DNA of 64,000 nt from Antitrichia curtipendula (taxonomy: Eukaryota > Streptophyta > Bryopsida > Hypnales > Leucodontaceae): the NCBI GenBank assembly GCA_951230915.1, contig OX579639.1, positions 15,252,001 to 15,316,000 of the forward strand. Reading direction: 5' to 3'. The position numbers and the translations under genes are program-made. Of the stretch, positions 1 to 64,000 are shown in pieces. The notes under the pieces were generated by a model. That model did not search any database, was not told the origin of the DNA, and was given only the letters and a program-made list of their open reading frames with translations. Each line of letters starts with the position of its first letter. Position 1 is the stretch's first letter.

Positions 1-3000
1 TGCTACTCGTGATGCCTCTGAGGGATGTTTTATGGGTGGGCATTGGTTCTGGTTCAGGCAAGTTATCCTGAACATAACGCGTCGTGCACTTCCATATCAT
101 CTGAGTTCTCAGTGGTTGAAGTAGAGCTCATTCTCGTGTGTTTACCGTAGCTGGCAAACTAAAGATGCTCTGAACCTTTTTTGTGTGCAGTTAGATCCTT
201 CCTATCCGTGTGAGTCCCTTTTTTTGTGCTAACTTTACTAATCTTTTCCCGAGCTATTGCCTGAATGCTGGGAACGGTGAGCAATTTTCTTCATCGACGT
301 ACAGTAGGTGTTTAATTAGTCTAGGTTCGAAGGAAATAGGTAGAGCATTGGGGTTTTGCTTGTGAGGAGTCTTTTTCTCTGGAAATGTCTCACTCAATCG
401 CTCAGCTTAATGTTCCATATCTGTAATTCAATATCAGTATGATGTCCTTAGTTTTTTCAAATCCTTCCTATTATCAAGAGTTTTATTTTGAGGCTGTACT
501 ATATCTGGCTTGAAGTTAGGGGCTTCATATTGTTTGGATATGGAGTCAATTTCCTGAGCTTTGGATGGTCAGATTTCGGTTTATGGCGTGTTGATTTCGG
601 TTTATGACATGGCCTGGAAGAGAAGGTGGAAGTGCTCAATGCAGCTCTCGATCCAATTCCCCACTCCATGAAACCTCCCCAATTCCAGCATTCTTCATGT
701 CTTTTCCGTCTGGAGTGGAATGTGGTGGTTACATGAGCAGTGAAAATGGGTGTCAATTAACCCTTCAAAAACCATGCAACCATTTGTGAGAATTTGTGAG
801 AATGGTGATGAACTTAATTTGGGTCCTTGAAGAACATTTTCTGCATGGGAATTTTACAAATTCAATGGGACAAATTTAGAATGGTGATGAAGTTAGTTAG
901 GAGCCTTCAAGAACGTTTTTTGGGCATGGGAATTATGCGTCCAATGGGATAAATACAATTTGGATGTGAAACCTTGGAGCTAGAGAGTTTTATACAACTC
1001 CAGTCCAAAAATATATACACCATGATGGTAAAAGATCTAATGTGTAAGTTATGAGTGTGCCATTGAGAATGTTCAAAGTGTGGAAGAGGACTCTGATGAC
1101 AATGATATAGAAGAAATTCAATTATCTATATCATATTTGGTTGCTATTTTCAGTGTATTTGCTAAATGAGACCAAAAGGTTATTGAATTTTACTTGAATC
1201 TTGTTTTTCACTTTTGTTTTCATTACATTTTCTAATCCTTTTGCCAAATTTTCAAGATCGACAGTGCTCCGGAAGTGAATAAGTTCAACTTCCATATACC
1301 GTAAGCAATTATTATAAGGTATAGTGGTCACTTCTTGTAATTGTTAAAACACACATGTACAACTTGAACCTTCATGTTTTCTTCAAGTGATTAAAATTAA
1401 GATTTCCATTTACTATAAATCTTTCTTATAAAAACTCAAATTCTCCTAATATTTTGAAGTCCACATCCTAACAATCTGTTACCACTTACATGTTAGTGTG
1501 AAGCCACTTTTGAGTGCATAGGCATAGTGACACAACTCAAAAAATTCAGATTTTAGTGTGAAACTATGCACCATGACAAAAAAAAATTCAATGAAAATTT
1601 TAACCCCACCCCACCCCCTCTTATAATTATGGGAGCAAACAATCAGTATGGGATAATCTGATATTGTTGTATCCGTATCTTGTTGTACACATCTGTACAT
1701 GGTTGTATTGTATGCATATGCGTATTGTATTTCGTATGTACGTATGATGGCTAATTGATTTTTCTTGTGCAGGGGTGGAATTTTTTTAAAATGAATCGAA
1801 TGGCTCCTGATTTTTGTGGTTTGTGTGTGGTGGGGGACACATACAACTGTATTGCCTCTTTTCATTGGATTGTGAGTCCCTTTGTACTAATTTCAGTCAA
1901 TATTCTTTCTACCAAGACCCCTTGAGGCTACAACCACTTACTTCTTCCTGTCCTATCTTTTCATTAATGAAATTGTCTAAATCAAATAGACCTATTATGT
2001 CTTGTAAGTTTGGTTTATTAAAACAGAACACAGTACAAGGGCAACCCAAGGTGAACCATTCTTTGTTTTGTTCATGACTTGGAAAATATGCCAAGAGGTG
2101 ATGGTATTGATGTGGTAAGACAACATTCTGGAATGAAAAAGTTGGTGTCAATGAAAACGAATGGACTAGATTAATAGATTTAACTTTGAGCGCAAAAATG
2201 GACTAGAACAACACAGATAGTTTGTTATCAAATGGCAAGTGAAATCCATCAAACCAATCCAAGTTGCAGAGAGTAAAAAGAGAAGGGAAGCATTAAAAGC
2301 CTTCAATTTTACAAGCATAAATGGACCATCACTTGTGAGGACTTCCTTTGGGATTGTCTAAAAGGTTAGTATTCCTTTCAACATCTTTCCCAATCAATTC
2401 ATATATATTCATCATTTCACATTTTATTAGAAAATACCAACAATTTTATCTCTAATTTTTGAGAACAACACAATATATTGGTCTAGGGTTTAGCCTTTAA
2501 TTTTCTTGTTTAGTGTAATTTTTTTTTGGAGTAAAGCAAATGATACTCTTCCTGTCACTTGTGTATTTGTACTTTTATTGCTTAGAGGAGGCACTTAGTG
2601 GAAAATATATAAACCATGTGCAATCAAATGGTATTTAATGGAAGGCGGAGTTGCAAATATGTGAGAAGTGAAGAGTAAGCAATAAAGAATCTTGAAATTT
2701 TTTGAACCAAAATATAAGTTGTAACACTATGTATGTATAAAAACATTAGTTATTTATTTTTCAAGGAAATAAAAATAAAATCATAACTCCAAAAAATTCC
2801 AAATTTTTTATGAAGATTTAAAAAGTAATGTGAATTTTATAATAAAAAAATATAAAATCATTTATATCATGTACAAAGAATTAAACTTAATCTTTAATGA
2901 TCCAAGGGAAAAAATAGCGATTGACTATTAGACTGTACTACGATATTCTAAAGCTACTTCTCAATAGGATCAATCAACAAATTAAAGTTTTCTAAATCAA

Positions 3001-3493
3001 AGGTGGGTGGCATCTAGATTTAAGGATTTTCACAAAGAAATGTGTATTGGTGATTTATAATTGATGTGCAAAGTATTTTCACATAAATGACACGACAATG
3101 AAAAGCATAGATTGGCTGGGTAGAGCAAGTACAAGATTATTTGACCTAGCTTGTTAGGTTAATTATTTTAGGCAAAGTATTCTTTTGAGGAGTTCTTCAT
3201 TCTACTTCAAGGAACTCCAAGTCTTTGTTGTCACTAACATCTCAAATTCAATACAAGTAAATTCACAAGTTTTTGTTTGGGAAGGAATTTAGAGGTTGCT
3301 GAATTGCGATTTCCCTCCTTTACAATAATCTATGGATTTTTACTAATACAAAAAACATTTATACATTTGAAGAAGCCATAATTATTAAGATTTATGATGA
3401 TAAACACCTTGAAAATTGCATTATGAGCAATCCAATGAAGGTCCCAAGTAGCATCAAGGTCATCAAGCACTTGGGGAGTTCAATTAGACTGTC
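1..3493. other. AT-rich sequence without a recognisable gene
   Basis: No ORF here gives a protein I recognise, and all are short and of biased composition. The first ~800 bases are less AT-rich than what follows and contain splice-like strings (a pyrimidine tract with a gtgtgcag end near 190), so they could be untranslated or intronic sequence of a gene lying mostly to the left of the window. From about 1100 on the sequence is A/T-rich with poly-T and poly-A tracts, typical of decayed intergenic DNA. Confidence 0.4.
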
Positions 3494-4015
3494 CACTACA
3501 ATAGAAACCACGTGCAAACAAAACTTTGGACCCCCTATATACTTTTTGAATTTTAAATTGAAAAAATAAAAAATATATGAATAGATTTTTCTACTTTGAA
3601 AGCTAATGTTTTGAATTATTAATATTTTTATTTATTAATAATAATTAGTTACAAATTTTTGAAGTAAAAAAGATACACTATAGAACTAAAAAATAACTTT
3701 CACATTCCTATATTATATAAGAAAAAATTGTTTGAAAAATGAACAAAAATTCCTGAAAATAACTCTCTATTGAAAGCTCATTTTGTGTTGTATATTGATT
3801 CAATTGTCATCTAAATGTGTTCTATATGATTATTTGAGTTGGAAAACATGCCATTTTAGTTCATTTTCAACCTCTTCTAGAAATCATTTCATATTTTGTT
3901 TGAGTTGGAAATTTCAGCAATAGAAACCTATAGGCATTATCAAACAATGCTCAAAATTTTAGGTTGAAATTATAGTTTATTAGAAACCACTTGTTTGCAT
4001 GTGGTTTGTTGTAGT
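3494..4015. mobile_element. CACTA-like non-autonomous element (MITE)
   Basis: The left end begins CACTACAATAGAAACCACG and the right end, read in reverse complement, has CTACTACAACAAACCACATG, giving a terminal inverted repeat of roughly 26 bp that continues into GCAAACAA on both sides. A CACTACAA start is the hallmark of CACTA/EnSpm elements. The 0.5-kb interior is AT-rich and non-coding, so the copy would depend on a transposase made elsewhere. The 3-bp target duplication could not be settled because the right terminus has mutated. Confidence 0.5.
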
Positions 4016-4039
4016 AGAACTAAGTGCACCCCTCAAGTC

Positions 4040-4319
4040 ATTAGATGAGATTTTGGGGGCTGCAAGGGCCGTTTTAGGCTTGTTCCCGGCGTTGTTCCCC
4101 TGACAGTAAAAGAATGCCGCTGCCAGAATTTATTTATTTTGAAAAAATAAAATAAATTAAATTAAAGAATTTTATCTTAAAATGAGACTTTTTTCTTTTT
4201 TTTGAAAAAAAATTTAAAATATTTGACGTGGCAGTTGTTGGCAGCTTCTGCGATGCAGTTCCGAGGGTTGGGAACGCTGGGGAACTTGTAGCCCTTCCAA
4301 GGGGCTGAAATCATCTAAT
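4040..4319. mobile_element. MITE family ATTAGATGA, copy 1
   Basis: Terminal inverted repeats ATTAGATGA / TCATCTAAT bound a 280-bp element. Inside each end lies a GC-rich block (CGTTTTAGGCTTGTTCCCGG on the left, with a related inverted block on the right) and the centre is very AT-rich. The same layout and the same block recur at 5758-6049 and 11822-12091. No coding capacity. It directly follows the CACTA-like element. Confidence 0.65.
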
Positions 4320-5757
4320 GTCAAACAACATCTTTGTGGCCAAAAAGCATATATGAGGCAATAATTTTTTTTGGTAACCATGCACAAAAACAACTTTCAA
4401 ATGTTTGACATCAAGAGTGAGTAAATGGGACAAATCAACCATCATATATTGAAAGGATTTTTAATTATCAATTGCCATTGGCTTGAAGCACAAACTTTGA
4501 ATGAAAGAGTTAGAATCTATGTTTTGCCCTATGAAAGAATCATCCTTGATCACTTTGAAACATTTTTGAGGTAGGTCCAACTCTCTATATGGTCTTCCTT
4601 GAATATCATCAAAATCTATTAAACTGTAACGTCAATTTCCATAAACTGGGGATACTCCATTACTTTTTCATCTTTCAAAACACCGGTTCTAAAATATAAA
4701 TCCATACCTATCCTAGATGTTAGACCTTAATGTACATAAATGCTAGAATTTTTGGTGCCATAATTGTGCCACTTTAACAAAATTGACGTTTTATACACAA
4801 TTCAATTTACAAGCTCTTCAAAGAAATTTCAAAAATTTATAATAAAGTAAACAAAAAATATTAATGAAATAATAGAAGGCCTATATTATAATTACCTCAA
4901 TAACTTAGATGAGCAAGATTTCACCATTTTGAAAGCTAATAACTTGTCTTTCTACCATGTATTAGTCTAGTATGATTCGAATATCAAGTACAATGAACAA
5001 TGACAATGCTTATCTCAAGAAAGTGAAAATAAGCTCCTTGGGGCCAAGATACTTGTTTGGTGCCACCCAATCTTTAATGCTAGTACCTGCCTCTAAGGCC
5101 TAATAGTATTTAGTGGTAGTTCATAGCTTGAAAGGTATGAATATGGATTTCATATAAGGCTTCACATGCATCTTAGGGGACATTTCCACTTTAAAGGCCC
5201 TATAATTCATGCAACTAGTACGTCCCTTCTATTACCACTCCAAAGCTTTGTTGTAATCTTTGTTCCAAATTAGTGTATAGAACAATTGATTTCCCCTCAA
5301 TTATATTTTTTTCGCATACTTATTAATCTAAAAGTAGGACCAAAAATAAACAACTCGGATTCAAGGTGCTTACTTTGATGATTGCCAAAGGTTTGCCTAG
5401 TTCAATTGAGCAAGCTATTGTCTTCTTTGAAGAGCAAAATTTGACCTCTTTGGATTCAACTCATTCAAGGAGCAATACAAGAAAAATGGAGCCTTAAAAG
5501 GGGCTTTAAAACTGGAATAGTAATGACATCATATCCTGATTTTTTTTTAATTTAAAAAATTATTATTATTCAATTTTAAAAAAATTTAACAACCACAATC
5601 CTTGCTACACAAAATTTGACTAGCTAGGATTGTCTTTTCTTGATTTTCATTTTGTTTTTATGGTGTAGTAATAACATCACTATTGGTTTAGATTTTAGGG
5701 ACTCCTGAGGTCCCATTTCTCTTGTGATGGTTAACCCCTACAAGACCAAATACCATC
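4320..5757. other. AT-rich spacer, nothing recognised
   Basis: No ORF longer than about 60 codons and no repeat that I could pair with another place in the window. Probably decayed intergenic DNA. Confidence 0.4.
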
Positions 5758-6049
5758 ATTAGAAGACTCTTGAGGCCTCGAAAGACTGCAAGTTCCTAGG
5801 CTCTAAAAGCTGTCTCAACCGTGTGGGAATGCTGCCAATTGCGCAATTCGATGTGGTCACGCCCTATGCCACGTCATTTTTTTGAAAAACAAACAAACAA
5901 ACTTTTCTTTAAGGCTTCTTTATGCATTTTAGGAATTTTAATTTTTTTAATTTTTTCTCTAATAGTCGGCCGCGTTCTCTTACTGCTGTGGAAACAACAT
6001 CGGGAATAAGCCTGAAACGGTCTTCTCGATGCCTCAAATTTCTTCTAAT
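5758..6049. mobile_element. MITE family ATTAGATGA, copy 2 (inverted)
   Basis: Ends are ATTAGAAGA on the left and TCTTCTAAT on the right. In reverse complement the element shows CGTTTCAGGCTTATTCCCG, matching CGTTTTAGGCTTGTTCCCGG of copy 1 at the same distance from the terminus. The centre is AT-rich. The 62-codon ORF inside it is a chance ORF. Length is 292 bp, against 280 bp and 270 bp for the other two copies. Confidence 0.6.
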
Positions 6050-6299
6050 GTTTTTGACAACATAGCAATTTTAGGTAGCTCACAATGACCATAAATTTTT
6101 TATTTTTTATTTTTTATTTTCACACAAGATGTGTCCAAGGAGTAGCTTTAAGGCCCAACAGTTTTCATAACTTTTGACTATGTCGTTAAAAAGTTATTGC
6201 ATGATATGTCACTTCATTGGTCGACGAGCAGTCTAGACAGCTGAAAAAACTTCTTTAAAAATCACTTTTTAAAAAAAAAAAAATTTGAATTTGGTTCCT

Positions 6300-8025
6300 T
6301 AGATTTATATAAATGTAGGAAGCTTTGAATCATTTCATTTTGATTAATGAGAAAGTTATGGGGAGTTTTAGTTTGCGGGCAGTTATGGATTCTCTCTTCT
6401 AAGATAAACTTTGAAGTCCTTTATTTAACTCAGTTTTTAATATTTTTGAAAAGAAATAAAAACATTGAGTGTAGATTGTTTATTACAACATTACAACCAT
6501 TGGAGTTGTCATTTTTCAGTTCCATATTGAAATTCTTAACAATTTAGTGTTTTGAATCATTCTCTACCTCTTTCTACTTACTATTTTTTTCCTAAATGTT
6601 TTACAATTCCAAATTATCTGAAATTTTTGAAGTATGTATCCAACTTGCTTTGATGAATGAATCCAAAGAGTAACGACCATTTTGGACATTTTTTCATACA
6701 AATGTGACCTTGTGAAGTGCAGCTGCCCGGATTTTCGCAGGGACAAAAAAAGGATTTTTGTCAATTCAAACGCTATTATCTTGCAATCCACATAGTGGAA
6801 ATTTCTGAAAATTTTTCCACAACTTCTCAAACTAGTTTAAAACAAGATCATATGGTTACATTTTTTCGTAAGTTTTTTTTTTCTATAATTTGGTACTTGT
6901 ATTAGAAAAGTAGTTTTGGAACGGTTTTGGTGAAAACATAATCTCTGAGCTTTAGGGGATAATTATGCCAATGTATTGGAACCTGGGCAGTCCTTCAGCA
7001 CCGCCAATCTCCTCTTGGTGGAGGTTAAATTGACCTCCTTGGGTCGAAAGAGGTAAATTATGTTGTACATCTTTGAATCTTGTAGAACCTCCAACACCAA
7101 CAATCTCTTCATGGTGAAAGCAAAATTGACCTTGGTTACAAAGATGTCAATCATGTTGTTGTTTAAATTGAAAACCACCTCTCCCATTAGTGAAGGTGAA
7201 TTTGATTTCAAAATCCAAAGAAGGTCCGCCCTTATGCCTCCACATAAATTTTATAGATCCACATAAATTTTATAGAATTTTTGAGATGACAAAGCTTCAT
7301 GTCAACATTTGTTGGAGCTAGACACGGATGATGATTGGTTGTAGACATTGTCCATGTTAACCCCTAAGTTTCATGACTATGTTTTCACTAAAAACGTTCA
7401 AGAAATGCCATTTTTAGTACAAGTACCAAATTTTTGACACATGTAACCGTAGGATCTTGTACTATGCTGACTTGAGAACATAAGGTAAAAATTTCTGAAA
7501 TTTCTCCCAAGTGGATTGCAAGATATAAGCATCCAAATTCATTAAAATCATTTTTTTGGCCCTGCAAAATACTAGGCAGCTGCACTTCACAAGCTCACTT
7601 TTCTACAAAAAAATGTCCAAAATGGTGGTGCTTCTTTGGATTCATTTTCCTAAAAAAGTTGTCTACATGCTTGAAAAATTTCACATCATTTGGAGTTGTA
7701 CAACATATGGGAAAAAAATAGTAAGTAGAAAGAAGTAGAGAATGATTCAAAATACAAAATTGTTAACAAATTTTCAATTTGGTTATGGAATTGAAAAATG
7801 TCAACTCCAATAGTTGAAATGTTGTAATAAACAATCTACATCCTATGATTTTAATTTTTCAAAAAATATTGAAAATTGAGTAAGATAAAGGACTCCAAAA
7901 TTTATTTTAGAGTAAAGAATCCATAACTACCCGCAATTCCGCAAACTAAAATTTCTAATAACTTTTGACTCATTGGTCAAAATGGAATGATTCAAAGCTT
8001 TTCACATATATAAATATATATATCA
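6300..8025. repeat. Large imperfect palindrome (foldback-type element)
   Basis: The left arm (about 6300-6978) and the right arm (about 7330-8025) are reverse complements of each other at roughly 80% by eye over ~650 bases. Markers that pair are AGCTTTGAATCAT near the outer ends, GTAGATTGTTTATTACAACA within the arms, GCAGCTG next to CACTTCACAAG, and CTTAGGGG/CCCCTAAG near the inner ends. The ~350-bp loop is non-coding. Such long arms suggest a foldback or long-TIR DNA transposon remnant. Fragments of the same arm occur near 19757-19860 and 54290-54360, so it is a dispersed family. Confidence 0.65.
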
Positions 8026-11000
8026 TACTACTAAAATCATAACTCCCTCTGTAATATCACAAATGCTACCATTAATAATAGGGGCTCATGCTTGCTATGC
8101 TATGCATTCATTGTATCACATATTAGTAAAATTTTGATATATTTGAATAGAATGCATGATAATGATTTCAGTAAGTCTTTGAAATAATTAATATTAACAT
8201 TTTATAAAAATATTTTCAATCATGCATACATAAAAATAATATTTTCACACAATGTTATATTACAGAAATAGAGTAGTAGTTTGCAATCACCTCTATAATA
8301 TCACTTTTACAGCTTTTATGATTTCAAAATTCTATTGCTACTACCAAATGGTTTGAGAAATTTATTCAATTGAAGCGATTTTGGATTTCACAACAATTAA
8401 GTTATTCATGAAGTTTTTGAAATTTACAAGTTCTTCTTTTCAATTCACCAAGTTTTGGGGTTGCCATTGTTCGTAACAATTGAATCAACTTTTGAATGCA
8501 TTACAATAAATGTGTATCTTTTACAGTATTCACCATTACATAAATTTCATTCATCATTCAATAAATTTCTATTGTAAATTTCAATATATGCTTACTTATA
8601 AACAAAATTATACAAAGATTTTAGTAGTTTTTATTTGAAGATTTATTGAAATTTTTGTTCTGCATTTTATCTAATACATAAAAATTCTAATAAAATTCTA
8701 ATGATGAAGGCGTAGCATAGCAAGCGCCAACTGCTAATATAACTTTAAAAAATCAATTCAATTTTTTGTTTCTCAAGAAAGTGATTTTCTTTTATCTGCC
8801 CGGATTGCCCGGCAGAGGAAGAAAGTAACATATTAGGTCATAACTTTTGACTCGTATTTCCAAATGTCATGAAATTTAGTGCATAATGAAGATATTCCTT
8901 GTGCACAACTTCCATTAAAATTTCAGATATAGATATGAAAATCTCCAGTCACAAGTACCAGCCCAAAATTTCTATACTGTCAAAAAGCGCATGTTGGTCC
9001 TTTTATTAGGAGTTAACTCTGTCTTTGGGTGGTTGCAAGAAACACTTGTCTTATTTTTGTTCCCTTGGCTTTGGATGGATGGTTTTTTAGATATAATTAT
9101 TGTGGTGTATGTTCAATGTACGTGAATTCCAAAATAAAGGTACATGTGATAGTTGTAGACATTGGAGAGTTTTTTGAAAATTAGCATTTTATTTTAAAAA
9201 AGACCCCAATTGGATGTCTACTTTTGTCATTTTGGAGGTGGGGGGTGGGTGGGGTTTAGTCCTATTTTCAACTTGAAAATGAAAATACGGAGCGGAAATT
9301 TGGAAGTAGTTGCTATAATAAGATTGAATGCAATGATGGTGAGGTTTTATACAAATTCCGACATGTGTAGTATACACATGGGTACATCCTTTGCACGAAG
9401 ACTAGAATGGGAAAAAAGTTTCCTTTTAGAAATATTTGGTACTATTAAAACATGGCCATTTTAAAGTCATTTAGATAATTTTTAAAAAATTCTAAAATCA
9501 GAATGTTCATATATTCATTTTTGCTAATTTTTGGTCCTCCAACTTTGTAGTAGTCTGTTGCATAGTACCACACTGTTTTTTAAGTTCATTCAAATTTATT
9601 ATTTATTATTTATTTATTTATTATTAATTAATTAATTAGTTGTTTTATTTTTTTATTTTGTTTTCAATGTTTTTAATGAGTATTACTGAAATAATTAAAT
9701 TTTTAATTCATTTTAATTCATTTTCATGATTTAAAATACAGTATTCTACATTGTAATCATAGTAATTGTAGCAATGACAGTCCTATGGCCCAAAACAATG
9801 TTTTTTAGACATAAATGTTAAGTTTTTTTTTGCAACAATCCTTTTATCTTTGATTGTCATAGGACCTTGATCTAGAAGAGCTAGCAAATATTAAATCTTA
9901 CAACCTCAATCTAAAAGATTGTGCATAATAAATGATTTTGTTGAGTACCAACATAATCACAATCTAAACATATCAATTTTAGTACTTGTTCAAAATTGGA
10001 GTACAACTCATTAGTATAGTTTGATGGTGTAGCAAAGTTTTTGAACAATAGGATGCTCATCAAACAATCAAGTGTAAAATTCACAAAAGTATACAATGAG
10101 GGGACCATAGCATCTTTTGTTGTCTAAACAGTGTTCAATCACAACAAATCATGGCCAAATGTGCATCTTATGTTCAAATACAATTGAATCATTACTTTTC
10201 TACAATGATTAATTGCCGCATGTTAATCATCTTGGTCATACTTAACACTCCTAGTTGCTCCATGAGCCAAAAATGCGTGGGTGGATGGCCAAACTTCATG
10301 TCCCTCCCTAATGTTGTGAGGTGCATCTACACATGCACCACTTCTAATCAAAATAATTTGTGTAGGATTTGATTTACAAAAAAATTAATTCATGCAACAC
10401 AATTAATTGAATAATAATTCATGGTAACCAATCATGAATGAACTTGAAGTCACATGAAATAGAGTAATTGAACTCACAACATGCATAAAAAAGACAAATT
10501 GTTCCAATGTGATGTAGACAAGTTTAGTGTGATCATAGTGTGTTCCATATTTCTATGGAGCACCCTTCCAATAGTACCATAAATAACTTTTGATCCATAG
10601 GAATTTACTACACTATCTTCATGAATGCAATTTTGCCCAGTTGCCTCTTGTTCCATATAAAAAGAAACCAAATGAAAACCAACCACAAGCCAGTATACAT
10701 TTTCACATTTTCAAACTGTGTAATGAGTGAAAACATATGAAACCTTCCTAATCCATACATATGGCATTACACCTTAGGGTTGTCTTAGAACCTATTCCAA
10801 TATGCAACACATGTATTCCTTCTAAGCTTTGGTTTTTGAGCCGTCTACATCATCCTCAAGTTTTAGATGACGTGATAAACAATAGAATTTAGTTTGCAAC
10901 TCACTCATCATGAGCTTTTGCTGGTCGTGTATTTTCTTCATCTCAAAATGCAGCAAGTTGCCTTGCTTTCTTTTGCCCAATGGGCCCATTCCTTTGTGAA

Positions 11001-11821
11001 TCATCCTCGATTACATGCACTCTCTTACCACCTCTTCAAAGTGGTACATGGTGGAAAAAAGATGACTCTTATATAATAGCTTAATTGCCATGTTTTTCAA
11101 ATTTATTTTGTCATGAAAGACCAATTCATATTTTAGTATTTTCTTGAAGATTAGTAACTTTATGATATCTAATTTAAGAAATAAAGGAACTTGTTTACCT
11201 TTAAATTCAAAGATTAGCTCAAATACAATAACACTTGTTAAACATGTATTATATACTTATTTAGTATATTGACAAACCATTTAAGGCTTAATATATGACC
11301 TACAGATGTAAGTTTTTCAACTTGAACAAACAAAAGTGACAAAAGAAAGATCAAATAGATTGTAGTTCTTTGTACCAATAGTTGCCACATTTCATTTAAA
11401 CATAAAGCACACAATGTGTATTCATCATAGTTAAAAGGTGGTTTAAGTATTCTTTAGAGTCTTAGAATATTTTTATGACAACCTTTCAATACAATTCCTT
11501 CCTAGCCTAACTTGACATTTTATTATTTTACTTGTAGAAAAATAATTGGCTGATAGTAAGTACTTCTTATTCAACTTCAATAACCACTCGATTATCACAA
11601 CAACATGAATTACTAGAATTGTGTAACAACATGAGTTTAACAAAATGTGTAATGATACAAAAAAAAGACATACCTCCACTAACAACAATTTGGGATGTCA
11701 TCTTTTTCTAAATATTTTTCAAGCACTTTAGTGAACATGGCTAATTGCTTAGATTGAACATAAATGAGTTTTTTTGAGTTTCTCACTTCAAAGCTTTTCA
11801 AATGATGTCCTATTTACAATC
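8026..11821. other. AT-rich sequence with short spurious ORFs
   Basis: Long A/T tracts and a TTTATTATTTATT-type low-complexity run near 9600-9660. Several 60-70-codon minus-strand ORFs lie between 9911 and 11004, but none has a motif I recognise and none joins another by a plausible frameshift. They may be very old transposon debris. Confidence 0.35.
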
Positions 11822-12091
11822 ATTAGATGTGTTTTGGTGAGTCTAGAAGTTCGTTTCAGGCATGTTCCTGTTCCTGTGAACCAGCCAGTGCTAGTCAAAA
11901 TAAAAATAAAATAATAAAACAATAAAAATAATATTTTTAAATATTAAATATTAAAATTAAAAATTAAATTTTTATCAATATCCAACATGGCAATTGCTTC
12001 GCCACATCGACCTACTGCTGCAACAGAGCTCCCACTATCTGGGAATTCCAAGGAACTCACAGCCCTCTATAATAGTGAAATCTCATGTAAT
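11822..12091. mobile_element. MITE family ATTAGATGA, copy 3
   Basis: Begins ATTAGATGTGTTTTGG and ends CTCATGTAAT. The block CGTTTCAGGCATGTTCC sits at the same place as in copies 1 and 2, followed by an extremely AT-rich centre. The right half carries the related inverted GC-rich block. Termini are more diverged than in copy 1, so this is probably an older copy. Confidence 0.5.
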
Positions 12092-12489
12092 GCATTGTAT
12101 TGCTTGTGGTCTTCATGATAACATCATTATGGTTAAGGAGAGCCTTTGTAGTCATGACAATATTTTCTTAAATTTTTTAATGAAATCAAATGAAAAGATT
12201 TAGCCAATATGATTGAAGTAGTCTTGGATCATTGCAAGAAACATCATGTTGTTTTTGTAGCATTTGTCATCGTACTTACTGTATCATGGCCTTTTAGAAA
12301 AAAATATTTGAAAATAAAATATAGATAATTAATATAATAATTGAAGATAATACATCACCAAATTTTGAGATCTAAAAAAATCGTAGGTAAAATATTATTC
12401 ACAAAACAGAATTACTACATTGCTGAAGAAATTAGACACTAATTTGTAAAAAATAGAAAAAAATCATTTTTTTTAAAACTAAAAATTGT

Positions 12490-12950
12490 TCATTTGAGAG
12501 GACTTTGTGGTGATGAGATTTCAAAAGAAAGAATATTCTTGAGACCATTTTCAATGTTTAGAAATGCTTGTGCAAGGGTCCCCTATTTATATGAACATGG
12601 AGGACATAAAGTAATACATTTTAAAATGTCATTTAGTAGATATATGGTGTGGAATAGACCACATAATTTTAGCTGTTTATCATTAAATTTGGATACTCCA
12701 AACGTAGTCAAAATCCCTAAACTTCAAATTGTGACAAGTAATCAAAATTCACTTTTAAATTTGTGAATTTTTTTAATTGAAAAAAAAAAGATCTGATTAT
12801 CATTAAGTTAGACATTTCTAATAAAAATTTCATGTTCTTAAGACTTGGAGTTCAAAAGTTATAGAAGAAGAGAAAAAATCACTCTAACTGTGACACAAAA
12901 TAAGACCAATATTTCTTACAATGACCCTCTTGCTATACTAACTTTACTTC
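12490..12950. repeat. Dispersed repeat, copy 1 (partner at 60960-61370)
   Basis: This block and 60960-61370 share an ordered series of matches in the same orientation: a CCCCTAT[A/T]T[A/G]T segment, GGAGG[A/T]CATAAA[G/A]TAAT, GGATACT, CAATAAAAATTTCA-type text, TGTGACA[C/A]AAA and TTTCTTGCAAT/TTTCTTACAAT. Two ORFs (12494-12766 and 12845-13108) fall within it but have no recognisable domain. It is a decayed repeat of unknown class. The sequence from here to about 14770 is otherwise AT-rich and unassigned. Confidence 0.5.
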
Positions 12951-14769
12951 ATCTAAATCTAGATGATTCAAATCTTGTGGTCCTTCAATCCCTTGTGCTA
13001 ATTGACTTGGTGGAGTTGCCTTCTTATGAAACACCCAACAATTTCAAATTAAAAAAAACATACAAAGTACTTATTGTAAGTAAAAAAAATATGTTTCACA
13101 AGTTGTGAATACAATTAAAAAGAAGTTTAGGATATTATGATGGGATACTAGAATACGAGATAATTGAACTTGAGAGGATCCATCTTGACTGAGGTGCACT
13201 TGGAATGTGTGTAGGATACATTTCACTTTTGATGCACCTAGTGCTCTAATCTTCCAACCTTAAAAACTCATTATGGAAAAACGATTCAAGTACTACAAAA
13301 TCAAAGGTGATGTTTTTGTGCATAAGTTAAAATTACAAGTGTTTGATATGCATCAAGGAGCTTTTAAAAAAACAAGCTATAGATATAAAATTTCATTTTC
13401 ATTTTTATTTTCCTTCATCAATATGATAACTCTATGGTATGTGATTTTGGTAGTTTTTGTAAACCTATAACTTTTGATCATCAAGCCTATAATACATGTT
13501 TGCACTCATGTTGAAGTTTATCCAAAATGACATATAAGTTCATGCAAATACAAATGTATACAAGCATGCTTGCGGTACTCCATAAGGATTGTCACAATAT
13601 ATAATTGTAAAAATTCATCTTTTTAGCATAGATTAGATTACAAATCTTATTGTAAAAGCATGATTTTAATATAGCTTTACTTGCTTCTAGATGTAATATG
13701 GAAGTATATCAAAAAATTGCTATTAATTGATTAAAGTTGTTAGTATGATTCCTATAGTACACATTTAGGACTATGTCACAGTGTGAATTTTTAATTCAGT
13801 AATAAAAAAAGAATATAAATATTTAATAGAAAGTGTTTATTATGGACTCTACTGATTTGTGATGTTTTAATAATCAATTGTAGTATTTTACAACATGACA
13901 TGTTGTATGTATCTATTTATTATTATTTTCATGATCCTCTCAAATATTATAAAGAGGGGCTACATCTAAAAGGACTTCAAAATTGAAGATTTTTTGAAAT
14001 TGAAATTTGAAACATAAAAAATAAATTGTAAGATAGTAGACAAATAAAAAATTCATGATAAAATTCTTATATATACAGGTTTATTTTCCATTGATATGAT
14101 ATCACGTACTAAATTTTAATAAATTAAAAAAAAAAAATTAAGGATTTTACACATTTTAATTTATAAAAATGATATGATTGATTATTTTTAATAAAAAATA
14201 ATGTTCTTGAAAAATAAATTTCATTTTATTTGTAAAGTATGACATTTAAGAATTCTTTTCAATTGTTGATTCCTTTGGTTCTTGACTGAGGTACCTCAAG
14301 CATGCTTGTACCCAAGTTCATGATAAATGTTGTCAAACAATGTCAATAGTTGTTGATAAATATTGTCAAACATTGTCGTGAACAAATGTCAATTTTCTCA
14401 TCATTCTTTCATAATTTAGTTTTTATTCACAAGAATGATAAATGATAGTTTTCTATAGTGTGAAATTTTAGTGGACTTTAACTTATAGATTCACATGGTG
14501 TAGCACAATGAATTTATCCACTATTCTATTTCTACATTTGTGACCATCTTGAAGGCTACAAAGTAAGTTTTCTTCATTAATTATTCGATAGCTTGAAACC
14601 TCACATTTTATCGCTGGTATGATCGTATGGATACTTGGATAGTAGTCTTCTAGACAAGTTGCATTACATTTAGTGAAGTTGCCATCATTAATTGACCACG
14701 TACCCTTGCCAAGTAAGGTGCACATATGATACAAACAAATGTCAATTTCCTTGCAGAATCACACACACA

Positions 14770-14775
<6 letters not shown>

Positions 14776-14826
<51 letters not shown>
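14776..14826. repeat. (TA)n microsatellite
   Basis: An uninterrupted run of about 25 TA units, preceded by a short CA tract. The overlapping ORFs that read IYIYIY are artefacts of this run. Confidence 0.95.
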
Positions 14827-14830
<4 letters not shown>

Positions 14831-15836
14831 GGTCAATTCATGCTCACCATTTGTATGGCAAATTACTCATTACTGGTTAGTAATTTAGTTCTCAATGAGT
14901 TCTTTGGTAATTTAATGGAGGAAGCATTGAGTTTGAGTATCCTTATCTAGCAATATAAGTTGATGTATTCCATTAGATAGATGTTGGTATATTTAGGATT
15001 CCTGTTGGAATATTGTGATGTATGGCAAGTGAAAATAAGACTACACTCCAAAGCCATGGAAAAGCTTGATCAATGCTTTCTTGTCATTGAAAAAGAATCA
15101 CATAATGCTCATTATAGGTGTTCATTTCTAGACCCTATAATCATGAAGGTGAAGTGGTACGAACTTTAATTTATTATAGTTTGTAACCTTGTTTTGATAC
15201 TTTAATTTGTATGTTTCAAGTAGAAGTCATTATCTATATGTTTGGTTCTTAAATTACAATTGTAATGGAATAGTTCCTAAGAAAATGATATGGCTTTTCA
15301 TAATATAATCTCTTTTTTAAAATAATCATGCTAAGGTTCTAAGAACTAATAAGGGGGGATACTCCAAATCCAATACAAACTTTGCAAATTGTGAACATCA
15401 AGCAATCATAAAAGTTCTCTTGGTCTTACTTTTGAAAAAAAAAATTGATAAATTTCAATTCTACTGAACATCTACTTAAAAGGTCTAATCAATCAATCTG
15501 AGTTTGGTACATAATGTTTTATTTTGATACTGTATTTTGTTTCAAGGTGATTTTTTTTGTCTTGTTGGGATCTATTATGATGGCATCATCAAGGCCTTTG
15601 CATTGTTTTTGAAATGGTATTTTAGGTTGCTACTCATAGCCTAAAAAACACAACAAATTTATTGGCCAAAATGGATAAGCTAATGATGAGGTATGTTGGA
15701 ATTTTCAAATTTAGCCTACTAGATTACTATCAAGTTTTTAAAAACTTATGCAATATATATTTGCTATCTTATGACTAAATGGATGTCTTATGCTAACCAT
15801 CCCCAAGCTCTTTGCATAATCAAATTTATATAAGCT

Positions 15837-16049
15837 TTGAAGCAAGCTATGTTAGAATGGCAAAAGTCAAGATTTATTGTTGTGAAAACACATGCCATGT
15901 TGCATTTCAATGACTGCATCCATCAATTAGGGCTCCCCAATGAGTATAGTACAAATATATGTGAACAAATGCACATTAACCTAATGAAGATTGGATATAG
16001 AGCTAAAATAAAAGACAATCTATTCCTTACAATAGATCACAATGCATAA
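15837..16049 (+). pseudogene. Possible Plavaka/CACTA-type transposase relic
   Basis: A 70-codon ORF reads KTHAMLHFNDCIHQLG, then LPNEYSTNICEQMHINLMKI, then GYRAKIKD. This pattern (a histidine-rich start, LG.P..YST...E..HI.L.K..YRA) resembles the conserved C-terminal part of Plavaka-like CACTA transposases, where ..YST...E..HIDLAK..YRA is typical. Only this piece is readable. Sequence further right (about 16840-16990) can be read in pieces as a possible continuation but is full of stops. The assignment rests on memory of the family pattern and is tentative; a chance likeness is possible. Confidence 0.3.
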
Positions 16050-17856
16050 TTAAAAGCTAGTTGCCATGCAAGTTGCAAGACATTATGGAGGGGTTTGATA
16101 ACATGAGACAAAGTAGAAGTATACTCCACTAAACCAAGTAAGTATTCAATCATTGAATCATTTAAAAGTTTTATCATTCTTTGAACTTAATAATGCTTTT
16201 GAAATTGGCTAGAATTTTGCATGTATTTTAAAGAAATAAAAAGTGGTTGGAAATTAGTAAGTTCTTAAATTCAATCTAACTTTAAATTATTGGTATATTG
16301 TGGATATTAAGGTTATGGAAATAGGTCTTAATGTTCTATGAGGAGCAAAAGTCAACTTGCAAAGCTCATAGAATGTGGCTTCACATTTGACTCTACACAA
16401 TTTTTTATACCCAAAAGTGCTCAAAAGTCAAAACTTCATTTGTGAGAAACTAAAGCTACAACCAACTTCTATAAAACTTTAAACACTTACAAAACTAAGA
16501 ACAATTTTACAAGTAAAAAAGTATGATTCTCACAAGTTCAAGTTTGTTAGTGCAACTTTGTTACAATAGATATTCAATTTTAGCAAGGTTGGGTTGCAAT
16601 TAGTGTATATTACAACTTCTATTATGTTTTCAATCAATAAAGAATGCATATAAGTTGATAATTAATTTTTTGATATAAACATGTACTTCATGTCTTTACC
16701 TCTTTGTCCATTCCAACAAGTCCCAGTGAACGATTCGATACTATGTTATAATATGTACATCCCACGAACACCTATTGTAATTCATCATGGTATAGTAGCA
16801 TCACTATACAGTGAATGGACACACCTAGTGAGCTTGAATTGACGTTTAATGGGCAACTACAATTGATTTTCAAAGCTTCTTTAAAAAATGAAGTACAAAA
16901 TATAATTGTAAAGGATTTAGCATTCCTTGAAATGTATCAAGACGTTCCAATCACTCATCTTAGTAGTTTGGTTCTATGCCCCCAATCCACCTAGAAAACT
17001 ACAAGACCTTAGGCCGCTACTAAATCAAGGAGCAACAATGGTAGAGAAATTTTTAATCCTTCCATGATTTATCATATTTTGAATATTCTACAAATCATTC
17101 AAGTGTTTCCAAATTTTAGTGAGGATGTCAATTTTTTTTAAATGCCTTCAAATTTTGAGCAAGATGAAAATAAGTTGTTTCAATGGATATTTTTGAAAAA
17201 CTCAAATGTCTTATGAAATTCCTCATCAATACTAGTTACAATTCTAATGTATGATTGAATTAATACGAGCAATTATATATTTTTATTTCTCCCAAATCAA
17301 AGTTGCTAACTTGGGGGGGTCAATGTGTAAATAAAATAAAGGGATAGGTGCAAACATCAAGTGTTTTTTAGGGGGGCATTATTATTATTATTATTATTTT
17401 TTTAAAACACGCTATCATTATATAATTTCCTACTTTGGATTATTAGAAAAGGGGATTGCATTAGTTAAAATTCTAATTTGATACGAATAAACGATATGGT
17501 AATTTAGATTTTAAAAAAAAAATTCTACTACAATTTATGTTTTACATTAAATTTTTTTCAAACTTTCTATTCTTTCCTCCACTAATGACTACTTACAACC
17601 AGAGCCTAACAAAAAAGTGTAGTCAATACTACTATTGTATCTTCCATAAAAATTGTCAATAACACTCATTTACTAGGAAGGTATCATATTATTGAATGCT
17701 ATTAATTGAACTTTAGGTTTAGGTCATTTTTACATGATTAATATGAATGATATAGAGATCATTTTTTGATATCAACTTTACTTTAACCTACATTGTTGAT
17801 TCAATTTACATGTCTTCACAATATGCAGTTATGTACAATAATATGTAAGAATTATT
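16050..17856. other. AT-rich sequence, nothing firm
   Basis: Non-coding by eye, with a TTA microsatellite-like run near 17380-17400. It may contain the decayed continuation of the relic at 15837-16049. Confidence 0.35.
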
Positions 17857-17967
17857 TTTGCACTATCATGGTAGTATGAAATCATAGTATGAAATAGAGT
17901 GTAAGAGATATTTTGTTATTTTTGCACAATCATGGTAGTATGAAATGGTAGTATGAAATAGAATGTC
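17857..17967. repeat. Short tandem duplication with TAGTATGAAAT units
   Basis: The string TTTTTGCAC[T/A]ATCATGGTAGTATGAAAT occurs at about 17857 and again about 63 bases later. Each copy is followed by a second TAGTATGAAATAGA unit, so there is a nested small repeat. Non-coding. Confidence 0.7.
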
Positions 17968-18467
17968 CTCATTGTGCTTACAAACGCAATGAGTGAAAAA
18001 AAAAATGTGCATATTATATCTAGTTATGGAGACACAAACAAAACTGAGCTTGTACACCTAAACTCAAACATGCAATACTGTAATTGATGGAAAAACTAGA
18101 AAACAATTGCAATCTTCCACATAAGAGGGAAATGCGACGAGAAATGCATTTTCGTGATTCAAACAAACCCCTACAATTTTGCACTTGCATTGCGATAGAT
18201 ACACACTTGGATCAATGAAAATGGCCAAGAAAAACATGAACATGCAAGCACACGCATGGGCAACATACAATACATCATGCACTGAAATGTAAGCACATGC
18301 AAAGGAGAGGGAGGTGAAATTCAATACCATCTGAGAGCTTGTACAACAACGTTACAGAGCTTGGTGGGACGGTGTAACCTAGTTATGACTATAGGCTGCA
18401 GTTTCATTCTACTAGCAACCTCAATCTCTGAGCAACCCCATCCATCTTGCAGAGTACAACGGAGGGT

Positions 18468-18863
18468 CTATAATTTTGAAGCAAACAGCTCCGCTAGAGG
18501 TGCACACCTAAATCTTTCATCCAAGTCTTTATGCAACACCCACGAACAAGACAATAATAAAAGAGCATGCTCACACATATAAAACATGAAGACCATGTCT
18601 CTCTCCCTCGCTTGTGAGGTACGGCAAGAGATTCCTTTTCTTTTCACTTGAACAAAGTCTGCCACTGCTAAGCACAATGCAGCAAAAACTGTGAGCTCGT
18701 ACACTACATCACACCACTTTGTGCATGTCGCTGTAAGACATGGAAGGAGAGTCATGATTTCCTCGTCATTGATAAACACCTGCACCCAAGAATCTTTAGG
18801 CAGTCGCCCAACCAATGATAACATACAGTCCTGGAGAATTCTAGGCAAGTCTGCGGACTCCAT
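18468..18863 (-). CDS. Hypothetical ORF, 131 codons
   Basis: This is the longest ORF of a stretch (about 18060-19745) that is less AT-rich and more gene-like than its surroundings. The translation starts MESADLPRILQDCMLSL and has no domain I recognise, though its leucine-rich helical character (DEEIMTLLPCLTATC) would suit part of an ARM/HEAT-like protein. Other open pieces lie on the same strand (19312-19494, ending ELWDFKD) and on the opposite strand (19079-19279). It may be one exon of a decayed or intron-split gene. I could not link the pieces by convincing splice sites. Confidence 0.25.
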   Translation of the reverse strand: MESADLPRILQDCMLSLVGRLPKDSWVQVFINDEEIMTLLPCLTATCTKWCDVVYELTVFAALCLAVADFVQVKRKGISCRTSQARERDMVFMFYMCEHALLLLSCSWVLHKDLDERFRCAPLAELFASKL

Positions 18864-19756
18864 GGATGCCTGTGAAACTGCGCCGTTGTAAGATTGTGCC
18901 TAAAGAACGAGCATTGACAAACAAATTGGAAGCAACACAAAATTCAAACTTGGCAACAGTCTTTGTTGTACATAGATTGAGCAATGTCAAATTCCAAAAA
19001 CAAAACCAACTTCAAGGCACAAGCGATTGAGCTTTCTCTGCTGCGCTAAACTCTGTAGCAAAATGCCACACGCAAAATGTGAAGGCGTTTAAAGATATCT
19101 GTGCAATGTACTTGCTCAATTCTGACGTCGCACCGCCCCTGGATTGCACACGCTATACAAATGGAGACTTCATTGCTCCTGGTTTCACCACGGATCTCTT
19201 GAGTCTTGATGACATCGCTTTTGAGGTCCTCCCACGTCCTCTTCCACCGCAGGGATCACGTAAACATTCTGTGACATGATTCATCGCCTCTAACATCTTC
19301 TGGATGCGACATTAATCCTTGAAGTCCCATAACTCAAACGGCCAATCAACGCACCCGCCTTCTTCCAGATGCAACCAAAACATGGCATAAGTGTTGCCAG
19401 CTTGACAGAAGAATGGACTAAGGAGCTTCGGATGCGTGTTGTCGTCTACACGGGAAAACAACTTCATCTTGAAACTCAATGTTATCTTCTTCACAACCCT
19501 AAACCAGTACCTTCAATTCACAATATAGAACAACAACCCTAAATTGAAGACAATGGAAAAGACAAATTGGGCAATCCCCAAACCCCAGAGCGGACCCTAA
19601 ACCTTGAATAACTGGAATGACAAACAAAGGGCTCGGAACAGGAATCGCCAAATTCCAAAATTAAATAATAGCCACCTAAAGCTAGCCAACGTCTACTGTA
19701 GAAATTAGTAAAGTCTATAAAATTATTGAACACTTTGAATGCCACTCACAAGGCAA

Positions 19757-19860
19757 CAACATTTAACCCCTAAAGATTTCTTACTATGTTTTAATCAAAA
19801 CGCTCCAAAACTGCCATTTCTAGGACAAGTATCAAATTTGGTAGTCTAATTTGAGATTGT
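19757..19860. repeat. Fragment of the 6.3-8.0 kb palindrome family
   Basis: The text TAACCCCTAAAG, ACTATGTTTT, AACGCTCCAAAACTGCCATT and GACAAGTATCAAATTT matches in order the inner end of the right arm of the large palindrome (7345-7440). Only about 100 bp are recognisable. It lies directly upstream of the Tc1 pseudogene. Confidence 0.55.
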
Positions 19861-20250
19861 AATGTTGGCAAGTTAATTGAGATCTTTTGATGAGATTTTT
19901 TGCGTACAAGAAGTCAATCCAGTGATCTACCTGTGACTCAGCACATAAGCTGAAATTGTTCTTCCACTGACACATGGCTCATTTGAGAACCACTACACTT
20001 GGTTTTAAAGCATAAGGTTGCTCTTGAGAAAATCAGTACATTTGCTTTGAAGTATGGAGTTTGGATGAACTTTGAGGTTGAGAGGATGCAAAGATGCAAG
20101 TACTTGCTTGGAGTGTATGTTGCTTGTAGACATAGCCTAAAGAATTTGTGAAGAAAAAATCGTGTTTGTCAAAGATATTGTGTATGTGTTGTTAGAAGTT
20201 CTTTGATCAAACTTTGTGAAGTTGTAAGTATTGTTTGATAACTTTGCACC

Positions 20251-21270
20251 ATGACAGGAAGTTATGTGCCAAATGATGTACAAAATATGATAGTTGGTAT
20301 GAGAAAAGTTGGCTTGTCATTGAGTGAAATTGGAGACATTGTAGGGAGACCAAAATCAACAATTTCGAGGGTCTTGAAGAGATTTAGTGTATTTGGCTCT
20401 GTGACGCCGGCAAGTAAATCCGGTAGGCCACAAAAGTTGAGTGATCGAGAGAAAAGAAGGCTCAAAAGAGATCTTAGTACTAATTGTCGTGCTCCTCTAG
20501 CAGAATTGTGCAACAATGTGACACCTTCCATGTGCATGTCAATTTTATGTAAAGAGATTCATGAGCTTGGTGTTAACAATTGCATTGTTGTTAAGAAATT
20601 GTTTTTGAGTGACATGCATAAGGCTAACAAGTTGGCCTTTGCAAAAGAGCACTTGCATTGGACGATTGACAATTGGAACAATGTGATTTGGACTGATGAG
20701 TCATCTTTTGAAGTTGAAAAACAATCTTGCCAAATTCAAGTCTGGTGAGAAGTTTATGAATGCTACAATTGGGATTGCATAGCACCTACATTCAAATATG
20801 GGAGGATTTCAATTATGGTATGGGGTGCTCTGACTGGATCTCCTAAGTCTTATTTGGTGTTAATCCCTCCTAATAGATGCACTGCTACAGACTTTGTAGA
20901 GATAAAATATGAGGGAGCATTGGAGCATTATTATTGGTACCATGACTACTATGAGCACCTCATTTTGATGGAAGATGGTGCACCGATACATCGTAGTAAT
21001 GTACAAAAAGATTGGAGGGAGCAACTTGGATTGAGAAAGCTTGAAGGGCCACCAAATTTTCCTGGCCTCAATTCTATAGAGAACCTATGGAAGCAAATTA
21101 AATATCAAATGCAACAGAGAAGTAGACCACAAAACAAAGACAAAATGTGGACATCAGTCAATTTGGCTTGGGAGGATATACCTCAAGAAAGTATCCAGAA
21201 GTTGATTTCTACAATGCCAAACCAAATGGAAGCTGTGATAGCAGCTAAAGGTGGTAGCACTCGATGGTAG
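20251..21270 (+). pseudogene. Tc1-type (DD34E) transposase, one in-frame TGA
   Basis: A frame of 340 codons, the usual length of a Tc1 transposase, is interrupted only by a TGA at 20746-20748. The N-terminus holds a helix-turn-helix (VGLSLSEIGDIVGRPKSTIS) followed by a GRP-type linker (KSGRPQKLS). Catalytic residues are D149 in IWTDESS, D242 in LMEDGAPIHR and E277 in PGLNSIENLW; exactly 34 residues separate the last two, so it is DD34E. The stop sits after QVW, where Tc1 proteins usually have Arg, which suits a CGA-to-TGA transition. Plant mariner-like elements are normally DD39D, so a DD34E copy is unusual. I found no convincing terminal inverted repeats. Confidence 0.85.
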
Positions 21271-21794
21271 TAGGTGTACTACTTTGCTACAAAATAGTTG
21301 CTAGTGAAAAAGACATATTGTAAATTTCATGTTATAGTAGGCTTCTACATTACTGTAGCTTTCTAATGCTACCTTATTTGACTATATTTGTTCAAGTTTT
21401 AGTTTAATACATGAGTTTTATTTCCTTAGCCTTAAATTTGTATGAAAGAAAATTGAAAAACACATTGTAGCCACATAGAAGAAAATTTTACCTACATAGT
21501 GTGCATCTTTGTAATACAAAAGATGTGAACAATGACGTTTTCTATATGTTTGTGCAATCAAATGTTAAAAAGTCAACACATACATTTTTCAGTTGATTTT
21601 TATGTGAAGCCAAGAAAAGAAAAGAAAATAATTCACCAAAAATAGAGTTCTTATGTTTAGACATTGACATTTCATATGATGGTGAAGGTTCTATAAAGCA
21701 ATACATTTAATAGGATAGTTTTGATAGAATACATTTACAATGGAAATACAAGAAAAATTTGAAAAGCTTCAAAAGGGTTGCAAGACTTTCTAGA
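21271..21794. repeat. Spacer with a degenerate half-copy of the palindromic repeat
   Basis: Within this spacer, about 21535-21650, the text TGCAATCAAAT, CCAAGAA and ATTCACCAAAAATAGAGTT matches the arm of the palindromic elements at 37.7-39.65 kb. The rest shows nothing recognisable. No gene. Confidence 0.5.
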
Positions 21795-22482
21795 GGGTAT
21801 TGTATAGTCAAGTACTGAAAGTTTACAAACTCCGTTTTGGAGCCATTCAAATTTTTTTTACAATGTGCATTATAACTGATATATTTTTTTGTAAGCATAA
21901 TTATTGTTGCATCCTTAAGCAATCATGATCAACCATATCCAAATTTTAGTTTCAAAAAAACAAAACTCCATTTTCAGTGAATTGTTTCATTAAAAATTCG
22001 TGATTTTACATTATTATTGATTGAAAATCATTGGTGATGAGTTTTTAGATTTTAATTGCATAGATTTGTAAGAAACATCTATATGCACATTTTTCCTTCA
22101 ACAAGCATCTCCCCAAAAGCTTCAACATTCCATCTAAAGAGATTTTAATGTTGGAGTGATCCTATCCAAGTTTTGTAAAATATCTATTCCTTTATTGTAA
22201 TTAGATTTTCTATTTGCACTTCACATAGTAACTAATTTTGTACATTTAAGCATGATGGTACAATTACTTTGCCAAAATCAAGTTAAAATATAGAGATATC
22301 CATTTCTTCAAAGTTTGGTCATACGACATTTTTCATTGAACTCTTTATTGGTCATCTTTTTGTTACTCGAGGGGGTGTTTTTTAATATGAAAGATGTGCA
22401 TATGGATGTTCCTTACATATCCATGCAATTGAATTAAAAAAATTCACCACCAAATGTATTCAGTAAAATATCATATAAAATC
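21795..22482. repeat. Palindromic repeat, copy A, left part (interrupted)
   Basis: Starts with GGGTATTGTATAG and runs as one full arm plus part of the second arm of a palindrome (marker strings AGCCATTCAAA, AATTGCATAGATTTG and ATTGTAATTAGATTTTCTAT). At 22482 the repeat stops abruptly at the large hAT element and resumes at 37710. The remainder is 37702-37915, ending TACAATACCC, the inverse of the left end. Without the transposon the copy would be about 890 bp, like copies B and C. Confidence 0.8.
22475..22482. other. 8-bp target-site duplication, left (ATAAAATC)
   Basis: ATAAAATC immediately before the left terminus of the large element, repeated perfectly at 37702-37709. An 8-bp duplication is characteristic of hAT transposition. 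Palindrome copy C carries TATAAAATCA at the equivalent place without an insertion, supporting this as the original target. Confidence 0.85.
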
Positions 22483-22495
22483 CATGGTTGTCATA
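22483..22495 (+). repeat. Left terminal inverted repeat of the hAT element
   Basis: CATGGTTGTCATA pairs with the right terminus CAGGGGTGTCATA (reverse complement of 37689-37701). The two differ at positions 3 and 6 only. Confidence 0.8.
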
Positions 22496-22500
22496 CTGTA

Positions 22501-22560
22501 CGGACGTCCGGTTCGCCCGTCCGTCCGTCCGGGACGTCCGTTAGAGGTCTCACCTGCCCG
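22501..22560 (+). repeat. Left subterminal GTCCG-rich repeat
   Basis: A block built on CGGACGTCCG and CGTCCGTCCG that ends ACCTGCCCG. A related block at 37639-37687, in the same orientation, shares CCGGTTYGCCCGTC, CCGGGACGTCCG and a final TCGCCCG/TGCCCG. The palindromic CGGACGTCCG core means the block can be read on either strand. Position next to the termini suggests transposase-binding or structural function. Confidence 0.65.
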
Positions 22561-22638
22561 ATACAGTCAACACAAAGTTGACTTTATGAAACCAAAAAAG
22601 TAGGCCACGTGGACGCCACGTGGATTTAGGAACATGCA

Positions 22639-22830
22639 GGGCGGGGACTCCAGATAGTGGGGGCGGGGACTCCAGATAGTGGGGGCGGGGACTCCAGTGA
22701 GTGGGGGCGGGGACTCCAGTGAGTGGGGGTCGGGGACTCCAGTGAGAGGGGGCGGGGACTCCAGAGAGTGGGGCGGGGACTCCAAAGAGTGGGGCGGGGA
22801 CTCCTGCGTGGGGGTGGGGACTCCAACGAC
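22639..22830 (-). repeat. GC-rich minisatellite 1 (reads GGGCGGGGACTCC on +)
   Basis: About nine copies of a ~21-22-bp unit with the core GGGCGGGGACTCC on the plus strand, i.e. GGAGTCCCCGCCC on the minus strand. The unit tails vary (AGATAGT, AGTGAGT, AGAGAGT). It lies between the left end of the hAT element and the TATA box of the kinase-like gene. Long ORFs through it are artefacts of the repeat. Orientation is opposite to the other arrays. Confidence 0.9.
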
Positions 22831-22901
22831 TGGGGCGGGAACGTGAGGAGGACGGGGCGTGGACGGCACGTGTCGGAGCGGGTACTTGAGGAGCGAGGGA
22901 A

Positions 22902-22911
22902 CTATATAAAG
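22902..22911 (+). promoter_or_regulatory. TATA box of the kinase-like gene, with leader intron
   Basis: CTATATAAAG follows array 1 and is itself followed by GAGTCCCCGCCC and CTCATTTC. A leader intron is likely at 22985-23067 (donor TAT|GTGAGT, acceptor TTGCAG|AGG), ending 27 bases before the ATG at 23095. The same TATA-plus-CCCCGCC[C]-plus-CATTT arrangement precedes the RING-like gene. Confidence 0.6.
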
Positions 22912-23094
22912 CGAGTCCCCGCCCTCATTTCTTTGCCAAGTCCGCGCCCTACGCCTCACACACTAGTTTGTCCCCACGGCCTATGTGAGTGAGTTTGGTG
23001 GGTGGTGGGCTTGGCCCTCATATGTGACCCGGTTTTTTTCAAATTTTTGGGGCTTTTGTGCTTGCAGAGGCCCATTGAACAATTTCTTTTCGTT

Positions 23095-24675
23095 ATGGCG
23101 GGGGAAGGGAGTGCATCGGCGGAGAAACGTCCTATGTTTGTAGATTTAGATGATGTCGGTGAGATGGTAATTCCATCCACGGACAACTTGATGGCCTCAG
23201 GTTCATCGAACCCTTCTTCATCAAGCCAAAAGAAACGCAAGAAAGCACTCAATCCCCATATGCCTCCACATGAATTCATAGTTGAAGGGAGAGCAATAGT
23301 TGTGGTGTTCTACACTCGTCGCAGTACGACTATGTTGACCAGGGAGTATGTGGCGCTCAACGAAGAAGGGTACCACAAACTCACGAGGGACCTACGAACG
23401 GAGCTGGAGTCAAAGTTTGAAGCATCTGAGAAATTCAACAATTTCTCCGATTATTGGTTGCACCAAGACTGGCTGGATAAACAGGTGGTTGCCTTCACAA
23501 CCAATATAGTGTCAAATTGGTGTTACCACATGGGGAAGAAAGAAGATGGTAGCGATTGGGACACACAAAATAAAGAGGTGGTTGCAAAGTTGAAAATCAT
23601 TCAAAACTTTGCTCAACAATTTTCTTCATCACGTAAGAAAAAGCAAGCACCTTGGAAAGCGACAATTGAAGACACCATAATAGCTCATTGTGTTAGTGGA
23701 ACATTCAAGTGGCTTGAAAGTTCAGTAAAAGTCATCCCCATGCCATAACAGAGTGCCGTTGGTTCATATGGGACCGTGAGGAAGGTGATGCTTACAAAAC
23801 TTCAGAGCATTCCTAGTTGGATATTTTTTGCTGGGAAGAGCTTGAAAACCACGAATGAAAAGGAGAAGCGCCAAGGAATCATCAATGAGGCGGGCGGGTG
23901 TCCAGTGAGACATCCTGGCATCATTCAAATTGCGTACCTCTACCCTAAAACGATGGAAGGCTACACGTTATGGTGGAATGGAGGCTCTCTAATTTCTTTC
24001 TTATCCAAATACAATTCGAAAGTAAGCGAAACATTGGATGTCGATGAGATTAAGCATGAACAAGGTACAGGGTTGACAAAAGAGGAGTTTACATGGGTTG
24101 CAACTTACCGACGGAACCGAGTGAACTTGGCACTCTCTTTGCTTGTCATTGTGGGGAAATGCCACGATGCGCAGTACATGCACAACGACATCACTCCATC
24201 CAATATTTTGCTCCATTTTGATGATTATAAAGAGCACACGGTGTATATAGGGATATGTGATTGGGGACTTTCTAGACGAGATGTAGAGAAGGAGCCGTCA
24301 AGGTATGGCTTTCCCAACAAGGACATCCTAGTGAAGGAGAAGAGAATGCGAAGGTTTGCAGCCCCTGAATTGTTTTATATATACGGAGAGCAAGGTTCGG
24401 CAAATTCAATTGAGGCCATGCAAAAAATGTATTTGTATTCCATGGCAGCTGATGCATATGTGGCCGGATGGATAGCAGCACAAATTTGGAAGGAAGAGTG
24501 GGACTCCAAATACTTTACAACGAAGAATCCAGAGCAGTATCAGAACCTCAGGATCAAATTGGAAAGCCTTGTAAAAGAGGATGTGAGTGAAAGGGCGTCA
24601 GTGCCAGATGTTCTCGACGCATTGAAGAAGGCCCCCCACTGTTGGACTATGCCAGAATGTTGTTATCGTATATAG
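23095..24675 (+). pseudogene. Protein-kinase-like cargo gene, one in-frame TAA
   Basis: A frame of 527 codons from ATG 23095 (MAGEGSASAEKRP), broken only by TAA at 23746-23748, which could come from CAA. Residues 1-217 are a Ser-rich start and a domain I do not recognise. Residues ~221-520 are kinase-like: glycine loop GSYGTVRKV, Lys248 in AGKSLK, Glu265 in a candidate C-helix, catalytic loop HNDITPSNIL (H363, D365, N370), CDWGLSR replacing DFG (D389) and AAPEL (E425). The catalytic Asp residues are kept, so the fold may have been active before the stop. The stop lies just before the glycine loop, so the two halves could still act apart. The start 23002 (GTG) was rejected because it lies inside the leader intron. 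Kinase class unknown. Confidence 0.65.
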
Positions 24676-26714
24676 TATTTAGTTTTTTTACTTTTTGTAG
24701 CTTAGCATATAGTTCAGGCATAGAAGGTAAATCACCCTCATAGAGGACCATGTGTATGTACTTCGCAATTGCCAAACACCTCAAATATATATGAAGTCGG
24801 ATGCATTGTACATTCAAAATCTCATGTGAATATATTAACCTGCTATGTCATTGTTCTTTCTCATTGCATGTTTATGAGTTCTATGAATTGATGATAAAAC
24901 TTTTATAAAAATAGTGAATGCAATAGTTTGGTATAAAAATACATACACTTTATCTTTTCACTATGTCTATGTTTTACAGTTTTAGAAGTTAATGAAGCCC
25001 CCCCAAAATAAAATAAATGATCCAACAAAAAAAAGAATAACATTGAAGTACATTGGGATAGTTTTAATCATGAACACAAAAAAAGGTTCAAAAAAATTAT
25101 AAATTATAAAACGAAAAAAAGAAAAGGAAAGGGAATGATGGAACCCAAAAATAAGATTAATGGCTTTGAGTTGAGGTGGAAGAACTTTAGTAAATTAGAA
25201 AAAAATAAAGTAGGGAAAGGAAAGATTGAACGAATAAAGCTAAACTATGAATTCGAATAAAATAGTCTTCTCACTTAATGAACGAAAACAAAATAGAAAA
25301 TGGAATGTTTGAACAAAAAAAAAAAAATAACTATGAGTTGGGATGGGAGAGTTTTAGGAATGAAGCGAACAAAAAAAGATAATCATCCAAGCCAAAAGGA
25401 ATGGCATAGAGTTGGCATGGGAACTCCTTTGTTCATTAATGAAAAAAAAAATAGGAAAGGAAATCATGGAACAAATCCGAAATGGCTTGGGGTTGGTATG
25501 GAATAATTTTGTGAGAGACATAGACCCACAAAAAATAGTGTGTCAAAGTGATTTCAACTAACACCCCAAAAAATTTACCATTTAGTTCGGATAGATTTGC
25601 GTTACCACAAAAAGTAAATGGAATTTCCTTTAGATGAAAGAGCTTGGCTAATAAAAGCAAAAATGAAATTAATAGGAATGATCATTCAAAAATAAATGGC
25701 CTCGAGTTGGGATGGAACAATTTTGCTAATAGCGGGAAAAAAAAATCATTCCACCTTACACAAGTGGCATTGAATTCAAATAATTTTTTTTGGTAATGAT
25801 GCCCATAAAATAGGGAAGAGAATGAAAACACCAGAAAAATTATGGCAATCACTTGAAATGGAAGTGTGCTTTAAAAATCAATGTCTAAAAGGGGAGATGG
25901 AGTGACCAAAGCTTTAGAAAAGCATACCAATTTATTTTAGGATTTTTAGCGGGGGGAATTATTTTTACGAACTTAAATAATCTAACATTAAAAGTAATAT
26001 GAATGGTGGAGTGCTTTCTTATATGGAAATGATTTGGGTGTCACTATAAAATAATGTAACATCCAAAAAATCTATGGAATAGTGGAGTGATTTGGACATG
26101 GAAGTGGTTTGGGGGTTACAAACTTATAATGAAGCAATTTAACACCCAAAAAAAATATGGAATGGTGGATTGATTAGGATATGGAAATTATTGGGGTGTT
26201 AGAGTGATATGATCTAACATTAAATCTCAATATGGACTGCTAGAGTCACTTAGAACATGGAGTAATGTAGAAGGCTCAGAAATCACTCATCTAAGGGCTG
26301 GTTTGCATTTCTACAGTATTTCTTTACATGGGAATATTTTTAAGCTCATTCTTGAAACCAAGAAAAATTGATGAGGAATGTAGCCCAATCGGGTTCATAT
26401 TTTTTTAAACATTATTGAATTAATTATAAATTTTCAAAGGAGATGTGTCCTAGGTCCCTATTTATATTCTTACGTCCTTCATATTGCAATTCTAAAGAAA
26501 AATGGGGATAGCAAAGACAATGATTGGCTCTTGTGATAAAGAATGTTTTTTTCCTTCCTTCCTTTTTGTCTTTTGAGGTCAATTTGAAAACTGCATCATG
26601 TCCATTCTACAACCACTTATAGGGGCAGTTCTTAATGCCAAAACTCTTTTCGAGCCTTCTACCTTAGGAAATGGAAATATGTCTAAGCACATTAACTTCG
26701 TATATTTAAATCAT
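24676..26714. other. AT-rich spacer with degenerate tandem repeat
   Basis: No gene. From about 25050 to 25870 loose copies of a repeat are visible, each with parts of TGGCATTGAGTTGGGATGG, AATTTTG[C]TAATGAAG, CCCAAAAAA and TAGGAAAGGAAATGAT. A second, different degenerate repeat with GGAATGGTGGA[G/T]TGAT and TAACACCCAAAAAA lies at about 25980-26280. The first repeat recurs in the other internal spacer (29690-31410). The 3' end of the kinase-like gene must lie in the first few hundred bases; I see no distinctive polyadenylation signal. Confidence 0.6.
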
Positions 26715-26968
26715 GTCCGCGCCCACTCTCTGGAGTCCCCGCCCCACTGTCTGGAGTCCCCGCCCCCACTCTCTGGAGTCCCCGCCCCCACTGTCTGGAG
26801 TCCCCGCCCCCACTGTCTGGACTCCCCGCCCCACTGTCTAGAGTCCCCGCCCCACTGTCTGGAGTCCCCGCCCCCACTCGGAGGAGTCCCCGCCCCCACT
26901 CGGAGGAGTCCCCGCCCCCACTCGGAGGAGTCCCCGCCCCAACTCGATGGAGTCCCCGCCCTGGCGTC
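26715..26968 (+). repeat. GC-rich minisatellite 2 (GGAGTCCCCGCCC)
   Basis: About eleven copies of a 21-22-bp unit (core GGAGTCCCCGCCC followed by CCACT[C/G]TCT or CCACTCGGA). This is the same unit length and sequence as array 1 but on the opposite strand. It ends just before the TATA box of the RING-like gene. ORFs on both strands across it are artefacts. Confidence 0.9.
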
Positions 26969-26980
26969 CCCCAGCTGCAA

Positions 26981-26990
26981 CTATATAAGG
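26981..26990 (+). promoter_or_regulatory. TATA box of the RING-like gene
   Basis: CTATATAAGG, followed by CCGTCCCCGCCTCATTTG, closely parallel to the context of the first gene's TATA box. A GAGCTGGTT|GTGAGC string at about 27048-27062 resembles leader sequence before the other two genes (GAGCTCCTTGTGAGT at 32635, TATGTGAGT at 22982), but I found no clear matching acceptor. Confidence 0.55.
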
Positions 26991-27117
26991 CCGTCCCCGC
27001 CTCATTTGTCCCCGCCCTGCATACTCTCAGCCTTCCATCTCTTCATTGAGCTGGTTGTGAGCGTTGTGCGGGGTCTACTTGATTGCCACGTGGAGGATTT
27101 CGCTTTTTTCTACAAAA

Positions 27118-29415
27118 ATGGATACACCACCAAGAATGACCAAGGAAGAACGAGATAGGACCCGACCACGAGCCGGAAACAAACATCGTAAGCGACTACA
27201 TGTTCTACGAAACCCTGACAAGCTTGCATTCAGGGGATGGGAGGGCGTGCTTGAACCATGGACATATGATGACTGCGCCAATTACATTGAGTGGTGCCAC
27301 ATAGACAAGTTGTTCCCGGAAGAGCGACACAACTATCATAGACGCTTCCACAAGGCAAATTTAAAATACTGCCTGGACGAAGAGTTTACAAACCGATGCA
27401 TTGAGGTGTACCAAGTGTTGTATGCTCTCTCAAACGTCATACGCAATGAAGTGCAACTTTTCCTTGCACAAGGGGTCTATGCGGAGGTGAAGTTGAACAA
27501 GAGAGTGGATTGGTCAACTTTGAAGCAAATGGGAGAAAATGTCAATATTCCTACTCCAGCAAATGGATTCATTCCAAGGGGGGTAAAAAGATACCCGGAA
27601 GGTGGTCTAGGGAAAACAAATACGCAGGTTCAAGCACCATGAAGATATGACACTGAAGACTCATCTACGGACGACGACTCAGATGGATCTCGTGTACCAG
27701 TTGTAGTCAGCCATAGAACTCAACTACTACGAGCTAAAAAGAGGAGGGCTTCGCGTCAAACTGCTGAGGTTTTACACGAAAATGTTGTAGAGGAACAGGT
27801 GCCACCTATTGACGAACCAGTGGTAGGAATTGTGGATGTTACAGCTGCTACAAACCGAATCCAAGGTTTGTTGATTGAAGTGAATGAGAAGAATGAGGAA
27901 TTGCATTCTTTGTATAATGATGTTAACAAAATGAAAGAAGACATGCAAGAGAAGGACAATATTATCAATCAACAACAACGTGAGATGGAGGTACTTCGGC
28001 ACGCTCTTGAGGCAGCAACATTGGCCAATCGTGGTCAAGATCCACGAGGGGAAGCGCAAGGGCCTTCAAATAATTCTCAAATTCCATTGGAACCTACAGA
28101 AGTTGGTGCAACAATGGATACTCAGGATGATTCTTTGTCCTTTGGAGAATTACCCGCAAATGGAGGTACAGCAGGGCCAGTGGACCAAAGCATCCAACTG
28201 ACGGACGCGCTTGCAATGAATTTGACATTGAAAAATCAATTGCATGCATTGATGGAGCAGTATTACCAATGGAAGCTGGCATGTGTCTTCAGTGTTGACA
28301 GGACTAGGCAAATGGTGGAGGAATTCAAAAAAATTGACCACAATTACGGCGCACACAATCAAGAGAGGGTTTTTGGTTTGACATCGTGGGCCCTGGTGGA
28401 TGATCATTTCAACATGGATGAAATGGCAACCATTGACATTGCTGGTGGACAAACAACCATCGACTGGTCCAAACATCATTGGGATTTCAAGAATGAAGTT
28501 GGCTCTACCGTGGACCATGAAGGCAATCCATTACTATTGTGGCCAAACCCTTCAACCTTCGTACACGATGGAACTACATGTCCCATTTGCCTTAATCCAT
28601 TTGGCCCGGAAGGTGGAATGCACTTAGGCACGTGTGAACATTTGTACCACCCATTCTGCCTAATTAGCTTGATGATTGTCCGCCGACGTTGTTCACTATA
28701 CAAGGCTCCTTTCCATAAGCGCTTGTATGAGTTGTTTGGATTAGTTCCCTACATGCCACCGCATTGGGAATTCAATGCTGAAAATGCCCCTGATCATTCT
28801 CAGAAGTGGGGAACAGACTTGGTGTGGAGTTGAAAATTGAACATCCATTCGTTGGGCAAACAACAACTTTGTACCGAATGGGGTTGGGAAAAAGATCCGG
28901 CTCAAATTGTGGAGGTGTGCCACCACTTGGTTCCATTGAAGGACAACTTTAGCCAAGGATGACGGAATTTCTTCTTCCAATGCTTCAATGGGCATTGGAA
29001 TGAGGCACAAGAATACTTCCAATTTGGACCTCATCCTCTTGGATGGTTGTGGGGCGTTGATGGAGTTCGCATTATTGACGACCAGGGGATGCGGAGGGGG
29101 GAAGACATTGACATGCCAGACCCTGCTGAACTTGCACAACTATCGGAGTCAGAGTGGCGAGAAACCTTTCGAAATGATGGAATGGACTTCTTGTTGGAAC
29201 AACATAGCCCGGGAACTCTCCAATGTCTTCAAAGTCTCAAGCAATCACAAATATTGAAGGCTCTTTTAGAGGAAGACGGATCAGCGAGGAGAACTCGATC
29301 CGCAGTTCGTAGACTTCGTTTGGGAACAGATGAAGACCTTCCAATTCGCGCCGGGACACATGACAATGAGGCTGGACCAAGTGGCAGTGCAAGTAGTCCA
29401 ATGAACATGGACTAA
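27118..29415 (+). pseudogene. Coiled-coil/RING-H2-like cargo gene, three TGAs
   Basis: One frame of 766 codons from ATG 27118 (MDTPPRMTKEERDRTRP) to TAA 29413-29415, interrupted by TGA at 27640, 28831 and 28960. The first 174 codons are basic with a domain I do not recognise. Residues ~241-305 form a coiled coil (EKNEELHSLYNDVNKMKEDM). Residues 488-528 are RING-H2-like: C488, C491, C506, H508, H511, C514, C525 with standard spacing, but the eighth ligand is Tyr528 (CSLYKAPF where C..C is expected). The C-terminal ~150 residues have no recognised domain. The frame stays open across every stop and composition does not change, so these are one decayed gene. Whether the last TGA-bounded part belonged to the same protein is likely but not proven. 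A RING protein would suggest a ubiquitin-ligase role. Confidence 0.6.
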
Positions 29416-31857
29416 GTATAGTTTTGAATATAGTTTTGAGTGTTTTAGCTAGTGAGCTTAGGTTTTCTTAGAAGACTTATTTTCCTAGCACTATAATATT
29501 ATATAGGCTTATATACTTTCCTACTTTGTATTACACTATGCATATGAAATATATTTGATTTTGTTTTGAATGATTTTGCCCAAAGTGACTTCATTTATTT
29601 TTTGCACGTACTCATTTGAAATTTGAATGGACTTGTGGACTTCATACATATTAAAATTATTTATACCATGAAATGAAATGTCATTGAATTGGAGTACAAT
29701 TCATTCCCAATTTCCACTCAATGAATAGAAGTAGGGAAGGTTGGACGGACCACGAAGGCACGAAGTGGCCCGAACTTGAAATTAGGGGAAAAAACGCTTT
29801 TCAAATGTCATTAATGCCTTGATGGAAATATATATATGCAAAGGAATGATGGAACTCCCCCCCAAAAGGGATTGAAATAGGTAAAAATTCACTTGCAAAA
29901 TAGGCAAAGGAATGATAGAGAAAAGCAAAAAATAGGGAAGTAATTACCTACTTAAAAATGAATGGCATTTAGTTGGGATAGAATAACGTGACAAATGAAG
30001 CCCAAAAAAATTAGAATAGGTTTAGAGAATACAAAATTTAAATGGCCTTTGATTGAGAATTTTAGATGGAGCAATTTTGCTAATGAAGCACAAAAAAAGT
30101 AGGAAGGTAAACTGAATGCCAAAAATTGGCATTGAGTTGGAGAAAAATTAGGAAGAGAATAATAATGCCATTTAGTTTTTATATAACTTGGGATGTAACA
30201 ATTTTGCTAATCAATCTAAAAAAAATTGGAAAAGAAATGAATCCAAAAAATTAGGAAAGGGAAAGAATCCCCCCCAAAAAGGAAAGGGAATGAATCCCAA
30301 GAAACATTTGATAAGGGAATGAATCCCAAGAAACATTTGATAAGGGAATGAATCCCAAAGAAATAGGAAAGGGAATGATATACAAAAAATAAAGGGCATT
30401 GGCCATTGGGATGGCATGGGATAATGTTGCAAATGAAGTTCAAATAAAATTAGGAAGTAAATGATATACCCAAAAAAAAGGCATCTATTTGGGATACAAT
30501 AATCTTGCAAATCACTAACAAAAAATAAGAAGGGCTTAGGTAATACAAAAATTAAATTATTTAAATGGCCTTCGGGCTCATGATGGGATGGAGCCATTTT
30601 GGCATTTTGCTAATGAATTTTACAAAGATTAGGAAGGGAAAGAAATGTAAGTGCATTTTAAATGTTGCTAATAAAAACAAACAAATGTGAAAGAAATATG
30701 AAACAAATATTGTTTCACATTACCTCTTATGTCATATGAAAAATGGGAAGTGAATGGATAGATTTCAATTTCGTACCATAAAGAAAAAAATTTAGGGAAT
30801 CCCTTAGGATGGAATAATTGTGCTAATAAATAAAACAAATAGGAAAGGAAATAAGCAAAAAAAAAATGCTTACCGTTGGATTAAACAATTTTAGGAATTA
30901 ATGAAGAAAAAAAATAGGAAAGGAAGTGAGTTGGATGAATAAATATTGGCATGGAGTTCACATAAAAGAGTTCTATGAATTAATGAAGAAAAAAATGGTG
31001 TCTTTGAGTTGGGGACTTGGGGTGGGAGAACTTCAGGAAATAAGCAAAAACAAAATAGAGATGGAAATGATTCAACAAAAAAAGATGAATTGAAAATTGG
31101 GATGGAAGATTGTTAGGAACAAAATAGAAAAAGGAATGATTCAACTAAACCAAAAAAATTAAATATAATTTGGGATGGGAGAGTCTTACGAATGAAGCAT
31201 CTACAGAAAAAGAAGACAAAATGATCCAACCCAAAAAGAATGCCATACAATTGACAAGTTGGGATGGGAGACCTGTGCTAATTCCTGGAAAAAAATAGGA
31301 AAGGGAATGATGCCCCCCAAAAAAGGACAGTGACTTAGAATGGAAGACTTTTAGGAATGAAGCCCGAAAAATTAGGAAAGGAAATGATGGAATTAAAAAT
31401 TGCAGTTGCATATTGAAGGCCTAGAATTTTAAATAACTCCCCTACTATTTCTTTCATTTCAAATACAATGCAGTTTTATCCTTTTATCTAGTACACTACA
31501 TTTCAAAAATATTGATTAAACATTTACTAAATATTTCCTCAAAGTGTCCTAAACATTTCCTAAATCAAAGAATTTACATTGTTTTTTACAACCTAAATGA
31601 TATGTTTGTTCAAAGTAGTTTGAAGTGTTAGAAGAAGTAAAGAAAAACATTTCTCACCACAACAAAGGAGACATCCTCTTCCATGGATTTTCTTCCAAAT
31701 CTTAGGCCATGGACCTCTTTATTCGGCATCTTGCTTTCATTGTCTTGTCAGAATCCAAAATAAGTTGTTGAGGCTAAATTAATGCTTCCCACTCTCCAAG
31801 GAAAAGGGCGGTTCAAGGATGTCGCATTTCAAAGTCTTGCTTCCTGTGCTGGACGAG
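29416..31857. other. AT-rich spacer with degenerate tandem repeat (second copy)
   Basis: No gene. From about 29690 to 31410 many loose copies of the same unit as in the 25-kb spacer are seen: TTGAGTTGGGATGG, TTTTGCTAATGAAGC, CCAAAAAAA, TAGGAAAGGGAATGAT. Near 30280-30370 a short cleaner stretch repeats AAGGGAATGAATCCCAAGAA. Minus-strand ORFs here (Phe/Ser-rich) are artefacts. Confidence 0.6.
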
Positions 31858-32048
31858 TTAGTCCCCGCCCTGGAGTCCCCGCCCTGCCTTCGAGTCCCCG
31901 CCCTGGAGTCCCCGCCCTGCCTTTGAGTCCCCGCCCTGGAGTCCCCGCCCTGACTTCGAGTCCCCGCCCTGGAGTCCTCGCCCTGCCTTCGAGTCCCCGC
32001 CCTGGAGTCCCCGCCCTGACTTAGAGTCCGCGCCCTGACTTTGAGTCC
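31858..32048 (+). repeat. GC-rich minisatellite 3a (33-bp unit)
   Basis: About five copies of a 33-bp composite unit made of GAGTCCCCGCCCTG plus a second GAGTCCCCGCCCTG with a CCTTC or ACTTC tail. Same core as the other arrays. The spacer between 3a and 3b (32049-32325) holds isolated GTCCGCGCCC cores and otherwise nothing recognisable. Confidence 0.9.
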
Positions 32049-32325
32049 ATTCCATGGAGTCTGAGATTGAGCTGCGCTTTCTCAAGTTCCTCCATTTGTG
32101 TGAATTGTCCGCCCCGGAGTCCGCGCCCTAGCACAATCCATTGAGCAAAAACATTGGGGAGTGAAAGCCATTTTCTTTGCCCACAAATTTGGGGGCGTGA
32201 CGACATTTAATGTTCCCTTTTTTCCATGAAAATGAGGGATACAATCTTCCCAGACCATTAAGGATGGCGAAGGTCAACGTACTTTTCGATGCATCCCCGT
32301 GAGCACACCTGCATTTTTGTACTGG

Positions 32326-32515
32326 AGTCGCGCCTTGGAGTCCGCGCGTTCGAGTCCCCGCCCTGGAGTCCCCGCCCTGTCTTCGAGTCCCCGCCCTGGA
32401 GTCTCCGCCCTGCCTTCGAGTCCCCATCCTGGAGTCCGCGCCCTGCCTTCAAGTCCCCGCCCTGCCTTCGAGTCCCCGCCCTAGAGTCCCCGCCCTGACT
32501 TCAAGTCCGCGCCCT
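32326..32515 (+). repeat. GC-rich minisatellite 3b
   Basis: About eleven cores of the GAGTCC[C/G]CGCCCTG type, arranged as in array 3a but less regular. It lies just upstream of the transposase TATA box. Confidence 0.85.
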
Positions 32516-32557
32516 ATACTTTGGTGACGAAGACGTCCGCGCCCCCTAAACCGCTAA

Positions 32558-32567
32558 GTATATAAAG
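32558..32567 (+). promoter_or_regulatory. TATA box of the hAT transposase gene
   Basis: GTATATAAAG-type box downstream of array 3b and of a GTCCGCGCCCCC core. The leader contains GAGCTCCTTGTGAGTCTACTT, similar to the leader of the RING-like gene. ATG is at 32827, about 260 bases downstream; part of this leader may be an intron. Confidence 0.55.
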
Positions 32568-32826
32568 GAAAGGAAGACCCAGCATTCCCCACACTTGTCA
32601 CCTGGCCTCTATTTCTTGGACTTCAATTCATTTTGAGCTCCTTGTGAGTCTACTTGGGTGGCAGATGGCCCTAGTTTGCTGCTGAGGTGATGTCAAAATC
32701 AGTTCAAGCAGTGGAGTAGCGCTAACTGCTGTTACTGATACTGTGTTTGGTATATCTTGGATCCTTTTAACTTCAATATAAAGGAGGAGGAAGACGGAAG
32801 AAAATATCCTTGGATCGTTGAACGCA

Positions 32827-35800
32827 ATGGCAAGTCAAAGGAAGCAGACCAAAGAATGGGAGCCGTGGCTTCAGTTTACGGAGAATGGGGTTAAAGTGAC
32901 TTGTGTTTTCTGTGCTGGGATCTTCAGTTACAAACGTGAGCGTGCTTTTGCACACTTTGGATATGGCTCCAAATCGGAGAGGTCAATTTGTCGAAGTATG
33001 CCTCGTCCAGTGCGACATAGATTTGCCAATTGTGCAGGATTTGTCCCGCTACAAATCGATGTCGGGGACATGTATGAAGGAGAACCAATTCAAAGTGCGC
33101 CATCTAGAGCAACTCCTCTTGCAAGTTCAAGTGAAGCCACTGAAAATGAGGTGACGGGTGGGATCAATGGTGGAAGAGCGGAAGAAGGGGCAAACGTTTC
33201 AGAAGGAATTGATATTCTACAAACGTCAAATAGTCTTGCTGGATCCAATTCTACGAGATCTGGATCATTACGTCAACAACGCATGGCGGACGCATTCAAC
33301 ATTGCAAAGAGGAAGGAGTTGGATGAGAAGTGGGCAAGTTTTTTCTATGAAGCGAATGTGCCATTTAATGTGGCAAGGCATCCAGCCTTCATTGAAGCGG
33401 TGAGGGCAACCTCAGTGGCGAAGTTTGAATACAGTCCACCTTCTTACCATCAATTTAGGACTAATTTGATTGAACCGAGGAGGTTGCAAATTGAGAAGCA
33501 GATTCAAGAGAAGGTTGGATTTGTTGTCAAGTACTACGGGGGGTCGATATGCACCGATGGTTGGGATGATGTCAATCGGAGACCCCTCATGAATGTGATG
33601 ATGTCATGCCCCACAGGTGATGTATTTTTGGGGTCAATTGATACTACCTCGCAAAAGAAAACCATGCGCTACATATCGGACCAAATGAACGTGTACATTG
33701 AGAAGGTGGGTCCCAAATATGTAACACAAGTGTGCACAGATAATGCAGCAAACATGCTTGGCGCATTGAAGGACATCACTAACACATACCCGCATATTTT
33801 TGCGCAAGGCTGCATGGCACATGCACTAGATCTCATGTTGGAAGACTGGGCCAAAGTCCAAGAATTTTCCGATTTAATTGCCAGGGCAAAAAGATTGTGC
33901 CAATACATTCGAAACCATCATGCGACCATGTCGGTTTTCCGCGAGTTGAGTCCGAATCTGCAACTCGTAGTGCCTAGCGAAACCCGCTTCGCTTGTAATT
34001 TCCTCACGTTGCAGCGATTGATGAAACTCAGAGGAGTCTTGGAGCGGTTGAATAACCATCCACGTGTTCTAAATTTCTTTGATACCCTAAGGAATGAACA
34101 AAATGGACCACAAGCAGCTACCGCTTCACGTAATGTCAAAAGAACCATTGAAGATGTGGCTTTCTGGCAACGGTGTGTGAATTACGTGTACATGACTGAA
34201 GACGTATTGAAGGCTTTGCGTGTGTTTGATGGACGAGAACCAGCCATGGGTCGGGCGTGGCTCGTAATGTACAATTTGCGAGGGCATGTGTTTTATTTAA
34301 GAGAACCACCTTTCAGCTTACGTGATGACATAGCAGTCATTTTGGAAGAATCTTTCAGTGCAAGATGGCACATGGTTTTTGAAGATACACACTACGCAGC
34401 GGCCCTTTTGAATCCATACCTCTTGGATAACATGGCGCTCAGGGAAGATCAAACTGCCCTACGTGCATTGTACAGAGTCATCCGCAACATGATGGGGAAC
34501 CTGGGTGTCAATTTTGATGATGTGATGGCGGAATTAACAGAATTCGAGGAGGGTATTGGACCCTACAGTCCAGCTGAGACACCCAACATCCGTGCGACAC
34601 AAATGCTTCCCCACCAATGGTGGCACAGGGTTGGAGATCGGGCTCTTTCGAAAATTGCCGTGCGTGTTTTATCCCTCACGTGTTCCGCCAGCTCCTGTGA
34701 AAGGAATTGGAGTATGTATTCCTTTGTTCACAATAAGATCCGAAATCGATTGGCCCCTGAAAAGGCAGAGTCCCTGGTATATATTTATACCAATAGCCGT
34801 GTACTTCGCCAACGACCAGGAGCCGATCCAGTTCGTTGGTATGATGCGAATATGTACTCAGAGGATTCTGATCCAGATGCCCTTGGACCGATCCCGGTGA
34901 ATGAACGCAATCGGGAATTTGACGCACTGCAATCAGAGGAAGAAGAAGAGGTTGATGGGGAAGCCAACCGAGGAGCTCAAGAGTATCCGGCAAACCCAGA
35001 TCTTTGGAGGCAAGGAGCCGATCACCTCGAAGAAGCGCGGAACTACTATGGAGATGCTAATGATGGAGAGGAGGAACTCCTTCGTGGTCGTAGGGGACCA
35101 CCACCACCAAATCCTCGTCGTAGTCTTTCACCTCCACTTCCTCAAAATGAAGGGGTTGTAGAAGTCCCAGCTTTGTTGTCTTCTTTGGAGACCAATAATC
35201 CAAATGACGATAACGTTGATGATGGTATTTCCCACAACAACAACGACGATGATGACAACCTCCCTCCAGGAAATGGCGGCGGAAATGGCGGTGGAAATGG
35301 CGGTGGAAATGGAAATGGTGGTGGAAATGGAAATGGTGGTGGAAATGGAAATGGTGGTGGAAATGGAAATGGTGGTGGACATGAAAATGGTGGTGGACAT
35401 GAAAATGGCGAGAGAAACAGGGGGAGGAATGCGAATCCAAATCATGGAGGATCTTCTCACAATCGAGATGGCAATACACGCCCTACGGGAGTGGAACCAG
35501 CAACTCGTAACATTAGAGCTCTAGAAAGACAGCATGATAGAAACGTTAGAAATGCAAGAGTACCACGCCCTTTTGCAAGAAATCAACCGGCTGGTAACAT
35601 GAGAAGGCCTTTTGATCCAGAGCATGTGGACCATGATGATGTTTTTGTTTTTGTAGAACCACCCGAAGACATTGCCCCTGTACCGGCTCCAGTTGCGGGC
35701 CATCCTGCTATTTCTGAACATGGTACACAAGTGCCACATTCCCTAGATCCATCTTCAGAAACAATTTCCAATGCCATCCAAAGACCTTCTCAAGAAAGAT

Positions 35801-36423
35801 TAGGCTCAGTGGGAAATGTTGATTTGACTCTGCAAAGAGTTTCACGTGGTAGACCACCTGTGGCCCCTCGGCCCTCCGTTCATCATGAAGTAGGTCAATA
35901 TCAACAAGCCCGTGGACGGACGAGAGGCCATGGTAGAGCTGCAGGCCGTGGAGGGAGTACAGGCCGAGGACGAACAGAAGATCTGCATATTGGAGAAGCA
36001 TCATCGCCAAGGCAAGCTAATCGTTCACCCCTCGGAATTGGAGCAAGAGATCCAAATAGGGTGATAGAACCGTTCCTAAGTACATACGTACCAGGACCTA
36101 GCCGGTCAACTCCGGCATTTGTTGTTCGAACAATTCCAGGTGGGCCTACTATAAATTCTGATGTAGAAGACCCCAACGCACAACGACACAAGAGGTTGAA
36201 GCGCAAACGTACTCATGGCCAAACAACTATAGAGCTTCGAAATGAAAACTCGGAAGTTGAGGAACATTGGACCACCGACAATGGTGAAGCAGAAGATGAA
36301 TATGACAGCAATGAAGATGCCAATGACGAGGCACCAGAGGATGATGATGTTGTTGTTCGAGATGCTAATGCAGCGAATCCAAGTGCCCAAGAAGTTCGTA
36401 GGTCGAGTCGTTTGAATAATTGA
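32827..36423 (+). CDS. hAT transposase with long C-terminal extension
   Basis: An uninterrupted ORF of 1198 codons beginning MASQRKQTKEWEPW; the upstream TTG in frame was not taken as the start. Residues ~12-70 are a BED-like zinc finger (C26, C29 in KVTCVFC, then His/Cys-containing text). Residues ~190-335 match DUF659/hAT catalytic core: D244 in CTDGWDD, D305 in VCTDNAANM, and the CMAHALDLM box. Residues ~590-665 are the hAT C-terminal dimerisation region with E625 in SSCERNWS. D244, D305 and E625 are the likely catalytic triad, all present. After ~665 comes a ~530-residue extension not usual for hAT: Glu-rich and Pro-rich parts, a Gly/Asn repeat (~816-865), Arg/Gly-rich patches and an acidic tail (~1139-1178). 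The protein would act in the nucleus, binding the element ends. Probably functional by sequence. Confidence 0.9.
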   Translation: MASQRKQTKEWEPWLQFTENGVKVTCVFCAGIFSYKRERAFAHFGYGSKSERSICRSMPRPVRHRFANCAGFVPLQIDVGDMYEGEPIQSAPSRATPLASSSEATENEVTGGINGGRAEEGANVSEGIDILQTSNSLAGSNSTRSGSLRQQRMADAFNIAKRKELDEKWASFFYEANVPFNVARHPAFIEAVRATSVAKFEYSPPSYHQFRTNLIEPRRLQIEKQIQEKVGFVVKYYGGSICTDGWDDVNRRPLMNVMMSCPTGDVFLGSIDTTSQKKTMRYISDQMNVYIEKVGPKYVTQVCTDNAANMLGALKDITNTYPHIFAQGCMAHALDLMLEDWAKVQEFSDLIARAKRLCQYIRNHHATMSVFRELSPNLQLVVPSETRFACNFLTLQRLMKLRGVLERLNNHPRVLNFFDTLRNEQNGPQAATASRNVKRTIEDVAFWQRCVNYVYMTEDVLKALRVFDGREPAMGRAWLVMYNLRGHVFYLREPPFSLRDDIAVILEESFSARWHMVFEDTHYAAALLNPYLLDNMALREDQTALRALYRVIRNMMGNLGVNFDDVMAELTEFEEGIGPYSPAETPNIRATQMLPHQWWHRVGDRALSKIAVRVLSLTCSASSCERNWSMYSFVHNKIRNRLAPEKAESLVYIYTNSRVLRQRPGADPVRWYDANMYSEDSDPDALGPIPVNERNREFDALQSEEEEEVDGEANRGAQEYPANPDLWRQGADHLEEARNYYGDANDGEEELLRGRRGPPPPNPRRSLSPPLPQNEGVVEVPALLSSLETNNPNDDNVDDGISHNNNDDDDNLPPGNGGGNGGGNGGGNGNGGGNGNGGGNGNGGGNGNGGGHENGGGHENGERNRGRNANPNHGGSSHNRDGNTRPTGVEPATRNIRALERQHDRNVRNARVPRPFARNQPAGNMRRPFDPEHVDHDDVFVFVEPPEDIAPVPAPVAGHPAISEHGTQVPHSLDPSSETISNAIQRPSQERLGSVGNVDLTLQRVSRGRPPVAPRPSVHHEVGQYQQARGRTRGHGRAAGRGGSTGRGRTEDLHIGEASSPRQANRSPLGIGARDPNRVIEPFLSTYVPGPSRSTPAFVVRTIPGGPTINSDVEDPNAQRHKRLKRKRTHGQTTIELRNENSEVEEHWTTDNGEAEDEYDSNEDANDEAPEDDDVVVRDANAANPSAQEVRRSSRLNN

Positions 36424-36837
36424 GGTTATTGAGTTGCATCGATGGTAGATCTCGGATCTTTAAGAGTTGAAGACAATTGTAGCAATTGGAAGAAATATAG
36501 ACGAGAAGCCAAAAAAATGTTTTGGATAACCTATAAGAAACAGAGAAAGTGAGCGTATTTTGGAAGTATAGATTCATTGTATTGATATTGTACTTTGCAA
36601 TGCATGAATTTTATAAACTATTTTGGTTATCACAAACATTGCAGCCTACCTGTATTTTTTTTGTGTATTTTGTATTTGATGGGCCTCCTGGAAACCTTGG
36701 TGGGAAAATCATGTAAAATACATTCCAGTTACTGGTTCTTTTTAATGCAGTGGGGTCTCCTATTTGTTCCGAATTTTTTTTATACATATATATATATATA
36801 TATATATTGTAGAACACATAAATTTAATCCACCATTG
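36424..36837. other. 3' flank of the transposase gene, with (TA)n
   Basis: Probable 3' untranslated region and spacer, containing a TA run at about 36785-36806. Two small ORFs here overlap the TA run and have no recognisable content. Confidence 0.5.
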
Positions 36838-37544
36838 CCCGTCCGCGCCCTCCCACTCACGTTCAGGTCTGCGCCGTACCTGAAGGAGTCCGCGCCCTAA
36901 CGCGCTGAAATCCGCGCCCTGCCTGAAGGAGTCCGCGCCCTGCCTGTCACAGTGAAGTCCCCGCCCTGCTTGAAGGAGTCCACGCCCTGACGCGCTGAAG
37001 TCCGCGCCTTGACTGAAGGAGTCCGCGCCCTCACTGTCACACTGAAGTCCCCGCCCTTCTTGAAGGAGTCCGCGCCCTGACGCGTTGAAGTCCGCGCCCT
37101 GACTGAAGGAGTCCGCGCCCTGACTGTCACAGTGAAGTCCCCGCCCTTCTTGAAGGAGTCCGCGCCCTGACTGTCATACAGAAGTCCCCGCCCTGCTTCG
37201 AGGAGTCCGCGCCCTGCTAGCCGAAGTCCGTGCCCTGCTTGAAGGAGTCCGCGCCCTGACGCTCACACTGAAGTCCCCGCCCTAATTCGATGAGTCCGCA
37301 CCCTGAAGCGCTGAAGTCCGCGCTCTGAATGAAGGAGTCCGCGCCCTGACGCTCACACTGATGTCCCCGCCTTGCTTGAAGGAGTCCGCGCCCTCACGCG
37401 CCGAAGTCCGCGCCCTGACTGAAGAAGTCCCCACCCTAACGTCCGCGCCCTGACTGAAGAAGTCTCCGCCCTAACGTCTGCGCCCTGACTGAAGAAGTCC
37501 CCGCCCTAACGTCCGCGCCCTGACTGAAGAAGTCCCCGCCCCTA
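36838..37544 (+). repeat. GC-rich minisatellite 4 with 90-bp higher-order unit
   Basis: About forty cores of the type GAAGTCC[C/G]CGCCC or GGAGTCCGCGCCC. Between 36925 and 37195 the cores form an exact 90-bp higher-order period (GAAGGAGTCCGCGCCC starts at 36925, 37015 and 37105). The last ~130 bases switch to a 35-bp unit containing CTGAAGAAGTCCCCGCCC. It sits inside the right end of the hAT element and on the opposite strand to array 1 at the left end. Confidence 0.9.
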
Positions 37545-37638
37545 GATCTAGCTGTCCAAGCTGACGTGTCATTGAAAAAAATTCCACAACTTTGAGAAAT
37601 TGAGGCCGTCCAGTTGGTCCGGACCGTCCGTCCGTCCG

Positions 37639-37687
37639 GTCCGGTTTGCCCGTCTGTCCGGGACGTCCGATGACCCTAACTCGCCCG
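37639..37687 (+). repeat. Right subterminal GTCCG-rich repeat
   Basis: Counterpart of 22501-22560: CCGGTTTGCCCGTC, CCGGGACGTCCG and a final TCGCCCG, in the same orientation as the left copy. It ends just before the right terminal inverted repeat. Confidence 0.65.
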
Positions 37688-37688
37688 T

Positions 37689-37701
37689 TATGACACCCCT
37701 G
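37689..37701 (-). repeat. Right terminal inverted repeat of the hAT element
   Basis: Reads CAGGGGTGTCATA in reverse complement, a standard CAGGG-type hAT terminus, pairing with CATGGTTGTCATA at the left end. Confidence 0.8.
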
Positions 37702-37915
37702 ATAAAATCACAAAAATTGATTTTGAAAATTCACTAAAAATGGAATTTTATTTTTTTTGAAACTGATATTTGATATGCTTGATTGGGATTGGGTAAGAAT
37801 TGAGTGATAATTATGAAAGACAATAAAACTCAATTCTATTCTGTATCATGTACAAATTTTTGAATGGCTCCAAGACGCAATTCGTAAGCTTTCAGTACCC
37901 GACTGTACAATACCC
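37702..37915. repeat. Palindromic repeat copy A, right remainder (with TSD)
   Basis: Starts with the right target duplication ATAAAATC (37702-37709) and continues the interrupted arm of copy A through TTGATATGCTTGATTGGGAT and TTGAATGGCTCCAAGACGC to TACAATACCC. Read with 21795-22482, and counting the target site once, it restores a continuous palindrome. Confidence 0.8.
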
Positions 37916-38781
37916 TTGCATAATGATACAGAAATCCACTTTTGCCATTCAAAAGAACTTTGCATACTATAAAATTTTATTGGTATTTTTTTTTTTGCAT
38001 AAACAATATTAAATTCTTGTGCAATTCCAATGAAGCATATCAAATTTGGGTTTTAGAAAAGCAAAACGCCATTTTTGGTGAATTTTTTCTTTTAAAATTC
38101 TTGGTTTTACTTGATAATTGATTGAAAAATATTGGTGAAATTTTTTAAAAATGTGATTGCATAGATATGTAGGAAACTTCTATACGCACATCTTTCATAT
38201 AAAAAAACACCCCATTAAGTAACAAAAATGTGATCTATGAGGAGCTTAATGTAAGATTTTATATGAGTAAATTTTGTAAAATAAATATCTCCATAATTTA
38301 ACCAGATTTTGAGAGATTAATTGTACCACATTCATAAATGTACACAAATAGATGTAGTGTGCAAAGAAATAGCGAAATCTAGTTTAACTATGGAGATATT
38401 TATTTTACAAAATTTACTCATATAAAATCTCACATTAAGCTCCTCATAGATCACATTTTTGTTATTTAATGGGGTATTTTTTTATATGAAAAATGTGTGT
38501 ATAGAAGTTTCCTACATATCTATGCAATCAAATTAAGAAAGTTCTTTACCAATGTTTTTCAATCAATTATCATGTAAAACCAAGAATTTTAAAAGAAAAA
38601 ATTCACCAAAAATAGAGTTTTGCTTTTTTAAACCCAAATTTGGTATGCTTCATTGGAATTGTGCAAGAATTTAATAATGTTTATGCAAAAAGAAAAATAC
38701 CAATAAAATTTTATAATATGAAAAGTTCTTTTGAATGGGAAAAGTGGATTTCCGTATCATTACGCAAGGATACTGTACAGT
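37901..38781. repeat. Palindromic repeat, copy B
   Basis: Two arms of about 440 bp, centre near 38341, pair closely: GTGATCTATGAGGAGCTTAA in the left arm has its inverse in the right arm, as do TAGGAAACTTCTATACGCAC and CCATTCAAAAGAAC. Ends carry ACTGTACA[G/A]TA. The left end overlaps the right end of copy A and the right end overlaps copy C. Non-coding; the small ORFs are by-products. Confidence 0.85.
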
Positions 38782-39653
38782 ACCCGGCAACTCTAAATCG
38801 TCCACCTCATTCTGCCATTCAAAAGAACTTTGAATAATATATATTATGATTGACATTTTTTGTCTTGCATGATCAACATTCAATTCTTACGCACTTCCAA
38901 TCAAGCATACCAAATATGGGTTTCAAAAAAGTAAAATTGCATTTTTAGTGAATTATTTCACTTAAAATTCATAGTTTTATATGATAATTGATTGAAAATC
39001 GTTGGTGATTAATTTTTTTAATTCAATTGCGACAATATATAGGAAACATTTACATGCACATCTTTCCTTCAATAGGCATTTCCAAAAAATTTTAGAATTT
39101 CCTCACAAAGGTTTCAAAGGTTGTCGTGACAATGTCCAATTTTTGAAAAATAGATATTTCTTTATTGTAATTAGATTTTTCTATTTGACCTTCATATTGT
39201 TACTAATTTTGTACATTCGAACATGAATGTATAGTTGTTTTGCCAAAATCTAATTACAATAAGGAAATATCTATTTTTCAAAAATTGGACATTGTCACGA
39301 CAACCTTTGAAACCTTTGTGAGGAAGTTCTAAAAGTTTTTGGAAATGCCTATTGAAGGAAAGATGTGCGTGTAGGTATTTCCTACATATTGCCGCAATTG
39401 AATTAAAAAAATTCATCATCTATATTTTTCAATGAATTATTGTATAAAATCATTAAAATTTAATGAAAGAACTCACCAAAAATAGAATTTTGATTTTCTG
39501 AAATTCAAATTTGGTATGCTTGATCGCAATTGCATAAGAAGTGAATGTTAATTATGCCAGATGAAAAATGTTAACCATATGATACATTCTACAATTTTCT
39601 TTTGGCTGGCAAAATGGAGTGGACGATTCATGCTTGCCGGGTACTGTACAGTG
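38772..39653. repeat. Palindromic repeat, copy C
   Basis: Arms pair about a centre near 39212 (TTGTCGTGACAATGTCCAAT and GGAAATGCCTATTGAAGGAA against their inverses). Ends are ACTGTACAGTACCCGGCAA on the left and the inverse on the right. The arm contains TATAAAATCA, the equivalent of the hAT target site in copy A, here uninterrupted. It lies about 1 kb downstream of the XPO1 stop codon. Confidence 0.85.
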
Positions 39654-40619
39654 CAAAATTCATATTCCAGTAAAACATGATCGACCAACCCCTCTACCCA
39701 GTGGCATTTAATACTTCCATAACGAAAAAATTTCAAGCACGCAAGTTCAAAGCAAATACAGCTCAAAAACAGTCCTTGAGATGACACGGAGGATGGCTGC
39801 GATAACAAGACAGTATCATACCGAAAATACAGAGGTTGGAAAATTTAAATGTGCGTTCAGCTCTAGGTTTGGGAAAAATGTTTCAAATGAGAACGACTCC
39901 GGATTTCACAAAGACAAGCATACGCACCCTACCAGTATCGGTCGAACCTATACTAAATATCGCATCTACTGTACGTCGATGAAGAAAACTCCTCCCCCTG
40001 CCAGCACTCAGGCACGTCACTGGGAGAACAGATAAGTACTACGGGTAACATAAAACAAGGAACCCAAATGCACACACAAATATGCTCAGAGCGTCTGCAG
40101 TTTCATAACTGACGTAAACATACGGGAGGCAGCCCTACTTCAACCACTGAGTACTCAGATGAGATATGAGTGCGAGAGACAATTTACTCAGGCCAACCTG
40201 AACAAAATAGCTCGCGAAAAAAATCCCCTGCTCAGAGACATCACAAGTAGAATATGGCCGGCTCCTCCGATTCCGAACTCTAAAACTTTCTCTCCCAACA
40301 GAGAGTACGACACTCTCATACCCGGCAACCAGAAATGAGCACCACCTAAAAAAGGTCTCTGTGCCCTTTTAACACAATGTCATGCTGATACCTTCAACCT
40401 GGCCAGGATCATCCTCCACTTCTGGACATGTCACCATGCTCTAGTCGAGTCCTGAGATCACACAAGCCAGCCAGGCCCAAACCGTCCTCAAAAGCCACGG
40501 CGCAACTCCACACCAACACTAGAAGAGGTCGAAGCTGGCACATGCTGCATCGCTGTTTCGAACGGGAAGGTGAACAAGAAATTGAATCTGAAGTCTCGAG
40601 GTCATCGACAGATGTGTGC
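39654..40619 (-). other. 3' flank of XPO1
   Basis: Less AT-rich than the repeats on its left and similar in composition to XPO1 introns, so it probably contains the XPO1 3' untranslated region and transcript end. No second gene is visible; plus-strand ORFs (39781-40035, 40428-40973) have no recognised domain and lie antisense to XPO1. Confidence 0.5.
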
Positions 40620-43600
40620 CTATTGGTCGGTCATGTCATCCTGGAGTTCAACTGGAGCTATCAACCCAGGGATGCTCAGCATTCGCCTCCTTTCTGCCTC
40701 TCTCTGCGCAGCAGCTTCCTCAGCATACAGGTCCTTGTTATCCTGCACACAGTAATCTCCAGCATGAGTGATCCTCATTCACAACAGCCATTCCACAATC
40801 AGAAAACACAACAGTCCTGGAAAGAATTGGCAACCGTCGATAATATTCTCAGACTTAACCCGAACACTCGCAGCCATCCCAGCCGGGAACCGTCACAAAG
40901 ACTTTCAGAACGTTCCCTACCTGAGCTGAAAACTCCTTGGACTGAATCAAGAAGTCGCGGAGTTGGTTCTTGAATGCTCCCAACTCGCCTCGGGTATCAA
41001 AGAGGCCATTCACAAACGTCGTCACCTGCACACACATCGACCATGACCCAAAATGAGGAAGCTTCTCGCAAACATAAAAGACCCGTCAACAAACCACATG
41101 TCGCCGTGCAGGCCAGTCTCACAAAAACCCTGCGTGTCTTTGCAACAGCACCTCAAAACAAGGATCAACACGGGCTCCGCAAACTTGTACACAGGAAGCA
41201 AGCATGTAAAATGCCATCACTCGTTCGCAGGCCCAAGGATCGAAGACACCGCACTCGAACAAGATAGACTATCAACATGTGTCGGAGACAAAATGCAATG
41301 GAAGAAAACGAAGTGGCATGCCTCGAGAGGAGTCATATTGGGGAATGACGTTCCCAAAAGCTTGATGGAGTAGTCTCGAACGAACTCCATATTGTTGGGA
41401 AAGGCTGTTGGACCCAAGGTGGCTGCATCCCACAGCGGTAGCGTCAGGGCCCCCGAATCGACCTGAAAGACAAAATGAACTATTAGAAGTGCACAACAGC
41501 CGAGTCACTGCAAATATACAAAGAGATGATCCAAAAACCACACTAGCCAGGAGTAGGAGGCAAAATCCCACCAGGCAGAACAAGTGTTGAAGGATCAGCA
41601 CATGCAATTTGAATCCTGGCTTGTGAAAAGTGTCGGTCAAAACTGCAAATATTTCTTGCTCAATGGTCAGAAAATACGTCTGATGGAACTGGTTGCAGAA
41701 TTCGGACGCCTGTAACAAAAACCACCAAGCACAAAGACAGGTGAGCGGGATACATTCAAACTACCATCAGGATGGTGAAGGACGCAAAAAAAACAAGATG
41801 AGTAAGGTTGGACAGAGGAATGACTTAACCCAGCGCAGAATTCTATTGAGCACTGGATCAGAACCACGAAAATATTGATCGGTGCGTCAATACGAAACTC
41901 ACAAGACGAATGGTGGGTCTACTAGTAACAGAGAAAAGAAGGGAAGGGATTACTTGGAAGTTGGTCAGCATTTCCAGGAGCAAATTCAGGCCAGTCTCTG
42001 CAACATTGCGCTCGGTGTGACGGAACGCCCAGATTATGGAGTCCATCACCAGTTTCAGTTGCTGGAAAATGCCACACAATATCAGATCCACATGCCGAGA
42101 ACTCCTAAAAAGAGGTGGAATGACAAATCAACTACCGATGCTGCCTCCATAAAAAGGTCACCGCTGCAAACATGAAAAGCCTCACTGTTCACTTACTTGG
42201 CTGGACAGACTGAAAAGAGCACGGAAACAGTGGCTGGCAATCGCCCGCAACAACGAGAAAAACTTCAGACGATGCTCTGGATAGTCCTCAAAGTTCTTAG
42301 TAATCATCTGCAAAACCACAGAGTCTGCTGTTAGCTTCAGATCCAGTAAAACCACGGTTTCATACTCCACCAAACCTCCACGACCAAAGACGCAACAAAC
42401 GGTCACCACATTGAAGACGTCGGGGTCAGTATGAGCTTGCTGCGTTCACATACATCGAGAGTGCATGCAAAAACAGCCTCGAAGATTCGGGGAACGTCAT
42501 CCATCATGGCGCTCTTTAACCTGCAAACAGTCACTTGAAAAACTCAATACGCTGATCTCACGCTGTTACAGAACTTCCTTGAAAGAACCGCCCACCGGCA
42601 TATTGCCGCCTCTCACCAATCAACGTAACAGACAGTGATTGTTCGTTTCCAGAAAGCGACAAAATCTTTGCTCAAAAATCAGGGGAACTAACGAAAGAAG
42701 AAGTCCGCGCACAGATAAAATCCACAAATAGAGACAAGGCTGTGATACGCACTTGTTGATGATAGTTGCAAACAGAGATAACACCTCCGATTCACGAGCG
42801 TCAGACACGTTGCGGGCATAGTCACCCAGAATGGGATCCGTCATAGCTGGGACGAAATTCTTCGCGATCAGTTCCGCGTCGTCGGCTTTATCCACAAACG
42901 TTTCGATCAATTTCAGGGTTTCACGCTTCACCGACCTGCAGAGAGGCCATACGAATCAGTTTCAAAAAGGACCAGCTTCCTAAACTTCGACCTAGTCCGA
43001 AGCCTTCTAAACGCACGGTGCAGAAACATCCGTAGAATGAGAAGGCAAGTGCACGTCTGTTTTACGAAAGAGTTCGGCAGACCGACATGCAGCAACAAAA
43101 AATCCTACCTCAGCAGCTTCACAAATGAAGTCCTGGATGCATACGGTCCTCCCTCAGCAATGCTGCTTGATATCAGCTCACTGTACATTCTGCGGTCATG
43201 GGAACAAAAAAAATTGTTACGGAAGTCTTCGAACATACAAATCTCTAATTCTATGTACACAGATCACGGTCACAAACACCCAACGGTTGCGCCATCCAGC
43301 AAACTGCAAATAAAATTTTTGCCAAAACCCTGGCTCTGGAAGCTGCAGTCACGTACCTATAGACATTCAACATATCCAGGTACACCGTTGATATTTGAGC
43401 TAGGAAAGCTTGACCAAGGGAGCTGGCAACGCTAGTATTCAACTGCAAACAACCCCACGACATGACAGGGTCAATAACTCACTAGTCAAAGCAGTCAGTC
43501 GCCTCATGCAGAGGTTTCGCGACAAACCTCCATCAACAGTGCTTCCCGAATCTAATCACACTGGCCACATCGGCTGCCACTTCCAAGACTACAGGATACA

Positions 43601-46600
43601 CACCTGCAGAATGTTGAGGACAGCTCGTACAACATCTAGTGCTTTCAAGTACTCCACACTTTGACGAGCTTGACTGATGATTTCGACCCATCTCTGCACG
43701 AAGCGCACAGCTTGATCAGCTACATGATAAGGAACTGGATTACTTTCCGACTCTCAACCGGATTTCCCGGGAATGACAGGAATCCAGTAAAAGCAGTACT
43801 GCTTCGGAGACAGAAAATGGGTCTGACCTAGATGTGACTTCAGCAACAAAGAACTTCTGAAGGCCAACAGTCATGAATCCCTTCACTGCCTACACAACAT
43901 ACAAACCCGGCATGTGCGAAATTACATCCCGCTGCCCAAACAATCTAGCAATAGCCAACCTGATTTGGAAGCTCCATAAGCTTTTGCAGATACTCATCCC
44001 GCCTTTGAGGATCTGATTCGGCTTGAATCATGAATCCAACCTGTAATCAGACTCACGGTTATTGCGAGACACGTCTCCTGAATCCTCAGCTTCGACGTTA
44101 TGCCCATTCAAACAGTCTACACGTGACCAAACAAAACAAACTCAAACAAACGAAATGGACATACCGCTTCGTAGAATGTATGAATTTGATGAGCCTCCAG
44201 ATCCAAAATAGTTGTTGGCAAACCCTTCAGGAGCTCACATACAAAAGGCTCGGTCTCTCCCACCTGAAATGCAACACAAGCAGCTACAGTCAGAAACAGA
44301 AGACGAACGAGTCGGAAAGAGATGTCCTCCTGGGTATCCACCTTCACAGAAGACAAACGGATTCAGAGAACAGTAAGATCTGCAAACTCCACCACATACA
44401 CAGCCTTTAAATGAGGTACGTACCTGAAGAATAACGAACTTCCTTTTACATTTCTGAACTATCTTCAGAAATGTGTCGCAGGCCATATCCTGACCGACCA
44501 TTGCAACAAACATGTGAGCCCACATAAAGAACAGGATTTCGCTGTCCAAATGTCTAGTCAAATATTCTGAACAAATGAGGTCATCAACAACAACAAGAAT
44601 CCCACTCCAAAACATAGAACAAAATCGAGAGGTGACAGATCTCTGATGGAGACCCTAACTGAAAGGTAAGCTATCGTACCTGAACACCAGGATGAGTTTC
44701 GTGCATGAACTCAAACAGCTTGTTCACAACCGTCTTCAAAAACTTCCAATGAGCTCGCAAAAAACGAGGATACTGGCCCACTACATACCTGAAAACGTGC
44801 AAGCAAGGTCGTCTTAACCAGAAAAATTGGACATATCGAATGACTACAGCAGTACGTTCACAAGAATTTGAAAAACAGACGTTGTGCACTCTCTGGATCA
44901 ATTTACAACCCCGACTTCTTCCTAGATCGGCATATGGTATTTGTATATTACTAGCACTTGACAAGCCTTGGAATCAGTTGAAGCGATTACCCTTCGAAAA
45001 TGGTGAAAAGCAGTAAAGAAAGTGACATTGCTACACATTATGTGCCAGAACCAACCCGCACTAAAAAACTCCAAGGGGAAGGACGTACATAATGTTGCTG
45101 GCAATCACCGCCTTATTGTCCTTGCCCTTCGTGATTTCACATAGATTAAGCAGATCGCGAATCACTGTCACAAGGAATCGATTTTCCTGCTCCTCCCAAT
45201 AACAACACCAACACATCAGAAACTGCCAGAACAAGTGGAACGAAGTAGGCTACCATGACCGCCCCAAACGCTCAGATGAATAAACGACAAGGACACGAGG
45301 AGAACGTACATAGAAGACTCATAGAATAACACAGGAAATCTCAGGTCAAGCAAAACTAACACAGATAGGAAGTCACCTGTCGAGCATGGCATTGACACAT
45401 GGAATTGCACAGGCTGTAAGATGACACCGTCGTGCCCGCCTGACATGACACTATTGACAACCAAGCGATGAAATAGTTACCTGGTCTTCGACCATGGAAC
45501 CCGATATGGAGCCAATAGCCCAGCAGAGTGTGTTGAGATTGTTCCAAGCCCATTCCTCACCGTTTAATTGCTTGTTTAGCTTCTTCAGCATCTGCACAAG
45601 GCTCCACACGAGCACGTTGACGAGGACTCCGAAAACAACAATCGACGCCGTCCTTAAGCCACATATGCAGAATAAAGGAACCAGTTTACTTCAGAAACGC
45701 CTACAATGCTCGATCCACGACGATATGGAACTGAAATTACCTGCTGCTCCGTATCTTCGTGGTCCAAATGGGACAAATAAATCAGTGTCTCCCTCATAAT
45801 CTGGATCATCACAACGCCATGAGTCAGAAAAACGGCAAAGCGCTCATGCAACGTTCTTGAAGAAAGGCCCTCGAGCTACCGGAAGCCCCTATACTTGACA
45901 CCGACTTTAGCAACACCGTTCGTCACATCACCAGACAAAAGACACCTAGCAAATCGAGAGCATCGCTGGACACTGGTGTTCACATATGACCCTATCGTGC
46001 ACATGGATCTCGCAAAGCGTGAGGGAAGACATTGGAGGTCCTCCAGGAGAGGGCGACAAGGAGGCAGAAATGCGGTACCTTATACTGGACAAGAACGTCG
46101 TTATCCTTCATAGTCTCACGTACAATGTTGCCATTCTCGTCTTCTACTATCAAAACTTCCTCTGGTTTAGCCATGCGACTGATCATTAGCAACCGCAACT
46201 TCGATAAAGGCCCTGCGTACAACTGCTTACGATGGGAAAGCTGCGCCCCCATCCCATTCAACATTCCTCCTACCTGTGATGCATTCAACAACAAAACATC
46301 TTAACATCATCTTCGGTTGCATGACACATATCGTCAAGAGAAAATAAGCAGCACCCACAGCTAACAATGAGTGAAAGGAATTATACAACGGTCCTGTATG
46401 ATCTAATCTGGGTGCATTCTGGAAATGGGCAATTAGCAGAGTTATGCCAGGTTTGCTGCTGGATTGTATGTTAGCGTGAAACTGGCAGCTGCGCTTGTGC
46501 CAACTTCGTAATTCCGGCGTCGAATAGAGTGCACGGAGATTTTCATCCTAGAGGGTGGTTGTTCTCAACGTCGTGGGGCCACAATACGGTTGTCTTTGAC

Positions 46601-49600
46601 CAAAAATTACAACCCTCAAAACGACTATCAAGTTTATAAGCAAAATAGCAGGCTGGTGCACAGAACTACTGGATATATACATGCGTGATTCAGCTACAAT
46701 CCAGGGTCGCAGTACGGCTAATGGTGTTCCAGAGCAATAAAAGGTAAGAGACAACAATATGACATCCAGACGACCACTGTGTTGTGCATCACACAATGAA
46801 GAGAGAATCTTCAATTGAATTTCATTACACCATCAGAGAGGAACTAATGAGCTCGGAATAAGCAACGAGTAGCAAGCATTCCCGCCATGCCAAAGATCTC
46901 GGTCGGGGTATCGGAGAAAATAAATTGTAACTCAGTCGAATCAATTTTGTGAAAGATTGTCTATTACCTGAAGGCCAAGGGGACTAGGTGAAGCAGGAGT
47001 TTCCATGTTGCACTCAGACTGGAAAAGATCGCAAACAAGTGAATTCCAGTAATCCAGGCAAACCTACAGGAGTGCAATACAAACACTCCACAGTTAACAA
47101 AAATAAACCGCAGCCGCTGCAAAAGCGCCTTTCATCTCATACATTCATTCCCTAAGAAAAAAACTGAAAAATAAAAAATTGGAAGACATCCAATTTCAAA
47201 GTTGAGAAATCACTACTTCGCAGCCAGCAAGGTAATTATGACCATTTTGACCATGCATACCTTAAAAACCTCTGTATCATCAACGTAAGATACGCCGATC
47301 AAATATTCCAGCCCCACCAACAAAGCTGTTTGATTCTCCGGCGATGTCTCCAACACCCCAATGTGCGACTGCAACCCAAATGTCTCGCAGATTAGTGAAC
47401 AACACACTGGAAATACTCGAACCCACATCCAAATACCTCCTAAAACTTAACCAGTCTAAGCAGAAAAATACTTAAATCTTGAGGAATCGTATGCAGCAAA
47501 AAGCCTAAAAATATGCGACCACAGAAAGCTCGTGTACACGTGAAGCAAGTCGAAAGGGAACTGCAACAACAGGAAACCTTGAAAAATGCAGTGAAGAACA
47601 TTGCCAGATTCTGGATAAACGCCTGCAAAACAGGAGGTAGAGATCCTCAGAACTCCGGAAGGAATAACAAACCGAAAGGCAGTATTTACAAGGTGCAACA
47701 TATTCCGCATAATATCTACGCCCGTTATGAGCTCATTACTAGCAGAATACCAGAGGTAAAAAATGCTAGCCAAGCCACTCTTTCTCAAGTCAAGTAGCAA
47801 TGGGTGCTCAGAACCACAGGACAATAAAAAAGCCCAATAACGAAATGGAAGGGTCAAACCCATTGAGAAGTTCTCGACAACATCCACAATCCCTCTAATT
47901 GCGAAAGCCTAAAAAAACAGGGTACCTGATCCTCATCTGACCCACTTCCATAAGCCTCTGGAACGTTGGTGCCTGGCGGTAGAATAATCTGCAGAAATTT
48001 CAAAGCAACAATCATCTTTTAGGAATATACACGGACACGTCGAGATTTATGCACACACTCGTTCTAGTTCATGCAGAGACAAACCCATGGCATACCCATA
48101 GCTACGGAATTATGTCAGGCATCAGAAGTAGTAGAATCAGTGATGACTTCGTCTTAAATGTTTCAACATGTAACATCCTTCGCAGTACCTGTCCGTCCAA
48201 AGTATCCTACATGATCCCTTCTAAACTCAAATTCTTAAAAATTCAATACCTGGAGCTGGACCATGAAAATGGTGTAGAGTTTCACAAATTGGGCATCGTA
48301 GTAATCTCCACAACTAAGAACAGCCACCTGCACGATTCATTGCTTTCCTCAGTCTATCACTACCTAGATGAGCACAAGCATTACATTCTGGACCAGAAAC
48401 ATTGGAAGCGCAAAAACAAAGCTGCAAAAGAGAAATTTCAGGTGCGAAGTGCCAACACTCACCTCGGACAAACATTGTAAGGTCAAGTTACGATAGCCAG
48501 CAACAGGAAATAGCTTCAGTAATGTCTCGAGCTGCAAGCCAACATGAGGAACATGAACGGTTGGACAACAAACACTGAAAACCACATAAAACAGTAATGC
48601 TGAAGAGGATGACTATTACAGGCACTCCAATATAGCCACCAAAATGAATTATACACCAGTTTACAGTAACGTTGAGAGCAAAAGTATGCCATGATCGTTG
48701 CTTTGAACAAATAAAAAGTACTCAGCAACCCAAGCGTCAAGTAATACTAGTTCAATGTCTCAAGACCACTCGTCGATTTCCGCGAACAAAGCACTTACCA
48801 ACGCTGATTCAAATATATAACCAAGGGGAATCCATGACAAAAAAGCATGTAGAGTCGCCAGTGTTGCTCGGATAAGTTCAGGCCGTTGTGACATTGACAG
48901 AACGTATTGGCATAACTCATGGATGAGCTGGAATTCACTGTTGGACGATCCCACAGATGCAACATGTCAGTACACAACTTTGGCGACTAACAGGGCAATC
49001 ACGCATGGATAGGCCAGGGCCTTGACGCGGTCCCAACTGGTGCACACTTAGCATTGAAGCCCTAAAAATAAACTAAGGCAACTCTCCTCAGGTACATACA
49101 ACAAACGAAGTCCCTTCTTCCCACGCAGAAGCCACGAAGAAAAACGTACCTGTTTAAGGAATTTTTCAATTCTTTGATCTTACTTTGAGTCAACTCTCCT
49201 CGAGAGAAATCAAAAACTTCCTCACTGAGCAGCTGTATTACGACATTCCGAGTCAGCGGCGTCCAGGTATCGAAATTACACCCACGTCTGAATGAAAACA
49301 ACTAACTAATTCAGCTAAAGCAAGACGAACAAGAATAAATACAAAACAAGATTAAACCTCACCTTCAATATGACCATGCAGTTTTCACAAAGTGTTTCGC
49401 TGCTTTTCGCAGCTGCAACAAGATCTGGTATAAACCTGGGCCATCGAGCAGGCCATTCGTGCTTTAAAACCTGCACCAAATCCATATTCATCTTGTAAAT
49501 ACTAGAATTGTAACCGAGTCAAGCCTGAGAACACGGGTACATAATGGATATGAGCATATTAGAGCCCCTCAAATTTCAATGTCAGTATTTCCGTATTGCA

Positions 49601-51906
49601 AATCCCACATCAGTGGAAGTTAGACTCAAGGCATCTCTGATCAACGGAAATGAAACCAAATGAGAAACACTCAAAAGGCCACTTCTAATGATGCCCACTC
49701 ATGAAATCCTTTCATAACCTACAGAAATATCACGCCAGATTCAACACACTACATATACTTGCTTGCAATTACATCCAAATGTAACAATACCTGAACAAGA
49801 ATGATGTTTAACTTGTTCAAATACAGCCTTTCGGCCCGAAATGACGCTTCGTTGCTTGAAAGCTGCATTGAACGAAATTTCGGTAAGAATACAAGAGACC
49901 CCATATAGAAAGATGTTGTAAAGCTACAGGAAATAAACGGATAAACATCAGAAAGGAAAATGAAGTGAACAAGGAAGTTAAGGACAGAGGCATGGACGCA
50001 AGATTCTAAGCGCACAATGAAAAATCAAACGACCATCAAGATCGCGAGAGACATTCAGGGTTTAACCAATGTACCTGTACAATAAGGTCTGATATGTAAT
50101 TCTTGATGCCGTCACGTTGCTCCACAGGAAGCGCATTCCACCGATACTTAATGACTCCCTCCAGCACCTTCATCACAAGGGATAGGTGCACCAATTCGTT
50201 GCTTTGAATGAGTTGCAAGCACAAGAATAAGCTCAACAACTTGGCACTAAATTTGCATGTAACCTTTCTCTGTCTCCACCGAAACGAAAGTAATCAGCTT
50301 CAATACTATCAGTCATACATAGTTCACCTCGCAAACAGGTCACGACATCCTTACCTGAAGTGCATAGAACTTGGAATTTGCAATGGTAGAATTCTGCAGA
50401 ATAGTCACCACTCGGGTCCATGCATCCGGATGCTCTTGCAACTGCCTTAACACCCTTTCGGCAGCAGCTCTCTGCATTGAAGTAAGATAATCAGCCGAAT
50501 TGTTCCCTCGCTATCAATGTTCATTAACAAGGCAATGTCCTGTTTTCGATTAACGCACGTTTGCTAAATTAACATGCAAGAACGTCAGGAGTCCAGTAAG
50601 CTTCACTCATCAGTAACAAGTGAGTATGACTACAATCTGACAAAGGAGGTGATCACATAGAATTCCCTCACACCTACCAACGCTCGAGCTCACGGAATTT
50701 TCAGCAGAATATTTCCGTTACCGAAATGGCTGGAAGTGAAAACCTTGCCTATGTGAGGGAAGCAACCTGAACGGCTCACGATCGTACAAAGACAGCTAAC
50801 GCAACGGGACTTCTCAAGGCCCTCAAAAAGATACCGGCTAAAGAACAAAATGAATACAATCAAGTCACAGACGATAATCCCTTATCCTAAGAACCTATAA
50901 GTATTTGAAGAGGAGCACTATCCTCGGGATTCGAGCACCCGACGAAAGCAAAGACGCATCTCTTGAGCATGAAGGAAATTTAAGTGCGCCCGAACCGCCT
51001 GAAATATGGAGCAGTACATCCTGAAGCTATAAGGTCCAAAACCGGACGTGCTGCACCGCAAAGTATTTTCCAAATCTGACCTAATGCATGACGTACAAAA
51101 TCACACCTAGAGCCCGATACTGCAATAAGATACACCAAAACCACCAATTGTTTCACCGCCGTAGATCAGTACGCTGGTTTTAAAATTCCAGTGAAAGTTG
51201 GAAATGCTAGGGTAGGGACAGAGGAACTTGATCTGCTGAATCAGGAAATCACCAGTGCTCCTGGAAAACACACTACGATGCGCTTGACCACTACGAATTA
51301 CCACAAGCCCATCACTCATGCATCCACCTTGCTCAGGTGCATCCCCTATATCTCCTAACACACTACTCCTATCCCTCAATTTAAGCAGCTGCAGAATTCA
51401 ATTTGATCTTGAGCGCACGATAAATAAATTTGATCTTCCGCCGGCACTCTAGCCAAGCAAGGACTTTGGCTTAGAGGAGTTCACACAGGTCATCTACTAC
51501 CCATTGCCCCAGAAGCGGATCTTGACGATGCGCGTTAATGTAGAAAATAAAGAAACGATATCCTCATCGTCAAAGGCGCTTCATAGTGAATAATGCATTG
51601 AAAATTTTGGTACAAAACGATCGAAGCTCCCCAAGCACCAGGTGATTAAAGAACCTAAGCGCAAATGCCGAGAATTTCGAAGATTGACGACAGAAACAAT
51701 TATTTCAACGTCCACGCAACTCGACCAAACGCTCCAAAAAAAAGGTGCAATTCAACCTGCTCATGCCCTAGCACGATCAAAGCTTATCCAATCCAATATA
51801 AAAACGTTACCTCCTCTTTGGAGCCGGTGCCGTAAAACGCTGCCACAGTCGCGTCAAGAAGGCCGACATCAAAAGGCTGACTGAAATCCAACAGCTTCTC
51901 CGCCAT
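40620..51906 (-). CDS. XPO1: Exportin-1 (CRM1), 32 exons, complete
   Basis: Encodes a predicted 1072-residue protein (Arabidopsis XPO1A is about 1075) that carries leucine-rich nuclear-export-signal cargo out of the nucleus with RanGTP. It starts [20 protein letters not shown] and ends [10 protein letters not shown]. Recognised segments in order include [20 protein letters not shown] (importin-beta-N/CRIME region), [50 protein letters not shown] (NES groove; Cys527 is the residue hit by leptomycin B in other species), [39 protein letters not shown] and [13 protein letters not shown]. All exon lengths add up to an open frame with AG acceptors and GT donors, except one probable GC donor (see exon map). 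The stretch after SPSPLGLQ is four residues shorter than in Arabidopsis. Introns are mostly 80-700 bp and the locus is more GC-rich than its surroundings. Confidence is high. Confidence 0.97.
40620..51906 (-). other. XPO1: XPO1 exon map
   Basis: Coding exons from 5' to 3' (minus strand): 51811-51906, 50355-50471, 50075-50167, 49791-49862, 49363-49470, 49150-49232, 48799-48937, 48463-48531, 48250-48327, 47926-47988, 47578-47622, 47261-47368, 46968-47063, 46079-46273, 45741-45800, 45481-45591, 45089-45186, 44680-44788, 44424-44489, 44165-44263, 43960-44040, 43604-43693, 43357-43442, 43109-43189, 42753-42935, 42454-42520, 42197-42307, 41954-42061, 41572-41709, 41322-41462, 40921-41025, 40620-40742. 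They total 3219 nt. The donor after 41322 is GC (CTCGAG|GCATGC). Junctions were placed by hand from frame, splice dinucleotides and family similarity; individual ends could be off by a base or two. Confidence 0.88.
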
Positions 51907-52316
51907 GGCGCTCGCCACTCCTCCGCAACAAGAAAATCAAACACTCCGCCCTGCTCGTCCAAACACCTAAACGCCGGAACTAAATTAACAACCACGAGCC
52001 CCTGCCGAAACTCAACCACGCACAAAGCTCCAAGAACCTCCAGAAACGCTCACAAGAACCCGGCGACGTCGACCTAATGCGCTTTACCGAATAGCTGGAA
52101 TCCAAGGGCAAGCTGCACTCAATCGGCGGAGCAACTTCACGAAGAGAAAAAAAATTGGCGAATCTTGAGTGGCGCGACGCAGAGTAGTTCAAACGGTCGA
52201 ATGGCGCCGAAGGACAAAGGGTAGATGGTGGTATTGGATTGAAGACAAGACGGGTCAAAGGGAGAAAGGTGCCAGAGCTTAAACCCTAGAACGATCGAAT
52301 GATGCGACGGACGAGG
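51907..52316 (-). promoter_or_regulatory. XPO1 5' leader and presumed promoter region
   Basis: The sequence upstream of the XPO1 ATG is GC-richer than the intergenic DNA, without an obvious TATA box in the usual place. A TATA-less housekeeping promoter is plausible. I saw no defined operator. Minus-strand ORFs here are in leader sequence. Confidence 0.4.
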
Positions 52317-52320
52317 ATTC

Positions 52321-52720
52321 ATGGAAAAACCATTCCCCGCTTGGTTTGGAAGGGTTCTAGAGGGAGCTCCCGGCCGACGCCCCAGTGTCTCGGAACCATG
52401 TGCGACCGCGCTCCGTCTCCGTCGGTCCCAACGGGGGACTCCGTCTAACCTATCTCCGTCATGTCTGACCCGCTTGGTAAAAGTACTCGGCCTCGACGAA
52501 AAGGTTCTCCTTCTGCAACTCCGTCGCGTCTGCCCGGGTCGGAAAAAGTACTTGACTCGACGAAAAGCTTCTGTGCCTTTGGACAAGTTCTTTCGTTTGG
52601 CCCAGCTGGCGTAGGTGATTCTGTGACCTGTGTTTGGTCGCTTTGGTTTTGGGCTTTCAACTCCTTTGCTTTTTACCTTGTTGCCCTCTCATGTAATGTT
52701 GTGGAGGAACTTTAAGTGTT
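52321..52720. other. GC-rich segment with an internal direct repeat
   Basis: A GC-rich block upstream of XPO1. Two related ~35-bp strings about 65 bases apart are visible: GTAAAAGTACTCGGCCTCGA with GACGAAAAGGTTCT near 52478, and GAAAAAGTACTTGACTCGA with GACGAAAAGCTTCT near 52543. Overlapping ORFs on both strands show no domain. It could be an untranslated exon of an upstream gene or a repeat fragment. Confidence 0.4.
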
Positions 52721-55351
52721 TGATGAATGACTTTTAGATTCTTGTAGGAATGAATGTATGTCTAATTTTGTGCCTAACGATTGTGGTGATGGTCCATTGT
52801 TTGAGAGTTAAAGTCATAAAATTGGCAATATTTTTTACTACAAAAAATGTCAAATCACAAATCTTAAAAGGTTTAAGATTTTCTAATTTATGTTTCAATG
52901 GATTTTGATTATGGTTGGAATGTAGAATGATGCTCACTAGCATGAATATTATTGAATATAATGGGATGTATGTAAGTTCCTAACCGAAATACATTAAGAG
53001 AATTTTAGACCTAATGAATGCAATTAGCTTTGTTGATATTGTGTTAGAATATTCCTTCATCAAACTTTTCCATCATCTCAAAAAGTAGTAGGAAAAAAGA
53101 ATTTGGGATTTTTGAGGGGGGATTTGGAGGGGAGGGGGGTACCTGAGTTTTGTTGTTAACAAAAGGTTTCATGTTATTTGTACATGAAAAGTGCATTGAA
53201 ATATTATTATTTTCATTCTTAACATTTGAAGAAAACATGGTTCAATGCATATTATGTGGAAGAAGAATTTGTGAGTTCTTGAAGATACATCATTTTATGT
53301 CTTTTAAACACATAATATGTGTGAAAACTAAATAATTTCATCATGTTTTTAATGTAAAAATTAAATAGATCCATGTCCATGTACAGTATACAAAAAATTA
53401 TTATTTTCCATTTATTGCCAAAATGTTGATTGTATTAGTAGTTATCAAAGCTTGGTTTTGAATGGCAAGTTCAAAATCCAATTTTCATGTCTTTCAAGGT
53501 GAACCAACTATGTACTAATGAATATTCTCTAAAATTCATGTTATTTTCAAAATCTAGTCCCATAGGTTTGCATATATGCCCCTCTTCTAAGGAGGATTCA
53601 AAAAATAAGTCTTCAACTTCCCATTCAAAATCTAACTTTAATGCCCCTACTGTAAATGTCTAATAATAGGAATTACTATTGCAAATGTTACAAAATTTTC
53701 TTTGCATTTGATTTTTGCAATCTTCAAATTTATAGTTTATATTTTTTTCTAAATTTGAATAATGAGATTATTTATCATAAAACAAAAATTTGCACATTCA
53801 AATACAAAAATATATATTTGACAAGCAACACATTAATTTTCACCTTAGAAAGCAAGATTGGATATACCATTTGTGAAGCTTAGATTTGGCAACATTCAAG
53901 TGCCTAAATTGAATTTCCACATGAACATCTCATAGGTCCATGTCACCTCACACCTTTCACAAACTAACATGTACCACTTTTCTACAAGACTGACTTAATC
54001 CCTAAAGGATTGCTTGTCCCCTTCGGAAACAATTTGGATCTAGGTAAGTTCCTATTGTCTCAATTTGTAGTGAATGTTTTGAAAACTTTTTAAAGATGTT
54101 ATGTTTTGCAAGAGCTTGGTACATATATAATTTTTATTTCAATCAATGTCTGGAAGAAAAAACTATGGCACAATAAACCAAAATGGAAGTTAATGGGTAG
54201 CATAAAAAATCACAAAAAGTCAAAATAAATTTTTAAATTTTTTTTTCCTAAAATTTAATATTTTTGTCTACATTTGAAGCTTTGATTCATTCTATTTGGA
54301 CTAGTGATGAGAAAGTTATGGACAATCTTAGTTTTTTGGGCAATCTAAACATTTTAGATTGCCCATCCAAGCAAACTGTTAGAAAATCAAAATCTATAGT
54401 ACAAAAAAATTCAATTAAGAAGATTCAAAGCCAAAAAATCTAATCAAGCAAGTTGCAAAAAAATTTGTTTTCTTCACTCTTGCAATCTGTGCAATCAAAG
54501 TTCATGAAATTTCTCCCATACATTCTTATACTAGTCTAGTATAAGATCCTATGTTTAGGTATGCAATTAAATAAATAAATAAATAAAATGTTTTGGCTTT
54601 TGAAATAGAAATAGTTGTTTTGAGTGTTTTTTTATGGAAAAAAAGCATCGGTACTTTAGGGGTTAACTTATACCGAATCAAGTAGGGTAACTTCATGGAC
54701 AAGTAAGCGGTCATAATTTGTTGACTTCTCGAAAGTAACAATTTAACATTACTGCCGCGGACAATAGATGAGTAGGAAATCTTGGTTGGTATCTCAGTTT
54801 GAAGATTGACGAGAATAGTCAATAAGTGCTCCTAACTTCTCTTACAAGTTACAACGTCAAAAGTCAGACTGGCCTTCGCGAGCACTTAAAAGTTAGCTAT
54901 CTTGCGTAAATCCAGAAAAACTTGAAACAAAGACAAGAACTTCTCGCAACTCTGTGGTCATCGTACAAAAATTGATCCTATGAGCACAGAAACACACACG
55001 GAAAGGTCAACACGCCAACACTGCTGAATTTTCTGCTAGGCACAACTCTCTAGCTCCATTAATAGTCTTCTGTCGATTGAATACTTGAAAAAATTCAGCA
55101 AGCACTCGGATTGGAGGAACCTATATCTATCGTAAAAACATTTCCCCTGCCATCAACTGACTAATCAATAATATCTGTAATTTGTTTCTGTTATGAACCC
55201 AAAGGGCAGGGGAAATGAAGAGCCAGTGATGACAACCTTATCCTGCAAAATCTGGACAGGAAAACAATTTTCCTTGAAAATCTAAAGGTCAAGATGTACG
55301 CACATTTTCTCAAACACAACGATTAAATCAACTGGGGAAATCGATGCAACA
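52721..55351. other. AT-rich spacer between XPO1 and the DUF1664 gene
   Basis: No gene. At 54290-54360 the text GCTTTGATTCATTC, GATGAGAAAGTTATGG and TTAGTTTTTTGGGCAATC matches the outer part of the 6.3-kb palindrome arm, and CTTTAGGGGTTAAC at about 54655 matches its inner end, so a shortened copy of that family may occupy about 54280-54670. The last 500 bp before the DUF1664 stop are less AT-rich and probably include its 3' untranslated region. Confidence 0.45.
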
Positions 55352-57173
55352 TCACGATATTCCTGTAATTCCACTAAAACTAGAAAGACCAGAAGACCAC
55401 CGCCTGGACACCATGGATGCAGACATCGTCCTTGTCGGAGGGTGCTGCAAACCCAAGCCACCGGGACTCGGCAAATTCAAACCAGGTGGTCTAGAATCTC
55501 CAATGTTCCTGGCAGGTGTCCTCTCAGTCAAATTAGTGGAGGTGGGCGCAGGTTCCAAGGCCTGAGAGAAGAACTGCTTCAAGCCAGGAGGCGCAATAGC
55601 AGCAGGAGAGGAGGTGGTTCTTTCCAGGTTGTTCGCTTTCAGGTACCAGGAATTGAAACTCTGTGCAAGCTCGGGATTCTGGGCAGGAGCCACGAGGTTG
55701 AGGCGATGCACCCATTCAATCAACAGGAAGATACCTTGATTAGCAAAGTTCTGGCTATCCTGAACCTCATCAATCTTCAAGCCCAACCCTTCCATTTTCC
55801 GGTTCACATCCTCGATTTCATGTATACTCCTCCCAACCGTGCCCTTCACTTCTTCCACCTGATCCTTGATCAACCCTGTGATCACAACGCTGTCGTCCAG
55901 TTTGCTACTCACACTATCCAGTCTTTGGTTCATGTGCTTCCTGGTCGATGAAAGAGCCGCAGAAACGTGCTCTAGTTGCTTGCCCACCCCTGCCACCGCA
56001 TTGTTCATGCCTTTCCTGGTGACGTACATGACGTCTCCGATTGAAAAGCCTCGCCACCACATGTACCCGTAGCTGACAGTGCCAACCACAGCGGCTGGCA
56101 AGATGAATGAGGTGATCGACATTCCTGAGCCTGAACCTGCTTGCACGACAGTCACCGACCGTGAAGAAGATGCGAGCTTGTAAAGCTCTTGCGTTAGTCG
56201 CTGGACTTGGAGAGAGAGAGCGGCATCGTTTCCTCCCCCTTCCCTCTTTTGTCCATCTTCTTTCCAATGCTTCGACAACACCTGACAATAGCATAGTCTT
56301 CGTCAATAACAGTGCTCACAATCGATTCAATCGCCAAATAGAAAAACAACAAATTCATAGCGACACTTTATTTCATAAAAATAAGGTAAATTTCTGTACA
56401 CTATACGGAGGTCTGTAACATTAGGAATTATCAAACGTCAATCATGTCTTCACCAAGGGAAGGGAAATCTCTTCCTATATTTTAGGGCTAAGAAAAGGAA
56501 AGGATGTCATTAATCGTAGCAATACTCTTGATTATCTCTGCTACCTACCCCTTGGAAAGTCACAACATAATCCATAAGTTGACTAAGCTATTCAACCCAT
56601 CTCCAACTTCTTCAGAATTTCATGGGATCCACAAGAAAGGTAGAGTCAAACCTCCTCCAGTAATCTTGACTCCAGATTGGACACTTTCTACAAACCAAAA
56701 TATACTTTCACCAAGATTATTCTGCAACCAAGGTTTGACTACCAACGGTAGATATTATGAAACCTGAATTAAGTCTCACTAGGTTTAGAATTCTATCATA
56801 CTGTCCATTAGGAGTACAAAAACCCAGGCACGTCATTGGTGATTTGCTCCTCTCTACTACCCCACCCTTTGCACAATTCACCTCGAAGACCAGATCCTCC
56901 AACGATCGAATCTCCACCTTCCAAAACTACATTACCAGAACACTAAACACTAAAATTTCGGAAAATTCAACGCAACGGGCTATTCCAAAAGCGAATCAAT
57001 CACAAAACGAAAGCCGTAAAATATCACTACAATTACTAGAGGATGAATACCTTGGAGAGATCGCCAGCAAAGTCCATGAGCTTGTTGTTCTTGATCAGTA
57101 CTGATCCCATTAACCCCGCCCCGACCAGCAGCACCACCTTGGTGGCGCCGAGGCTCGCCTGCATCATCGCCAT
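55352..57173 (-). CDS. DUF1664 family protein, two exons
   Basis: Exon 1 is 57051-57173 (41 codons, MAMMQASLGATKVVLL) and exon 2 is 55352-56281, joined in phase 0 with donor CTCCAAG|GTATTC and acceptor GTCAG|GTGTTG, giving 350 residues. The protein has an N-terminal hydrophobic segment (about residues 9-27), a second one followed by YGYMWWRG (about 96-117), the family's most recognisable motif, then a long coiled coil (about 131-220) containing AVAGVGKQLEHVSAAL and VSSKLDD. The last ~100 residues are Pro/Ser-rich and variable. DUF1664 proteins are plant-specific, membrane-associated by prediction and of unknown function. The intron is 769 bp. The start is chosen because it restores the conserved family N-terminus. 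Confidence 0.92.
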
Positions 57174-57597
57174 CGCCACGTGCGGCAATCCACCACCACA
57201 ACGAGCGGCAATTCACCACAACCAATACTATTCTCTACCAAACCATCACAGAAAAAAGGGAATTCACAAGCGACTCCAAAACGGCCATGGCACTTCAAAC
57301 CCTAATAGCTGTAGAGGCAATCCAAATTCGGAACTCGGAAGGCGAAAAGAATCGGAAAAAGAAAGTGCGGCGAGAGTGCGCGGCGATGAAGTCTAACTTA
57401 GAGGACGAAGCTTCGACCCGATGCCCTCGTCGTCATCGCCACGGCACGGCTCCGTGAAGACGAGGCGCAGACGAATTGCGGCAAATGCTGCGATGGAGAA
57501 AACCACGGCGAACCCTGTTGTGGAGCAATTTCCGCGGCTGACGGAGCACCTTCGTTACGTGGGCGTTTTCCAACCCTCTTTTAAAAGAGGTTCGAGT
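57174..57597 (-). promoter_or_regulatory. DUF1664 gene leader and promoter region
   Basis: GC-rich DNA upstream of the ATG, including a short basic plus-strand ORF (57421-57708) that I take as spurious. No clear TATA box. The GC content drops sharply after about 57700. Confidence 0.35.
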
Positions 57598-57676
57598 GGA
57601 GTTCGATGGAGGTTCGGATTGGAGTTCGATGGAGGTTCGGGTTGGAGTTCGATGGAGGTTCGGATTGGAGGTTCGG
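57598..57676. repeat. 23-bp tandem repeat near the DUF1664 promoter
   Basis: About three copies of GGAGTTCGATGGAGGTTCGG with a 3-base spacer (ATT or GTT), followed by a partial GGAGGTTCGG. The repeat accounts for the odd composition of the overlapping ORFs. Confidence 0.85.
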
Positions 57677-57699
57677 ATGGTGAGTTGGCTTCCAATGGA

Positions 57700-59120
57700 T
57701 TTAGGTGAATTTGTGAATTTTATATTAAAGGATTCCTTAACCATGAAACATTGTAGAGGATTTAAAATGTTTTGTAAAGGACTATTTAACCACCTCACCT
57801 GCTTATTTACAATTTCATCCCAATAAAATTTGGCTAGCTATGCTGGTGATAGGGTTGCATCATTTAATGGTTTGAATCTTTGCAGATTAATTACATCAAT
57901 ATAGTTTAACAAGAAAGAATTCAAAATGTAAATTTTTTAACAAAATCAACTACAAGAGATCTAAAACATCTGTTATCACTCCCACTAGGACTTGAGTCTA
58001 TAATTTGTGCCTCTTTTGATGCTAGAAGTCAAATGCCTTATTCATTAGGCTACAAGAAATTTCAAGCTTTGACCAATTATTTTTATATATCATAGAAAAT
58101 AATTTATCAAAACAAGATTTCATATTAGTGAGATATGATTTTCAAACTAAGTCTCAAAACGTTGAAGATCAAGACTAAATTGAAGAAGATAAAGTTTGTA
58201 GAGGCCTTCAAAAGCTTAAGTACAAACTTCCTATAGTATTCTTACAATAATCAAAATCAAAATTTTCTAAGTTGGAAAAAATGGCCAATTTCTTTCAAAA
58301 AATTGAATGTATATATTAGTTTTTAGAAATATAGGACAAACAAATCAAAGGTGAAGGTTGAAAATGTTGTTAGTACCCACATGTTGTGAAAATACTAGTA
58401 TTTACCTCTATGATAACCATCAAGTGCAATAAGTGACAAGGAGAAACTTGAAGCCATTATCAAAACATAGAATGAATTATCTCCATTATTGAAAACACCA
58501 TATCCAACAACAATAACATTCTACTTAAAATTACATAAAAAAAATATTCATGGCTGAGACACTTGCACATGTGCATTGTTAATACATTATAAGTAATAAA
58601 CAAATTGTACAAGGAGTGTCATTTAATAAGCTTTTGCATGGCGTCATTTATCCATGAGTTGAAAAGTCTTTCATTTACAATGCAAGTGTCATCTCAACTA
58701 CACTTGTAAGACATGAAATATTTATAGGTTCTATCAAAGTTAAAGATGCTTTCATAAAATACACCATAGATGCTATACTAATGTTAAGTGGTAGTCTAGG
58801 CTCGTGACAAGGGCCCAACTACTACAAATTTCAACAATGTGTAACTTATTCATAATCTTTGTAATCTTTGTCACATCTAAGCATGTGCTTGTGTGGTAGT
58901 CAAGGCTATGGTTGCCTAGCCTCTATATGAATCTTTCCAATTGCTAACTTATATGCCAAATATATACATGCCCATTCTGATACACTAAAATAGGTCTAAA
59001 TTAAAATTGGGTACAATTCAATAATTTACAAGTTTGCATGTTAAAATCAACGAGTTCACTAGTCATCATACAATTTGAAACTACAGCTTTGCTACATAAA
59101 GTTTAGTCCAAGTAAATCAA
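57700..59120. other. AT-rich sequence, nothing recognised
   Basis: No ORF with a domain and no repeat that I could pair. Decayed intergenic DNA. Confidence 0.4.
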
Positions 59121-59668
59121 GAAATTAAATATTTAATACATTATGGGGATTGTAACACTTGATCATTCAAATAAGCACATGAACATGGTTCTATATGTAA
59201 ATTTAGTTTTTGTTGGCAATTGAAATTCAGTTTGAGTAAATTCTCGAGTAAATTAAGAGCATGGCTACTTTCATACACAATGGATCCAACATTCTTCAAA
59301 TATGGATGAAAAGTGCTCCGCGTCCTTCACAATATTTTCTCAGTGACACTCAAGTCTAGCGTGTCAAAAAATGGCCCTTGAAATCATTGTTCATCCTAAG
59401 TTTAGTTGTTGTATCCTTTATTTTATTTGATGTTCACTTGATTATTTATTGGTCATATTCGGTAAGCAAGGGTGAGGGACAAGGAAATTGAGGGCCTTTT
59501 AAAATTAGATAGAAAATTTGAGCGTGCCAAGTTTGGTGAGTAAGGGTGGCCATGCTCTAAGAAATTAAAGATTTAATACATTGTGGGTATTATAGCATTG
59601 GATCACTCAAATTAGTACATGAGCATGATTCTATATTTGAACTTAGTTTTTGTTGGCAACTGAAAGAA
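59121..59668. repeat. Direct repeat pair ~445 bp apart
   Basis: 59121-59230 and 59566-59668 share AAGAAATTAAA[T/G]ATTTAATACATT, GATCA[T/C]TCAAAT, ACATGA[A/G]CATG[G/A]TTCTATAT and TTAGTTTTTGTTGGCAA in the same order and orientation, about 85% identical by eye. The intervening 330 bp is not duplicated. Non-coding. Confidence 0.65.
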
Positions 59669-59669
59669 G

Positions 59670-59851
59670 ATTCTAATGCATCATATGATGTATTTGTGGA
59701 CACTTTATGATTAAGTTAAGAATCTCCAAAGTGTGGCCATAATCAATTCTAAGCTCTCAGATTCTAATGCATCATATGATGTATTTGTGGACACTTTATG
59801 ATTAAGTTAAGAATCTCTAAAGTGTGGCCATAATCAATTTTAAGCTCTCAT
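59670..59851. repeat. 91-bp tandem duplication
   Basis: ATTCTAATGCATCATATGAT starts at 59670 and again at 59761; the two 91-bp units are nearly identical (differences at about two bases, such as TCTCCAAAG and TCTCTAAAG). The high identity means it is recent. Non-coding. Confidence 0.9.
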
Positions 59852-60959
59852 GCTTAGACTATGTATATTTTAGGATGCAAATATGTAGGGATCGCTTTTT
59901 GGTGAGGGTTGCAATTAGGTTGCAAATAGGTTATTAAAAATGCCACAAAATATGAAGGAGAATGTCAACATTTAAGTTGATAAAGACAACCGCTTACTAC
60001 CAACAAAGAACCATGAGACAAAGTGCAAAGAAGGAAAGTACCTCAAAATCACCAACAAGAAGAAACTTATAAGGTCCTCTTTATTAGTAAGAAAAATACA
60101 CAAGAAAGATTTAACATTGCTTTAACCTAAACTAGACTATTTTTTGAACATTTAGACAACTTCACAAAATGAATATTCATCATGATACATAAGGAGGCCT
60201 CTAAATGATCATTGTGACAACAAGAGAGACCTAAAATGAATCGTAAGAAAGATCTATTTTATAATGTTGTCTACAAATTCTTGCAACAATTTGATTTGAT
60301 TGAAAACCCTATTGGCTAATAAAATTATAAGAATGTGAAAACTAACTAGTTGTACAATCCAATGCTGATCTTTGGTCCAGCTTAAAAGCAAAGTGCTCAC
60401 CATCCTTGCTCATCTCAATTGATTTCCCCTCTTTTAGTGAGTCAAAAAATGCAAATAAGTATTAGAAACTATACTTACCAGAAGAATTCAGAACATTTTA
60501 TTCATTTGCTGGAAGAAAAAGAAAAAGGATATGAACAATGAACTTCACTCCTATTATCTTGGCACATTAAAAGGATCGTTAGGTGGTGTAAGTCCCTGTT
60601 TTGTCACTTAAAATTCATGCTTTTTCTTTCTTTTCCTTTTTGCAATTTGAGTGTAGTTTATATATAAAAAATCCCCCAAAGAGTGTAAAATCAAAATAGG
60701 TATGTCACATGCCAATAGAATATTTGATTCTAAATAAAATATTTTTCTTTAAGTAAATCCAAATAACGCATGTAAATAGGGTAGAAACCTGGAATTTGTA
60801 CAAATTATAGATATTGAGTAGAAATTGCCCAAATTGTCTAAGCCGGTGGTTGCAAGAAAGATCGAACAATTTTAGTAGCATTTTGCCTATACAAATTAAA
60901 AATAATTAAAAAATCATGAACATAAAAAACTAAAAATTGGCTATTTGTAAAGACTTGAT
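59852..60959. other. AT-rich sequence, nothing recognised
   Basis: No gene or paired repeat seen. Confidence 0.35.
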
Positions 60960-61370
60960 AGTGATTACATTTCACCAAAAATGAAAGTCAAAACCATCTC
61001 TAATGTTCAGAAATACGTGCGCAAAGGACCCCTATATGTACAAATATGGAGGTCATAAAATAATGTATTTTTAGATTTTCTTTGGTAGATACATGTCTCC
61101 CTACTACGGAAATAGACAACAAAATTTTAGCTCTAGATCATTCACTTTGGATACTTTCTAGTACTAACCCCCCCTAAAATGCAAAGTGTGACAAATTAAC
61201 TAAATTAAAATTTAATTATAGAATGTTTTTTTAATTTTTTTGAAAAATAAGCAATCTCATGACTTTCAAGTTATTCATCTCCAATAAAAATTTCAACTTT
61301 GTCATTTCAATTGTGACAAAAAATAGTACCGATTTTTCTTGCAATCACCCAATTTTACCTTGTATATGAC
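60960..61370. repeat. Dispersed repeat, copy 2 (partner at 12490-12950)
   Basis: Same orientation as the copy at 12490. Ordered matches include GGACCCCTATATGTACAAAT against GGTCCCCTATTTATATGAAC, TGGAGGTCATAAAATAAT, TTTTAGCT, TTGGATACT, CCAATAAAAATTTCA and TTTTTCTTGCAATCACCC. No readable coding sequence. Confidence 0.5.
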
Positions 61371-62202
61371 AAATTATGACTAAAGTGGTCTGAAGGAACT
61401 TATGTAAGAATCTTAAGTTAATTCTAGGAGAGAGGTTTTAGTTTTCCATCCCATGTCATGAAATAGTAGAAACCTCAATTGTTAGCCTATAAGGTAGAAA
61501 CATCCAATAGCGTGCCTGTACCTCAATCTTTGTTCCTAGATGGACATTAATCCGTCCCTAGACTTCCATTGAATGGTCTTTGATATGTATCATAAAGTTT
61601 TCTCCTCTCTTCACTATGATTGGATAAGTGCTGAATTTGTCAGAATTCAGATTTAGGTCCACCTACAGGAGTACAGGACCACAGTCCGAGAAGTTCTGTA
61701 TGAAAATTGGTGCATTTCCGACCTTTTTGCAAGAGATTCAGAATTTTTTTTTCCAGCCAGAAGCTTGCCCAAAGTTTCTTTTTTTTCCCGGTTTGAATCC
61801 TACACTTTTTTTGGCCATTCGGCAAATTGCCGGGTTTTTTATTTTCAGTTTGGTATATTTCTGAACTTTTGCATGTACACTTGGTTATGTTTTTGTGCAT
61901 AATGCTTTTAAAGGATTCATGCAAGTTGTATAATGCAATATCCTTGGCAGGAGTTGAACCTGAGGCCCCCACCATCTTGGGGCCAAGGATGTAGCCTTCA
62001 AAAAATGCAAGGATCCCAAAGAGGGTCCAAGCATTTTTTGGAGGCTGGTTAGTACAAAAAAACATGCAAATCAAGACAATTGGTTTTTCTCACAAAAAGG
62101 TGCACCATATGAACAAGAAACATCACTTGGACTTGGTAGAATTGAAAAACTCAAGTAACTTGAAGGGTTAGCATATAAAAAACGATACTTACTCTCATTC
62201 TT
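61371..62202. other. Spacer next to the second hAT transposase
   Basis: AT-rich, with a small inverted repeat at about 61941-61990 (ATCCTTGGC ... GCCAAGGAT). It may contain the 3' end of the element to which the transposase at 62203-64000 belongs, but no terminus was identified. Confidence 0.35.
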
Positions 62203-64000
62203 TCACAAAGGGATGGCATCATCAATAACATGATCAAACTCCTCATCAGGCCCCTCCAATGCAATCTTAAGCATAGCTTCTAAATTCTTACTACCAAGTC
62301 TATTTCTAACACGCGTTTTGATCAGATTTTGCACACTAAACGCTCTCTCACAAGTTGCAGTAGACACACATTGCACTCGAGCCAATTCAGCAAGCACAAG
62401 CAAATTAGGATACCTAGTTTGCAACAAATGATTCCATGATATGATGCCCCAAAGATCTCTGAAATTCTTGTCCCCCCATTCAGTAGTACACTGCAGTTTG
62501 AAGGCCAAAAACTCACGCTTACAAGCTGCCACATTTACAAGAGGAGGTAAGGTGAAACCTGAGTGGGAGCAGTCTGCTCCGTAGTATGCTAGCAAGCTCT
62601 TCAAATCTGCAACACCCCAATTCTGAAGTCCAATTTGCCTTGAAGGCATGTTAGAAGGACTTAGGATTTTGAAGCAAGATATAATGTCATTGATCGTAAA
62701 ACAGGCATCTAAACCAGCACACAGCCTCTGCAAATGCACGTTGAAATTCCAATGCTTCCTCAAGATCTGTTCCAAGCCTAGAACGATCCATTTCAAAATC
62801 ATGGTACATTTTACCATGAATTTCAGACCTTAGTTTCCTCAAATGACCCCCAAAAGGACCATACTCAGGGATGACATGGTACCCCGTGTCTTCATTAAAC
62901 GTAGAAGCATTCAAATCTGTGGACTCAACAATAAACATCATCCTAATTTGTGCAATTTCTGAACGCACAATGCTACCAACAATAGTGACATCAACAAATT
63001 TGTTTTGGAATACTTTAGACAAGAGGGCCAAAGAATGTAAAATATCAGCAAGGAAATACAAAATGTAGATGAATTTGAACTGTGACAATTTGTCCAAAAC
63101 AGACTTTGCCTGACCCAAGTCCTTATCTTCTTGAATATCCCGAAAAAAACATAGAACTGACTCCAATGACTCACAAAGAGTAGTGACAGCTTGCCATCTA
63201 CTGAGCCACTTGATTTTATGGTACCTCTTCATTGTCCTCTTTGCATCAAAAAGCTCCTCTTGCAAGGCTGTAAGTGCATGTTTGCGCTTACTAGATCTCT
63301 TGAAAAATGAAGAAATGGAATTTAGCAAGGAGTCTACAATGTCAGAGATTACTTTACATTGTGGTGCCTTTGCGGCATCAAGTGCTGCTAAATTTGTCCT
63401 ATGTGCAACACAGTGACAAGATAACAAAAAAGGGTTAATTTGACTTTTAATTCGAGTGGCAACTCCACCATGAGCACCCACCATAGTGCTTGCACCATCG
63501 CTGCCAAATGCTACAAACTTACATAAATCCAACCTCCACTTTTTCAAATTACATATGAGGGTATCATAAATTACAGCAGCATCTTTTTTTCCACCTTCAA
63601 TCTCTAACAACCCTAAAAATATAGTCAAAAGCAAACCTTCCTCAATGATGGTCGCAAATACAACAAGATGTCCAGTGACACTAATGTCAATCGACTCATC
63701 TATCATGATACCAAAGAAAGGGGAGTTCCTTACCCTACAAATGATTTTTTTTTTAATGACAACTGAGATACACCACACCAAATCAGAACATGCCTTCTCA
63801 TCATGATACATACTTGATGTCATAGGAGCCTTCACACTTAGCAACAACTTACACAAAGATGGAAACTTTGAAAAGGGAAGTGATTGCTTCCATATAAAAT
63901 ATGCTGCCTTCATGAGTGAATTCAGCGCTTCATCACATGCCCGCTGTCCTTGTAAGATGACCTTTTCCATCACTTTTTCTCCACTTTGAGCTGCCCATGC
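62203..64000 (-). pseudogene. hAT-type transposase, frameshifted, cut by window end
   Basis: The right-hand reading frame (62687-64000 in the window, open to the edge) contains FFGIMIDESIDISVTGHLVV, FVAFGSDGASTMVGAHGGVA, SCHCVAHRTNLAAL and ends near 62687. A second frame (62203-62817) continues the same protein with CVSTATCERAFSVQ, NLIKTRVRNRL (the hAT dimerisation region) and a stop at 62203. The switch lies near 62715-62735 and is a single-frame shift. The likely catalytic residues D (MIDES), D (GSDGAS) and E (TCERAF) are all present. Resembles the DUF4371/KIAA1586-like group of hAT proteins and is not closely related to the transposase of the 15.2-kb element. Its N-terminus is outside the window. 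Confidence 0.8.

Follow-up and report, generated by a model that had tools for sequence, protein, structure and literature searches.

We identified a large family of hAT transposons, about 14–21 kb long and recovered in ten copies, in which the genes for a protein kinase, a RING-H2 protein and the transposase travel jointly between inverted ends. The copy described here occupies positions 22483–37701 of the window (the whole stretch of 64,000 nucleotides that was analyzed) and is a single hAT element of about 15 kb, bounded by inverted ends of 13 bp and flanked by a perfect 8-bp duplication. We propose, with a probability of roughly 0.6, that it belongs to a hAT lineage whose accessory genes are regulatory, share one promoter code and perhaps manage host silencing. 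Most cut-and-paste transposons are described as host-dependent for everything except transposition; if our proposal is true, this is a rare plant DNA transposon that encodes signaling and protein-turnover functions, within an abundant and old hAT lineage, and its array motifs, two enzymes and transposase are testable parts.

Ten copies share ends, cargo and gene order

The left terminal inverted repeat of the window copy, CATGGTTGTCATA (22483–22495, + strand; identical in 9 of 10 copies), and the right one, which reads CAGGGGTGTCATA on the − strand (37689–37701), agree at 11 of 13 bases, and the duplication ATAAAATC on the left (22475–22482) is matched exactly on the right (37702–37709). hAT termini with a perfect 8-bp duplication, as claimed in an earlier note on this DNA, are thus present. 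The same note took the stretch for one hAT element with its cargo inside conserved ends, and a search for further full-length copies agrees: nine more copies with both ends were retrieved from the same 400-Mb genome, all at other sites, with the same structure, the same ends and cargo and their own duplications. In none of the ten does the cargo lie outside the ends, nor do the left and right ends belong to different elements. The inverted repeats match at 12 of 13 bases in eight copies and at 11 of 13 in the window copy, and the left end is damaged in one of the ten. Seven of the ten target-site duplications are perfect and three differ by one base (7/8); in one of these three the outer 5 left bases of the copy differ, so its duplication was read by eye with a 5-base shift in register; in the fixed register used by script it scores 6/8. 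Kinase, RING and transposase genes, all on the + strand in the window copy, follow each other in this one order in 10/10 copies, the transposase being partly deleted in one. Element length ranges from about 14 to 21 kb, with five of the nine further copies at 17.5–17.7 kb. At 96–100% identity, the genome holds at least 82 places for the kinase, at least 59 for the RING gene and at least 39 for the transposase, and among the matches listed 63 of 115 place clusters combine two or all three of the genes, in order.

The proteins

The transposase gene (32827–36423, + strand) is an open frame of 1198 aa that matches DUF659 (PF04937, E 7.1e-35) and Dimer_Tnp_hAT (PF05699, E 1.8e-8), in line with the intact transposase that had been claimed; its C-terminal part is long and of low complexity. 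Residues D244, D305 and E625, which we take to be the D-D-E catalytic triad of hAT transposases, are invariant in eight aligned proteins. H43 and C55 are invariant in the same alignment, and a BED zinc finger was not matched in the transposase at E up to 1. Hermes gave a weak sequence match over residues 596–654 (E 0.031). With its 8-bp duplication, short inverted repeats, dimerization region and D-D-E residues, the element belongs to the hAT superfamily.

The kinase gene (23095–24675, + strand, 526 codons; Pkinase match E 1.3e-9) is broken in the window copy by one in-frame TAA at codon 218 (23746–23748). An intron in place of this stop was considered by eye and rejected, as the donor and acceptor considered break the frame. 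The RING-H2 protein gene (27118–29415, + strand, 765 codons; zf-RING_2 E 3.5e-4, below the Pfam cut-off) is broken by in-frame TGA at codons 175, 572 and 615 (27640, 28831 and 28960). The two cargo genes that had been claimed are present in all ten copies, as an old standing set and not a one-off, but both are broken in the window copy. In the search of the own genome, 41 of the 82 scored kinase copies and 23 of the 59 scored RING copies contain no stop.

The family-level alignments indicate what these genes are predicted to encode. Among 19 aligned kinase sequences (A1 numbering), K248, H363–D365 and N370 are invariant and D389 nearly so, and the fold predicted for homologue P0006 (pLDDT 85.6) matches PDB kinases at E 4.7e-9; together with the modeled fold, these catalytic residues (Lys, HxD, Asn and DxG) mark a eukaryotic protein kinase. 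In the RING family, ligand columns C488, C491, C506, H511, C514 and C525 are invariant and C528 nearly so, and column 508 is His or Cys in 17 of 18 sequences. At codon 528, the eighth zinc-ligand column, the window copy and one other of the ten have Tyr, and eight have Cys. Of the RING homologues, 23 out of 29 match zf-RING_2 at E≤0.01, and the folds nearest to the RING part of homologue P0048 are RNF165, RNF38 and EL5, at weak E (0.16–0.34). The eight zinc ligands and RING fold of a RING-H2 E3 are thus recognizable at the family level, with predicted ligase activity, and the product is probably a ubiquitin ligase. The homologues from public collections (38 for the kinase, 29 for the RING protein and 26 for the transposase) are known as sequences without genomic context. 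No relatives of the transposase were found in the GTDB genomes searched, and none of the kinase and RING proteins in the viral contigs aligned with them.

One promoter design for three genes

Each of the three genes begins at a TATA box below tandem GC-rich motifs, and the motif doubles as inverted subterminal arrays. In 10/10 copies, all three genes are preceded by GTCC(C/G)CGCCC motifs and then by a TATATAA box, with 1–8 motifs per gene in the 150 bp upstream of the box. In the window, the motif scan placed the left subterminal array, in GGGCGGGGACTCC orientation (22639–22839, − strand), upstream of the kinase gene and its box (22903–22909, + strand), and a GGAGTCCCCGCCC array (26717–26961, + strand) upstream of the RING gene and its box (26982–26988, + strand); motif scan and copy comparison together defined two array blocks (31860–32515, + strand) upstream of the transposase gene and its box (32559–32565, + strand). 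All three boxes were found in 10/10 copies. GTCC(C/G)CGCCC arrays also occupy the right end of the element, where the right subterminal array (36881–37541, + strand, motif scan) runs in the forward direction, opposite to that of the left array. The motif has 52–82 matches per copy and none elsewhere in the window, against 0.02 expected. The cargo genes had been described as having their own promoters, and each does have an array and a TATA box; these promoters follow a single design, which the transposase gene has too in 10/10 copies.

The GTCCCCGCCC arrays may be bound by a protein that the element itself encodes, with the transposase and the RING protein as the likeliest candidates. As putative protein-binding sites they would make the genes act as a single regulon: the bound protein would switch on all three, and the same protein would gather the element ends.

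Related subfamilies and apparent decay of the copies

The three genes together were demonstrated in the window family only; elsewhere in this genome, other subfamilies keep the kinase paired with the transposase or with RING, the order being rearranged and protein identity low. In subfamily E, transposase and kinase are convergent in 27 of 44 places by coordinates and in 6/6 stretches read (one with the C-terminal third only); this kinase lies 1306–2348 bp 3′ of the transposase and is 27–32% identical to the window kinase, and a RING gene was not found in the subfamily E stretch read. In subfamily B, kinase and RING stand head to head, 2.3–2.4 kb apart, in 6 of 12 RING places, and the RING protein is 54% identical to that of the window; GTCC(C/G)CGCCC lies upstream of RING in the three loci read, one of which has no TATATAA. 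Upstream of one RING gene of subfamily C, the array carries another motif. Among the matches listed, 29 of 35 RING places of other families have no kinase within 25 kb. Because the pairings persist across subfamilies, rearranged and at low identity, we regard the cargo as an old accessory set, not a recent passenger.

Where the ten copies differ biallelically, the variant is almost always a singleton (110/119, 145/161 and 198/220). C>T or G>A accounts for 76–84% of the singletons, and the copies accordingly look silenced and decaying. Within-genome dN/dS between copies gave no signal of selection on the cargo (medians 0.45, 0.72 and 0.69, with single pairs reaching 1.9); as proof of cargo function it was uninformative and was dropped.

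Explanations for the cargo

The cargo may plausibly act on host signaling or protein turnover. The kinase and the RING E3 would have their targets in trans, among proteins of the host or the element, with the silencing machinery, cell-cycle state and transposase stability as candidates, and the family would as a result stay expressed or mobile, an anti-silencing outcome like that of VANDAL though unrelated to it. A more far-reaching version is possible, though we hold it only tentatively: an old plant hAT lineage would have a dedicated kinase and RING E3 signaling pair, joined with the transposase in one regulon through a promoter code of arrays that diverge by subfamily, as a self-encoded counter-silencing or host-reprogramming module independent of VANC and TET/JBP.

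The kinase and RING protein might instead serve transposition itself, with the transposase phosphorylated and turned over so that its dose and timing are set and host silencing is left untouched. The common promoter design of the three genes and the retention of kinase with transposase in subfamily E would fit this, but the excess of C>T and G>A changes is that expected of methylated copies, and silencing is therefore a pressure that the accessory genes might answer; we consider a role confined to transposition rather unlikely. Less likely still is Pack-type passenger capture, in which a hAT element made a single capture of two host genes and then multiplied them with no benefit to itself. Captured host sequence is known in plant DNA transposons (PMC13317346, on Ulp1), and the stops in the window copy and many others, as well as the missing within-genome selection signal, agree with it. 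The idea is weakened by the kinase keeping a transposase or RING partner in other subfamilies, where identity is low and the gene order has changed, by the array-TATA promoter that cargo genes and transposase have in common, and by the catalytic and zinc-ligand residues retained in far-diverged homologues. Recurring internal arrays, which could be taken for former ends, and other transposon pieces nearby might also suggest a composite of neighboring or nested elements whose ends flank unrelated genes by chance. With both ends and gene order common to ten copies, duplications at different sites and the ordered gene clusters in the genome, its probability is negligible, and the ten two-ended copies rule it out.

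Comparison with known systems

hAT elements are usually a few kb long. The present element shares with the superfamily (Ac, Tam3, Hermes) the 8-bp duplication, short inverted repeats, DUF659 and dimerization regions and conserved D-D-E columns, but differs in its length of 14–21 kb in the ten copies, two extra genes, common array promoters and long low-complexity transposase C-terminus. Starships are defined by a tyrosine recombinase captain and Mavericks/Polintons by DNA polymerase B with an integrase; none of these was matched among the six frames scanned. VANDAL elements belong to the MULE superfamily. The VANDAL/VANC anti-silencing system (PMC5735166) likewise involves a multi-gene plant DNA transposon with non-coding tandem short-motif arrays that differ by subfamily, but VANC proteins carry DUF1985/DUF287, for which the Pfam scan of six frames gave no match, and array binding is putative in the present element; the apparent resemblance is one of way of working only. 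Kaonashi MULEs carrying ULP1 similarly bear a conserved protein-modification enzyme domain as DNA transposon cargo (PMC13317346).

Further precedents come from one source on fungi (PMC12730594). In rust fungi, hAT7 and other TET+ DNA transposons bear a TET/JBP accessory gene within complete ends, so that an accessory enzyme gene lies between complete hAT-type ends as it does here; hAT7 differs in its 7-bp duplications, TET/JBP dioxygenase cargo and rust-fungal hosts, and our Pfam scan of six frames contained no TET/JBP match and the target duplication is 8 bp, not 7. In IS3EU transposons of fungi the transposase likewise has a kinase gene as a standing partner, but they belong to another superfamily, the kinase is an alpha-kinase and not of the Pkinase fold, and the passage describing them mentions no RING gene (PMC12730594). 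The suggestion that cargo-bearing hATs of this size are not a described class in plants is accordingly narrowed: a hAT with kinase and RING cargo was not found in the literature searched, which covers few subscription papers, but because accessory-gene hATs are published in rust fungi (PMC12730594), the new features are the set of genes, their common promoter code and the probable plant host. That the host is a land plant is likely from a DUF1664 gene, a domain linked to plants.

A stretch missing from the window copy

Upstream of the transposase gene, about 2.3 kb is missing from the window copy. Seven of the nine other copies have this stretch, and one of the seven also holds a larger nested insert there. 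A fourth gene in this place was rejected: five of the seven copies examined have no frame of at least 110 aa there, and the one 118-aa frame of copy c2_31.0 reads through the array. In copy c2_20.9, the same upstream stretch holds eight frames of at least 110 aa, up to 473 aa, which we take to belong to the nested insert.

Structure and copies of the hAT element

The hAT element that the earlier note had placed at window positions 22483–37701 is real: its inverted ends (left CATGGTTGTCATA, right, reversed, CAGGGGTGTCATA) are identical at 11 of 13 bases, and ATAAAATC flanks it at both sides. Plus-strand frames within it match the Pfam families Pkinase (23095–24675), RING (27118–29415; in this copy under the Pfam cut-off) and DUF659 with a hAT dimerisation region (32827–36423). 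The transposase frame is open over 1198 codons, in line with the proposal that this gene is intact. Its C-terminal part contains an 18-bp tandem repeat coding mostly for Gly and Asn (35269–35412). Gaps in the transposase gene as a whole distinguish the copies, and most of them are whole codons (48, 66 and 84 nt). The two cargo genes, kinase and RING, do lie inside the element, but they are not intact in this copy, as in-frame stops interrupt both: a single TAA in the kinase and three TGA in the RING gene, each being otherwise open in one frame. Because of these stops and the open transposase frame, the window copy could be a source of transposase, though not of cargo proteins at full length.

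To look for other full-length copies, as the earlier note had suggested, we searched the 400-Mb genome assembly holding the window with left-end and right-end queries (40 near-full places scored for each). When the end matches were paired, nine more copies proved to have two ends (10 of 40 including the window copy), and we fetched all nine. The order kinase, RING, transposase is common to all ten copies, with the transposase partly deleted in one, and the target duplications are perfect in seven and have one mismatch in three; one of the latter was read by eye because the outermost left bases of that copy differ. The anatomy of the element and the co-inheritance of its genes are directly observed. 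The nine copies are 13.9–21.3 kb long (five of them 17.5–17.7 kb), and seven contain an extra stretch between arrays upstream of the transposase, absent from the window copy and two others, that measures about 2.3 kb in six and is larger in one, apparently because of a nested insert. Full-length frames open from ATG occur in these nine for the kinase (six), the RING gene (two) and the transposase (two, of 1224 and 1170 codons), the window transposase being additional.

Shared promoter arrays and known systems

Each of the three genes is preceded by tandem arrays of GTCC(C/G)CGCCC, which are also present at the right end of the element, with 52–82 motifs per copy across the ten copies; within the window the motif is confined to the element, and the expectation from shuffled sequence is 0.02 per element. 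Every gene in all ten copies has a TATATAA with 1–8 motifs, on either strand, within 150 bp upstream. The left and right arrays have opposite orientations, as would be expected of subterminal binding sites, and CpG observed/expected is 0.54–0.98 in the arrays versus 0.28 in a host stretch. We propose that the arrays may be bound by an element-encoded protein, that the three genes would be co-regulated, and that the kinase and RING proteins might have silencing, the cell or the transposase as their target. The nearest working model, by analogy and with no homology claimed, is VANDAL/VANC, in which an element protein binds motifs in tandem arrays and the motifs vary between related elements (PMC5735166); protein binding is described there, whereas for the present arrays it is inferred.

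DNA transposons with accessory enzymes are already known: fungal TET/JBP hAT7 elements, which have 7-bp duplications, IS3EU elements carrying a gene for an alpha-kinase and the SET-bearing HarbingerS (PMC12730594), as well as MULEs carrying ULP1 (PMC13317346). In the literature searched, we did not find a hAT in which one type of array promoter serves both a Pkinase-type kinase and a RING protein.

Copy number and decay

Own-genome searches found, at 96–100% identity, at least 82 kinase, 59 RING and 39 transposase places, of which, among the matches listed, 41 of 82, 23 of 59 and 14 of 39 are stop-free (split matches only where both pieces are). By coordinates, again among the matches listed, two or more of the three genes occur in order in 63 of 115 clusters, and the complete set in 15. 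Singletons make up 110 of 119, 145 of 161 and 198 of 220 biallelic differences among the ten copies, and 76–84% of them are C>T or G>A, a pattern that a single burst and the subsequent decay of copies that would have been methylated should leave. Median dN/dS between copies is 0.45 for the kinase, 0.72 for RING and 0.69 for the transposase, values from which selection on the cargo cannot be shown. The assembly also contains pairs of oppositely oriented copies that have the same score and are separated by tens of kb, for example (contig:position and strand) C1:21574589-/21594897+, C8:23623003-/23653773+, C1:45161073+/45197840- and C2:52539661-/52560576+, which are either inverted genome duplications or assembly fold-backs.

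Protein families and related subfamilies

The kinase has 38 homologues; across 19 aligned sequences its catalytic Lys, HND and Asn do not vary, while the Asp in DWG is almost invariant. A model of one homologue (P0006, pLDDT 85.6) combines a helical N-terminal domain with a kinase fold, the latter similar to solved kinases (E 4.7e-9). For RING, at least 29 homologues were found among the best 7994 candidates by shared words, which combine a RING-H2 with an N-terminal domain, long helices predicted to follow it that probably form a coiled coil, and a C-terminal part that is conserved. The model of one of them (P0048) is weak overall (pLDDT 64.7), and its RING resembles RNF165, RNF38 and EL5 at E 0.16–0.34 only. 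Codon 528, the eighth ligand, is Cys in eight of ten copies, whereas the window copy and a further one have Tyr. Neither the kinase search nor the RING search (best 7994 candidates) returned an organism-named protein except P0005, which shares 73% identity with the transposon kinase and is filed under a 'Bacilli' bin, probably through contamination. Among the 26 transposase homologues are ordinary hAT proteins from the plants Vicia and Zingiber, with identities of about 30%.

When the assembly was searched with a distant RING query, 57 places were scored, 35 of which we take to belong to other subfamilies. Subfamily B, set by frame length, accounts for 12 of these; at the three loci read, RING shares 54% identity with that of the window, and the same GTCC(C/G)CGCCC motif lies upstream, with TATATAA also at two. 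Among the matches listed, a kinase stands head to head with the subfamily B RING, 2.3–2.4 kb away, in 6 of 12 (6 of all 35). At one further locus, the kinase–RING order of the window recurs: the N-terminal part of a RING gene comes 1.3 kb after a kinase that shares 30% identity with the window kinase. A nearby subfamily C RING gene has an array with another motif before TATATAT.

Subfamily E (e.g. stretches L042–L043 and L049) is a second abundant hAT family, with a transposase, a convergent kinase and its own array motif (places scored: 44 for the transposase, 79 for the kinase). Its transposases are 58–61% identical to the homologous protein P0087, itself 44% identical to the window transposase, and have their own array upstream. 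A convergent kinase lies 3' of the transposase in 27 of 44 by coordinates among the matches listed (gaps 1306–2348 bp) and in all six fetched stretches, three of which come from copies for which the matches listed gave no such link; in one of the six, only the C-terminal third of the kinase was seen. These kinases are 27–32% identical to the window kinase in matched parts (33% in the short piece). A candidate left end begins CAGGGTTGTC; neither a RING gene nor a right end was found in the 4 kb beyond the kinase.

Other genes in the window

A Tc1/mariner-type transposase frame (20242–21270, plus strand; HTH_Tnp_Tc3_2 and DDE_3) with one internal stop precedes the hAT element by about 1.2 kb. 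Beyond the element, a CRM1_C (exportin) match at 41275–41760 on the minus strand suggests that a host exportin gene probably runs on that strand from about 41 kb onward. The minus strand also carries a DUF1664 protein frame of 316 codons, open without an intron (55355–56302), and the C-terminal piece of a second hAT transposase (Dimer_Tnp_hAT, 62206–62829).
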